From contig JABLTG010000043.1 of the NCBI GenBank assembly GCA_016618085.1, forward strand, positions 52,452 through 116,451: a DNA stretch of 64,000 nucleotides. The letters run 5' to 3'. The notes under the pieces are model-generated. The model searched no databases and was not told the DNA's origin. It saw nothing but the letters and a program-made list of their open reading frames with translations. The position numbers and the translations under genes were made by a program. The stretch comes from Neovahlkampfia damariscottae. Lineage: Eukaryota; Heterolobosea; Selenaionea; Neovahlkampfiida; Neovahlkampfiidae. Below, piece after piece: positions 1 through 64,000 of the stretch (its first letter is position 1; each line of letters begins with the position of its first letter).

Positions 1-1
1 A

Positions 2-253
2 TTTTGGGGTGTATTTTATCCATTTGATATTATCAAAACAAAAATGCAAACAGATGCCACAGAGATTGAAAAAAGAAAATACAAAGGTATTTTGGATGTC
101 TTTCAAAAAATTCATAAAGAAGATGGTATCAAAGGATTTTACAAAGGATATTTACCATCAACTGTCAGAGCAGTTTTTGTTAATGCTACTATTTTTATGT
201 TTGTAGTTGCTGCGAAAAGAGCATTAGGAGATGAAGGAGTCGCTAATCATTAG
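2..253 (+). CDS. Mitochondrial carrier family protein, C-terminal fragment
   Basis: The gene enters from the left edge, so its start and any upstream exons are missing. The frame open from base 2 carries PFDIIKTKMQ at its beginning, which matches the Px[DE]xx[KR] signature of mitochondrial carriers. It then reads a matrix-helix segment (GFYKGYLPSTVRAV) and a last hydrophobic helix (NATIFMFVVAAKRAL) before a TAG stop. This is the third repeat of a six-helix inner-membrane solute carrier. The transported substrate cannot be told from this fragment. The family assignment is secure, the subfamily is not. Confidence 0.85.
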   Translation, partial: FWGVFYPFDIIKTKMQTDATEIEKRKYKGILDVFQKIHKEDGIKGFYKGYLPSTVRAVFVNATIFMFVVAAKRALGDEGVANH

Positions 254-459
254 AATAAAATCACTCAAGTTATTTAACAACTTCATTTGATTGAGAGGAC
301 TCCTTATTGAAAACAGAATTCACACAAATCCACCCTTTTTGAATTTAAAACCTAAATTTTAATGGACAAAAACTCCGAAAAAAAACCCAAATAAGGAATT
401 ATTTTTTTTTTGTCCAATAAAAGTTCTTGACTAAAACTGAAAATCACTTTGTGCACATC

Positions 460-3400
460 ATGACAGATTTCCAAATTCCAAAAGATTTCAAGGTTCAAAA
501 AGGTGGAATGATACACCAGTCAAACAACAGTCATGTCTACTTGGGTGACTTTAATTCACAACCTTCGATTTTAAAAATATTTCCGTCTAAGTATCCTTCA
601 GAAGAAATCATCAGATTCTACCAAAAAGATTATCAAATTAACATGCTACTCTATGAAAAATATCCAAATCATTTCAGTAAACCAATAAAATTCAAAAACG
701 AAGAAAATGAACTTTACTCCATCAAGTCATCACTTGGAATTTCATTACAACAACATCAAAAAGAAACAAAAACATTCAATACTCCAGAATTTTTGAAGTT
801 AGGAATTCAAATTTGTCAAGCTCTTCATTTTATCCATGAACAAAACGTAATTCATTGTGACATCAAACCACAGAATATTATGTATGATAAAAAAAAAGAC
901 AGTTGTTCTATTATAGATTTTGAATCAAGTTTTATAGTTTCGTTAAAAAATCCAGCTGTTTCAAAAACTACAAGAGGTAACAAACATTTTTTTTCATCAG
1001 TTTTTATTTTCAAAAGGTACTTTCAGCTTCATGAGCCCTGAACAAACAGGAAGAACAACCAAGTCTATTGACAAAACAAGTGATATTTATTCATTAGGAA
1101 TCACTTTTTATTATATGCTCACTGGTGAATTACCTTTTCAAGGAGAATATAAAGATGTAATTTATGCTCATATTGCCATTCAACCACCTCTAATATCTAG
1201 TATTAGACATGATATTCCAATTGCTCTTGAATCTGTAATTCAAAAAATGATGAAAAAAAATCAAAAAGATAGGTACTACTCAGTGATGGGAATTAAGAAT
1301 GAATTAGAATTCATTTTGAACAATTTGGAAAATAAGGAAAAAATACAAAATTTCAAAGCTGGTCAATATAATTTAAATGACATTTTTTCTTTTCAAAATA
1401 AGATTTATGGAAGAGAAAAAGAGAAACAAATTTTCAAAGAAAAGATTCAAAAGATTCAAATGAATAAAACAACTGAATTGGTAATGATTTCAGGAGCATC
1501 TGGTATTGGAAAATCTGTATTTCTACTTGATTTTTTTAATTTTTGAATAGAGTCTTGTCGCTGAACTTCTTGGTGAAAACCATGAAAATCTTGTTATCTC
1601 CGGGAAATTTGACCAATTTATGCAATCACCTTTTGATGCTGTCGTTCAGTAAAATATAATTCAACTAATATTTTTCCAGAATTTTGAAAAAATATTTCCA
1701 AACTTTATCCAGTGAATCAAAAGAGAATTTGAAAATTCACAAAATGAGAATGTTAAACGCTTTGAAAGGTAGAGGGAAAATCATCACTGGATTAGTTCCT
1801 GAAAGTAAATTCATTTTAGGAGAACAAACTAATTTACAACAATTTCCAAATGAAATACAAGAGCAAAAGAGATTTATTGAAACATTAGTCGATTTTTTCA
1901 ATTATATTTCCGATAATCAATTGGTTTGTTTATTTTTTGATGATTTACAATGGTCTGATATTCCCTCTCTACAATTTATTGAAGCTTTGATTAAACAACA
2001 GAAAAGTAATATTCTGATTATTGGGGCTTACAGAGATAATGAAGTATCTTCGGTTCATCCAATGGTTGCAATTCTTGAACCAATTGTCAAAGAAAAAAAT
2101 TTCGAAACTATAAAATTGAATAATTTGGATACAATTTCCATTGAACAAATGTTAAAAGATGCTTTAAGTTCAGATAATGTGAAGACACTTTCAGATTTAG
2201 TTTTCAAAAAAACTAATGGAAATCCGTTCTTCATTCGTGAATTTGTTTTCAATCTTTATGACAAGAAATTCATCAAATTTGATTACTCAAATGAAAAATG
2301 GACATGGGATTTAGAAAAAATTTCAACAACAAAATTCAGTGATAATGTTGTTGAATTTATGATTCAAAAAATGCATGATTTTCCATCTACCACCAAAAAA
2401 ATTTTGAATATTGCATCTTGCATTGGATGTGAGTTCACATTGGACATAATAGCTATCATACAAAAAAAGTCAGAAGAAGAAATTTACAGTATTCTTGTGG
2501 ATCTAATGAAGAAAGGTTGGATATTCGAAATTGATAATCATTTTAAATTTGTTCATGATCGTTTACAACAAGCATCTTATGAAATTTTTCAAGATAAAAA
2601 ACAACTTCATCTTGAAATGGGAGAATTACTTTATAAAAAAGCTACACAAGAAAATGAATTAGAAAAACATATTTTTGATATTTCAAATCATCTGAATTCA
2701 TCTGGTGAGTATTTTAAAGATAAATTGAAGTTAATTGAGTTGAATTTACTCGCTTCTGATGCAGCTCTCTCAAGTCATGCTTTCACACATGCTTTGGAGT
2801 TTACCAAGAAAGCTCAAAGTTTATTACCAAAAAATTCTTGGGAAACTGATCATCATTTAACATTCAACGTATTATCAAAGCTTTCTTCGAATTTTTATTC
2901 AAACAGGATGATGGATGATGCTTTAATCATCCGTGAAGAATTATTTGAAAATTCAAAAACCAATATTGAAAAATTAAAGGTTGTTTCGCCTCTTATAAAA
3001 TTACATTTGATCAAATTGAATTATAAAAAAGCTACTGAATATATCTTTGCTATTTTTGATTTATATGATTTCACAAAAGAAACAACAACACTGAAAGATC
3101 CAAATGAGATTAGAAAATTCTCTGTCAAACTTTATAATGAAATTAAAGAATTTATAAAGAAAATTGAAACAACAAAAGAATTTTTAGATGCAATTCCAAA
3201 TCACTCAAATGAAGAAATGACTTTATTTTGTGAATTTAATATCAGTGCAAATAGTGCTTTTCATCATATGTGGAATTTTGAAATGTTAATTGCTTCTCGT
3301 CTTATAGGAGCATTGGCTATTATCAAATTCGGTTACAATGATTACGCAGCAGGTTTATTAAGTTCTGGGTCTTGGTTTGGTCATTGTGTATTCAAAAAAT

Positions 3401-5895
3401 CTGATTTAAAAAAAATTGGACTCTTTGCATATGATTTATTCAATCGTATCGAAAATCCAACATTAAAACTATTTGCTATGATGACGCTTGCTTACAATTT
3501 TCAATTTTGTGGAAGTGCTGAACAAGGAATGGAAATAGGACATAAAGGATATACTTTAGCTTTGAGTGTTGGTGAATATACCTATGGACCTCAATGCATC
3601 TGGGCAGAATTTGAATTCAAATTGGTTACTGGATGTAACTTTGCAAGATTATACAATCAAATTGAGTCTGCAAAGAAAATTATATATGGGGCAGGGAATA
3701 TTTTCATTGGTGATTTGATTGAATTGGCTTCTGAAAGATGTGCAGTTTTAACTGGGAGGAAAAATGAATTTTCTCCAAAGATCAAAATTCCTAATTTCGA
3801 GACTCGTGAATTAACAAGATCAATACTCTCATGTGCAAAGATTTTTGGATTGTATTTATTAAGAGATTATGATTCTGCCAAAAAGTTAGTTGACGAATTT
3901 TCATCAATCTCTGTTGAATCTATTGGACTTCCAATGCATTATGAAGTTTATTTTTATTCAATTCTTGTCTGTTATTCATTATCATCACCAATAGATTATG
4001 TAGAAGATATCAAAAAGAATTTAGATATTTTGAAAGAGCATTATGATATCAATCCTCAATACTTTTCAGCTCAATATTTTCTTGCTGATGCAATCTATCA
4101 ATCTTTAGTAAATTCAAATACTCAACAAGTGTTCAATTCATTCCTAAAAGCATTGAAATACTCAAAACACATTGATTTTCATTCTGCTTTGACTTATGAA
4201 TATTTTTCTAAATTTTGTAATCAAAATGCTGAATTTGCTGAATTTGCTGATTTCTTTGAATCAAAAGCATTTGTAAAATATAAACGAATGGAAGCTTTTT
4301 GCAAATATAAGCATCTCAGAAATATAGACTTTATGAAAACAGAAGGATCAACATCAGATTCAACGTCATTGAATCAAATTTCTTCTTCTCCGTTCAGTGG
4401 TATAACATCATATGCAAGTGGAAACTCAATTGATCTTCAAACGATTCTTAAATCATCAGAAACGATTGCAGAAGGATTGAATAAAGAAAAACTGTTAAAA
4501 AAATTAAATCAAGTGATTGTTCAAAATGCAGGTGCTGAAAAGGGTTACATCATTTTAAAAGAGAACAATAAATTCATTATTAAAAGTGAATTTTCAAAAA
4601 AGAAAGAAAATGAAAATTTAGAAATCAAAGAACAAACAAATTTGTTATCCATCAAAATCTTCAATACTTGTCTAAACCAAAAAGACACAATCATTTTAAA
4701 AAATGGAAAAGAAGAATTACCAAATGATGAATATGTTCAAGAAAACAATATTAAATCTGTTATCTGTGCACCAATCAAAAGAGGTGGTAATATTTTAGGT
4801 ATTTTATATTTGGAAAATAATTCAATGGAAGGAACATTCACACAAAGTAGAAAATTCATTTTTACACATATTCTTTCTCAAGTAGCTATTGCAATTGAAA
4901 ATATTACTTTGTTTGAAGATGTCAAAACAATCAACACAGCCTATGCGAGATTCCTTCCATCTGAATTCTTAAATCAATTATCAAAAAAAGACGTTCGAAA
5001 TATCCAACCTTCTGATTCAGTTGAAAAGAAAATGACCATTTTATTTTCCGACATTAGAAATTTCACTTCAATCACAGAAAAAATGAATGCAAAAGAGTCA
5101 TTTGAATTCGTCAATGAAATTTTAAGTAAATTGGCTCCTTCAATTTCTTCAAATAATGGGTTTGTTGACAAATTCATTGGTGATTGTGTGATGGCTATTT
5201 TCCCTATTTCTCCTTTAGATGGTGTGAAAGCAGGAATTCAAATGTTAAAGTCATTAGAAGAATTAAATAAAACCAAAGATACCCATATTAATATTGGAGT
5301 TGGATTAGCTTTTGGGAATGTCATGCTGGGTACATTGGGATTTGAACAACGTTTAGATGCAACTGTAATATCAAATATTGTCAACACAGCATCAAGAATG
5401 GAATCTCTCACCAAAACATTCGGAGTGAATATAATCATCACAGAAGAAGTGTTTGAAGAAATAAAAAATGATTCTGAGTTTATTTGTAATTTATTAGGTA
5501 GATTTTATTTAAAAGGACAGGAAAATGCAAAAAAATTGTTTGAAGTTGCACTTAAACTTGATAAATACACATCAAAAGATGCTGAATTTCAACTTGGTGT
5601 GAAGTTCTTTTCACAAAAAAAATTCATCGAAGCTTTGAAAATATTTGAAGGATTGAAAAATGAAAAGAAAGTTTGTGAGTATTATATTAATGTTTGTGAA
5701 TTATATGAGCACAGTAGTTTACCTGAAGGTTGGAATGGTGAAATTAAATTATCAAAAGATGGAGATCCTGAATTATTCACTTCAGAAGAAATCTTCAAAA
5801 AGAAGGAGAAAATATTAATTCAACAATTGATGAGAAATCCAGAAAAATTTGCATTCATATTGGAAGAAGCAAAAAAATTTGATCAAAAAGAATAA
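460..5895 (+). CDS. Protein kinase - AAA ATPase - GAF - adenylate cyclase multidomain protein (4 exons)
   Basis: Exons 460-976, 1017-1516, 1551-1648 and 1680-5895 join in frame to 1776 residues. The introns are 40, 34 and 31 nt, all GT...AG. Residues ~10-270 are a Ser/Thr kinase domain with ILKIF (lysine), HCDIKPQN (HRD variant) and SIIDFES, where DFG reads DFE. Next is a predicted-ATPase module with Walker A GASGIGKS (~residue 345) and Walker B-like CLFFDDLQW. A long helical region follows, then a GAF domain (~1288-1452) and a class III nucleotide cyclase domain (~1489-1632) with FSDIRNF, DKFIGD and NTASRME. The order kinase-AAA-GAF-cyclase resembles bacterial and amoebal signalling ATPases. 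It probably makes cAMP in response to a ligand bound by GAF or to nucleotide state. The start was taken at the ATG at 460 because the frame upstream holds only TTG. Confidence 0.85.
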
Positions 5896-6414
5896 ATTTT
5901 TTTGAGAGTTTGTTGATGAAAAATTATCGATTTAGTGTGTGGCGGGAAGTTGTTAATAAATAAATTTATTTACAAAAAGGCGGAAATTCAAAACTTGACG
6001 GTTTCTCTTCCTACTTCGCCCTAAGCAATTTAAAAACTCCAATCTAATTGAAGCATTCAATTTATTACTTTAATTTACAATTTCCATTTTACCAATTAAA
6101 ACATAACAAAAAGGAATAAGATAAAAAACTGGTAATATGGTAAGGTGGTTTCTGAAATTTTATAAAATTTTAAAAAAATGGTCAATTTTACAGGAAAGGA
6201 TTTTAAGAGCTGACCTACCTACCAGATAACCAGAAAATAAAGATTGGTAATTAAATATCAACAACAACTATTGGGGTATCATTGGCAACTGAATGCCAAC
6301 AACAAAATTTTTCGGAAAATTAATGTCCAACAGAAACGAAGGAAAATTGAAACTCGAGTTTGAAAAAATAACCAATCAAATTATTTTTTTTTAACTTTCA
6401 AACAAAGAAAATAA
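5896..6414. other. Intergenic region, no gene seen
   Basis: 519 bases between two convergent genes (kinase-cyclase on plus, Crinkler-like on minus). The sequence is AT-rich with slightly more GC than the flanks. I see no open frame, tRNA, repeat or obvious terminator structure. Confidence 0.5.
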
Positions 6415-8604
6415 TTATTTTTTTTTATCACTTTTGTAATAATATTCCTTGAAAAATTCAAATATTTTTGAAAAAGTCTTTGTCCAATATTCTCTATTTA
6501 CAAACATACTTTCCTTTTTTACAATTTCTATTTTTTTTATTGACATTGTTGAGTTGGTAATGAAAATGAAATAATTATTTTTAAGTTTGCATGGACTATT
6601 GTTTGCTTTTATTTGTTCTTGTTCAAAAGAATCACCGGACTTTCCACTTAAAGATACTTGTCCATCAATAGTGGTTTTGAGTTTGCATTGAATTCTAAAT
6701 AAACTTGAATCATGAGGAAAAATAATTAAAGAGTCTTGTAAGTCTTTTTTCCCAATATAAAGGGCAATAAAATCATTAGATATGTCAGAAGTATCAATGG
6801 ATCTCCTCAAGACAACTTTGGTGAGATCTTTCACTTCTGAAGTTTGACAAAATTCGATTTCCATTTCAGATTTAAAAGTTAATTTTCTTTTTTTTAATAA
6901 ATTATTCATATACATTCCTTTGAAAAATTGTTCAAATGAACTTGATTCTATTTTACATTTTTGATAAAGAAATGATTTAAATGAATAAAAATATAATGGA
7001 AATTGTTCAAAATCACTTGGTTGAATATTTCCTTTAATTGATTTTGATATCATATTTTTAAAATCATTCCATTTTGATCCCATTCTATCTAATATTATTT
7101 CAAAAAAAATTAAAGGAATAAAAATAGATTTGTTTTTAAGTTCAAATAAACACCCTTGTTCAACTAATGACTTTATCATTTTTTTTATTCCATATGAACT
7201 ATAGTCATCAATTTTCCATTGTTCTAAAACTCCAAGAAGTATAAAATATTCATATTTATCATATTGATGTAATTTATAAATTGATTTTGTTGTTTCTATC
7301 ATATTTTCATGAACTTTATCAATAGAATCATATTGAATTAATGTCATTGCTAAATATTGTAATAATCTAAACACTCCTCCCAATGATGATATATAATTTT
7401 TCCATGATTGTAAATTAAAATCAATTTTTTTATTTTTGATATAATCAGAAATTATTTTAACAATAGTTTTATAATCAAGATTATCTCCAATTTCTAAATG
7501 AATTGAATTTAATCGATAAGATGTTGATGGTAAAACTAATTCTATTGGAGTATCTGAAGTGCCACTAACAATTGGAATAATAAATGTATTATGATCCATT
7601 TCAGATAAAACTAAATCCATTAACTTTTTGGTGTATTTATAAATAATAGTTTTATGTTTTTTATCAGATAATGTAGGATTATTTAAAAATTCCTGATATA
7701 AATCATCATCTAATGCAACATTTTGAATTTCATCAACTCTCCATAAAATTGTTAATTCATCATCTTGATTTAAATTTAAATCTTTTTTAATTTTCAACAT
7801 TATTTCACTTGGTTCCATATCTTTATCAAAAAAAGGTTTAATATCTTTAACATTAATAAAATCACGCATTTCTTTTTTCCATAATTGAGATAATAAACAA
7901 CAAGATAAATGAAAATCAACAGTTTCATTTGACTTAATTTGATTTCCATTACTTTCTTTAATGAATATTTCGATAAAATGATTTCCTAAAATTCTTTTTT
8001 TAAAATTTGAAAATATTTCCTTGGATTCTTTTTCAATTTCTTTTGATTGAAAACTTTTTAAAATTTCTTTTATTGTAACAATACAAAAATTTTCATTTTT
8101 TAAAACATAATTTTTGAGAATATTCCAAATTTCAAAACTAAAACGACTTTTTCCAATTCCACTTCCACCAATAATTGAATTAACTTTCCATTGTTGATGT
8201 AATTTAATTTTCTTTGAAAATAAAATAAAATTTGATAAAATAGATTTCATAATTTTCTCTTCACTTTCTTTTCTTTGAACATAATCAAAAATAAAACCTT
8301 CAGAAGCATATATTGACTTGTTTTCAATTTTTTTTTTTTTGAATTCTTCCAAATTTATTTCTTCTCTTTTTCTTTTGACTCCACGATTTTCCTATTTTTT
8401 TTTAAATAAAAGCTTCTTTACCTTAATTTTGGAAAAACTGTTGAAATAACGAATTCCATCAAATCCAAAATACTTTTCTAAATCTTCTTTTGTTAAGTCC
8501 AAAATTTGTTGAGCTGAATAATTTTTAAATTTTTCTTTGTCTTCTTCATCAATTTCGTTCAAAAGTTTTGTTTTAAGCTCTTCCTCTGTTTCTTCTGTCT
8601 CCAT
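6415..8604 (-). CDS. Crinkler (CRN)-like P-loop NTPase (2 exons)
   Basis: Exon 1 is 8604-8422 and exon 2 is 8391-6415, separated by a 30-nt GT...AG intron at 8392-8421. The join gives 719 residues. Near the N-terminus is a SAM-like helical stretch (YSAQQILDLTKEDLEKYFG). It is followed by a basic KRKRE run and then a P-loop module with Walker A GGSGIGKSR (~residue 138), a Walker B-like ILWRVDEIQ (~279) and a conserved-looking SGTSDTP. This order (short N-terminal domain, basic run, large P-loop ATPase with DE) is that of CRN-type proteins found in protists and fungi. The ATG at 8604 is the first methionine of the frame, and the frame is open further upstream without ATG. It lies directly beside the viral element. 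The family call is an inference from motifs and layout. Confidence 0.55.
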
Positions 8605-8698
8605 TTTGTCTTTTTGAGGCTTTTCTATTTTTTTATCCGAAGAATTTTGAAGTCCGTATTGATCTCGGATTTTAATTGATTTGAAAAAAACAATAAAT

Positions 8699-8705
8699 TG
8701 ATTGG
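8699..8705 (+). promoter_or_regulatory. TGATTGG (CCAAT-type box) upstream of Crinkler-like gene
   Basis: A TGATTGG heptamer lies 95-101 bases upstream of the minus-strand start at 8604. Similar boxes occur before most host genes in the window. It marks the last host-type promoter before the viral element. Confidence 0.4.
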
Positions 8706-8821
8706 TTAAATTTACAACATTGAAAAAAAATTTATAATGAAACACTGACAAAATATAAAATGGAAAATACTTAAAGATTTAAAAATATAATAGTACATAA
8801 TAAAAAGAACAAAAAAGAATA

Positions 8822-9326
8822 ATGGTTATTGATTTTTCAAAAGCAAAAATTTATAAAATAGTTTGTAATACAACAAAATTGGTATATGTGGGAGCAACAT
8901 GTGAGCCTAGATTATCTCAAAGATTATCAAAACATTTATCTAATTTTAAATGTTTCAAAAACAGAAAATATCATGTCACAAGTTTCAAAGTTCTTGAAAA
9001 TAATAATTATTCAATAATTTTACTTGAAAGTGTTCCACAATGCACAAATAAAGATCAATTAAAACAATACGAACGTAAATGGATTGAACAAATAGATTGC
9101 ATAAATAAGTGTGTCGAAGGTCACACATCTAAAGAATATCGAGAAAATAATAAAGAAAAATATAAACAATTATCAAAACAATATTATCAAAAAAAACAAT
9201 GATAAAATTAAAGAATATCAAAAACAAAAATATAACTGCTTATGTGGAGGAAAATATGTAAATAGTCATAAAGCAGAGCATAAAAGAACAAAAAAACATC
9301 AACAATTTATTAATCAAAATGATTAG
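8822..9326 (+). pseudogene. GIY-YIG endonuclease with C-terminal zinc-finger-like tail, frameshifted
   Basis: The N-terminal part reads KIYKIVC...VYVGAT, the GIY-YIG pair (KIY and YVG), followed by an Arg-rich helix, a glutamate in LLESVPQ and KWIEQI. The first frame stops at 9202. The neighbouring frame (to TAG at 9326) continues the same protein with a C-x-C...H-x4-H tail (CLCGGKY...HKAEHKRTKKH). The break sits in a run of eight A at 9189-9196. One fewer A would restore the frame. The family makes sequence-specific or structure-specific DNA nicks and is common in selfish elements and large DNA viruses of protists. The tail resembles the small protein encoded at 12608-12833. Confidence 0.75.
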
Positions 9327-9382
9327 CAATATTATTTATATTATTTAACTAAAATAATATTAATTTTTATTATAAATTTATA

Positions 9383-10321
9383 ATGTCAAAATTGTCTGAA
9401 AATATCAGAAAAAGATTAAATATAAATGAAAAAGAGTTAAAACATGTTTGAGATTTAATGGAACAACCAAAAAAAGACAAGTCAATGAATACTCCACATC
9501 ATATAGCAAATGAAAGAGATTCAATTCATCAGTTAGATTTATTATTTCTTCCACACGATAACAAGCAAAAATATATATTAACAGTAATTGATGTATTTTC
9601 AAGACACGCAGATGCTGAACCAGTCTTAACTAAAACACTGAATAAAATAGTAGAAGCATTAAAAAAGATATATCAAAGAAATTATTTGAATATTCCAAAA
9701 CACTTTTTGCAAGTTGATAGTGACTCAGAATTTAAAGGTGTATTTAATAAATTTGCAAAAGATAATAAAATTGGAATTCGTCGCTCATTGCCTAACTGTC
9801 ATAGAACACAAGCAGTAGTTGAAAGTTTTAACAGTATTCTTGGTAAAATTATATTCGAGTTACAAACCATTGAAGAATTAAAAACTAAACAAACCAATAG
9901 AAAATGGACAGCAAATTTACCTCTAATTGTTGAAGAATACAACAAACAAATTGAGGAAAAGAAACCAAGAAAACCAGAAAAAAAACTAGCAAAATGTCAA
10001 GGAGTTGCTTGTAAATTATTAGAAACTGGTGATAAAGTAAGAGTTGCTTTGGATTTTCCAATAGATCTAGCAACTGGAAAAAAACTTGATACAAAATTTA
10101 GAAAAACAGATATTAGATGGAGTGAAGAACTCCACGAAATTGAAAATATAATATTAGCACCAAATCAGCCACCATTATATCAATTAAAAGGAATTCCAGC
10201 AAATTATACAAAAAATCAATTAAGAAAGGTAGAAACACCAAAAGTCGAACGAAAGATGGTCAAAAATATATTGGTTCAACAATTGTTAAAACAAGAAAAA
10301 AAAATATATAGATTTTTTTAA
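9383..10321 (+). pseudogene. Retroviral-type (rve) integrase, one in-frame TGA
   Basis: A DDE integrase core is clear: HQLDLLFL (first Asp), LQVDSDSEF (second Asp) and AVVESFNSILG (Glu). A C-terminal SH3/chromo-like segment follows with GDKVRVAL and RWSEELHEI. The frame can be entered at the ATG at 9383, but an in-frame TGA at 9449-9451 cuts it after 22 codons. An internal ATG at 9458 gives an intact 287-residue product that keeps all three catalytic acids. The second acidic motif is D-S-D-S-E rather than the usual D-x-G-x-E. In Polintons this enzyme inserts the element into the host chromosome. I cannot tell whether the 9458 start is functional or a remnant. Confidence 0.8.
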
Positions 10322-10343
10322 ATATAAAAACTACTTAAAAAAA
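10321..10343 (+). repeat. 23-nt direct repeat, copy 1
   Basis: The 23 bases directly after the integrase stop are identical to 12553-12575, which directly follow the FNIP gene. Both copies are followed within 3-11 bases by TTAATATATAG and then a start codon, so the pair looks like a shared terminator/promoter spacer. Confidence 0.7.
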
Positions 10344-10353
10344 TATCTCAATA

Positions 10354-10364
10354 TTAATATATAG
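10354..10364 (+). promoter_or_regulatory. TTAATATATAG motif, element promoter, before helicase
   Basis: TTAATATATAG ends three bases before the helicase ATG at 10368. The same or nearly the same motif precedes other element genes at 12578, 13420 (minus strand) and 19283. It is not seen before host genes. Confidence 0.55.
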
Positions 10365-10367
10365 AAA

Positions 10368-12039
10368 ATGTTATTAAAAGATATTAAATTTGTTAAAGAA
10401 GATTTATTGAGTTATGAAGAATTAAAAAAAGTCATTACAGAAAAAATTATATTTAATAAAACAAAAATAATATCCACAAAATTGAATAAAACATTAATAA
10501 TTCAAGGAAATGAATTTTATTTGTATGACAGAAAATTAAAGTTGTATAAAAAGCAAACGTATAAAGATAAGGAACAATGCAATAACGGAGTAATTTATAT
10601 TGTATCTTTGTTGATAAAAGAATCTTATGAAAATTTAGAACAAGTTTCTAAAGACAATCTGGAAACTTATAAAAAAGGTTTTGAAGCGATTTTCCAAAAT
10701 GGAAGTATTTTAAAGTATTTTCCTCAATTGAAGGTTGAATTAACAAATAGAAAGAATTTTGATAAACAGTATATAAATGAAATTCACTTTTTGAATGGAT
10801 ATTTTGATTTAAAAAACGGAGAATTTAAAGAAAGAGAAGAATATTGCAGAATTACAGATTGTATTAACAGAAATTACAAAAAACCAAAAAAAGATTCAAT
10901 GAAAAAAGTGAAAGAATTAATGAGTATAATATATCCAAATGAAGATGATAAAAATTATTTAATGATGACTATAGCAACAGCATTATGTGGAATTGCAACA
11001 ATGGATCAGTCAATTTTGTTTCTTTTGGGTAAAGGATCATCAAGAAAATCAACTGTAATGAAAATGTTAAAAAATTCAATTGGAATGTATTTTGTAGAAT
11101 TAAAATCTGATACTTTTGTGATGGGAAATTAAAAAGCTAACAAAATATTAAATACCTTATTAGAAAAACCACACGCAAGGCTAATATGGGTGAATGAGTT
11201 AGCAGATAAAAAAATTGATAATTTATTATTTAAATCTGTATGTGAAGGAACAGCACAAACCACAAGATTATTTCAAGATGGAATTATAGAAATCCAAATG
11301 AATTCTTTAATTATGATTACAGCAAATACATTTCCAAGCATTAAAATAGATTCTGGAGTTATTCACCATATTAAATCACATACTCATATGTCAGAATTTG
11401 TTGATGAAGAAAATAAAATGGACAAAGAAAATAATATTTATTTGAAAGACAAATATTTAGAAGAAAAAATGAGAGATATTGAGATGTCAAATGCATTTTT
11501 AAAATATATTGCAAATTATGCAAAGAAATATTACAAAGGAATAAGATATGAAGCAACACAAAATTTTAAAGATACAAAAGAATGTATTACAAGTCCAAAT
11601 GATAATTCAAGATTATATTGATGTAAATTTAATTATTACAGAAGATGAAAAAGCTAGAATTGGAAGGGATGAAATGATACAAAATTTTAAATTTACAAAT
11701 CCAAAATCATTGATTACTTGTATGCAATTAATTAACAGTTTAAAAGATAAGAGTATTAGATATGAAGGAACATTCAGATACAAAAAATTAAAAGGTTGTT
11801 ATCTTGGTGTTAAATTTAGTGATAACAATGAATCAGATTCAGAAAGTGATAATGAAGATAAACCAAATTATAAAACCAAATATGATAATTTATTAATTAA
11901 ATATTAAGAACTTGAAAGAAAATACACCCAATTAAAAATTAAACCAAAAATTATTAAAGATATCCAACAAGAAAGCAAAAAGAAAATCAAAAAAGATGAA
12001 AAAGAAGATGAAGAACCATTAATTGTTAATTTTTTGTAA
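10368..12039 (+). pseudogene. D5-like superfamily 3 helicase, broken by two TAA and one frameshift
   Basis: The frame from 10368 has a D5_N-like region and then a degraded P-loop, LLGKGSSRKST. Downstream are ARLIWVNELADK (Walker B-like), LIMITANTFPSI (sensor/motif C) and a GVIHHIKSHTH segment where relatives usually have an arginine finger. An in-frame TAA interrupts it at 11130-11132. A frameshift near 11600 moves coding to the next frame. A second in-frame TAA at 11905-11907 lies in a Glu/Lys-rich coiled-coil tail that ends at 12037-12039. In the P-loop the Gly before Lys is Arg (AGA). That would abolish nucleotide binding in a standard GxxxxGKS loop. Family role: replication initiation helicase. 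I see no clear primase domain. Confidence 0.75.
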
Positions 12040-12098
12040 CTTAATTTTTTAAATATAAAGAATATATAAAAAATTAAAATATATAGTTATAATATATA

Positions 12099-12552
12099 AT
12101 GGAAAAAAAATCAAAACGGATTTAAATTTGCTGAAGAAAATGAAGAAAATAATCTCACTGAAGAAGAATGAGAAGAAGCACAAATTGCACTTAATTCTTA
12201 CAAATTGAAAGCAAAACCTATAGGATGTTATTCTTTTGTTAAAAATGAGGATGGTTTCTGTTTTGTTCCTGACAAACTTTTAACGCATTAACTCATTTAG
12301 AGTTTGGTAGATGTTTCAATCATTCAATAGATAAATTACCAAATTCATTAAAATATTTAGAATTAGGAAAAAATTTTAATCACCCAATAAATAAGTTACC
12401 TAAATCATTAGAATGTTTAATTGTAAATGTAAATTATAAAAAATCTGTGAATTTACCTAAATCAGTGAAAATAAAAAAATTGGAATTGGATTGAAGATAC
12501 TGTAAAAATGGAACTCTATCAAAATGGTATCTTAATTGATAAAAAATATTAA
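12099..12552 (+). pseudogene. FNIP/leucine-rich repeat protein, multiply frameshifted
   Basis: At least three reading-frame changes and one in-frame TGA (12169-12171) are needed to follow this gene. The middle part gives tandem FNIP-type units, NHSIDKLPNSLKYLELG and NHPINKLPKSLECLIV. The N-terminal third is an acidic helix (FAEENEENNL) and a YKLKAKPIGCYSF stretch. One break is a run of eight A right after ATGG at 12103-12110. Another is near 12275-12290 and a third near 12475. FNIP repeats are common in Dictyostelium and in giant viruses of amoebae, where they are thought to mediate protein binding. The role here is unknown. Confidence 0.6.
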
Positions 12553-12575
12553 AATATAAAAACTACTTAAAAAAA
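12553..12575 (+). repeat. 23-nt direct repeat, copy 2
   Basis: Identical to 10321-10343. It begins immediately after the TAA of the FNIP pseudogene and leads into TTAATATATAG at 12578-12588. Confidence 0.7.
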
Positions 12576-12577
12576 AA

Positions 12578-12588
12578 TTAATATATAG
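12578..12588 (+). promoter_or_regulatory. TTAATATATAG motif, element promoter, before zinc-finger gene
   Basis: Same 11-mer as at 10354-10364. It lies 20 bases before the ATG at 12608. Confidence 0.5.
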
Positions 12589-12607
12589 TATTAATAATAT
12601 ATTAATA

Positions 12608-12833
12608 ATGGAACAAAAATATCATAAATATTTTACCAAAAATAAAAAAAACGGAAGATATTAAAAAATACAGAAAAGAATATTATAAAAATAACAGAGA
12701 GAAATTTTACAACAAGATAGAATGCAAGTATTGTGATTGTAGAATTTTATATAACAATAAAAGTAACCATAAAACCACAAAACATAAAAAAAATGTTGAA
12801 ATTTATAATTTTAAATCTAATGCAAATATATAA
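12608..12833 (+). pseudogene. Small C2H2-like zinc-finger protein, frameshifted
   Basis: ATG at 12608 opens a short frame that closes near 12657. The neighbouring frame continues a basic protein with KYRKEYYKNNREKFYNK and then CKYCDCRILYNNKSNHKTTKH, ending at TAA 12831-12833. The Cys-Cys-His-His spacing parallels the tail of the GIY-YIG gene in the same element. The two probably share ancestry by duplication of the tail. The break lies in an AAAAAAAAC run near 12640. A DNA-binding role is inferred only from the Cys/His pattern. Confidence 0.5.
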
Positions 12834-12834
12834 G

Positions 12835-13140
12835 ATGGTAAAGAAAATCAGAGCAACACCAGTGAAAGAACACAAGAAAAAAAAAGATAAAATGGAGATT
12901 GAAATTGATAAATTAAAAAAAGAACAAAAGGAACGAAAAAAAAAAATAAAAGAATAAGAAAGAGAAATCAAAAAAATATCCAAAGAATTTAAAAATTTGG
13001 AACCAAAGAAACCATATTGTGGCATAAAACCTTTAAAAAAAAATCAACGTGAAGCAACAGACAAAGAATGTTACAAAATGGAGCAATTACGCAATTGGGG
13101 TAAAAAAGCCACAACAATTAAAAAACTCTTATCAAATTAA
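12835..13140 (+). pseudogene. Lys/Glu-rich coiled-coil protein with one in-frame TAA
   Basis: The frame starts one base after the stop of the preceding gene and runs 102 codons with a single in-frame TAA at 12955-12957. Before it is a highly charged helix (KMEIEIDKLKKEQKERKKK). After it the same frame continues with EREIKKISKEF and a Cys-containing tail (KPYCGIKPLKK) to TAA 13138-13140. Because the frame stays open on both sides, the internal TAA looks like a point mutation and not an end. I do not recognise the family. Confidence 0.45.
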
Positions 13141-13161
13141 TATTTTATAATCAATAGAATA

Positions 13162-13416
13162 TTAAGAAGAGTTATTATTTAATATATCCATAATTTTATT
13201 AATATTTTCATTTTGTTTGTCAATTTCAATTTTATGGGTGCTTTTGGTTTCGTGTAGTTCAGTTTGTAGTTCTTTAACAGATTTCATTTCAACCAAACCA
13301 CCAAGACAAGAACTTTTTTGAATATTTTTGATGAAATAAGCAGCAGCAAGAACAAAAGGGCTAATTGTTGTTGATACCAATGTTATTATGCCAATTATCA
13401 ATGTAGCGGTTTCCAT
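13162..13416 (-). CDS. Small single-TM protein of the element
   Basis: 84 residues from ATG at 13416. An N-terminal hydrophobic segment (TLIIGIITLVSTTISPFVL) is followed by a polar tail with a probable coiled coil (QNENINKIMDIL). A TTAATATATA motif on the minus strand (13420-13429) stands four bases upstream of the ATG. It is one of the few element genes with no visible break. Small membrane proteins of this type occur in virophages and Polinton-like viruses, but I do not recognise this one. Confidence 0.55.
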   Translation of the reverse strand: METATLIIGIITLVSTTISPFVLAAAYFIKNIQKSSCLGGLVEMKSVKELQTELHETKSTHKIEIDKQNENINKIMDILNNNSS

Positions 13417-13451
13417 AATTATATATTAATCAAACATTTTAAAAAATAAAT

Positions 13452-15248
13452 TTACAATTGAAGAGATGCAAAATGAAGAGTAATATCTGGTGATGTTTGT
13501 GTGCTACATTGCAATTCAAATATTGCTGGACCAGCTGGAATATTACTAAATGAAGATAAAGTTAAAATTTTATTGAAACCACCAGAAGCAAATGAAGCAC
13601 TTTTTGCAATTGTTTGACTGTTTGTTACATCTTGTAATTTGATACTAACAAGAAATCCACCAAATGCACTATAAGCAACAAACAAGTTTGACATAAAGTC
13701 ACCAAGATTATTTGTACCACCATAAAGGAAATTTGAAACTCTAACATATGACCCTGTACTTGTGTTGAAGTTTGAAGCTAATCCCATATTTATAATTCTT
13801 TGATCAACATCACACAGAGTTCCAGTTTTTGGTTGAAGAAAATGATTATATACAGAACTTGGAGCTACTGCACTTGTAAGTACATAATCATTACCACTAT
13901 TTTCTTTTAAAATAATGGAACTACCAGATTTAATTTCTCCTAATGAGTATATTGAACCTTCTACATATAATTTTGAATTTTTAGATAACACATTTGCCCT
14001 TGTTTGGTCACTTACACACACAAGAGCGTTTGGAGTTGCCTTAGCATTCAACCAAAGAACATTTCACACAAGTGGTGAAATTTGATGTCCTCCTATTTGT
14101 GGTTTATGCTCACCAGACTCTTCATATGTCCTGCCACAACCATATAATTACTGATATTATTTCTAAATTCAGCAGTCCAATTATCAGTCGCTGCAGTTGT
14201 AAATCTAGTACCAAGATTTGAAAGTGTTCCAAAATTGATTATTTGATCACCCACTGCGTCAATACTAATATTTGCACCTGTTTTTGAAACAATATCATTT
14301 GTTTCAAGAATAGCTCTTGTTCATACTGATATTTCCAGTTGATGTTAAAACCTTTGAATTAAGTGTTTGAGTACCGTTTGTCATAACAAAATCAGAATCG
14401 GCACCAATATCGGTAATGGTGTAAATTCTATTGGAAGATGGTTGAGGAACGTTTACTGATGTTGTTGTTCCAGTTGCATTATGTTGGGAAACAATTTGAT
14501 TAGAAACACCATAGATTTGTGAAGTAAAAGAGCCAGCATAACCAGTTGTAAATGAATTTCCATCAACATATAATTTTGCACTTACAGTTGTAGCTTTTGA
14601 AGCTTCTACATTTCCCATAATTGTAGGAGTTGTTGAATCCAATGCACCACACCATAGAAGCAAATAAGTTCCAAAATCTGGACGAATTCCACATAAAGTC
14701 GGCTTTTAAGCACCTGATAGTTGTCTTATACCCATTGCAAGTCTTGTATCGTCCATTGCACTCATTAACGCATATGTCCAAGCAATATCAGTAAGCGCTT
14801 GAAATGTAATACCACCATCGTATAATGTTGTGAATCTAACTTTTCCAGTTCCATTTGCATCAAATACCAAGTCATCATTTATACTGATTGAAGTTATCAA
14901 ATTTGTTTCAATTTTTTCATTTGCTTTTAATTGATGAACTTCCGCCTTGTATTTACTTGAATCAGCACCATCTTGATAAACTATAGGTTGGAAATTAATT
15001 CAATATCCAGTATTTAAAGGGATATTTATGTCCCCAGTAACACCTACTTCACTTACACTGTCTTTTATTTTGTTGGTTCCATCACCAATAATAATTTTAT
15101 TTGTAGTCAATACATTTGCTGGTGTTCTTTGTATATATTCATTAAGAGAAGCCATAGTAACTCCAGCAAATGTTGGTAAATTTTCACAAGTTAAATCTTT
15201 TAGTTTTAAATGAATTCCGTTTCCTTCTTCAGTTGCTATTTTAAGCAT
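13452..15248 (-). pseudogene. Fibre/receptor-binding-like structural protein, broken
   Basis: The gene starts at ATG 15248 (MLKIATEEGNG) and runs about 600 codons to 13452. The protein is rich in Gly, Thr, Ser and Asn with short beta-prone units (KIIIGDGTNKIKDSVSE, ATTVSAKLYVDGNSF, NSKLYVEGSIYSLGEI), the style of viral fibre or tail-spike proteins. Breaks are in-frame TGA at 15000-15002, TAA at 14706-14708, a frameshift near 14320-14330, another near 14135, and TGA at 14064-14066. It is divergent from the major capsid gene, sharing a 55-bp spacer. The function is inferred from composition and position only. Confidence 0.5.
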
Positions 15249-15303
15249 TAAAAAAAATAAACTAGAGATTTTATTTTTTTCGAACTGAATTATTATTTTC
15301 TTA
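15249..15303. promoter_or_regulatory. Divergent promoter spacer between fibre-like and major capsid genes
   Basis: Only 55 bases separate two divergent ATG codons (15248 on minus, 15304 on plus). The spacer is almost pure A/T and must hold the start signals for both structural genes. Confidence 0.5.
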
Positions 15304-17079
15304 ATGTATATTATAATTAAGAATTTAAACAAAGAAGGCAATGCATCTTTATCAGCAGTTCCGTTAAAATTAACAAACAGTATTTCAGAATGGGCTGATT
15401 TAAAATCAGAAAGAGAGTTCAGTGTATTGCACGGTAATACAGATTACTCAAGAACAATTTTTACATCATCCAATAATTCATCTGCTGGGGTGACAGTAAA
15501 TTGCTCACCTCCATCAGCAGATACAATGATTCATCCAATAGCTTGGAAAAAGGCAAAATGGATATTAACATTTGTATTTTCAAATGCTACAAATGCAAAT
15601 ATTAATGATCCATTTGGGACAAAAGCAGCTTCAAATTTTTGTTTGAGACAATATCCTTTGAAACAAATATTACAAAATGAAAAATTAAAAATAAATGGAA
15701 ACTGTTATGCAGTTTCAAAAGCTTCTAGCTATTGAAACGCATTTTACAGGTTTGCTAACTTTGTTGATGATAAAGTTAATGAATACAGTTTAACTTCAAA
15801 CCAGTTAAATGAATTCTATAATTACAGTGATGCCTCTTTAACAGCTAAAAATCCATTCGCTCAATATGGAAATCAACAAATAGGAGAATCAAGATTTGCA
15901 TTCAATTGTGATTGTTCAACACTTGTTAGTAATGCCTCTGAGAATGTAAATATTTTGGCAAAAGGTAGTCAAGCACCATATATCAATGCAACTTTAACTT
16001 TCACTTTTGAAGTTATGGAACCAATCAAAATCTCCCCAAGGTATTATTCACAATATGCACTTCACGGGGTTAAAGATATGATATATTTTGCTTCATTTGC
16101 AAATCACTCAAGAATGTTTTGTATAAAAAATGGTGCATTTCCAGCAAATGTAACTCTCAACTCAGTTTCTACTAAACTTGATGAATTTGATTTACATTTT
16201 GCTTATTCAACACCAAAACTTCTTTCTGATATCCCTAATAGTACTGTTTATCTATACCAATTTGTGGATTATTATTCAAAAGAAGCTTCATCAGCAATAA
16301 CAAGTGATGCAACTGTTCAAAAATTATTATTCAATGCAGTTAATTTAAGTTCTGTTCCTAGAAAACTAATAATATGGGTATTTAAAAAAGAATTTGACAT
16401 TATTGAAGCTAATCTCAGTAACTATGAAAAAACAAATACCTCAAAATCTATTATAACAAACATAAATATCACTTATGCAAATAAACAAGGTATTATGTTT
16501 GAAGCATCTGAAAGAGATATTTTTGAAATTTCAAAGAAAAATTATCTTTTAGGTTTATCATATTCTCAAACTGCTAAATGGGTCAGTTCATATGTTTGTC
16601 TCAACTTTGATGAAGAAATTCCAGTCTTTGAAGCTTAAACACTAGGAACATTAGCAAACCCTCAATTATCTTTTAATGTTCTATTTAAATGTGTTCCAAG
16701 TTGAGGTAATAGAACTTATTAATTAAACATAGCAATTATATATGAAAGTACTTGCACAATTATTAAAAATTCTAGTGCAATTAAACAATTACCAGTTTTA
16801 TCTGCTGAGGATGTTATTGTATCAATACAAAAAAAATATGATGTTGTTTTTTCAAGTAAATATGCAAGTAACAACTATAGTGAAAAAATGTCAAAAAGTT
16901 CATTGTTGTCAATATTATCATCAATTTTACTTATTGCAAGAATGATTTGTTAAGAAATACAAAAAGGTGCTTCAATAGTAAAAAGTGTAGTAGATGTTGT
17001 AAAAAAAATAAGTTTTGGTGAAAGTGGAAGTGTTGTTGTAAAAAAGAAAAAAGGTGGAAAAATAAAAACAAGAAATTAA
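15304..17079 (+). pseudogene. Major capsid protein (double jelly-roll) with five in-frame stops
   Basis: One uninterrupted phase of 592 codons runs from ATG 15304 to TAA 17077-17079. It contains five internal stops: TGA 15733, TAA 16636, TGA 16702, TAA 16720 and TAA 16951. There is no frameshift. The middle carries PYINATLTFTFEVMEPIKISP followed by ALHGVKDM, the type of SPF...GI.N hinge between the two jelly rolls of Polinton and virophage capsid proteins. Near the end LNIAIIYEST resembles the last beta-strand of these proteins. A basic tail (KKKKGGKIKTRN) closes it. Length and position next to the minor capsid, protease and ATPase support the call. All Trp codons elsewhere in the gene are TGG. 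The gene converges on the minor capsid gene, leaving 66 bp between. Confidence 0.75.
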
Positions 17080-17145
17080 TTAAATGGTGAAATGTATTAA
17101 ATTTATTCATTATAATTTGTTAAAAGTTGATAAATTATAATATAC

Positions 17146-17655
17146 TTAATCAAATTGTTTAAATACTAATTTAACTGTTATTAAACTATCTGGTGGAACT
17201 TTAAGAGGAAATAAACAACTATGGACATCAAAATAATAAATTTGTAAATTAATATTTTTTATCTCTTTTGAACTTTCTGAATCAATCCATTCAAATTCAC
17301 TGACAGTATAATTTTGAATACTTCTTAAATGTAAATGCATCTTGGTTTTTTAAACTTATTTCAAAATTTTTTAATATTTTTTCATTAGTAAATGATGTCG
17401 AAGATTGAAAATTAAAAGTATTATTTAAATATTCAACTCTTATTGGTAATGCACTTAATGTAAATATTATGTTTCTGACTTGATGTAATTATAAATAGTG
17501 CAATAGTATCCTTCAACTAAAACTGTATCAACTCCAATACTATTGTTTATTGTATAATTTCTTGTTTGAATAACTTCATTTTTTACATTATTTCCACCTG
17601 AATAATAAACATCTATTTTAAAATCTCTTCCTTGGTTTAAATTTGATTTTGTAAT
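17146..17655 (-). pseudogene. Minor capsid (penton-like) protein, fragmented
   Basis: Three overlapping minus-strand frames follow one another. The first has FKIDVYYSGGNNV, the second RNIIFTLSALPIRVEYLNN, and the third runs from 17340 (MHLHLRSIQNYTVSEFEW...FPLKVPPDSLITVKL) to TAA 17146. The last part, with an aromatic strand, F-P-L and PP, fits the single jelly-roll penton of virophages and Polinton-like viruses. Frame changes lie near 17475 and near 17345. No convincing start codon is seen. The upstream end overlaps the end of the protease gene. Confidence 0.55.
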
Positions 17656-18097
17656 GTTTGTTTTTTACACGATTTATGCAATGAAATCCACAAGTTTGAA
17701 CTGGAAGTGATTTAAACTGAAATTTGTAATGATTAAATGATAATTTATATGGAGACTTAAATAATAACCAACTTAAATATGTCTGATTTTGTTTAAATTT
17801 ACAATTTACTTTATAATCACTGAATTTGAATTGTTTATCTGGAAATAATCCATATGGGTCAAAAAACTCAACTTTTTTATCAGAAATCTTATTTAAACAA
17901 CAATAATGCCCGTAATTATCATTTTGCATATACATTTTAATCACACTTCCGTTATTCATATGTAATAAATGCTTAAGTGTCTCATAATTATATAATTCCG
18001 GATATATTACTAATTTATAACCTGATATTTGTTGAATCTGTGAATTTAATAGGGGATATTGTTTTAATTTTTCTATTTTTTCCTTTAAATCTGCCAT
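17618..18097 (-). CDS. Adenovirus-type (C5/Ulp1-like) maturation cysteine protease
   Basis: ATG at 18097 opens a 159-residue frame. The catalytic set is visible in the right order: His64 in NDNYGHYCCL, Asp80 in EFFDPYG, Gln127 in KFQFKS and Cys136 in QTCGFHC. This matches the protease of adenoviruses, Polintons and virophages that trims capsid proteins during assembly. The true C-terminus is uncertain. The last ~15 residues are basic and overlap the minor capsid sequence in another frame, so a small indel just after CINRVKN is possible. The upstream sequence has the TTAAATATATAA-type motif ending right at the ATG. All catalytic residues survive. Confidence 0.75.
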   Translation of the reverse strand: MADLKEKIEKLKQYPLLNSQIQQISGYKLVIYPELYNYETLKHLLHMNNGSVIKMYMQNDNYGHYCCLNKISDKKVEFFDPYGLFPDKQFKFSDYKVNCKFKQNQTYLSWLLFKSPYKLSFNHYKFQFKSLPVQTCGFHCINRVKNKHYKIKFKPRKRF

Positions 18098-18230
18098 TTA
18101 TATATTTAACATATAAAAGTTTTTTTTTCATCAAATTTTGTTTAAACAATCAAAAAATAAGAATTTTTATGAAAAATTACAAGTTTTTTTGTAATTTGAA
18201 ATAAATTTATATATTGTTATATTTTATAGA

Positions 18231-19243
18231 ATGTTATCAATTGGTCAAAAAATAAACAAATATGTTAAAGTTATAACTTATATAAGAGGTGGAGAAAATG
18301 ATGGAAATGTTATTTTTTTAAATAACAAAAATTTAGATGCAACTTTGGAGGAAAAACAAAAATATGAAAAAATGAAAAATAAAAAACAAATTAATATTTA
18401 TGAACATTTATCTGAAACAGAATTAAGAAAATTAATGAAACAAGTTTATGGTCAATCAATTAGATTAAATTTAAAGGATTATAAAATTCTTACTAAATTA
18501 TTATCTAAAAATATTGAACCTCAAGATGAAAGATTAAAAAAAATGTATGATTTGTTAAAAACTGAAATAAAATTAAAATCTGAAGAAAATAAAGAAATTA
18601 TTGTTTATGATGGATTTATACAACAAATACCAAGGAAAAATGATGATGGAAATGTTATTTGGAGACAATATGTTGCTGCACCTTCAGAAAGTGGAAAATC
18701 AACTTATTTGGCATCTTTAATTAAAGAATACAAACAATTAAAACCAAAAGCAAATATTTATTTATTTTCTGATACTCCAAAAGATGAAAAAATTGATAAG
18801 TTAGGAATTATAAGAATTTTATTGGATGATGAATAAATCGCAAATCCAATTGAAGCTGATGAATTAATGGGACCGACTGAAGCTGGACATCATTCACTTG
18901 TAATTTTTGATGATATTGATAGTATTATTGATAAAAAATTGTTCAAACAAGTTTCTGTTTTAAGAGACCAAATTTTACAAAAAGGAAGACATTATTTTAT
19001 CAGCTGTATAGTTACAAATCACAAATTAACAGATTACAAAAATACTGCAATTATTCTTAATGAAGCACAATACATTACATTATTTCCAAAAGCTACAAGC
19101 AAACATCATTTTCATTACATATTATTCACTTAATGTTAAATGATGAAATTGATAGAACATATAAATTACCAACAAGGTGGATTACAATATCAAAATTATT
19201 CCCAAGATACATTATGTATCAATCTGGTATCTATGTGCTTTAA
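18231..19243 (+). pseudogene. FtsK/HerA-type genome-packaging ATPase, one TAA and one frameshift
   Basis: The frame from ATG 18231 has an N-terminal helical region and then a P-loop APSESGKSTYLASLI (~residue 158). A Walker B stretch, HSLVIFDDIDSI, lies downstream. An in-frame TAA at 18834-18836 lies between the two motifs, with the phase unchanged on both sides. Near 19120-19135 the phase changes. The third frame then gives RTYKLPTRWITISKLFPRY...SGIYVL to TAA 19241-19243, the usual C-terminal block of these ATPases. In Polinton-like viruses the enzyme drives DNA into the capsid. Confidence 0.75.
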
Positions 19244-19282
19244 ATTGAAATACATAGATTTTATCAATTTTATTTTATTATA

Positions 19283-19292
19283 TTAATATATA
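19283..19292 (+). promoter_or_regulatory. TTAATATATA motif abutting start codon
   Basis: TTAATATATA ends directly before the ATG at 19293. Same motif as before the helicase and zinc-finger genes. Confidence 0.5.
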
Positions 19293-19721
19293 ATGAAACA
19301 AAAAACTTCGAAACATATTGTTATGCCATTAATTGGTGGAGGGGCAGGAGATGATTATATTGAATCAATTTTAAAAGGTAAAAAAAAAATATATGAAAAT
19401 TTAAGATTTTATTTCAAGGAAGCAATTAAAAATAATAAGATACAAAAAGAAGATTATTCTTTGAAAAACTTCAAGCTTTATCGAGATTATTTAGATAGTG
19501 AATCAAATAATAAAAATAGAATTCCAAGAACAAGAAATACAATGGCCGATATTATGAATAATCAAGTTGATTTAATTATAAAAGAAGCAGAAAAAAGAGA
19601 AAAAGAAGAAAATAAAAAAGTGAATGATGATGTTGTAAAAATGAAACAACAAATGGATAAGTTAGAGAACGAAAGAAAAGCAAAACAAGTAATTTCTAAC
19701 GTATTAAAAAATCAAAAATAG
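19293..19721 (+). CDS. Element protein of unknown function with coiled-coil C-terminus
   Basis: 142 residues with no visible break. It starts with MPLIGGGAGDDYIESILKGK, a Gly-rich turn, followed by Lys-rich helices. A long charged coiled coil (KEAEKREKEENKKVNDDV) ends it. It follows the packaging ATPase in the same orientation. I do not recognise the family. A structural or accessory virion role would fit the position. Confidence 0.5.
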   Translation: MKQKTSKHIVMPLIGGGAGDDYIESILKGKKKIYENLRFYFKEAIKNNKIQKEDYSLKNFKLYRDYLDSESNNKNRIPRTRNTMADIMNNQVDLIIKEAEKREKEENKKVNDDVVKMKQQMDKLENERKAKQVISNVLKNQK

Positions 19722-19751
19722 AAAAGAATTACAAAAACTAATTTAGTATCA

Positions 19752-19934
19752 ATGTTAGTTAATGGTAATTCTGCTTATGTTGTTGGTTTTTTCTTCATGT
19801 TAGATGGAATTATAAATGTTTTTGCAATTCCTTCTCCAATGTGGTTCAATGTATTGGATATTGTCTTTGGATACCTTCCAATGAGTTTCATTGCCATGAA
19901 AATTTTTGGATCAAAGAAAAACAAAACTCAATAA
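19752..19934 (+). CDS. Small two-TM protein at right end of the element
   Basis: 60 residues with two hydrophobic segments (AYVVGFFFMLDGIINVFAI and VLDIVFGYLPMSFIAMKIF) and a basic tail. It is not preceded by the host CCAAT-type box and lies 31 bases after the previous element gene. It is therefore placed in the element, but a host origin cannot be excluded. The next host gene begins at 20181. Confidence 0.4.
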   Translation: MLVNGNSAYVVGFFFMLDGIINVFAIPSPMWFNVLDIVFGYLPMSFIAMKIFGSKKNKTQ

Positions 19935-20139
19935 AAATCTTGGTGTTAAATTTCAGTCTTTTTCATCTGATCACTACAACATCCAGCTGTGTAGAATCAG
20001 CACTCAGATTTCTTTCCATTGGACAATCTGGTAGTCCAAAAATAGAAATTTTCCTTTTCAAATGATGAAAAAAAAATGATTAAATTCTTTCAATTTCATA
20101 TTTTAAAAGTGAAATCAATTTTTTCGGCTGAATATTTAT

Positions 20140-20146
20140 CCAATCA
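20140..20146 (+). promoter_or_regulatory. CCAATCA box upstream of enolase
   Basis: CCAATCA lies 35-41 bases before the enolase ATG at 20181. It is the first host-type promoter box after the viral element. Confidence 0.45.
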
Positions 20147-20180
20147 GATTACTTTCAATTTCGTCCAACAAAAAAACACA

Positions 20181-21772
20181 ATGACAGAAAACATGTCCTC
20201 CGTCGCAGAATATCTTTCAAAACATCAACTTGCAAAAGTTATCGAAGATGCTGTAAATGATTGCTATAAATCACAAACAAACGATCCACAAACATTTTTA
20301 GTAAAAAAAAAAAAAAAATTAAATTTCTTCTTCGTTTGTAGTCAGAATATTTCAAAAAAGATGTTTCTTCAAAAACAATCTCAAAAGTTGTCGGAAGAGA
20401 AGTCTTAGATTCTAGAGGAAACCCAACTGTTGAAGTTGGTAAGAAACTTAAAAAAAAAATAATTTTTCTTTCAGACGTTTATTCAGGTGGAAAAAGAGTT
20501 GGAAGAGCATCAGCTCCAAGTGGTGCTTCAACAGGTTCAAATGAAGCAAAAGAACTCAGAGATGGCGACTCAGTAAAAAAAACAACGAAAAAAAAAAAAA
20601 TTAACGTTTTAAAGAAAAGATATTTAGGAAAAGGAACTTTAAAAGCTGTTGAGAATGTAAATGGTCCATTAAATTCAGTTTTAAATGGAAAAAACCTTGA
20701 TTCTCTTCTTGAATGTGATAAAGCAATGATTGAAGCAGATGGAACTGAATTAAAAGAAAAACTTGGTGGAAATTCAATTACAGGATGTTCATTTGCAGTT
20801 GCAGTTGCAGGAGCTAAATTAGCTGATGAAGAATTATTTTTATATTTATCAAGACAATTTGACTCACAAAAAAAGAAATTTAGTTTACCAACACCTTTAG
20901 TTAATATTTTAAATGGAGGAAAACATGCTGGTGGAAAACTTAAAATTCAAGAATTTATGATTGTTCCAGTAGGTGATAAATCATATAAAGAAGCTTTAAG
21001 AAAAGTAGCAACAGTTTATCATCATCTTGGTAAAATATTAGTTAAAACAAAAGGACAATCAGCAAAGAATCTTGGTGATGAAGGTGGTTTTGCTCCAAGT
21101 TTAGATACTCCAGATGAAGCTTTAAACGCTATTGAAGATGCTATTAAAGCTGCTGGATATGAAGTTGGAAAAGATGTTAAATTAGCTTTAGATTGTGCTG
21201 CTTCTGAATTTTATGATAAAGAATCAAAAAAATATGAAATTACAGAAGGTAACTTTGTTACTTCAGAAGAATTAGTTGCTTTTTATGAAAAACTTGTTCA
21301 AGATCATCCTGCTCTTACTTCAATTGAAGATGCTATGGATGAATGTGATTATGAAGGTTGGGCTAAATTTACAGAAAAATTACAAGATAAAGTTATGGTT
21401 GTTGGTGATGATTTATATACAACAAATACTCGTTTAATTAAGTATGTTTCTTTTTTAATTAATAACATTTCATTTTATAGAAAAGGTCTTGAAGGAAAAT
21501 GGGCAACTGCTCTTTTATTAAAAGTTAATCAAATTGGAACTATTTCAGAAGCTATGGATGCTGCAAGAATGATCTTTAAAGAAAATCAAAATGTTGTTGT
21601 TAGTCATCGTTCAGGTGAAACTGATACAACAATCATTTCAGATTTGGCTGTTGCTATTGGTGCTAAATACATTAAAACTGGTGCAACTGCAAGAGGTGAA
21701 AGAGTAGCAAAATATAATAGACTTTTACAAATTGAAGAATACCTCAAAGAAAATAATTTACTTGAAGAATAA
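20181..21772 (+). CDS. ENO: Enolase with N-terminal DPY30/RIIa-like extension (5 exons)
   Basis: Exons 20181-20300, 20342-20438, 20475-20572, 20615-21441 and 21481-21772 join to 477 residues. Enolase converts 2-phosphoglycerate to phosphoenolpyruvate in glycolysis. Clear signatures are REVLDSRGNPTVEV, GASTGSNEAKELRDGD, NLGDEGGFAP, LALDCAASEF, the catalytic LLLKVNQIGT lysine and VSHRSGETDTT. The first ~45 residues precede the normal enolase start. They read as two helices, AEYLSKHQLAKVIEDAVND and DPQTFLSEYF, like a DPY30/RIIa dimerisation-docking module. The introns are 41, 36, 42 and 39 nt. The last (21442-21480) is a multiple of three without a stop, so retention would stay in frame. Confidence 0.95.
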
Positions 21773-21817
21773 ATGTTATTTCTGAATTATGTTTAATTAA
21801 ATTGGGCACAAATGATT

Positions 21818-21824
21818 TGATTGG
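21818..21824 (+). promoter_or_regulatory. TGATTGG box
   Basis: Heptamer 44-50 bases before the ATG of the two-TM gene at 21868, in the intergenic space after enolase. Confidence 0.4.
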
Positions 21825-21867
21825 ATCTTGATACCTTTTTCTTTTTGTTGAGTGTTGAGTGTTCAAA

Positions 21868-22728
21868 ATGGCTCCACTTTGTAAACCAGCAACTAAAAGA
21901 TTATTGGCAACTTGTGGTTTTTATGCTGGTATTGCTTTTTATATACCTTTGATTATTGTTTATTATGTACTTTCTGTTAGATTACTTTCTGACAGTTTGA
22001 ATTTATACTACATTCGATTAAGAAATGGTGAATCATTGAATGTTAAAATAAATGTAAAAAAAAAAACAAAAAAATAACAATAAAAGGAATATGGACAACG
22101 TTATGATTCTTGGAAAAATTTGACATTTAAAGTGAAATTAAATTTACAAGAAAAAAAGTTATACAGTGATGAATCAGTAAGAAAAATAAAAAATTAAAAA
22201 ATATAATAGCATGAATCATTTTCAAAATTTGAATGGATTGGTGACTTAAATCCTTACTCACCTTTAAAATTCAAAACAAATTTTTCAACTTCATCATTTC
22301 ACCAAATTTTTGAAGTTTATAAAAAAGAATCAACAGATGTATCTTTTCAATTTATAAAGAAAATAAATACAACCAAATATAACAATATCTGTTTAAAGTA
22401 TAATTTAAAATATAATGAAACAAAAAAAGAAAATATAACTTTATCAGATGCATTAGATTCATGTGGTAATGATAAACAGTCAGCTTCAGGAAGGTTAGAA
22501 ATTGTTGTCAGAGAGGAATCAGATCCAATGTTGTATATACCATTTCAATCAAGTCAACCTTATTGGATCAAAGAAATCATTTCTTCACCTTATTATATTG
22601 CCACTGTTATTATTTTAATTGTACTTTTTGGGTTAGTCATTTTTATTCCTTTATTCTCTGTCATGGGTTTATTAATTTATTTGGAACATTTTAAAAAATA
22701 TAGAAACTTTGAATCAATAAAAGAATAA
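21868..22728 (+). CDS. Two-pass membrane protein of unknown function (3 exons)
   Basis: Exons 21868-22053, 22087-22176 and 22210-22728 give 264 residues. The introns are both 33 nt. One hydrophobic helix lies near the N-terminus (GFYAGIAFYIPLIIVYYVL) and one near the C-terminus (YIATVIILIVLFGLVIFIPLF). Between them is a ~190-residue soluble domain with several N-x-T/S sites (ENITL, NKINTT-like), as for a lumenal or extracellular domain. The layout of two TMs flanking a large loop is like TMEM231, but I see no motif that proves it. The function is unknown. Confidence 0.6.
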
Positions 22729-22782
22729 TTTTTTTTCCTTTTTTTTATGGAATTTGATTATCAAATCAAAGTGAATAACATG

Positions 22783-23502
22783 TTATTTGAAATTTTCTAA
22801 AACATATTTTGAGAAATGATGAAAATCTGGTGTTTTTAAATCAATTTCTTTTCCTAAATCATCTAATTTTCTTAATTCTAATGCATCTTTTGCGAATTCA
22901 TATTTTAAGAATTCACTTTGTTCTTGTTCATTTAAAATACCTCCTTGTACTTTCAAACTATCTTTACTTGCTTGAGATAAATTCTTATAATAATTTGGAT
23001 CTCTTGCTAAATATCTTTTTGCTTCAACATGGAGCAAAACAGGTTCTGAAACTGATTTTGTAAAAAAATTTTCTTTTTAAATTATAAATAATTTCTTGGT
23101 ATTACCTAAAAAATTTGAACCAATAACTTCATGTTTTGGATTCACATTGTTAAAAATATCTTTCAAATAATCTTTTTCATCCATGAAAAAATCACCAATA
23201 TCATGTAATAAACAAGCTTTAAAATTGAAACTTAATCAAAGTTTTTTACCTGTTATGAAACTTGAGAGTTAATTTTTTTTTTTTTTTTGCAAATCAAACC
23301 TTGAAGATGAACCATTTTTTTCTGCTAAAGTTGCCACTTGTAATGAATGATCTACTAATGATAAATCTTCTTGATATTTTTTATCTTTTTTGTATTCAAA
23401 TAAAGAATGAATAAAATTCAAAATATTCTTTCTCATATTTGGATCATATGTTGAATAAAAATGTTTACTATTCTTTGTCAATTTAAAACTTTTTAAAAAC
23501 AT
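22783..23502 (-). CDS. HD-domain oxygenase of the PhnZ/TmpB type (4 exons, one of 11 nt)
   Basis: Exons on minus are 23502-23300, 23260-23250, 23216-23106 and 23051-22783, joined to 197 residues. Motifs in order are VDHSLQVATLAEKNG (HD His), ACLLHDIGDFF (HD), KHEVIGSNFL, LHVEAKRYLARD and LSQASKDSLKVQGG, then a DALELRKLDD helix. This is the phosphonate-associated HD family, which includes the mixed-valence di-iron oxygenase PhnZ. That enzyme oxidatively cleaves organophosphonates such as 2-amino-1-hydroxyethylphosphonate. Recovering the HDIG-bearing sequence requires the 11-nt exon flanked by introns of 39 and 33 nt. The third intron is 54 nt, the longest in the window. The physiological substrate here is unknown. 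Confidence 0.75.
23250..23260 (-). other. 11-nt microexon of the PhnZ-like gene
   Basis: This 11-base exon (minus strand TTTCATAACAG) is flanked by CAAG upstream and GTAAAA downstream. It completes Ser and encodes Phe-Ile-Thr plus one base of Ala. Without it the conserved LLHDIG block would be out of frame with the upstream exon. Confidence 0.7.
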
Positions 23503-23789
23503 TTTCTTTTTGTTTTTGGTTTTAGTTTTTTAATACAATCAAGTTTGGTTGGTCAATTATTTTAATTGGATGAATAACAAATGGATTGAGACTCTTTATT
23601 TTGAAGACTCTTCAAAGAACTTGAAAAAAAACGAAGATTTTATCAATATTCTAAAGAAAAAGTAAGAAGAAAACAAAATGAGAAAAGGATGTGATTCATT
23701 GTCTTGAAGGATTATTTTTGAGATACTTCAAGTTGGTTTATTCTTATAAAGATACCAATTGTCCAAGAGTCTTATTGAATAATAAAAAT

Positions 23790-25067
23790 TTAATAAGATA
23801 AAGTTTTTGGATTCATTTTTTGCATAACATTATAAACAACTGTATCTAAAATTCCAGCAATTGTAAAAACTCCACCAATAACTGCGCATAAATTTGTAAT
23901 GAAATGAAGGAATGATTTTCTTGTTTCCGTGATATGTACCATAATAGGTGATAAATCATAAATTAAAAATACTCCAGGAACAACATTTTTATGAACTTCA
24001 TTATGAGGACGAAAATGTTGAGTAACTGAATATTGATTTGTTTTAATCTTTTGAAATAGAGTAAGTATTCAATTTTTCTTACAACTTCTGAACTACCACT
24101 TAATTCATATATAGTTGGTACAACTTTTACGAAATATTGAAATAAACCTGAACCTTTTGGAATAATTCTCTTTACCCCATCTAAAGGATTTTGTAATCCT
24201 GGATATTTTTCACCAAAACCTAATGAATGAATAATATGTGAGGTATTGAAATGTTCAATTTCATATGATGTATATTCATGTGAAATTCCACCAGCAGTTT
24301 GTGTTGATTTTCCAGGAATCAAATGAATATTACCAGCCACCTTATTTACTAAAATATAACCGTGTAAATTACATCCTTCAAGAGCAGAGTATTTTTGTTT
24401 TCTTTCAAAATTTTCTTCTGTGCATTGTTCAACATCTGCAAAAAAAAAATTAGAACAAAGGTAGGTTTTGAACCATCTCCAATTGTTAAACCCCATCCTT
24501 TTCTTTGATAAGCTTCTCTAACACTATCACAAGTATTACAACATTGTTTTGGTGATGTTGCTGCTCCATAACCTAAAAATCATTTTTTTAATTTTTTTTT
24601 TTTTTTTTACATGGTCCACAATAATCTTTTGATTTGATTTTTGCAATTATTTTATTTTTTTCTTCAACTGTTTTTGGGTCTGTATGTACTTCAAGTTTAT
24701 AAGCATCAAGTGGTTCACCTGTTTTTAAATCTAATCTTCTTTTATAAATAGTTTTTTGAACTCCAATTTGTAACTCACCTGCAACATCAACAACATCAAG
24801 TGAAAGAGCTTATAGATTTATATTTATTTTTGTTTTACCTGCGCAACTGATTGATGGAAAAGTCATATTTATATACACTTCAATTTTTTTTTCTTCACTG
24901 ACATCAACAAATAAAGCATCGTTTCTGTGGTATTGCAAATAAAAATAAAATTCAGAAAGAAATAAAATTGAAATAATAACTAAACTTGTAATGGATATTA
25001 TAGCACCTGAAGATGTTTGTATTTTAAAATCTTCCAGAGTTTTTGGGTAAAAATCAAAACTCTTCAT
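23790..25067 (-). CDS. ERGIC3: ERGIC3/Erv46-type ER-Golgi cargo receptor (5 exons)
   Basis: Exons on minus are 25067-24839, 24808-24611, 24572-24474, 24435-24083 and 24047-23790, giving 378 residues, the usual ERGIC3 length. The N-terminus FDFYPKTLEDFKIQTSSGA is followed by a TM, and a second TM comes near the C-terminus (LHFITNLCAVIGGVFTIAG). The lumenal domain carries FPSISCA, SLDVVDVAGE, the CGPCYGA...CCNTC cysteine cluster and GCNLHGYILVNKVAGNIHLIPG. The C-terminal half has YDLSPI and ends NPKTLSY. The protein cycles between ER and Golgi in COPII/COPI vesicles and selects membrane cargo. The introns are 30, 38, 38 and 35 nt. Confidence 0.92.
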
Positions 25068-25104
25068 CTTTCTTCTATTTTCAACTTTAAGTCGTGTTCC
25101 GATT

Positions 25105-25111
25105 TGATTGG
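25105..25111 (+). promoter_or_regulatory. TGATTGG box upstream of ERGIC3
   Basis: Heptamer 38-44 bases upstream of the minus-strand ERGIC3 ATG at 25067. A second box, CCAATC at 25212-25217, precedes the divergent MAPEG gene by 16 bases. Confidence 0.4.
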
Positions 25112-25232
25112 ATGAATGATCTAAAAAAAAAAGTTTTATTTTATCTGTTTCCTTAAAAATAAATCAAAAAAAAAAACAAGATTTTGTTTTTCTGTTGAGA
25201 GTATTCTTTGACCAATCGAAACAAGAAAAAAA

Positions 25233-25672
25233 ATGGATGTAGCAGTTGTTTGCACAGGTATTATTTTTTTTAATTGTTCTTTAATTTCAAAGGTATAATG
25301 GGAGTACTCATGTGGTGTTTAAGTTTAAAAGTAAGTCTCTGTAGAGGAGCAATGGCTAAAGAACAATCACAAGAAAGTCAAAGAAATTTTACAAACTACA
25401 ATAGAGCCCATGGTAATACATCAGAAAATGTTCCAATGCTTGCTGTTTTATTCATTGGTTATCGTTTATTATTTCCAGAAATGTCAATGGTCATCAAAGC
25501 TACAATGATTCTCATCACTTTTTCAAGATTTTTACTCGCCTTTGGATTGATTATAAATTCAACAAAACCAACTCAACCACGTTTTATTGGAGCAGTAATT
25601 ACCCTTTTAGGTGGTGCTTTTCTTTCAGCAACTTTTATTTTAAAAGGACTTGGAATTTCATTACCTTATTAA
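25233..25672 (+). CDS. MAPEG-family membrane protein (microsomal glutathione S-transferase-like, 2 exons)
   Basis: Exons 25233-25257 and 25293-25672 give 134 residues. The first exon is only 25 nt and supplies the initiator. The intron is 35 nt. The conserved MAPEG segment NRAHGNTSENVPMLAVLF is present after the first helix. It is followed by hydrophobic helices ending in LGGAFLSATFIL, for about four TMs in all. The family conjugates glutathione to hydrophobic electrophiles or makes eicosanoids in ER membranes. The subfamily is unresolved. It is divergent from ERGIC3 across a 165-bp spacer. Confidence 0.85.
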
Positions 25673-25696
25673 TTTATAAATAAGAAACTTTTTTAT

Positions 25697-26204
25697 TTAA
25701 TGACCTTTGTTAAATGTTTTTTTTGAATATTTTCTATGCTTCTTTTTGTAAAGTTTAATTTTGATGATTCTACATTTTCCATTTTTCCCTCTTCTACCAA
25801 TTTTTCCTCTTCTACCTCTACATCCTCTTTTTCCAATGAATCCTTGTGGTCCTCTATAACCTCTTGGTCCTTTTGTACCTTTTGGTCCTCTGAAACCTCT
25901 TGGTCCAACACATCCTTTGGAACCTTATGAAAAGAAAATTAAAATTCAATGAGAAAATACCTCTGAAACCTCTTGGACCTCTGTCACCTCTTGGACCTCT
26001 ATCTCCTCTAAATAATCTGAAAAATTGTTTAAAAGTCAAAGTTTTGCATTTTTTGAATGAAAATTTTTCGTCTGAATGTTTCAATTTCAAATAATCTTTT
26101 GAATGAGGTTTTGAATGAGGTTTCGTTGAAGGTTTAGCAATCTTTGCATCTAATGAAGCAAATAAAATAAATAAAGCAAAGAAAAAAATGAGTGATTTCA
26201 TCAT
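25697..26204 (-). CDS. Secreted collagen-like protein (2 exons)
   Basis: Exons on minus are 26204-25961 and 25923-25697, joined to 156 residues across a 37-nt intron. A signal peptide (MMKSLIFFFALFILFASLDA) leads. Then comes a Lys/Pro/His-rich stretch, a Gly-X-Y tract with RGDRGPRGDRGPRGFRG before the intron and about 13 more triplets after it (GPRGFRGPKGTKGPRGYRG), and a basic tail. The two RGD triplets are arranged as in collagen. Two cysteines inside the second half could cross-link chains. It is probably an extracellular fibre-forming or adhesive protein. The intron falls inside a Gly codon, so triplet phase is kept. An acidic frame on the same strand across the second exon is only a shadow. 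Confidence 0.8.
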
Positions 26205-26369
26205 TAAAACTTGTTGAAAATTTAAATCTGCTTTTTTTTTCAATCAAATTTTTGTGGTCTTTATAACTTTTGTTTATCCCAAAAATTAACTGAATTTAGT
26301 TTCATTTTGGATAAAATTTCTATATTTGTAAAAAAAAAAAAAAAAAAATTCTTCATCACAATTTTTGTT

Positions 26370-28218
26370 CTATTCTTGTTTTTTTTGTTCACCTTGTTCA
26401 AATGAATTATCACCTTCAGAATCATCTCCATCAGGATTTAAAAGTTTTTGAGCTAATTCAAAATGTTTTGGATGATAATGCATTAATTCAATATAAACCT
26501 TTTGAATGGATTGAACATCTTGTGCATTTCTCATTTCATCTTTTGTTTTTAAAACACCAATACCAAAAACAACAGCTAAATTTTCAGGTGTCATTAAATT
26601 CTTTTCTTTTTGAGCCGTAACCAATTCACATAAATCTAATAATTCTCTTAACAAAATTCTATGTTCATTTGGTATTTTTGTGAATAATTCTGAATAGGAA
26701 TTTAACTTTTCATTAGTATCTTCAATTCTTAATGTCTTTAAAAAGTCATCATATAAATCAATAGTCAATAAAGGTATTGGTAATTCTCTAATATAAAGTT
26801 TAAAAACAGATGCCACATTATGTGTTAAATCTTCAATATCTTTTGAATCAAATGGTATAAATTCACCTTGATCCATTTTTACAGCCCATTCTTTTCTATA
26901 AGTTGCATCACCAGAAACTCGGAAAATTCCAAAAATACCAGGTGCATGTATTTTTAAAAAATCAACGAGAAGTTTAATCTGTTTTGGATATACTTCAGTT
27001 TCATGTCTTCTTTCCATAACTTCTAAAATTGGTACTCCAAAAATATTCAACTTTCTTTCTTCAATTGGCGTTTTATCTTCTTTGTTAATGTCAAATATGA
27101 ATTCTAAATTTCCTTGGACATAAAAGTCTTTTTTTTCTTTTCCTGATCTTTTTTCTAAATTTTTTTTATATTTTTTCTTTAGTTCAATTTTTGAAAGATT
27201 CAAAGTTATTTGTCCTAAGAAATCATGTGGACGACCAACATCATAATCCCAAACTTCAATTCTTAAATTATCATCTATTTTATCGTGAAGTTTAAAATCT
27301 AAATGTTCTTCCCAAACAGGATTTAAATTCTAAAAAAAAAAAGTAAAAAAAAAGGGAGAATCGAACCTTATGAATGACAGTTGTTTTTAATTTTTGATTA
27401 GCAGCATAAACTTTGCAATAAGGATCACTAAAACCGTTTAAATCTTGAATAGCTAAATCATTTCCTCTAATTATTTTTAAATTTAAAATTCTTGGCATTG
27501 ATACAAAATCAAGTGGTATTGTATTTCTTTTAACGACCATATCTTTTTTCTTTTTATTTACAACTTCACTTCCTGAAATCATGAACATTGATTTTGCAAC
27601 AGATTTTGATTTTGTTGGTGTGAGTGTTCCCAATAGTTGTGGTGGTTCATTTGATTCTTCTTCATTCAAAGAGACAAAATTCCAAGTGTCTGCTTCTAAA
27701 TTATAATATACATAATATAAGTGATATCCTTGAAAAGTTGATGTTTTAAATTTAGAGATATTTAATACTTCTCCTGTTTTTTTATCATAAAGTTTTACTG
27801 TAACATCTCCTAGGTCTTCTTTTGAACCATGTAAGCGAAATATCAAATGTTTATAATAATTTTCAGTTGAAAATTCAGCTGATATTTGAAAATGATCATT
27901 TGTTTCAATGATTGGTTTTTCATGGTATAAACAACCAGAGACAAGTTGAGAATTTAAATTGTCAACTGAGTCAAGATAAAATGTGAAAGTATCATAAAGC
28001 TCCAATGTAACTTCTGGTATAGCTTTTGATTCAGATGAAATTCCAAAAACAACTTCTTGTATTTTTTTTGGAAATTTCTGAGCATTTAGAGACTCAAGAC
28101 TTCTTTTTGTCATCTGTACTGATGAAGAGATTAATTTTATAGTTTACTTACATCTAGGACTTGATATAAACATATCAGGAGGTCCTGTGGGTGAACCATC
28201 AGAGCGTGAGATTAACAT
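26370..28218 (-). CDS. C2 domain - RhoGAP protein (3 exons)
   Basis: Exons on minus are 28218-28152, 28118-27367 and 27329-26370, giving 592 residues. The introns are 33 and 37 nt. The N-terminal half is an unassigned beta-rich region. A C2 domain follows (PRILNLKIIRGNDLAIQDL...DPYCKVY, then NLNPVWEEHLDF and EVWDYD), where Asp residues could bind Ca2+. A RhoGAP domain has the arginine finger in IFGIFRVSGD and the later MTPENLAVVFG block. The C-terminus is acidic. The protein should switch off Rho-family GTPases at membranes reached through C2. The start at 28218 was chosen because the first exon splices in phase to the long second exon. Confidence 0.85.
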
Positions 28219-28389
28219 GCAGTGGTTGACCTTTTACCGTTAGAATTTTTTTTTTTGACCAATGAATTTGTCTCTGGAATAAATCCAATTCAAGAAATTA
28301 AGAAAATCAAAAAATAAATCAAAAACAAAAAAATTGTGACCGTTTGTCCTAAAAATAAATTTCGATTGGTAAGAAATTCCACCAATAAT

Positions 28390-29381
28390 ATGAACACAAC
28401 TCCAGAGAAAGGAAAAGCAAAACATGTTGTTTATCCAACACTCTGGAATACCAACTATTGGATACTAAAACTTAACTCTGAAGAGGTAAGTTATTGTTTG
28501 GACTTATAATCATAATAGTTTGAAAACTTCATTAGAAATTTACTTTTATTTCTAACTTCAACTTCGCTTATTAAAGATTCTAAACAAGAATTTAAAATAT
28601 ACAACGATTGTTTTCTTGGTAAACTAATACATTTTTAAATTCAAATTTTACTTCAGCAACTGATTTGGTTCAAATCATTCAAAATTGGAAACAAAACTAC
28701 TTGGATCTTTCTTTGAAACAAAACATCATTGAACTATTTCAGTTTTTAAAAGATATTGAAGGAATACAAAATATATCAGAAGAACAAAATCCTTTTAATG
28801 ATTCAGAGGAATTTTTTATGTTCACAATCTCATTTCATAATTTAAACATGAACGAACTCTTCACAAAAAGAATGATTGAGAATTTCATTATTTTCAAAAA
28901 GATTCAAAAAATTATTTCAAATAGAGAAACATTGAAACAATTTTATTTCTTTTTTGTTGATGAAGTAAAATTTGAAAATAAAAAAAAATTCAAAGGACAT
29001 ACAAATACGTTCAAAGGGATATCATTTTTTGAATGGATGAAAAATCATTATGGATTGACCATATCTTCTTATGGTACTGTACTTTTAACGGAAATTATGA
29101 AAGATATGAATATTTTTCAAATTGCAAAAGAAAATGAAATATTTGAAGAGATTTTATTTTCAATTATCGACGAAAAAGAATTAGAAATTATTTTGGATAC
29201 TCATTATGAAAAAGAAGAAAAAAAACAACAACAAAACGAAGAAGAAGAGATAATTCAATTAAAAAAAAAGAAAAAAATAACACGAACACACTTCAGAACA
29301 GGCAGCTTCTGTAAATATGACAGTGATGATGAAAGTCCATTTGAAAAGTTAAAAGCATTTTCTCATACTTTAATGGAATAA
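28390..29381 (+). CDS. DEP-like domain protein (3 exons)
   Basis: Exons 28390-28485, 28519-28618 and 28657-29381 give 306 residues. The introns are 33 and 38 nt. The N-terminal half is helical without a known motif. Around residues 190-250 the stretch FKGISFFEWMKNHYGLTISS...LLTEIMKDMNIFQIAKENEIF has the helix-turn spacing of a DEP domain. The C-terminus has a KEEEEII-type acidic run followed by a basic patch and a Ser/Asp-rich end. DEP domains anchor signalling proteins at membranes or receptors. The gene shares a short divergent promoter with the C2-RhoGAP gene. The domain call is tentative. Confidence 0.55.
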
Positions 29382-29496
29382 AAAAAAAATATTAAATTAT
29401 TGACTTTGAAAAAAGTCATTTTGAAAAACTCTTTTTTTTTTCTTTTTTCAATGTTTCATTTTTTTGTCGTTGAAAAAAAATGCATGAAATGTATAT

Positions 29497-29503
29497 TGAT
29501 TGG
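29497..29503 (+). promoter_or_regulatory. TGATTGG box upstream of AGC kinase
   Basis: Exact heptamer 60-66 bases before the ATG at 29563. One of the recurring host promoter boxes. Confidence 0.45.
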
Positions 29504-29562
29504 TTGATTTTAAACATTTATTTTTAACCTCTTAGAATTGTCGGTTGACAACTCAAAGCTCA

Positions 29563-30918
29563 ATGGAACTGAAAGATGATAATTGTACAACAAAAATGAA
29601 AGAAATAGATTTAAGATCTTTTGAATTGAAGAAACCAATAACGAAAAAGTCATCACTTTACAATTTTGTTGAAGCTCTTTTTTCACCAAAAAAAAAACCA
29701 ACAATACAAAACTCAGAACTTGATATAAACCAAATAAACATACCTTGTATACAAATAGAAAAATCAGAATTTGAAAAGTTAGAAGATTTTATTCAATTAG
29801 AAGAATTGGGAAGAGGAGCTTTTTCAAAAGTCATAAAATGTCAAAATAGAACAACAAAGAAATTTTATGCAATGAAAATATTAAAAAAAATTGTGGTTTA
29901 TGAAAAAAAACAGATTGAAAGATCAATGAATGAAAAATTAATTCAATCTGAATTTCTTGGTTGCCCTTTCATTGTAAATTTATATAAAACTTTTCAAGAC
30001 GATGTTAATTTATACATGATACTTGAATATGTTTCAGGAGGAGAATTATTATCTTGGTAAAAAAAAAAAAAAATTGTGTTAATTTTTAAAAATAGGCTCA
30101 GAGTCAACAAGAAGTTTTCAGATGATGTTTTTTTTTTTGAATTTCTAAATTTTAATATTTTTAGGTGGTCAAATTCATAGCTGCAGAGACATTGATTGGC
30201 ATTGAATACTTACATACAAAAGGAACAATTTATCGAGATTTGAAACCTGAGAATATATTAATAGGTATTCAATTTAGTTTTTCATTTAAATTTTATGAAG
30301 ATAAATCTGGTCATATTAAAATAGCTGATTTAGGATTTGTAAAAAAAATTGGAGAACAAAAAACTTATTCAACATTGGGTACTTCTGAATATTTAGCTCC
30401 AGAAATTGCAATTGGAAGTGGTCATGATAAAGGTGTTGATTACTGGAGTCTGGGAGTTTTGATTTATGAAATGTTGGTCGGTAAGAAATGATCGAGAAAA
30501 TTTAAAAAAAAAAATAGGAAAAACACCGTTTAGTGCTAAACGTGAAATTGATACTTATAATAATATAATATCTGGTAAAATAGAGTTTCCTAAAGATATT
30601 CCAAAAAATGCAAGAGATTTAATCTCAAAATTATTAAATACAAAAAAAACCTTACGCCTTGGTAATTCAGAAAAAGGAATCAAAGAAATTAAAGAACATC
30701 CATTTTTTGAAGGTAAAATTTATTTTAAATTCATTTCTTTTCCTAAAAAAGGTATTGATTGGTCACTTGTGGCACGTCGAGAATTGAATTCACCAATTAC
30801 AGTTGAACTTGATGATCCGAGCTCTTCAAAATATTTCATACCATCAAATGATAGAAAAACATCCATTATAGGTGTTAGACTTTCTAACTCTCAAAATGAA
30901 TTATTTAAAGATTTTTGA
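29563..30918 (+). CDS. AGC-family protein kinase, PKA-like (6 exons)
   Basis: Exons 29563-30056, 30096-30126, 30165-30264, 30301-30480, 30518-30712 and 30752-30918 give 388 residues. Exon 2 is only 31 nt. The kinase motifs are [10 protein letters not shown] (Gly loop), AMKILKK (Lys), [13 protein letters not shown] (catalytic loop), IADLGFVK (DFG reads DLG), [10 protein letters not shown] and [12 protein letters not shown]. The chain ends in FKDF, the C-terminal FxxF hydrophobic pocket-binding motif that PKA catalytic subunits carry at their very end. This supports a PKA-like identity and the chosen stop. A cAMP-dependent role would fit the cyclase gene at the left of the window, but that link is an inference. 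Introns 36-39 nt. Confidence 0.88.
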
Positions 30919-30938
30919 TTTCAATTTTTTTTTTTCAA

Positions 30939-30945
30939 CCAATCA
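30939..30945 (+). promoter_or_regulatory. CCAATCA box upstream of RNF213-like gene
   Basis: Lies 35-41 bases before the ATG at 30980, in the 61-bp gap after the AGC kinase stop. Confidence 0.45.
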
Positions 30946-30979
30946 ATTTTTTCCTTCAACCTCAGATCAACGTTCAACA

Positions 30980-33900
30980 ATGGAAATCGTTCAACGTAAA
31001 TTTTTTGTATATATTCCTTTTGAAAAATTTGATGAAACAACTACTGTAAAATTAGTGTTACCAAATGAAAAAAATGAAAAAGAGTTTTACTTTGATCAAC
31101 CAGATAAAAATTACAAATTTTTATGGTGCAAAACAATTGAACTCCAGTCAAAAACGAACTTAAATTATATGTATTCAGTTTATTCAAATGGAAAACAAAA
31201 AGACATGATTCTTTTTTCCAATCAAGAAACTTGCTTTGACGTCTTGAACTGTAACTCAACAACTCAAAACATTTTTAATCAATTTTTTGATCATTTATGG
31301 AGTTTAAAAAATGAAATGAACATTTCAAAGTTTTTGACCGATTTTGTTTCATTACTTGAATGTTCTTCAAAATGGAAAAATTTTAAATTTGAAGAAGAAA
31401 GTTTTATTCAAAATTTAGAGTCAAAAATTGAAGGAATCAATAATTTTAAAGATTCAATTATATTTTGTTGTATATTAGGAAAAGTACCAATACTTCTACC
31501 AATCAATTTAAATGTTGAAAAATTGATTACTTTTTTAATTGACCAGAAATCAAAATTAGATATATTAGATCAAATAACATCAATACAACACATCAGATTT
31601 CTTGAAAGAGGTATAGAATTACTTTCAACTATTGAATCTCTTGCGTTAAATTTCAAAATTTGTTTATGTGGTTGTTTATCATTTGCCAAATTAGATTTAA
31701 AGATTTTTCAATCTGATAAAGTAGAATTTGAAGAAGAATTCAAATTGGCTATTGACAAATCAAGAAATATTGGAAGACTAAATTATGAAATTACAAATGA
31801 TGTGAAATCTTATTGTTCAATTCTTTCAAGTTTAATTCAATATTCACCTTCTTATAATGTTATTCATTATTTACTTTCAAAAGAATCTTTTAGTTCACCC
31901 TTAATTTTGACAACATGTATAACTGCTATTAAATCAAAAATCATTGATTTTGAAAGATATGATGTAATTCCAAAGTTAGAAGAGATTGAAAAGTAAGTTG
32001 AAAATTTTAAACTTTAATTTTTCAAGTCTATTTCAAATTGAACAACTACAATGTGAAGAACTTCTTTCCGAATTCTTAAAATCAAAAACTATTTTAAACT
32101 CTGATTCTGAATATGGTTGTAAAATAATTGAATTATCAACAAAGAAGTTAATTTTAAATTCACATAATTATGAATTGTTTTTGTTGATAAAATCATGGTG
32201 TTTAAATTTTTTGAAATCTAAAAATAATAATATTCAAAAATTCTTCATTGATTTAGATAAAATATTAAGAATGAATTTTTTGTCTGAATATTTAAATGCG
32301 TTGTTAGATAGTTTAACAATATCACATTTATTTTTAGAATTGGAGGATGAAGAGTTGTTATCAGTATTAGTTCAATTAGATTTTGATAGTTTTTGTGATG
32401 AATTAAAATATTTTATCAAAGAAAGATGTATTTGTTTGATTAAAGAATTTAATGTAAATATGAAAATTGAAGCATTCAAAATTGTAAATAAAAAATGTAT
32501 CAGTGAATTAAAATATCAATTATTAACATTGATATTTAAAACATCAAACCCACCAAATGAATATGATGTAGCTTCAACTATATTCAAAAATCCAATTTGG
32601 TTCATTTTTTTTAAATATTATTTTCTTCATCAATTCAATGAAAATAGTACTCAGAAACAATCAGAAATTATTTTAGAAATTGCTCCGATTGTAGATAAAA
32701 CTTGGCATTTTTTAGAGAATTTAAAAAAAATGAAATGTTCAGTTTCTGATTTAAAACTTGTTATTGAGCACAAAGAAAATGTTCATCAAATATTAAATAT
32801 TATTGATGTTTCTGATATCATTGGAATTGATGAAAATGATTGGAAGGAATGGGAAAATTCCGTATCTGAATATATAAAATTAACAAATAGTCTTCAAACA
32901 TTTCTCACATTTTATTGTGGTGAATTACTTGATGATTATGAATCATTTGTTCAACAATTAGAAGTGTTTAAAAAGAAAGAAAAAACATATTCATACATTG
33001 AAATGAAAAAATTAATTTCACTTTTTCCAATATCTAAATATGACTTAATTTGGTTATTTGAAAATAAGAAATCAAAATTCTTTCTTTGGATTTGGAAGAA
33101 GGCATTTTCTTCATTCAAAGATAAATTAAAATTGGAAGAAATTATTGATATAATTGAAAAAATTAAAAAAGAATGGAAACAAATTTATGAAGGAATTAAT
33201 GATAAAACAATATCATTCAGAAGATTAGAAGAATTGCAATTTTATTCAATACCACTTGAATATGAAAATGAATTATCTATTTTAAAAAGAAATCATTCAG
33301 GTTATTCATCAAAAATTTCAAAAGATCATCATTCTTGGATATCAGAAAGAAAATCACTTCTTTTGACATTTCAAAAAATATATCTTTACAGAAATCATTT
33401 TCCTTCATTAATTAGTCTAGTTGAATATCTAGGGAATCAATTGAATGAAGATGTTGATTACAAGAAATTAGTTGATACTCATAATACATTATCCAAAGAT
33501 TGGAGAGGACAAAAATTATCTCATTCTGTTAAATACATTGATTCTGTTATTTTTTTTGAAGACTTTTCAAATGAACAACTTGAATTATTGAAAGAAATTC
33601 ATCAATCTCAATTGATAATTACTTGGTTAAAAGGAGTTCAAGATGAAGAGTTTGAGGCATTATGTGGTCTTTGTAAATCATACACAGATGATGCAAGAGT
33701 ATTAGAGGCATTGTCATCTTTGATATCTATTAGAGAGATGCTAAAGAAAATTTTATATTCACAATACTTGTTACAATCTTTGAAATTATTAATTAATGAA
33801 ATCAAATCATTGGACATTAAAAAATATAATGGAATTTCTATTTTTATTAATTTGAAGAGCAACTTTCCATTATTATTAAGAGTAAGAATACTAAATAAAC

Positions 33901-36900
33901 TAATAAATTTCATAGGTTTTTGGAGAGAAAACAAAAAGTCATGGAATCAAAGATATCAATGAACTTCGTGAAATTATTGATGATGGATATTATGTATTGA
34001 GTCCAGTTGATCCAAATTATCTTTATTGTACTGTAAATAAATCAAAAAAGAATTTGAATGATTTGATGAATTTGAGAAAGAAAATTACATTGACTGAAAT
34101 TCCGAATCAAATGGAAAATAATGGTGAATTGAAAAATCATATGAGTTTATTTTTAAAACAAATATCACTTATAGAAACGATTAGAGATTCTTTAGAATAT
34201 TTATCGTCAAATGGTCATTTTGATTTTCAAGAAAATTATTATGAAAAAATCCCTTGTAAAGAATCCATCAAAAAATTAGAAGAGAAAAATGATAGTTTAC
34301 TTGAAGAGATAAATAATTGGAAACAACTTGTTTCAGTATCAAAAGAGAAGTTTTATTATTTAAATTTATATTCTCAATCTCATATTTTAAAAATTATTAA
34401 ATTTTTGAATACAAAAGAATTTGAAAATATTGAAAATTCTTTATATAGTTTATTAAAATTTGGAAATAATTCACTTCAAAAAGAAGATGTTCTTTTAGCA
34501 AGATCATCAAAATGGGAAAATTCAATTGATCTTTGTGCTTCAAAGAAATTTGAACAATTGGGATTATTTTTGGAATATCTTTTCAGTTTGAAAGATAACT
34601 ATCATCTCACTATTGAAAATAAAATGACAGATCAAGAGAGTTTCAGAAATAAAATGAAAAAAGGATTTTGTATAATCAATAGAAAGAATTCATTAGATGT
34701 CATTAATACCATTTTAACAATTTATTCTTTGCAAGGTAGAATGCCACATCCTGAAGAAGTTTTATTATGTAATGAAGGAACAACTTTGGATGATGTATTA
34801 ATAAAATTAAACCTATGGAAGAATGCAAACCAACATAAAAGAGGAGATTTCATTTTTATTATTTCAAACTTTCAATTGCTTAGTCATTTTGTTCAAGATA
34901 AAATAGCTTTGAAAATCAACAACACAATCAAAGAATCAAAGAACAGAAATCACTCTTCATTGATTTTGATAAATGGAAATTATAAAATTCAAAAGATATC
35001 TTCTTCATTTTTAGATTTCACACAATTTGTAGCGAATGTTAATCTTTTAGATGAAAAATCTATGAAGTATTTGTTTGCATCAATCTCAAAAAAATTCATG
35101 GGCAAGTTATATTGCTATTATTCAAAAATTCCAGGAATTGGAAAATCTCATGAAATTATGAAAGATTCTTTTATCAACAAATTGAATTATTCAAGGATTT
35201 CAATTGATGAAAATTCAAATGAAAAATCGATGCTTTCCAGTTTTTATGCACAAAATTTTGAAGTAAAGAAATGCTATCATGTTGATATGTTACAATTCAG
35301 TTCTGAAGATATTAAATCAACAATTTTTAAATTGATTTATCTTGGAGTTATTGATGATTCAAGTTCACCATATATGTATTATAGAAATCCATTACATTAT
35401 TATTACTTTGAATTACCAAGTTTTCCAAAAGAAACAACATTCATGAGTTATTTACCTCATAACATTTTAACAGTTCAAAGAAACAATTTTGATATTTATC
35501 GTTATCGAATTTTAAATGTTGAAAATGAATTGAGAATATCATCAGAATATGATGAAAAAACACAATTTGTTTGTAAATTTTTGAAGCATCAAAACTCAAA
35601 TGAATTTCGATTAAATCCTGATAATTTTGATGTTGAGAGTATTGATGATTTAGATGGAGATGAATGTTTTGATATCCTTTCATTTCATCTCAAAGACACT
35701 ACATTGTCATATTCAATTATGAATAAGTTTGTCAATTTAATGTATTTTCAATTTAAAAAATTCTTTGAATCAATTTTTCAAAATCATGTTAGAATTGAAG
35801 GAGATATTTTTGGATATATTGATTTTTTAATTTCAAATTCAAGAAATCTTTCATGTAGATCTGTAGAGGCTTATGATTCAAAAAATTACTTCAGTAGATT
35901 TTCCAAAATGAAAAGATGGGATGGTGATAGTTCCCCTTTGATAGTTTTTTATGAAAGAAAAGGAAAAGAAATCGAAGAAGTTTTACATCAAGCATCAATT
36001 TTTTTAATTGATCAAAAATCAATGCATCTTGAAGAACAATCAATTTATACTTTGATCACAAGTGGATTTCATTATAAATTCATTGAAGAACCGATTGATC
36101 CTCAAAGAGTGAATGAAATTTTAAAAAATTTTATTGGTATTGAATCAGATAATTCAAAGAATTCTGAAAGTGATTTAATCAACTATGCTATTACAGCAGA
36201 TAATTTGAAGAAACTATTTCATATCTTATTGAAGTTGCAATGCAATTCACCTGTTATTTTAATGGGAGGAAATGGTCAAGGAAAATCAGAACTCTTCAGA
36301 TATATGACAGGACTATTTGGTGAAAAATTACATCGATTGAGTATTAACAGTGATATGACAACAGAATTTCTTGAAAATTGGTTTTCTCATTTTTTTGAAA
36401 CTGCAAGATGGAGTCCAGAGAAAAAAGTTTTCATCTTTTTTGATATGATCAATAATTGTTCTTGTGATGGTTTTTTCAAGTTAGTTATTTCAGATAGAAT
36501 ATTTAAAAATCAACCAATACCAGAAAATTTGAAAATTGTTGCTGCTTGTAACCCTTATGATGAACGTTTGACAAACAAATCAAAGATAGATTATCATAAA
36601 TTGACATATTATGTCAAACCAATTTCAGAATCACTAATTGAACATATTTTTGACTATGGAACATTATCAGAACAAGTTGAAAAGATGTATATAAAGTCCA
36701 TTTTACAAATTGATTTAACAAAGAACACATTTGAAGTTGAACTTGATGGATTCTTTTCAGTCTTTACTGAATTGATTTTTCATTCTCAGAACTTTATCAG
36801 AAAATGTTTCAATGATAAATCTTTAGTGTCTCTCAGAGATGTTGTAAGATGTATTAAGATATTTCAGTTCTTTAAAAGTACTTCAATTGAAAAAGAAGAT

Positions 36901-39900
36901 TCTGAAGAGATGATTTATAATTCCACCTTTTCATCAAATGAAAGTATCAAAAAAAGTTTAATTCTTTCTTTGGCGTATTCTTATTATTGTCGTTTGAATT
37001 TAGATGATGAAAGAGAAAATTATATTAAAATGATTTCAAATAAATCATTAGAAATGAATCACATTTTTGATTTAGGAAAATTATTTTTTTATGAAACTTT
37101 AATGGATGAACAAGAATACTACACAAACAACATGCACTTTTCAGATGGAATTTCAATGAATGATTCATTAAGAGAAAATTTATTCATGATTTTAGTCAGT
37201 ATTTTGAATAAAGTTCCAATTATTGTAGCTGGAAAGTAAGAATTCAAATTAATTTTAACATGTCTTATTATTAGATCTGGAACTTCAAAAAGTCTTGCAA
37301 TGGACATACTTGCAACGAATCTTCAAGGTACAACATCAAGGAATAGTTTTTTGAAGAAATTGCCTGCAATTGAAATATTTTCTTATCAATGTTCTTCTTT
37401 CTCCAATATTGAAGGTATTACAAGACTCTTTGAAATTGCCAGAACTTATCAAAAGAATGCACCTCCTCATACATTGGTTGTTGTTTTATTAAATGAGATT
37501 GGGTTATTAGAAAAGTTGAATCCTCTTAAAGTACTACAAGAAGAATTTGATGATAGAAAATTAGGAAAATTATCAGTTGTTGGATTATCAAACTCATATT
37601 TAGATGCAAGTGATATTAACAGAGCTGTTCTTCTATCAAGAACTCCTCCAAAAATGAAAGATTTGAAGAAAACTGTTGAAAATATGACTTCTAATATTCA
37701 TTTGAATTCATCTTTAGCAAATCTTGCAAAAAGTTTTATTGAAGTTTATCAAACTCAAAAAATTCCAGATTTCTTTGCTCTCAGGGATTTCTATTCAATG
37801 ATTAAATATATCAATAGAAATTTAGTTGACACTTTATCACCTGAAATTTTGAGGAATGGAATCATGAGAAATTTTGGGGGAATGGAAAGTAATGAAACAA
37901 CAAAAATTGTGAAAAAATTTTTTGTTAACATGGGAATATCTTTGTCATTTAATGAAGAACAAATACCAATTTTAAATTTTGTGAAAGACAACTTAATTGA
38001 CCAAAATGCTAGAAATTTAATGCTTTTGACAAAAAATCATGCTGCGTTACACATTCTTCTTGACAAAGTATTTTCAAAAGAATTGCCAGAGATCATTTTT
38101 GGAAGTGAATTTCCAAAAGATAAATCTGAATTATCATTACTCTTGAATCTTCAAAGAATTAAAAATTGTATGGAAAAAGGAAAAACAGTTATTCTTTTGA
38201 ACTGTGATGGAATATTTGAATGTTTATATGATTTGTTTAACATGCAATATATGGAATCTGATGGACAAAGATTTGTAAAACTTGCTGTTGGAACTTACTC
38301 AAAGACTTGTGTTGTTCACCAAAAATTTAGAATTATTTTGATTGTAGATAAACAAAATGCATATTCCCGATTAACACCGCCTCTTTTAAATCGTTTTGAA
38401 AAACAATTACTTTTAAGAAAAGATATTTTAAATTCATCACAAATTTTACTTGAAAAACGAATTATCAAATGGGTCAATCATTTTTCTGAAAAGCAGTTTC
38501 TTGATCGAACATTTGTAGGTTACAATTCACAATATATTAGCTCATTAGTAAATTCATTGGGTGAAAAGAAGACACAAGATGAATTATTTGAAGATGCAAT
38601 TGATTCTCTTTTGTGGTTATGTACTGCAGATGGAATCTTAAGATCTAAATCCAAATTTGGGGACAAATTCTTTGATAGGTATTTTAAAGATCAATCTCAC
38701 AATGATATTGTCTCATTTTTACAATTCACTTTTGAAAATCAAAATCAATTCTTATTAGATGGTCAATTTAAACTGGAAATATTGACATACTCACCTTCTA
38801 ATGTGTTGGAATCATCTTTGAAGCCAATAAAGCACATGTTTTCTCAAATGGATATTCTCAAATTAAATAATTTTTCAACTGAAAGCGAATTTAAAGAAAA
38901 ATTAAGTGAATTCTTTTTTACAGAGATTGATGATTCTGCATTGTTAGTTATACAAGGTGATACAAGTTGTTGTTCAATGTTCCAAATACTGCATGCAAAA
39001 TACTTGTGTGAATCAAGAAATCAACAATTTTTGAAAAATTTTCCAAATAGAAAAATGAAAAATATCATATTTGTGATCCACATTCATCCAAAGAATGAAC
39101 AATTTTCACAATATTCATTAGATTTCAATTGTAGATGGAAATCAATATTTCTTGATGATATTTTTCCTTATAATAGTTCAACATACACTGTATTAAATGC
39201 ATCTGTTGAAGATTTTTTGACTTCATTACATGTTCGTCAGATTATTAGAGACCATTTCAGAAAATCATTGAGTATTGTAAAATATCCTGAAGACAATTTA
39301 GATGTCTCAAAACAAATTCAAAGAATTGAAAGGTTCATAAATTCAGATGATTTTTGGTCACATCTTGAACCAATTTTATTATCGGTCACTTGTGAATATT
39401 TTGGAAAAGAAAACTCAAGTTATTGGTCAGAAAAAGTTGCAAAAGAGAATTATGATTATTTAATCTTGAAAGGAAATTTTAGAGAAGCAATAATGCATTG
39501 TATTTCATTACAGTTGGCAAAAGTGTTTGCAAGATTATTATGTGATATTGATAGAAATTCAAATTTATCTTTAATTGATTTGAAGAATTCTGAAAATCCA
39601 ATCAATGAAATATGGTATAAATTTTGGAATATAAGAGAATCAGAATATTCTAAAATTTGGTTTGATAATTTGAATTGGGAAATGTTAAAAGTACCAAAAG
39701 ATGGTATCAAAAGTACCTTCAAAGCAAAATTCCCTTTTAGTTATTTCATTTGCAAAGCAATTAACAATTTAAAAAGATTTTCTGACGATTTAACTTCATT
39801 AACAAGACATATTGATGTTATGTTTCCAGGAGTGAATGTCCTACCAAGAAATGAATTATTGAATTATTTACATGATTTCATTTGTATTTTTGGTCCACTT

Positions 39901-42900
39901 TCTGAAAAATTAGGAGAAGAAGAACTTTTAAAAATTACGTTAATAATAGTTGAAACACAAAGTACTGTTAAAACTCTTTCTGAAATTCAATATTATTTAT
40001 GGAAAGAAGAAAAAAGATTATTGACTTATTATATTTTATTTGACTCTGATTTATCACTTGGTGTTCTATTCACTTCAAAATTAAAAAATCAAAAATTCAA
40101 TTCAATGTTTGAAATTGATTTATTCTTATTTGATATTATGAGAGAGCATTATAATCCTTTAAAAATGAAAAATTTTGAAATTGAGTCACAAAAATTATGG
40201 ATTGATGAAATTTCAGAAGTGAGATTATCAATGGAAAAACTTGCTTCATTATCAAATGAATGTGATAAAATAGTTCAACAAAAATGGAAGAATTATTTAT
40301 TCTTTCAAGAATTTCTTTTGAAATACGGAATTCCATTAAAATTAACAGAAAAAAGTTTAAATTTTTGGAAATCTATTCATGATATTGATTTATCATCTAA
40401 AGAAGGATATTCAATCATTTTAAGTTTTATGAAATCAAATCCATTTCCAAATGGTTTTTGTGATCTTTTAGAATTTTACTTCAATTTATTTACTTCTTGT
40501 TCAAATGAATTATCAAGAGAAATGATGAATTTAATTTCTGAAAAATCGATTCTAAATGTTTTTGATGTTAAGATTTCTCACAACTTAAAAAAATTCATTT
40601 TAAAAAATTTAGTGATCTCAAAACAATTTGATGAAGAAATTGAAAACATTTTTGAAAAAGAGTTTAAAATGAATAGTGAATTTAATGATAATTCATTCAT
40701 CTTGTGTTTTGTTGAAATATATGAACAAATGTTATCATCTTTAGATTCAAAAAAACTTGTCAATTTAATTAAAAAAATAGACCCTGAAATATTTGATAAA
40801 TTCAACAAAGGAATAGATTTATTATCAAACTTAAAGAAATTAGCGTCAATTAAAGTTGGTTTAAGTTTTTTATTATCAACTACAATACAAAATATTCAAA
40901 AAGGAACATCACTTGATTTTGAAATTATTGAATATTTTCAGTCTCTATTTTTAAATCCAAAACTTGAATTCTTAAAATTGAATTTTATTCGTTATATTTT
41001 CAGATTCAAAGGAATGTCATTTTTACTTCAAAAATTTGGAAAATCAAAAGAGATATTAACATATTTTCCTTGGATTTCTGATTTGTTAAATGGAATTACA
41101 ATATCCAATCAAATCAATGGAAGTAATTTATTTGATTCCATTGAAGATTTATCATTTTATTCAAATATTCTTGAAATATCAATTAAAAAAGGAAATAATG
41201 AAGATTGGAATGAGTTATGCAAAGATTATGATTCCATTGAAAAAAAGTATTTGTTCTTATCTATTTTCAAACAAATCTACTTAAAAAATTGGGAAGAAGA
41301 AAAATTTAATGAGAAAAATATTAAAAAAATTTTAGATTCATTTCGTAATTCAAATTCAATATCAACACAAGAACGAACACTCTTCACTTGTTTTGTTCAA
41401 AATAGATTCCTTCAAGAATCTCAATTTTTGAATTTAGGTCCATCAGCATCAAGTGAAAAGTTATCATTAATTCATTTAATTGGACATGTTATTTCATTTT
41501 CAATTCATACAAAATCAATTGATCCATTTTTTCACAATTTATTATTCAATCCAAGAAAATTAGAAAATTGTTATTTTCCATCAATGCCAGAAGATGAAAA
41601 GAAAAGTGTATTATTGGCCCTTGGAAATTTATATCAATGCGAAAATGGTCATTCTTATAATATTGATTCTTGTGGTAAACCAACACAGTTAATGGAATGT
41701 CCAGAATGTGGATGTTTGATTGGTGGATTAAATCATGAATTACTTCCTGAAAATTCAAAAACATCTTATGAAAAATTATCACCAAAAGGATATGCAGTAT
41801 TATTACCAAATGATGAATCTGATATTTATTCCCATCAAAGAAATTTATCACCAATTTCATATCGAATTTTAAGATTTTTGATTCATACATTATTATTCAT
41901 TGGAAGTTCAGTTTTTGATAATTTTGAAAAAGAATCGGAAATTTTATTAAATAGTTCATATAAACAAACAAGTCAAAGAAATTCATTTTATTTCAATCAT
42001 ATGATATCTGATTGGAAAATACTTTGTGAACTGTTTGGAAAAATTGAAGAAAAATTAATTGTAATTATGTTTCATTTATTAGAAAATTATCCAATATTTG
42101 TTTCAAATAATATAAATTTAAAGTTAAATTTAAAGAAAGAAAGAGATAGATTCATTTGGGAAGAAAGATTTCAAAATTTTTTAAATTTAGTTTTAACAAG
42201 TGAAAATCAATTATTAAGTGAATATTATTTAAAAAAAACTGAAAGTGATGTTAATTCCATTTTATCTGAAATTACAAAAATTCAAAAAAAAAAAATCTTT
42301 CCAATTGATGAAATTGATTCGTCAATTTGGAATTATTCAATACCAATTTCAATATCACATTTCAAAAAATCATTTCAATTAGAATTAAAAAAAAATAAAT
42401 ATAAAGTATTAAATTTATATTTAAATGAAGAGAAATCATTAAAACCAACATATTTTATCCCAGTCATTTTGAAATGGTTTAATTTAGTTACTTCAAGTTT
42501 ATCAAGAAAAATTGATCGAAATTTTGCAAGAAAATATACAATAAGAGAATTCTTAGATGAAAAAGGTGATGAAAAAATGGAAGAATTATTCAAAAAATAT
42601 AAAAAGGTATTCAATCATTGTTGGCCATTAATAAAATATTATAAATGTTTTGAAATACCAGATTATTTAAAGAACTTTATACTTGATGAAAATTCACCAA
42701 TTTCATTTTGTATTTCAGGTGATAAAGATGAATTTATTTGTGCTTCAGCATTGATTGAATATTTAGTTTTGACAGTTCATAATTCATTCATTGAGAAAAT
42801 ATCAAATATTAAAAAAATAGATCAACATATAATATCAAGTAATTTCACTTCAATTAATCATACAATTCCATCTAATAATATTGAAAAGGAATTAAAAGAT

Positions 42901-43718
42901 ATTTTATTTCAAAAATCAAAAGTGAATTATTCAGATTTAGGTATTGAATTTTTAAAATTAACTTAAATTTTAAAGGTTTTGGTATGATTAAATATGATTT
43001 CAAAAATATTGAGAATTTCATTTTTGAAAGATTTTTAAGAGGAAAACCATTAATTAAATTAGAATTATTTAATTTTACATTTTTAAATGAAGAAAAAATA
43101 TCAGGATCTCTTGCTATTGCATTCAAAGAAAAAATTAAACAAGAAGAAATTTCATATGATACAAAAATGGAAATAATCAAAAGTTTGAATACATTAGAAT
43201 CAATGAGATCATGTTTAAGTCAAATTCAAGAATGTATTAGTTTTATTTTATCAACATTTCATTCAAAAAAAAATGTTTCAATTTCAATATTTGATTATGT
43301 AAAAAATTCACTTTTGATAACAAAAGAGAATTCAGAGTTTACAAAAATTATATTTAAAAGAGTTCAATTGAAACATTTATTATCACTTTGGTCTTTATTA
43401 GAATCTCAAATTGCAACAAATCCTTTGATTGAAATTAGACCAAAGTATAAAATCAAAATTCCATCAGATTTAAGAATTGAACTGGTTAATCTACAAACTC
43501 ATTTTGATTTAGAAATTATATCTTCAACCATCTATAATTTTATGAAAAATTATTTAACAGATGATCATTTGAGTGATGAAATTCCATTAAAAATGGTTCT
43601 TTCTGAAATTGAAATTGAAGATGACAAAAAATTGATTGATTTTTCATGGTTTCATTATTTTCCAGATTCAATTTTGATTTCTCATATTTTTGAAGTTTAT
43701 AAAATTTTGAAAGAATAA
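30980..43718 (+). CDS. RNF213: RNF213-like giant AAA+ / RZ-finger ubiquitin ligase (5 exons, 4198 aa)
   Basis: Exons 30980-31992, 32027-33881, 33916-37235, 37275-42940 and 42976-43718 join in frame to 4198 residues. The introns are 34-39 nt. The N-terminus resembles the CBM20-like start of RNF213. Two AAA+ units are clear. One has PVILMGGNGQGKSEL (~residue 1740). The next has IIVAGKSGTSKSLAMD (~2062), with a Walker B-like VVVLLNEIGLLEKL where the usual Asp is Asn. Near residue 3520 is an RZ finger, CENGHSYNIDSCGKPTQ...CPECGCLIGG. I found no RING Cys/His pattern between the AAA core and the RZ finger. RNF213 ubiquitylates proteins and bacterial LPS and acts in anti-microbial defence and lipid metabolism. 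The RZ finger is the active E3 element in the family, so this protein could still be a ligase. Confidence 0.88.
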
Positions 43719-43731
43719 ATTCTCTTTTATT

Positions 43732-46187
43732 TTAACTTTCTTCTAATTTATAAAACCAAGTTGGATCTTGATTCTGTTGACGTGATTCTATTTTCTTTTC
43801 ACTTGAGTTCAATTTTTTTTCATTCATTTCTAAATTCATTGAATTCCTTTCATTGGAGTATTGAACTAAAATTTGATTCATTTTTCTTTCTTCCATAAAT
43901 TTTGAACATTTTGGATAATATTTTCGAATGTAAAAAGAAATAATACATACAACAAATAAAAGAAATACAACCAAAGGGATGATGAAGAAATACAATATTG
44001 AAAATTGACAATTACTTCCAAATCTGTAAAATTTGCAATAGCAATTATCAATGGAAATACAAAATCCATAACTAGAACATACATTTGGATCAGTTTGATT
44101 CTTTCCGATACAACTTGCAAAGTTGCAATTTAATCCAGAGTAGCCATAATTACACGAACAATTATTAGGTGATTGACAAAATCCTTGTCCTCCACAAATT
44201 AAAGAAGTATTGTACATATCAAAACAATTTGGATATTCACATCTATTACCATTGTATCCTTTGTTGCACACACAATTATCTGGTGACTTGCATTTACCAA
44301 ATGATGAGCATACAAATGAATCATTTGATAGTTTTCCAAAGCATTTAGTAAGTCCACAATTCTCCCCAAAATATCCTTCTTTACAAATACATTTATCTGG
44401 TGATTTACAATAACCTCTGGAAGAACAAACAGCAGAATCGTTACTTGATTTATTGAAACAAAATGGAAATTCACAAATTTTACCAGAATATTTCAAGTTG
44501 CAATTACAATTGTTGGGCAAAGAACAGTATCCATTTCCCGAGCAAACACAGATTCCATTTCCAGAACAAACTTCTTTCTCAGTGGATGTTTTATTGAAAC
44601 AGGTGAAACTGTCACATTTTAAACCACCAAAACCTGGTTTACATTCACATTTATTACTATTAACACACTTTCCTTGACCGGAGCAAACATTTGGATCACT
44701 GAAATTAGTACCAAAGCATTTAGGAAATTCACAATTGACTCCAGAACTGATTTCTGAATCACAAATGCAAAAATCTTGTTTTGAACAAATTCCACGTGCA
44801 TTACAAACTATATTGTCATTACTATCAACACCAAAGCAATCATGGTGATGAATTTGCTGATAAAAAATGGATCTTGCAAAATGAAAATTTGGAGTAGGGA
44901 AAGTGGTCAAGTTTAAATAGTGAAACGGAATTTCAGTCGGAATAGAAGTGAATTCATCATTACCTAAACCTAATTGTCCATACTTTCATGAAAATTAATC
45001 AAAAATGGATTCAAAAACCTTATTGTCTCCAAATGAATATATTTTAGTTTTGGTGAATAGAATTGAATAATCAAAAGCCAATATCATACTCTCAAACCTC
45101 TCATTCATTTCTATTTTTGTAGGTATATTTACAGGTTGAAATGAACGATTCTTTAAACCTAATTGTCCATAGGTATTGCTTCCAAATGAATACGTATCAC
45201 CTTCAGATATAAATATTGAATGAGCGTATCCAGTTGATATCTTTGTAACTTTCTTTGATATATTTACAAATTTAGGTACTGATGACATCACAAAATCACC
45301 TAATCCTAGCTCACCATTGGAATTTTTTCCAGTTGAAAAAATTAAGCCATCAATACTCAAGAATAATGAATGTTCAAATGAAGTTGATATTTGTATAATC
45401 ACTTCAGAAGAAAGTGATGTTATTTTAGTTGGTGTTTTAAAAATACAACTGACACAACCTAATCCAGTAGATCCAGACTTTACAAGAAATTATTTAAAAT
45501 ATATTTGAGTTACATCGGTTCCACCAAAAGAATAAACACTTCCATTCATTAGAAACATTGAATGAGATCTTCCAGCAGCAATAGAAGTGATATTTTTGAA
45601 GTGTAAAATTTCAGTTGGATATAGTTGTTCTGTTGATGTACCAATACCTAATTCTCCAGACTTCATATTAACAAAATAAAATACATACACCATTATGTCC
45701 AAAAGAATAAACTTTTCCATTTTTTGTTAAGACCAAACTATGTCCCATTCCCTTTTAATAATAATTTAAGTTAAAAATTGAGTACAGTTGAAACACTTTT
45801 AATGTAAAGATCTTTTAAATTCAGGTTTTTTTCAATGGAATCCTTTGAATTTTTATTCCCAATCCCCAGTTGTCCAAACTTTTTTTTTTTTAAAATTTCT
45901 TTTATTTTTTTACTCTATTGTCACCAACAATAAATACTTTAAACTCACTATTTACAAATATACTGTGGCCGTATCCAGTTGTAACATCTATAATCGTCTC
46001 ATTTTCAAAGAATTTTATTTTTGTTGGCAAAATTCTTTCTCTGTTGTCACCTGTTCCAAGTTCATAATACTGAACATGTTATAGTTATTTTTCGAACCAT
46101 ATTTACTCCAAACCCATACAGTTTATAAGAATTTACAATCAAAGAAAGAACTGAGAGAGTAGTCAACACTAACAGTTTGGAAACCAT
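43732..46187 (-). CDS. RCC1-repeat, EGF-repeat transmembrane protein (7 exons)
   Basis: Exons on minus are 46187-46107, 46069-45914, 45878-45786, 45751-45689, 45660-45514, 45477-45019 and 44982-43732, giving 749 residues. A signal peptide (MVSKLLVLTTLSVLSLIV) leads into about seven RCC1 blades (GQLGIGNKN, GHSLVLTKNGKVYSFG, GYAHSIFISEGDTYSFG, YGQLGLGND). After that come about seven EGF-like units of the pattern CFG...VCSGxGxC...C.C..GY.G..C, a single TM (~657-682) and a ~65-residue cytosolic tail ending WFYKLEES. This is a type I surface protein. The RCC1 propeller is outside the cell, where it may bind ligand or neighbouring cells. The intron at 45661-45688 is only 28 nt. It converges tail to tail with the RNF213-like gene, 13 bp apart. 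Confidence 0.85.
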
Positions 46188-46342
46188 CTTTGGAAGCGGA
46201 AAATTGTTTTATTGGTTAAAAATTGTATCAGATTTATTTGAAAAGATAAAATGTTTAGTTTTGGTGTTTTCTGAATTTAATTTCTATTGATCCTCAAAAT
46301 AATTCCTTCCCAAATATTGAGAAGTTATCATTTAGGCTTAAT

Positions 46343-47353
46343 TCATTTTAAGTGTTTTTTGATGAATTGAACTGTTCTTTGAATTCCTTTTTGGTAGAGA
46401 ATAAATCCATGCTTCGTTTTAAATTCATCAATAGTTACGATATTGGGATATTTTTTTTTCATTTTTTCATTGAATCCATCTGGAACCCAATGATCTGTTT
46501 CACCATAATAAAATTGAATCTTTGATTTATTTTTATCTATAATTCCATAGTTAGCATCCCTTATCTCTGAAAACTCAGTACCTGCCATAAACAAGACATT
46601 ATTCATCATTTGATAATTGAAGTAACTCTTAGTTGCAAATACTTCAATTAATGAATCATCTTCATTTTCTATAATCTTTGAAGCCTTAGCAATTAATAAT
46701 CTAACTGATGAAGGTATAAATGAGGAAAAATGAACAATAAAAGACACTACATTTCTGATCCCAAATTTCACACCCATTTTCAAGAGAAAATTTTGACCAT
46801 TTTTAGAAAGATTCAAATGAGATATAGTTGGAAATAACCCAAAAAACTGTTTTAAATTGTCAGTATTACGATTTAATAGTTCCAAACAAATCCAACTTCC
46901 AATAGAATGACCAACGAGATGAATTGAAATTGTTGGATTTTTTTGAATTAAAAATTTGATAAATTCCACTTTATGTTCTAGTTGTTCATGTATTGAATAT
47001 AATTTATCCACTTTATTGTCATATGAATGTCCTAAGTATCCAACAACAACTACAGGTATTTTTGTTTTTGAATATATTTCTTGTGCACAATGGTCATATA
47101 AACTTGCAACACCAGGATTTCCAGGTATGAATAATATTATTTTTTCTATATTATTTTTATTCAAATCAACACCATGCTGAACAATATCAGTTTTCATTCC
47201 TTTAATGTTAACAACTACTAAATTGTTAAACATGAAATAATTACCATGGTGATTTAGTTTCTTTGTTTTTTGTGTTGATAAAACTATAAAAATCAAAAAA
47301 ATGGTCAACAAAAAACTAAACAACAAAAGCATTGTGTTCATAGATTGGTCCAT
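46343..47353 (-). CDS. LDAH: Lipid-droplet-associated hydrolase (LDAH)-like alpha/beta hydrolase
   Basis: Single exon, 336 residues. The N-terminus is a hydrophobic anchor (TMLLLFSFLLTIFLIFIVL). IILFIPGNPGVASLYDHC is the oxyanion-hole block typical of LDAH. HLVGHSIGSWICLELL holds the nucleophile Ser in GHSIG (~residue 149). TKHGFILYQKG supplies the catalytic His near the C-terminus. LDAH proteins sit on lipid droplets or ER and act on sterol esters or related lipids. ATG 47353 was taken because it places the anchor at the N-terminus. The 85 bp to the divergent gene at 47439 form a shared promoter. Confidence 0.85.
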   Translation of the reverse strand: MDQSMNTMLLLFSFLLTIFLIFIVLSTQKTKKLNHHGNYFMFNNLVVVNIKGMKTDIVQHGVDLNKNNIEKIILFIPGNPGVASLYDHCAQEIYSKTKIPVVVVGYLGHSYDNKVDKLYSIHEQLEHKVEFIKFLIQKNPTISIHLVGHSIGSWICLELLNRNTDNLKQFFGLFPTISHLNLSKNGQNFLLKMGVKFGIRNVVSFIVHFSSFIPSSVRLLIAKASKIIENEDDSLIEVFATKSYFNYQMMNNVLFMAGTEFSEIRDANYGIIDKNKSKIQFYYGETDHWVPDGFNEKMKKKYPNIVTIDEFKTKHGFILYQKGIQRTVQFIKKHLK

Positions 47354-47438
47354 TATTTTCCACGAATCATATCGTTTTGAAAAAATAACAAATCCAATAA
47401 ATAACCAAGATCAACTTGAAAATTTAAACGCAAATAGA

Positions 47439-47819
47439 ATGTCAGAAGACGAAGAAAAAATTGAAGATTGTCAAAAAGTTTGTGAACACTTTGTAAAATT
47501 AGCAAAAAACACAGATCTCTTGTTATTGAAAGATGTTTTCTTTTTCAAAAAAGAAATCAAAAAAGAAGAAGAAGAAGAGGAAGAAAAACCTGTAGATTTA
47601 AATAAATTGGATGATTTTGAATTATTTTTTGAAATTGGAAAAAGAAAATTAAAACAATTAACAGAAACTTTGAGTGATGAAAACTTGAACACTTATTTTT
47701 TTCAAGCCAGTTGTGAACAAAGATGTGAATCAAAATATAATAAGAAAATGAGAGAATGTATAAAAAATGCGAAAACATTTCAAAAAGCCAATAACTGTTT
47801 CAAGAATACAGACCTTTAA
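47439..47819 (+). CDS. Small acidic Cys-motif protein, unknown
   Basis: 126 residues from ATG 47439. Cysteines are spaced as C-x3-C near the N-terminus (DCQKVCEHF) and C-x3-C-x10-C-x10-C near the C-terminus (SCEQRCESKYNKKMRECIKNAKTF...NNC). Between them is a Glu-rich run. Paired cysteine helices like this occur in CHCH-type mitochondrial or secreted proteins, but the spacing is not the standard C-x9-C. The frame is open upstream of the ATG without another in-frame methionine in a good place. I do not recognise the gene. Confidence 0.55.
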   Translation: MSEDEEKIEDCQKVCEHFVKLAKNTDLLLLKDVFFFKKEIKKEEEEEEEKPVDLNKLDDFELFFEIGKRKLKQLTETLSDENLNTYFFQASCEQRCESKYNKKMRECIKNAKTFQKANNCFKNTDL

Positions 47820-47827
47820 ATAAAAAA

Positions 47828-48922
47828 TTATTTATGAAGTTCCAGTTCTTTTTGTACTTGATCTAATTCAATTTTAGCCAATTTCATTTCTTCTTCTGAT
47901 AATGAATTAATCAATGATTGATCAAGTTCTTTAATACCCTCTATTGATATTTTATTGAATATTGGTAATCTATCTGTAATTTTATGATGTCTTAAAGTTA
48001 AAATAAACTCTTTAAAAGCTTCTTCATTATCTAACTTTGAGTATCCATAAATCATAGATAAAACTACAATTGTATCTGGTTGAATATCTTTTGCTAAAAT
48101 TTGATCAAATAATTCTTGTGCTTTATCCATCATTTTATGATCAGAATATCCTTTTATCATTATACCATAAACTTGTAATGATAGTAATTTTAATGATTCC
48201 ATGACTTCAAATACTCTTTCTGCTCCTAAAATATTATCATCCTTCCATAATGCCATTAATAAAGATGGATACATTTCATCAATTGAATGACCTGATTCTA
48301 GACATTCCGTGATTAAATTTTGAATAATTTTAAATTCTTTAGTTTCTGCTGTTGCTTGAATTAAAATTCCGTATATATTTGAAGAGATTGGTATTTTTGA
48401 TTCTTTCATAAGTTCATATAAATTTAATGCTGTATCAATATTCTTTTGTGTTATTGATTCTGAAATTATTAAATAAAAAGTCATTGTATTTGGAGAAACA
48501 TCATAATCTCCAAATGTTTCAAAAATTTTTAACATTTTTCCACCTTCACCTCGTGTGTAGTGTATATACATTAATGAATTTAATGTATTTACATCAGGTT
48601 TTATATCATTCTTTTTCATTTCTTCAAACAACTTTGTAGATTTTTCAATATCACTTGTAGCCATATATTCTTGTATTAATAAATTGTAAAAATGTATATT
48701 TTTGTTAAATCCATGTTGTTTTATTTCTTCAAAAGTATCAACAGCTTCTTTAATTTTTGAACTTTTCAATAATGCAAGGAATTTGAAAGTGTACTTCTCT
48801 TCTAATGTTTTATTTTTCATGAATTTGTTAAATTTCTTTTTTGTGTTTCTCGTTCGGTTGTCTAACGTTTTTAATTTTTTTGTAAGTGAAGGAAAAAGTT
48901 TTTTGAATGTTTTGGATGACAT
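47828..48922 (-). CDS. Pentatricopeptide repeat (PPR) protein
   Basis: 364 residues, single exon, from ATG 48922. Tandem ~35-residue units are visible. Examples are HFYNLLIQEYMATSDIEKST, NTLNSLMYIHYTRGEGGKM, NIYGILIQATAETKEF, QVYGIMIKGYSDHKMMDKA and VVLSMIYGYSKLDNEEA. There are about eight repeats, with the V-T-Y/N-x-L-I pattern of P-type PPR. PPR proteins bind single-stranded RNA, mostly in mitochondria. The N-terminus is basic (KTFKKLFPSLTKKLKTL) and could be a mitochondrial targeting signal. A TGATTGG box (48923-48929) lies directly against the start codon. It converges on the Cys-motif gene with 8 bp between stops. Confidence 0.85.
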   Translation of the reverse strand: MSSKTFKKLFPSLTKKLKTLDNRTRNTKKKFNKFMKNKTLEEKYTFKFLALLKSSKIKEAVDTFEEIKQHGFNKNIHFYNLLIQEYMATSDIEKSTKLFEEMKKNDIKPDVNTLNSLMYIHYTRGEGGKMLKIFETFGDYDVSPNTMTFYLIISESITQKNIDTALNLYELMKESKIPISSNIYGILIQATAETKEFKIIQNLITECLESGHSIDEMYPSLLMALWKDDNILGAERVFEVMESLKLLSLQVYGIMIKGYSDHKMMDKAQELFDQILAKDIQPDTIVVLSMIYGYSKLDNEEAFKEFILTLRHHKITDRLPIFNKISIEGIKELDQSLINSLSEEEMKLAKIELDQVQKELELHK

Positions 48923-49083
48923 TGATTGGCGAAAAAAAAAAATTGAAGGGCTAAAATTTAACAATGTGTGAAATCATTTTTAAGACATAAATGTCATTGA
49001 ATAAAAAATAAAAATTCAATCAAAATTAAAAGAATTAAATGATTGGTTTATTTTTTTAGTTGACCGTTTTTGAGATTGGTATC

Positions 49084-49090
49084 TGATTGG
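49084..49090 (+). promoter_or_regulatory. TGATTGG box before glycosyltransferase gene
   Basis: One of two TGATTGG copies in this spacer (the other is 49040-49046). It lies 42-48 bases before the ATG at 49132 and is followed directly by CCAAT. Confidence 0.45.
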
Positions 49091-49131
49091 CCAATTTCTC
49101 ATACTAGAACTTTATAACGTAAACTACATCA

Positions 49132-50236
49132 ATGTTTAAACACAGAAAAATACTGTACTTGTTCGTATTAATATATTCATTTTTCGTTGTACTGTTTGTG
49201 GAGAGATTTCTAATCCGTGGTGAACCAAAAAAAACTCCGGAACCAATTGCGAAAGTTAAAATAATTCCATTTGCTGGAAAAAGTTATAAACAAGAAAAAG
49301 GAATACAGGAGAATAATATAAATGTTAATTTTGAAACAGATTTAGCCAAAAAAATAACAGTTTTGACACAGTTAACAAAAGAGAGATTACCAAGATTAGT
49401 AGCTTTATCAAAAAGGTGGCCACATAAAATTTCAGCTGCTCTTTATATTGGAGTTCGAAAGAAATTTGAAGATATTTCTGTCAAAAAAATTATGAAAAAT
49501 GTTTACAACGTTTATCCAGAATTAAGTCAAGAAAGAATTAAGATTCATTTAGTTATGGGTGAAAAGAAATCAAAAATATTACCTTTGAATCTTTTAAGAA
49601 ATGTTGCTTGGAAAAACTCAGATACAGAATATGTTTTAACTTTGGACGTAGATTTTGTTCCAAGTGAAAATTTTCAACAAGTTTTAAAAAATCATGAAGA
49701 CCAAATTAAAGAAAGGATAAAAGGAAAATCAGTTTTTGTTTTACCAACATTTCATTATAAATGTAAAGATGAAAATGATATTTCAACATGTGTACAAGAT
49801 GTTCCTTTATTTGATGATAAACCAAGTCAACAAGCAACAAATTATACTAAATGGAATACAGCAGATGACGTTTATGAAGTTCAATATAAATTTTTATATG
49901 AACCATATTTTATAGGTAAAAACATTAAACAAAGTTTAACATATTTTAGGTTCTACAAATATGACAAAATTTGATGAAAATTTTGATATTGGAAATGACA
50001 AACTTTCACAAGTATACATGTTGGCTGTTCAAAGATACAAATTTTTTGTTCTGCCTCATGTTTATTTAGGTCATATGCCACATACAAAAGAAGCTCAATG
50101 GTCATTAAGTTCAGATAAATTTAATTACAATCCTTTTTGGTCCGTAGTTAAATTTTTTGTAATGATTGTAAGAACATGGTATCAATCTGGAGAATCATTT
50201 AGAAAGGGTTCTATGGAATTTTTGGACAAACTATAA
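49132..50236 (+). CDS. LARGE/B4GAT1-type glycosyltransferase (GT49-like, 2 exons)
   Basis: Exons 49132-49915 and 49950-50236 give 356 residues across a 34-nt intron. It is a type II membrane protein: a short basic N-terminus, then a TM (YLFVLIYSFFVVLFV). In the catalytic domain LTLDVDFVPS holds the DxD metal-binding motif, after NLLRNVAWKNSDTEYV. The second exon carries FDENFDIGNDKLSQVYML and the HVYLGHMPH block near the end. LARGE-type enzymes transfer xylose or glucuronic acid in the Golgi. The family call rests on the DVDF, FDE...G..K and GH motifs. The sugar donor is unknown. Confidence 0.8.
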
Positions 50237-50455
50237 AATAAAACTATTTAAATTATATTAAAACTCAATATACTTTTGATTTGAAACAACTCAAGAAATC
50301 ACTTTTTTCATTTATCTTTTTATGTTTTTTGTTTTTTTATGAAAGATTGAATTAAATTATTGATGTTTTGATAGTTAAAATATATAAAAAAAAAAAGAAA
50401 ATTTAATCTTTTTTTTTCTTTTTTATATTCGTCAAATCAGAACGGGTCTTTGAAT

Positions 50456-50462
50456 TGATTGG
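50456..50462 (+). promoter_or_regulatory. TGATTGG box abutting RGS-TPR start
   Basis: Ends six bases before the ATG at 50469, which is unusually close for a promoter box and suggests a very short 5' leader. Confidence 0.45.
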
Positions 50463-50468
50463 TTAACG

Positions 50469-52645
50469 ATGTCCAGCAAGAACTTATTTTCTGGACTATC
50501 AAAGTCGTTTAGAAAGAAAACAGATTCTTCAAAAGACATAAAAGAAGATTCATTAAAAGAACCTACACCAAATTCTAGTCCTTTGATCACCAGAAAAGGC
50601 TCTTCTGTGTCATCAACTGGATCTGACACGATTGAAACAACTTCACCAGGGACACCTGAACAAAAATCACTTCAAAGATCAGAAAGTACAGTATCAAAAA
50701 TATGGAGTAGATTCTCAATGAGAAATTCCATGTCAAATTTACCACAAGATGGAGAAGAACAAAAAACCGAAGAAACAGTCAAAAAAATGAGATTAAAATA
50801 TGAAGCCATTTATGAACATCCAGAATTAGAAGAAATCTTTTATGAATTTTTAAAATCAGAGTTCAATCAAATCATTTTAGACTTTATTAGAGATCATGAT
50901 AACATAAATGAATTTGTTTCAGATGAAGAACATTTTGAAATTGGAAAGAAAATATATGAAACATATATCGCTATAAAATCACCAAAAGAACTTAATTTAA
51001 GTGGAAAATTAAGAAAAAAAATAATGGACTCTTTAGAAAATTCAAATCAAATGAAATTTGAGAAATGGATTTTACCAAAAAAACCAAAAGGTAAAATTAA
51101 TTTAAATTTAAACTTGATTTTTAAGAATTCTATGGTGAAGTTTATGATTTAATGAAAGCAGAATTAGGAACTGAAAATTTTCCACGTTTTATTGTATCAC
51201 AATATTGGAAAGATATTGCATCAAATTATGAAGGAAATAATGATGTAATGATAGAATCAAAGATTTATAATTTTCAAGATGATGCACATAAAACCAGTCA
51301 AATTTTTAATTTTAATTCAAGAGTATTACTTTCAACAAGAAAAAGAAGACCTGAAGAAGATGGAAAATCAAATGAAGAAATTGCAAATAATTATTTAAAA
51401 AAAGGAATTGAATCATTTAAAAATAATGATTTTCAAAATGCTTATGATATGTTTACACTTGCTATACATGTTAATGAAAATTTAAAAGAAGCATATTTTA
51501 ATAGAGGAGTATTAAATTATAATTTAAAGAATTTTGTTGAATCAATGAAAGATATGACTGTACTTTTAGAATTTGATGATAAATTAGCAAAAGGATATGC
51601 TGTTAGAGGGATGTGTTTAAAAAATTTAAATTATTTAGAAATAGCAATTATTGATTTAGAAAAAGCAAATATATTTGAACCTTTAGCTAAGAATTATATG
51701 ATACTTGGAATTTGTTATGATAGTTTAGATAATTTTGAAAAAGCTATTAAAAATTATACAGAATATTTAAAATTAGAATCAGGTACACAAAATTCAATGT
51801 CAGTATTACATAATAGAGGTCAATTATATTTACAAACATATCAATTTAAGAGAGCATTAGATGATTTTAATGAATGTCTTAAACTTTGTTCAAATGAAGA
51901 ATGGAAAAAAGAAATTAAATTATTAAGAGGAAAATGTAAAAGAAAATTAGGTTTAATAAAACCTGGTGAATTTGATATTGAAGAATTTGATTTTACAGAT
52001 TCATATAATGAAATGATTACATTATATAAAAAAAAGAAATATCAAGATTCAATTGAAATTGCAAATAATCTTATAAAATATACAAAAGAACCAAATCATA
52101 AATATTATTATGTTAGAGGTTTAATTAATAAATCAATTTCAAATGATAAAAATGCAATTAAAGATTTTGAAGAAAGTTTAAAATTAAATCCAAATGATTT
52201 AAAATCATTAAAACATTTACCTGGTTTATATACAAATGTTAAACGTTTAAAAGATGTTAAATTATCTTATGATAAATTAATTAATCTTCAACCAACTGCA
52301 GAATATTATTTTCAAAGAGGTTTATATTTTTATGAAGAAGAAGAAGATGAAGATAAAGCATTATCTGATTATTTATCTTGTTTAAAATTAGATGATAAAC
52401 ATTATGATGCTAATTATCAAAGAGGTTTAATTTATTTAGCACAAGAAGAACATGAAAAAGCAATGAATGATTTTAATTTTTGTTTATCTCAGAAATCAGA
52501 TGATTTAGAAGTTTTAATTGATAGAGCATTGTGTTACTATTATTTAGATGATGAAAATAAAGCAAAAGATGATCTTGGTAAAGTTTTAAAACAAGACCCA
52601 GAAAATGAAAGAGCTAATAATCTTTTAAGTCAAATTGAAGAATAA
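50469..52645 (+). CDS. RGS domain - TPR repeat protein (2 exons)
   Basis: Exons 50469-51090 and 51126-52645 give 713 residues across a 35-nt intron. The first ~100 residues are Ser/Thr/Pro-rich and look disordered. An RGS domain follows (IYEHPELEEIFYEFLKSEF, then EVYDLMKAELGTENFPRFIVS). The intron lies inside this domain. From about residue 300 to the end are about eleven tetratricopeptide units (AYFNRGVLNYNLKNFVES, AKGYAVRGMCLKNLNYLE, NYQRGLIYLAQEEHEKAMNDF). RGS accelerates GTP hydrolysis on G-alpha. TPRs would scaffold partners. The protein should act under a heterotrimeric G-protein receptor in the cytosol. Confidence 0.88.
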
Positions 52646-52748
52646 ATAATTGTATTTCTCAAAAAAAATTGAACCCAAATCCTAAACCTTCTAGTTTATA
52701 ATTCTTGACAATAATCTACCAAAATTGGTGAAATGTAAATTAATTTTT

Positions 52749-53847
52749 TTATTTAACATAAACTTTCACATCTTTTCCTTCGACGTATCTACATTGTTGA
52801 ACTTCTTGCCACATTGCCAAAACAAAATTTGTATCATCTTTTAAATAATCTTTTCCTAATTCTTTTGCAACATATTTTGTAGCTTCAACAGCATGATAAT
52901 GTGGAATTTTATGGAAGAAATGATGAGTTACATGAGTATCTGTAATGTGATGCAAAAGTTCATTGAAAATTCCAATATCTCTGTCAACTGTTTGTTGTGC
53001 ACCTTTAACAAAATTCCATTCGGAATTTGAATAATATTTAATATCTTTTGAAGTATGTTGAAGGTATGTAATTGCTACCAACCATGCATTTGTCCATAAA
53101 TATGGAATTAAATAATAAAGTGTGAATCCAATGAAACCAAATGTCATGTACACTTTAACTAAACAAGCCAACATTAAACAGAGAAATATATTTGAAACAA
53201 TGATATAATTTCTGTGTCTTGGTTTAAATAAAGGTGAACTTGGTTCAAAATGATTAACTCTTAAATGTTCTAAAGATTTGTTTGAAGCAGCGTTAAAGAA
53301 TAAATATGCAGGCCATCCTAAAGTTAAAACAAAAACAATATAAATAAAGTATCCAAGAGGTGATGATATTTCATCATAATATTGAAGAAATTTTGAATTT
53401 TTAACATCTTCTCTTTCATATGGTACCTTTTTAAAAATTTGACATTTTCTAAATTTTTCTTACCCATGGTTCATCTTTTTCTATATTAGATGTATAAGCG
53501 TGATGTGAAGCATGTGAATATTTCCAAGCAAAAAATGGAACTAAAACAAAAGAATGTGTGAAAAGTCCAACAATGTCATTGATCCAAGTTGACTCTGAAA
53601 AAGCTTCGTGACCACATTCATGTCCAATCATCCATACTGCAGTAAAAAATACACCTTGAACAAAACACCAAATTGTCCAAAGAACTGGTTGAAGCATTTT
53701 TGGTGCGTATTGAATAAAAGTTGACAAGTAATAAACTAAACAAATACATGTAATATCTCTAAAGAGATAACCAAATGAAGTTAAATTACTTCTTTTAAAA
53801 CAATGTGGTGGAATAGCATCGATTAATTGTTGTTTAGTGACTACCAT
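52749..53847 (-). CDS. Membrane fatty-acid desaturase, delta-12/omega-3 type (2 exons)
   Basis: Exons on minus are 53847-53464 and 53426-52749, giving 353 residues across a 37-nt intron. The three histidine boxes are complete: HECGHEAF, HASHH and HVTHHFFHKIPHYH. IPPHCFKRS at the N-terminus and the HVxHH third box place it with FAD2/FAD3-type acyl-lipid desaturases. Other groups carry QxxHH there. Several hydrophobic segments flank the boxes. The enzyme adds a double bond to ER phospholipid acyl chains using electrons from cytochrome b5 and needs O2, so the host is probably not a strict anaerobe. The CCAATCA at 53875-53881 lies 28 bases upstream of the start. Confidence 0.9.
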
Positions 53848-54023
53848 TATAACCAAAAAAATGTAGCCAGTTGACCAATCAAATAGGGTTCTATTTCAAC
53901 ATTTTTTTGGTTTGACTGAACAACATTGGTTCACAATTGAACTTATCTGCATTTGTCCCGACAAATTTCAAGTTTTCATTTTTTTTTTGATTACAGAGTT
54001 TTTATTGGTGGTTTTCAAGAAAA

Positions 54024-55003
54024 ATGTCTGCTTACCAAAACTACCTGAAACACGAGTAAGTTTGGACTAGTATTCAACCTTTAGCTTTGATTCTGATGAA
54101 AAGTGGAAACAATATTTATCCAATTTATTTATTCCATGTGACTTGCCAGAAAATAAACAAAATGAAATCATCAAAAAGTATCAATACAAATTCTATTCTG
54201 CAAACATTGAAGAGTTACCAGAACCTATACCACCATGTCCATTAAGTCTGATAACTATTGAAGCAAGAGAAACACAAACAGCAACTTTAATTTTTCTGCA
54301 TGGACTTGGAGTTTTTTTTTTTGTTTTTAATTTATAAAGGACAATGGAAAAGGATGGTCGTCTCATTTTAAAACATACTTGCATAAACAGTACCCATTTT
54401 TAAAAATGATTTTTCCAAATGCGTAATTTTTTTTTTTGTAAATTTTTTTCAAGAGATTCTCAACCAGTTTCCATCAATGGGGGGATGAAGTATGAAAAAT
54501 ATTGATTTCTTATTCTGTATTTAAGGATGCCTTCATGGTATGACATTAAAGGATTATCAATCAACGACGAAGAAGATGAAACTGGAATTAGAAAATCAGC
54601 AAGTATTGTTCATAATTTAATAGCTGAAGAAGTAAGAGCTGGAATTTCATCAGATAGAATTATTATTGGTGGATTTTCTCAAGGTGGTGCAATTGCGTTT
54701 TTTTCAGGACTCACTTGTAAACACAAACTTTGTGGGATTCTCACTTTATCAACTTATATTCCTTTGAAAGAAAAAATCATCAAAGAATTATCAGATTCAA
54801 ATAAAGAAACAAAAATTCTACAATGTCATGGAAAAGTAGATCCTGTTGTTCAATTCACATGGGGGTATTTAAGTTATCAAATGATTAGTCAAATTAGAGG
54901 AGAAGAAAATATTGAATTTATCACTTATGATGGATTAGGTCATTCATCTTCACAACAAGAATTAATTGATATTGAAAAATGGATTGGAAAAAGATTCAAA
55001 TGA
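54024..55003 (+). CDS. Acyl-protein thioesterase / lysophospholipase-like hydrolase (5 exons)
   Basis: Exons 54024-54055, 54085-54310, 54340-54422, 54454-54489 and 54526-55003 give 284 residues. The introns are only 29-36 nt. One exon is 36 nt and the first is 32 nt. The alpha/beta hydrolase core reads LIFLHGLGDNGKGW (oxyanion), INGGMKMPSWYDI, GGFSQGGAIAF (nucleophile Ser), HGKVDPVV (Asp) and YDGLGHSS (His). This is the APT1/2 group that removes palmitate from proteins or cleaves lysophospholipids. It has about 55 extra N-terminal residues compared with short APTs. Confidence 0.85.
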
Positions 55004-55128
55004 GATATTTAATAAAATTGTTTACTTGTTGTTCAAATTATTTATTTCTCACATTCTTATCACAGTTCCTGATTTAAAATAGAATTTTTTTTCTTCAACT
55101 TTCATTGGTTATTTGATGATTTGGAAGG

Positions 55129-56973
55129 ATGAAAACAATTAGGAGAATAAATACCAAACTGGTGTATCTTTCAAAAAATTCAATCTCAACCAATATAATT
55201 CAACAAAAGAAACAACTAAAAACTATTTTCAATACCATTTATCCCAAAAATTCTTCACAAAACGAATTTGAAGAATTTTTTGAAGAATTAAAAAAAACAA
55301 GAAAAAAGGTTGATAATAATCCACATTTGATTCAAAATAAAAATGGTTGGTGGAAGAATAGTATTTGTTATTGTTTATATGTTGATTTATTCGCTGAAAA
55401 CTTTATAGGACTGAGAAAGAAGTTAGATTATCTTCAAGAACTTGGAATAACTTTAATTTGGATGTTACCAATAATGGATTCACCTTTAAGAGATTTTGGA
55501 TTTGATGTAAAAAATTATTCAAAAATAAGACCAGATTTAATTGGGATATCTGAAAATAATGAAAATTTTCAAATTGAACAATGGAGAATATTTAAAGATT
55601 TTGTTAGTTATGCTCATTCTAAAGGAATTAAAATACTTGTAGATACACCTTTTAATCATACTTCAAATGAACATCATTGGTTTTTAGAATCAAAAAAATC
55701 GAAAGATAATAAATTTAGAGATTATTATATTTGGTCAAATTCAAATGAATTATATAAAGAATGTTCAATTATATTTGAAGGTATTTGTAAATCAAATTGG
55801 AAAAAAGAAGGAGATCAATTTTATTTTCATCGATTTTTTGAACAACAACCTGATTTAAATTATTCAAATCCAAAAGTATTATTGGAAATATCAAAAATAA
55901 TATCAAATTGGTGTGAAAAAGGTATTGATGGTTTTAGATTGGATGCAATTCCATTTTTATGGAAAGAAGATGGAACTGATTGTTTTGGATTACCAAATAC
56001 TCATCAAATTATTAAATTTTTTAGAACAGTCGTAGATATTGTCAGACCAGGTACAATGTTATTGGCAGAAAGTTGTATTGAACCAAAGAAATTATTGAAA
56101 TTCTTTGGTGAAGATGATCAAGTTCATGCAGGTAATAAAAATATTATTAAACTTAATTCAGCATATCATTTTCCTTTGATACCTCAGATTTATTTATCTT
56201 TAAAAAGACAAAATTTTGAACCAATTTCAAAAATATTAGATCATCATATAACTCCAAATTTATCTGATCATAATCAATGGTTTATTTTTTTGAGATGTCA
56301 TGATGAATTTACTTTTGAATTAAATCCAAAAGTAGAAAAAGAAGAGATATATAATTTTTATTGTCAATCTGAAAATTGGGGGTTTAGAAATAGAAATGGT
56401 GTTTCTGCAAGATTATCAAATCTATTGAATCATGATCCAAAAAAGATTTCTTTGGCCAATTCAATTTTATTGTCAATCATTGGTACGCCAATAATTTATT
56501 ATGGTGATGAATTTATGAAAGAAAATGATGAAGAATTTTATAATGAAATGATTCAGATATCAGGTATTGAAGACTCAAGATATTTATGTCGTGGAAGAAT
56601 TGATTGGAATAAAGTTGATCAAAAACTATTGGATAATAATTCGAAAGAGTATTTTGTTTTCAATGATTTGAAAAAGAAAATAAAGTTGAGATCAATGTAC
56701 TCTTGTCTTCATAATGGGACAACGGAAATATTAGAATACAAGAACAGAAAAAATGAAATTGAACACAGATTATTAAGTTATAAACGAAAGAATCATGAAA
56801 ATCAAATCATATTTTTTCACAATTTGTCTTCAGAAACTTTAGAGATTAAAATTGATTTACAGTCTCAATGTTTACTTGGTAATACAATTCATCACAAAGA
56901 TGGAGTATTGTTTATGAAACCATATTCTCATCATTGGTTGATTCCAAATAATTCAGTGCCTACCGAGAATTAA
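55129..56973 (+). CDS. GH13 alpha-glucosyltransferase, trehalose-synthase-like
   Basis: 614 residues in one exon. The four GH13 regions are visible: DTPFNHTS (region I), GFRLDAIPF (nucleophile Asp), LLAESCIEP (acid Glu) and FLRCHDEFTFEL (region IV). The last matches the FLRNHDELTLE of trehalose synthase (TreS), but its Asn is Cys here. GTPIIYYGDEF also fits TreS. TreS interconverts maltose and trehalose by intramolecular transfer. The family is mainly bacterial, and the lack of introns in an intron-rich neighbourhood would fit acquisition by transfer, though other genes here are also single-exon. The basic N-terminus (MKTIRRINTKL) may be a targeting peptide. Confidence 0.8.
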   Translation: MKTIRRINTKLVYLSKNSISTNIIQQKKQLKTIFNTIYPKNSSQNEFEEFFEELKKTRKKVDNNPHLIQNKNGWWKNSICYCLYVDLFAENFIGLRKKLDYLQELGITLIWMLPIMDSPLRDFGFDVKNYSKIRPDLIGISENNENFQIEQWRIFKDFVSYAHSKGIKILVDTPFNHTSNEHHWFLESKKSKDNKFRDYYIWSNSNELYKECSIIFEGICKSNWKKEGDQFYFHRFFEQQPDLNYSNPKVLLEISKIISNWCEKGIDGFRLDAIPFLWKEDGTDCFGLPNTHQIIKFFRTVVDIVRPGTMLLAESCIEPKKLLKFFGEDDQVHAGNKNIIKLNSAYHFPLIPQIYLSLKRQNFEPISKILDHHITPNLSDHNQWFIFLRCHDEFTFELNPKVEKEEIYNFYCQSENWGFRNRNGVSARLSNLLNHDPKKISLANSILLSIIGTPIIYYGDEFMKENDEEFYNEMIQISGIEDSRYLCRGRIDWNKVDQKLLDNNSKEYFVFNDLKKKIKLRSMYSCLHNGTTEILEYKNRKNEIEHRLLSYKRKNHENQIIFFHNLSSETLEIKIDLQSQCLLGNTIHHKDGVLFMKPYSHHWLIPNNSVPTEN

Positions 56974-57025
56974 AAGAAGAATCAAATCAAAAAGAAATAA
57001 AGGATTTCAACACTCTGCTTGTTTT

Positions 57026-57032
57026 TGATTGG
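57026..57032 (+). promoter_or_regulatory. TGATTGG box
   Basis: 22-28 bases before the ATG at 57054 of the beta-propeller gene. Confidence 0.45.
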
Positions 57033-57053
57033 TTCTTTAAAACAAAAATCAGA

Positions 57054-58088
57054 ATGAAAAACAAGTTGAAAAAGAAAGTTAAACAAGAAATCTTGAACAC
57101 CAAAGAATACATCATTGCAGCTATTTTAAAAAATAAACATGAACTGGTGTTTTATGAAGCACATCCATTCAAATTAGTTTTGAAAACTGGACAGTCTGTC
57201 TCTTGTTTCGCTAACTTACCAAATGGAAATTTTATCACAGGCTCACATTGGTCTCGCAATTTTAAATTTGGCCTTTTGACTATTTGGAATTTTGAAACGT
57301 TAAAAATTGAAAAAGAAATTACTCTTTCAAAAGTACAGACTATACATCAAATTATGGTCATAAATGAAGATAAAATTATTGTTGCAGGAGAATTAAGTCG
57401 AAATGAGTATGTTTTATTTTATATTTCTTTAGAAGACAGTGTAATTATTAAGTCTATTCAAACGTTGGATGTTTATCCTTGTCCTATAATTTTAATCGAT
57501 TCAAATACTTTTTCAACACCTTCAGGCTCTTTTAATGAAATTTCGTATTGGAACTTAGAAGATTCAAGACCTGAAATTAAAGTTGTTTCCACTGAATCAG
57601 AAATTGAAAGTTACTGTTTGCTACACGGTGGAGATGAAATTGTAACATCTGGACAATATTATACTGTTTTTATTTGGAATAGATACACAAGCAGTATCAA
57701 TTATTCATTCAAAACAATTGAGTTTGTGAATCAAATCAAGACATTTCAAAAGAATTTTTTACTCACCCATGAAACAAATGCTTGGAGAATTTACAATCCA
57801 AAAAATGGAAAAAAAATGAAAGAATTCCCTCATAATAACAATGGTAGTTGTTTTGATAAACCTCATGGAGATAGTACATTATTCATCACTGACTCAAATC
57901 AATTAAAAATCTATGATTTTCTTGTGGACAAAGTAACTCATAAATATTCAATCAGCAAAGATGATTCATTTTTGAGCATTTTGGTTTTAAGGAATGCTAA
58001 TTATACAATTTTTAAAAGAAAACTGCACATAAAAGAAAATATATTAGAATCTGAAGATTTATTTGACACAAATTTTAAATTTGAATAG
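57054..58088 (+). CDS. Beta-propeller (WD40-like) protein
   Basis: 344 residues, one exon. Repeated beta units of the WD40 style are seen: NGNFITGSHWSRNFKFGLLTIWNFETL, NTFSTPSGSFNEISYWNLED, GDEIVTSGQYYTVFIWNRYT and LFITDSNQLKIYDF. Each has the S-G...I-W-N end of a blade, about six or seven in all. Terminal GH and WD dipeptides are poorly conserved. The N-terminus is basic (MKNKLKKKVKQEIL). The role is unknown; propellers of this type scaffold protein complexes. Confidence 0.65.
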   Translation: MKNKLKKKVKQEILNTKEYIIAAILKNKHELVFYEAHPFKLVLKTGQSVSCFANLPNGNFITGSHWSRNFKFGLLTIWNFETLKIEKEITLSKVQTIHQIMVINEDKIIVAGELSRNEYVLFYISLEDSVIIKSIQTLDVYPCPIILIDSNTFSTPSGSFNEISYWNLEDSRPEIKVVSTESEIESYCLLHGGDEIVTSGQYYTVFIWNRYTSSINYSFKTIEFVNQIKTFQKNFLLTHETNAWRIYNPKNGKKMKEFPHNNNGSCFDKPHGDSTLFITDSNQLKIYDFLVDKVTHKYSISKDDSFLSILVLRNANYTIFKRKLHIKENILESEDLFDTNFKFE

Positions 58089-58145
58089 AATTAACTTTTT
58101 GATACAGTTGATTGTAATTGGATATTCAGATCTATTTTTAGCTTT

Positions 58146-59540
58146 ATGACTGAGATGGATTTAGGAGGAGCAAGAAACAAAGCTACTTTTACACAATCAC
58201 TTTCAGCAGGTGAAATACCAGATGATACATCCATTAGTTATGAAGGTACTTTCTCAGAATATTATTTCAACGATAACACACCAAAACTAAAAGAAGTTTG
58301 TTATGCCAATATTTCAGCTGCCAAAATCAAAGACCCTTTCACTGGAAAAGATGAAAAATATATTTCTGCTTCCTTTCATTCAATATTTGATGGTATGAAC
58401 CACAGAGAACCTTTAAACTTGTTAATTATTTTGGATATCTCTGGAAGTATGTCTGGTCAGTTTTATAACGTAAATACAAGTGAATTTTCAAAGGAAACAA
58501 AAATGAAAATAGCCAATGAAGTGTTAATTGAAATTGTCAAAAATTTAAAAAATGAAGAAAATTTAGGAATCCTTTTGTTTGATGATAAAACTCAAGTTCT
58601 TCAATCAATTAAAAATGTTGGTAAATTAAAAAAAGAAGAATTATGTGAAAAAATTATTCAAATTGAACCAAGAGGTGGAACAAAGATGGAAAAGGGAATG
58701 AAAACAGGAATTTCAATGATGAATGACTTTTTAGAAATTGGGAATGGGAAAAATCAAAATAATAGAATTATATTTTTAACAGATGCAATGCCAAATGATG
58801 GAGGTGAAATTTCTTTAAAATCTTTATCAGAAGAAGCAGCAAAAAATAAGATTTATACAACTTATATTGGTGTCGGATTAGATTTCAATACAAAATTAGT
58901 TGAAGAATTAACAAAAGTAGTTGGATCAAATTATTTTTCAGTTCATTCAAAAAAAGATTTTCAAAGAATTTTAAATGAAGAATTCAATTATATTGTCACA
59001 AATATAGCATTGGACAGTTTCTTATTAGTTGAATCAGAAGAATATGAAATTGAAGAAGTGTTTGGTACCCCATTTAAAGATCAAACAACAATTAATAGTA
59101 TTAAAGTTGGATCACAAACTGCATCGGATGTAAATGATTTAGGAACAAAAGGAGGAATGATTTTGATAAAGTTATCAGAAAGGAAATTAAAATCAAAAGA
59201 AAATCCATCTCAAAAAGTTAATGTTACTTTATTTTACGATGATATTAATGACAAAACGATTAAAACTTCATATTTGATTGATTTTGAAAAGAAGGCAAAA
59301 TCATCAGAGATTTTTTTTGAAAATAGTGGAATCCAAAAATTAATTCTTTTAACAAAATATGTTGAATTTTCAAAAAGAATTTTAAAATTAAAAAACTTAT
59401 CAAAATATAAAGATGATGAACATGGAAAAGAAATTACTAGTTTTTTAAATTATTTTCAAACTCAAATGAAAGAGATTGGTGATTTAAATTTGGAAAAAGA
59501 AGTGGAATCTTTAAATCAATTGAAATATAATTTAAAATAA
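58146..59540 (+). CDS. von Willebrand factor A (vWA) domain protein
   Basis: 464 residues, one exon. A vWA domain occupies roughly residues 90-290. The MIDAS motif is LLIILDISGSMSG (DxSxS), the later Thr is in RGGTKMEKGM and the Asp in FLTDAMPNDGG. A short VIT-like beta region may precede it. After it comes a beta-rich domain and a helical C-terminus. No signal peptide or TM is seen, so it is probably cytosolic. The layout is that of vWA proteins found in bacteria and amoebae. Its partner is unknown. Confidence 0.8.
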   Translation: MTEMDLGGARNKATFTQSLSAGEIPDDTSISYEGTFSEYYFNDNTPKLKEVCYANISAAKIKDPFTGKDEKYISASFHSIFDGMNHREPLNLLIILDISGSMSGQFYNVNTSEFSKETKMKIANEVLIEIVKNLKNEENLGILLFDDKTQVLQSIKNVGKLKKEELCEKIIQIEPRGGTKMEKGMKTGISMMNDFLEIGNGKNQNNRIIFLTDAMPNDGGEISLKSLSEEAAKNKIYTTYIGVGLDFNTKLVEELTKVVGSNYFSVHSKKDFQRILNEEFNYIVTNIALDSFLLVESEEYEIEEVFGTPFKDQTTINSIKVGSQTASDVNDLGTKGGMILIKLSERKLKSKENPSQKVNVTLFYDDINDKTIKTSYLIDFEKKAKSSEIFFENSGIQKLILLTKYVEFSKRILKLKNLSKYKDDEHGKEITSFLNYFQTQMKEIGDLNLEKEVESLNQLKYNLK

Positions 59541-59895
59541 CAATACATATTTCTTTTAAAAATCCCCATTTTTTAATACTTTCTATTATTTTGGATTTGC
59601 ATCATTATAACAGAAAAAGTGGGTTAATTTCGGCAAGTAATTTACTGAAGAAGAATATCATTTATTCATTGCCAGATTTGTCCTGAATGTTTGATTCTGT
59701 TGGACGGACATCAAATATCAATAATGTTTCCTTCTTCATCCATTCAAATATAAAATATTGCTTTAAAATACAAAGAATTAAAGAATAAATAATTCAGTCA
59801 ATTAAATATCCAACATATCAAAAATTAGAGTTTTTGAGTTTGTCTTGATAATTTCAGAAAGGCCAAATAAGGGTAAGAAAACTATCCAATCAGCA
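59541..59895. other. Intergenic region, no gene seen
   Basis: 355 bases between the vWA gene and the LRR-RhoGEF gene. It has a somewhat less AT-rich patch around 59620-59740. I see no open frame or RNA gene. The CCAATCA at 59886-59892 at its right end is the likely promoter box of the next gene. Confidence 0.4.
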
Positions 59896-62800
59896 ATGTT
59901 TCACCTCATCAAATCTCCAAGGTACGAAAAAGTCCGACTAACCACAAAAGAAATAAAAACTCTTCCCTAGATGTTAGTGAAAAGGCTCTAGAGAAAATAC
60001 CACAAGTAAGAAAAAACGCGCCATTTTTTTTATTTTTAAAGTACGTTTTTTCTCAAACAGAATTGAGATTACTCAGCTTGTCACAAAATAAAATCATAAA
60101 AATAGATATAGATATAACAAAACTGAAGCATTTGGAGGTTCTTTTGTTGGACCACAACAAAATTTCAGAAATTCCACGAGAACTTATTAAACTGTCCACA
60201 ATACATACATTAGCTTTGAATAATAATCTCATATCTTATGTTCCTGAAGAAATTAAACACTTGCATCACTTGGAGAATTTATTTTTAGAAAACAACATTA
60301 TCACCGAGTTTCCTGATGTTTGTTTTCCGAAAATCCAAGTTTTGAAATTAAATAACAACAAAATAGAAAGAGTACCAACTGAATTTACCAAACAAATGAA
60401 ACTAAAAGAGCTAAAATTAAAGGGAAATAATATCAAAGATTTTCCAAAAGAAATCCTGTACTTACCAAAATTACAACCAGACATAAAGATGGAACTCGAA
60501 GAAATTCATAATGAATCATTAAAATTCATCAATGATAAAGTTATTGAAGACAGTTTGAACTTGACAAATCAGAATTTGACAAAAATTCCAGAACAAGTTG
60601 GAAAATTGATAAATTTAAAAACGTTGATATTTTCATGGAATAGAATTGATGAAATATCATCAAATTTATGGAAAGTTACCTCTTTAACAAGTTTAAATTT
60701 ATCAAATAATTCATTGACTTCATTAAGTTGGGAAATTGTTCTGTTAAAAGATTTGGTGGATTTAGATCTCTCAAAAAATAAATTGAAGTCATTACCGCGT
60801 GAATTAATATACTTGAAAAAATTGACAAATCTCAATGTTTTTGGTAATCCACTCACTGAAAGTTTTCCAGATTTTTCAAAAAGCAATTTATGTAATCTAA
60901 AAGAGTTTTTTTATATTTTTTTTTGAAGCTGATGAATCAAAAGAAGAAGTACTAGAAATTAAATGTCAAATCCAAAGAAATAAGATTGTAGATCATTTAT
61001 TTGAAACCGAAAAACATTATTATTCATACATGTCAATATTATCCAACCATTTCATATCTCCTTTGAAAATGAAAAAGAAGCAACCTCTATCAGCAGAATT
61101 ACATAAACAATATTTCAATGATGTACAAGTTGTTTTAGGGATAACAAAAGAATTCTTAATTTCATTAGAAGATGGTATTAAAGACAAAGAAACATTTGAT
61201 TTAGGAGTGATGTTTCTTTCATTTGGATCATCTTTCAAATTAATTTCAAAGTATATTAATGAAGCACCATTAAACATTAATTCAATGAAAGAAACAATGA
61301 AATCAAACCAAAAATTCAAGACTTATATTGAAAAAACTACAATTGAGTATAATAATTCTCATCGGAATAATCAAATTAATTTTTTTGATTTGTACAATTT
61401 ACCAGTTTCACGTATTCAAAATTATCATCAAATTATCAAAACTTATGAAAGTGAAACTCCAAAATCTCATAAGAATTATGATTCTGTTCAACTTGCTTTG
61501 AATTTATTTGAAGAATTAACAGAATATTGTAAAATAAAATCAATTGAAGCAGAAAATTTAACAAAAATGAGAAAAGTTGCAAAAGAACTGAATGATATGG
61601 TAATTTAAATCTTTATTTTTAATATTACCTTGAAGACAATTCTCATTGCATCAAGAACTCTATTGGAAGAATATTCAAGTGTGAGTGTGATTGAAGATGA
61701 TGAAGATCCACTTTTCAGGCAACTCAGACCAGTTAAAATTTATTCATTCAATGATTTAATAGTAATCATTGAAAAAGGAAAGAAAGGGATGAAATTTCCA
61801 ACACAATTAATTTATCTTGAAAAAGTGAAAGACAGTAAGAGAAAATATCCGATTGATCAATAGAAAATATAAAATTAGAAACTGGAACATATTTGAAAAC
61901 ATTGGTATTTCAAAGCCAACATGATGCTCAAAGATTCTATTCTTTATGGTATACTTCTGCAGAGAAATTCTGGTTAAATGCATTGCGTCAAAATGAATCA
62001 AATGCAAAGGGTAATATTTCCATGTTTTCACCAAGAAAATCGTTCATTTTACTATCCCCAAGAAAAAGTGTTAGTCTTCCAGGTGGATTAGATGCATTGA
62101 AAGAAGAATTGGAAAAATTTGATCAAGAAGAAGCAAAAAAACAACGTTCCAAATCAACCACTGTCAGTCCAAATGGAATAGAATCTGAAGAAGATAATCC
62201 TTCAGTTAATGGATTTTACAGAAGCCAATCTGTGAAAGGATTTACAAGTAATCGGATTTTAACGAATAAGAAAATACCCAGAATCGTTTCTGGAAAATTA
62301 AAAAAAGCAAATTCAGATCCTCAAGAATCAAATCAATTTTCAGGAATAGAAACAACAGATTCTACATATTCTCATGATACTCCTTCAGTATCTCCAAATG
62401 GTGAGTCAAATTTTTCATCTCCAAGATCTTCAAACCCCCAAACAGATCGGAAATCAGATTCACCACCATTTTCTGAAGAATCAAGAAATTCAAATGCAGA
62501 AGAATCCAAATTCAAAAATTCCACTGAAGAAACAGAGAGTTTGTTATCAATGTCACCAGATGAAGAAGGTGCATATCGTCACATATTATCTCCAATTGAC
62601 AATGAAAAATCATCTCCTGTTCCAAAACTCAAATTAAAAATTGTTGATTTAGATAAGAGTGATGTCATTGAAAATGTCTCAAGTCCATTAGGTTCAGCGA
62701 GAGAGGATCATGTATCTCCACTTGTTTCACCAGTTTTTTCATCACCAAGAATATCAATTCAAAAATTAACGTCACAATATAAATTTGATTACTTAACAGT

Positions 62801-62978
62801 ACAAGATGTTGATACAACTTTAGTTAATTTACAGAACAAGCTTGTGGTGTTGGTGGGAGAAGGTAATTTTGATGAATCAAAAAAAATAATTGATTTGATG
62901 AAAGGGATCACAGAAAAATTCTCAAAGGGTGATAAAAAAAATTTGGACAATATGATGAAAAAGGCAAAAAAATTTTGA
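59896..62978 (+). CDS. LRR - RhoGEF (DH/PH) protein (6 exons)
   Basis: Exons 59896-59921, 59951-60005, 60042-60891, 60929-61599, 61636-61834 and 61864-62978 join to 971 residues. The introns are 29-37 nt. The N-terminal third is a leucine-rich repeat array (LRLLSLSQNKI, LEVLLLDHNKISEIPREL, LTSLNLSNNSLTSL). A DH domain follows, beginning RNKIVDHLFETEKHYYSYM, with a PH-like block (KNIKLETGTYLKTLVF...FYSLWYTSAEKFWLNAL) after it. The C-terminal ~330 residues are Ser/Pro-rich with many SP sites, ending in a short helical segment. It should activate Rho-family GTPases, opposite in effect to the C2-RhoGAP at 26-28 kb. The first two exons are 26 and 55 nt. They were placed by phase and splice signals and are the least certain part. 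Confidence 0.85.
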
Positions 62979-63897
62979 TCAGATTTTTGGTAGTGCAACA
63001 ACATCAGAATTTTTGTTAAAGTTAGAATTTTCTTGTTTTATAAACTTTTTAGGTTTCCTTATAACAATAGTCTTATCAGAAATCAAGTTTTATTCAATTT
63101 ATTCAAAGTATCTACTTCTTTTATAATCCTCTGAACTAATGATAATCAACTCAATCCCAGGATTGAGTTTCTGTTCAATTGTGAATTGTATTTCGAGACA
63201 TTAGAATCTTCCACTATTTTGACCTATCAATTACATCATCCTCCACACTTCTTCCTCAGAATCCAACCAAGTAATGACTTTGGTTGAATCTCAGCACTCG
63301 ATGGGCATCCTGCATCCATCAACGGTGTTCAATAGTTTCATTTGAAATCAAACTGAATGTTATCTTCGATCAGTCTGGTTGATTTAAACATGGATGCAAC
63401 TTCAGCAAAATCAGTTTCTTTAAAACTTCTCTTATGTCCAAAAATTTCGTTTAATTCTTTTTCATCATTTTCCATCTCTTGTTTGTCGATTTTTCTGATC
63501 AGACAAAAACAATTACTGAAATTAATTGCATATCCTATTCAGATCACTTGTCCCTATCTGACCCAATCAAAAAGTATCAAAAAAAAAAAGGAGAACTTTT
63601 ATTATTTTTTTTCAATCAATTTAATATCTTGATTATGACATATTATATTACAAAATAGTTTGTCACAAACAGGATTGGTAATGAAATTGTTGAACATTTG
63701 AAACAAGCAAAATAAATTTTCTTATGGCAAACCACACAATGACGATGTTTTTCAATCTTTTTTAATGCATGATAATATATCTCCTTTTCTTGATTGTTGT
63801 TTTCCAATTTTATTTAAGGTTTGTACGTGAGTCTTGGTTTTGAAGTAACAGAATTATATTTGCCAAATATTCTTGCAATGTTAAATTGGGTTTTGTT
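62979..63897. other. Gene-poor, possibly subtelomeric DNA; one doubtful minus-strand exon
   Basis: No convincing full gene. The best open stretch is on minus from about 63545 to TGA 63338-63340. Its part after an ATG (KELNEIFGHKRSFKETDF) has protein-like composition and could be the last exon of a gene whose other exons I cannot find. The section 63180-63330 is clearly less AT-rich than the rest. A 10-bp inverted repeat lies at 63148-63169. From ~63832 the plus strand has a short open frame running into the hexamer tract. Confidence 0.35.
63148..63169. repeat. Near-perfect palindrome, 10-bp stems with 2-bp spacer
   Basis: AACTCAATCC, then CA, then GGATTGAGTT. The arms pair perfectly. It could form a hairpin or be a dimeric protein site. 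It lies about 730 bases from the hexamer tract. Confidence 0.7.
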
Positions 63898-64000
63898 TTT
63901 GGGTTTGGGTTTGGGTTTGGGTTTGGGTTTGGGTTTGGGTTTGGGTTTGGGTTTGGGTTTGGGTTTGGGTTTGGGTTTGGGTTTGGGTTTGGGTTTGGGT
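63898..64000 (+). repeat. (TTTGGG)n tandem repeat, probable telomere
   Basis: About 17 perfect TTTGGG units run to the window edge, with a degenerate start (TGGGTTTTGTT) at 63887-63897. The G-rich strand runs 5' to 3' toward the edge, the orientation of a chromosome end. An internal microsatellite cannot be excluded because the sequence may continue past 64000. Confidence 0.65.

What the first reader, a model, noticed from the sequence alone, without database searches (positions are those of the whole stretch)
8822..19934. Decayed Polinton-like virus integrated in a protist chromosome
Capsid, penton, protease, packaging ATPase, integrase, SF3 helicase and GIY-YIG nuclease lie together in about 11 kb between two ordinary host loci. 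No polymerase B is visible, setting it apart from canonical Mavericks. The gene set and the FNIP protein suggest a virus of an amoeba-like host.
Basis: partly seen in the sequence, partly recalled or inferred. Interest (0 to 1): 0.9.

Follow-up and report, generated by a model that had tools for sequence, protein, structure and literature searches.

The report
Broken virophage in an amoeba chromosome
This stretch is the decaying remnant of a virophage, a small virus of the kind that exploits giant viruses, lying among a family of related copies in the chromosomes of what looks like an amoeba related to Naegleria; it is a new member of a known kind.

Summary
The viral genes are real, but by its capsid the element is a virophage, not a Polinton-like virus. 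A capsid piece matches PF22031 at 1.8e-10; a profile of relatives hits Sputnik V20 at 6.9e-75, mavirus at 9.1e-11. The element runs from 5935 to about 19743, not 8822-19934. The left edge is a terminal inverted repeat shared by many loci; the right end, 5.7-5.9 kb in two relatives, is missing. The ORFs at 6415-8751 belong to it.
The absent polymerase marks this copy, not a lineage: relatives in the same genome carry a protein-primed PolB at the matching place. The capsid gene has five nonsense codons and no frameshift; dN/dS against its nearest relative is 0.48, against 0.14-0.26 in four other comparisons.
The genome holds virophage capsid matches on 15 contigs, with two replication gene sets and different upstream motifs. 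The host looks heterolobosean. Bellas et al. 2023 counted 21 virophage capsids in the heterolobosean Neovahlkampfia damariscottae; this may be that genome, unproven. Protease and ATPase identities rest on motifs and synteny; structure prediction was off.

The parts
5935..6390 (+). left terminal inverted repeat of the element
   Evidence: 28 of 65 other matches of window:5500-8350 begin at query 430-438 (my count); inverted copy at the right side of C303
6415..8352 (-). 645-aa ORF with P-loop-like GGSGIGKS, cargo of the element; no Pfam match over cut-off
   Evidence: 88-94% identical DNA on C145, C123, C226, C188; Pfam
8392..8751 (-). ORF with SAM domain, cargo, perhaps first exon of the former (inferred)
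   Evidence: PF18016 1.4e-6; homologue beside GIY-YIG on C153
8822..9202 (+). GIY-YIG endonuclease
   Evidence: PF01541 2.6e-6
9458..10321 (+). rve integrase, open from an internal ATG
   Evidence: PF00665 1.8e-5
10368..11907 (+). primase-helicase (SF3-like motifs), broken into three ORFs
   Evidence: PHROG DNA primase 1.7e-9; 89% to C217
12041..12110 (+). conserved upstream block, promoter-like; similar blocks at 10314-10345 and 12546-12577
12100..12560 (+). remains of an FNIP-repeat gene where a relative has pPolB
   Evidence: PF05725 at 12315-12422; frames; C199 comparison
13162..13416 (-). 84-aa membrane-like ORF conserved in other copies
   Evidence: family F5
13452..15248 (-). fibre-like gene beside the capsid gene, broken
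   Evidence: C303 homologue is 598 aa; 3 nonsense codons, 2 frameshifts
15304..17079 (+). virophage major capsid protein gene, five nonsense codons
17146..17653 (-). penton (minor capsid) remains
   Evidence: PF21507 0.0026; homology to C7 and others
17618..18097 (-). maturation-protease candidate, C-terminus altered
18231..19133 (+). packaging ATPase candidate, in two ORFs
19293..19721 (+). start of a longer gene (729-aa ORF on C7, reaching the end of that locus), cut by the right deletion
   Evidence: family F2
19743..19743 (.). right edge of homology to other copies; right terminal repeat absent
   Evidence: 3 of 14 other matches end here, none goes beyond

Best explanation
An endogenous virophage with a Sputnik-type capsid that integrated 39 bp behind a host cyclase gene and then decayed. 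Shown: left terminal inverted repeat, virophage capsid, penton, integrase and primase-helicase, sister copies, lost right end, no pPolB where a relative has one, nonsense codons, relaxed selection. Inferred: the intact form was about 21-22 kb; its rve integrase inserted it; an infecting giant virus's transcription machinery read its TATATA-type promoters; pPolB and helicase copied it; ATPase and protease packed and matured the particles. This copy can no longer do so.
For: Capsid. Penton. Integrase. Helicase. Borders. pPolB in relatives, none here. Decay: 5 nonsense codons and 0 frameshifts in the capsid gene, dN/dS 0.48; branch 0.141 for the window piece, 0.003 for C303. Upstream motif.
Against: No virophage-specific profile for ATPase or protease was at hand; neither matches a known packaging ATPase or C5 protease in the PDB. 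No giant-virus capsid was found in the host, but the controls were silent too. Target-site duplication could not be seen. Bellas et al. warn that stop codons in such elements can be assembly errors (PMC10120064, passages). Dependence on a giant virus is inferred from relatives only.
Confidence: 0.87

Rival explanations
1. A Polinton-like virus without polymerase.
For: rve integrase, GIY-YIG, about 14 kb, no pPolB in the window.
Against: The capsid profile matches Sputnik V20 at 6.9e-75; relatives carry pPolB.
Confidence: 0.04
2. A less damaged copy made to look broken by assembly errors among similar copies.
For: Such errors are reported for these elements (PMC10120064, passages); the genome has many similar copies.
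Against: The flanking host ORFs are long and open; the damage includes loss of the right end and of pPolB, not only point changes; nearly all change lies on the window's branch.
Confidence: 0.06
3. A copy kept by the host for defence against giant viruses.
For: Endogenous virophages reduce giant virus infection in Cafeteria (PMC10945749, abstract start in the listing).
Against: Broken capsid, helicase, ATPase and fibre-like genes and dN/dS 0.48-0.52. A defence role of less damaged sister copies is not excluded.
Confidence: 0.03

Closest known systems
Endogenous mavirus-like elements (EMALEs) of Cafeteria burkhardae (PMC8547959 and PMC10945749, passages)
   Same: Many integrated virophages of several types in one host, terminal repeats, rve integrase, pPolB or primase-helicase, FNIP gene, type-specific promoter motifs
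   Different: Capsid much nearer to Sputnik than to mavirus; host probably a heterolobosean, not a bicosoecid; activity untested
Sputnik virophage
   Same: Capsid and penton families
   Different: pPolB and rve integrase in the relatives here; PMC4409740 (part 1 of 5 read) says only mavirus-type virophages were known to hold these two before the rumen ones
Rumen virophages (PMC4409740, part 1 of 5 and passages)
   Same: Virophage capsid combined with a Polinton-type pPolB, linear with terminal inverted repeats
   Different: Rumen virophages lack a detectable integrase and a recognisable penton; both are present here
Virophage capsids counted in Neovahlkampfia damariscottae (PMC10120064, passages)
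   Same: Heterolobosean host with about twenty virophage capsid genes; perhaps the same genome
   Different: The passages that I saw give a count only, no anatomy

Membership tests
Virophages (class Maveriviricetes, criteria of PMC9952930) | virophage-type hexon (capsid) | tested here: met
   PF22031 1.8e-10 over cut-off; Sputnik V20 6.9e-75 by profile of relatives
Virophages (class Maveriviricetes, criteria of PMC9952930) | virophage-type ATPase | tested here: inconclusive
   P-loop family with Walker motifs; Pox_A32 in 3 of 19 relatives; the study group's HMM was not at hand
Virophages (class Maveriviricetes, criteria of PMC9952930) | virophage-type cysteine protease | tested here: inconclusive
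   H-D-Q-C set conserved (its likeness to adenain is recalled); no PDB or C5 match
Virophages (class Maveriviricetes, criteria of PMC9952930) | penton (expected, not required) | tested here: met
   homologue on C7 PF21507 2.4e-8 over cut-off; window piece alone only 0.0026
Virophages (class Maveriviricetes, criteria of PMC9952930) | dsDNA genome of 15-45 kb (expected, not required) | tested here: inconclusive
   this truncated copy is 13.8 kb; about 21-22 kb inferred for the intact form
Virophages (class Maveriviricetes, criteria of PMC9952930) | dependence on a giant virus (older criterion) | not testable with these tools
   needs co-infection
Polinton-like viruses | capsid without virophage similarity | tested here: not met
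Polinton-like viruses | PLV-type FtsK-HerA ATPase profile | not tested
   profile not at hand
Maverick/Polinton | protein-primed PolB in the element | tested here: not met
   none in the window; present in relatives
Rumen virophages (Ruviroviridae) | no integrase, penton diverged beyond recognition | tested here: not met
   rve integrase and V18/19-type penton present
Mavirus family (Maviroviridae) | capsid groups with mavirus | tested here: inconclusive
   profile much nearer to Sputnik than mavirus; no tree with named references was possible

The most novel reading that the evidence does not exclude
A second, independent multi-type virophage system like that of Cafeteria, in a heterolobosean: at least two types with unlike replication genes (pPolB with SF3-type helicase; a 1329-aa SF1-helicase protein) and unlike upstream motifs coexist in one genome, exchange capsid genes, and answer to different giant viruses. 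The window copy comes from a type that joins a Sputnik-type capsid to a mavirus-like replication and integration set.
Probability: 0.45. Interest if true: 0.7.

Novelty: new member of a known kind. Interest (0 to 1): 0.45.

Why it matters
Virophage capsids have been counted in a Discoba genome (PMC10120064) but, in the passages that I saw, not dissected. If the reading holds, one host keeps virophages of different replication and promoter types, which makes it testable whether each type answers to its own giant virus, as proposed for Cafeteria. It also shows that the absence of a polymerase in one decayed copy must not be used to name a lineage.

Tried and rejected
Alternative genetic code (TGA as Trp, TAA as Gln): rejected. 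The first in-frame TGA of the capsid gene falls on a residue that is not Trp in the aligned relatives, and the host cyclase ORF runs 1403 codons without a stop.

PLV label: rejected on the capsid. GIY-YIG as left border and the 60-aa ORF 19752-19934 as an element gene: rejected by the homology edges.

Led nowhere: scans of viral contigs with one capsid and with alignment A1 (none confirmed); phage records by tblastn with P0007 (none); Rfam and tRNA scans of the window (none); host rRNA (unanswered; none); ribosomal L2 (none in this genome though 13 of 14 controls rang, so introns or gaps may hide it); giant-virus capsid families (none, controls silent); PADLOC (one weak match, 0.0019, to the C274 helicase protein, none for the other five).

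Rows used and dropped: A1 took 6 of the 8 proteins, which itself scored only the 8000 best candidates; A4 took 17 of the 23; A5 took 19 of the 31. The capsid tree has 12 of the 15 contigs (C132, C286, C25 left out) and 6 metagenome proteins; the window enters with its second piece only.

Full report
What is there. The window lies on a 116-kb contig (C245) of a 20.4-Mb, 307-contig genome; G+C per kilobase in the window is 20-35%. The flanks are ordinary host genes: a 1403-aa GAF and guanylate-cyclase protein at 1684-5895 and an enolase at 20726-21772. Between them lies a viral element. Its capsid gene is in pieces that match the Sputnik capsid, and its penton, integrase, GIY-YIG nuclease, FNIP repeats and primase-helicase are recognisable.

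Borders. A search with window:5500-8350 gave 66 matches in the genome, one of them the window itself; 28 of the other 65 begin at query 430-438, that is at window 5929-5937 (my count of the list). The tip begins at 5935, 39 bp after the end of the cyclase ORF. The same sequence stands inverted at the right side of C303 by alignment, and of C214 and C300 by the strands and coordinates, so it is a terminal inverted repeat. On the right, window:18900-20250 gave 15 matches including itself; 3 of the other 14 end at 19743 and none goes beyond. Blastn found no long second copy of the left repeat in the window. In C214 and C300 about 5.9 and 5.7 kb lie between this point and the outer end of the repeat. 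The right end of this copy is therefore deleted. They are cargo of the element. No target-site duplication could be seen.

The missing polymerase. PF03175 (DNA_pol_B_2) has 9 matches on 9 contigs of the genome, 8 over the cut-off. C268 holds an open frame of 610 aa (PF03175 6.7e-9). C199 is collinear with the window: 94% identical to 12022-12108, then pPolB, then 88% identical to 12545-12892. C217 carries the helicase at 89% identity, a pPolB match that begins only at residue 251, and FNIP repeats. The window has the FNIP remains but no pPolB (best tblastn E 0.83). The simplest reading is that this copy lost its polymerase. In this genome FNIP repeats were found on only 4 contigs (7 matches on C217, C181, C245, C247), each of which also matches element sequence, so they look like virophage cargo, as in mavirus and its relatives (PMC10945749, passages).

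Decay. Against C303, the window capsid gene shows five nonsense codons and no frameshift, differences over codon positions of 42, 37 and 56, and dN/dS 0.48. Four other capsid comparisons gave 0.26, 0.23, 0.23 and 0.14; the last is C274 against C25, whose frame is broken. In a tree of 18 capsid sequences the window piece has a branch of 0.141 and C303 one of 0.003. The fibre-like gene shows 3 nonsense codons, 2 frameshifts and dN/dS 0.52. A dN/dS under 1 fits a copy that was under selection for part of the time. C303 is itself defective: in the 10 kb read, the capsid gene is followed directly by the next family gene without penton or protease ORFs, its capsid is shorter at the C-terminus, and a 369-aa ORF that grouped with the ATPases lacks the Walker A motif. 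Bellas et al. warn that stop codons in such elements can be assembly errors (PMC10120064, passages); reads are needed to exclude this.

The family in this genome. PF22031 gave 16 matches on 15 contigs and none in 14 control genomes; 7 of the 16 lie in open frames of 499-637 aa. DNA similarity adds fragments on C153 and C181. Two replication sets exist: the window type (SF3-type helicase and pPolB) and a second type on C274, C133 and C25 with a protein of 1329 aa on C274 that carries an SF1 helicase and an endonuclease-VII-like end. Metagenome capsids interleave with the host's: P0001 sits with the second type, P0002 and P0003 beside the window and C303. In 300-bp steps the capsid stretch 15100-16599 is 93-95% identical to C303, whereas to C188 and C214 only pieces align from 15400 on (67-72% in the pieces longer than 60 bases); the ATPase stretch 18100-19299 is 88-94% identical to C188 and C214. 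This suggests exchange of capsid genes between types; C303 lacks the ATPase, so it cannot serve as a check.

Upstream motifs. TATATA lies within 40 bp upstream in 17 of 29 genes of the window type (genes of C7 included), 1 of 14 of the second type and 0 of 20 host ORFs. For the window alone it is 7 of 10, against 3.0 on average in 2000 dinucleotide shuffles, 5 of which reached 7. Homologous genes were counted more than once and the gene starts were chosen by me. The mimivirus early motif AAAATTGA (recalled) was in 0 of 29, 0 of 14 and 1 of 20; TCTA was in 5 of 29, 2 of 14 and 1 of 20.

Protease and ATPase. Neither has a decisive family match. The protease's relatives (23 found) keep H64, D80 and Q127 without exception and C136 in at least 90% of the 18 aligned; order and spacing resemble adenain, which is recalled. 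PDB searches with two alignments gave nothing. The ATPase relatives (31 found) gave only short P-loop matches in the PDB and Pox_A32 in 3 of 19.

Host. The enolase is nearest by far to PDB 7ugh (465 bits against 291 for the next), which is Naegleria fowleri enolase (PMC11321563, passages). PDB coverage of protists is thin, so this supports a heterolobosean but does not prove it. Bellas et al. 2023 report 21 virophage capsids in the heterolobosean Neovahlkampfia damariscottae (PMC10120064, passages; lineage). That genome or a near one is my guess.

Mechanism. Shown: repeats, integrase, capsid set, sister copies, losses. Inferred: integration by the rve integrase, wake-up by a giant virus that reads the TATATA-type promoters, replication by pPolB and helicase, packaging by the ATPase, maturation by the protease. 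The inference follows mavirus and its endogenous relatives, where types carry distinct promoter motifs and only the type with the CroV late motif answered to CroV (PMC10945749, passages). No giant-virus capsid was found in this genome, with silent controls.

Literature searched. Of the 5 papers that hold both 'heterolobosea' and 'virophage' and the 9 that hold 'Neovahlkampfia' and 'genome', I saw listings, and passages of PMC10120064, PMC11702301, PMC11043551, PMC12482156 and PMC8134430; none of that text describes the anatomy of these elements. Supplements could not be read, so a description there is possible.

Noticed in passing
L037 5654-6393 (C274) and L045 763-2998 (C25): Long arrays of short repeats (reading as 'FIFLSY..LIMIYK') lie beyond the 1329-aa helicase gene of the second virophage type, perhaps its terminal region.
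   Followed up: no
L037 1330-5319: A 1329-aa protein of the second type: SF1 helicase near residues 900-1100, endonuclease-VII-like C-terminus (phrog_1035 1.3e-10), about 900 N-terminal residues without a Pfam match over cut-off.
   Followed up: partly
window 6415-8751: A SAM-domain ORF and a 645-aa ORF with a P-loop-like motif are cargo of the window-type element; function unknown, no PADLOC match.
   Followed up: partly
window 19752-19934: A 60-aa hydrophobic ORF just outside the right edge, without another copy in the genome search; perhaps the tail of a host gene cut by the deletion.
   Followed up: no
L036 1499-3253 (C274): A hAT-type transposase ORF of 584 aa (PF05699 8.5e-20) lies beside an element copy.
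   Followed up: no
L009 6419-6892 (C303): A DUF4116 ORF (PF13475 6.9e-7) lies inside an element copy.
   Followed up: no
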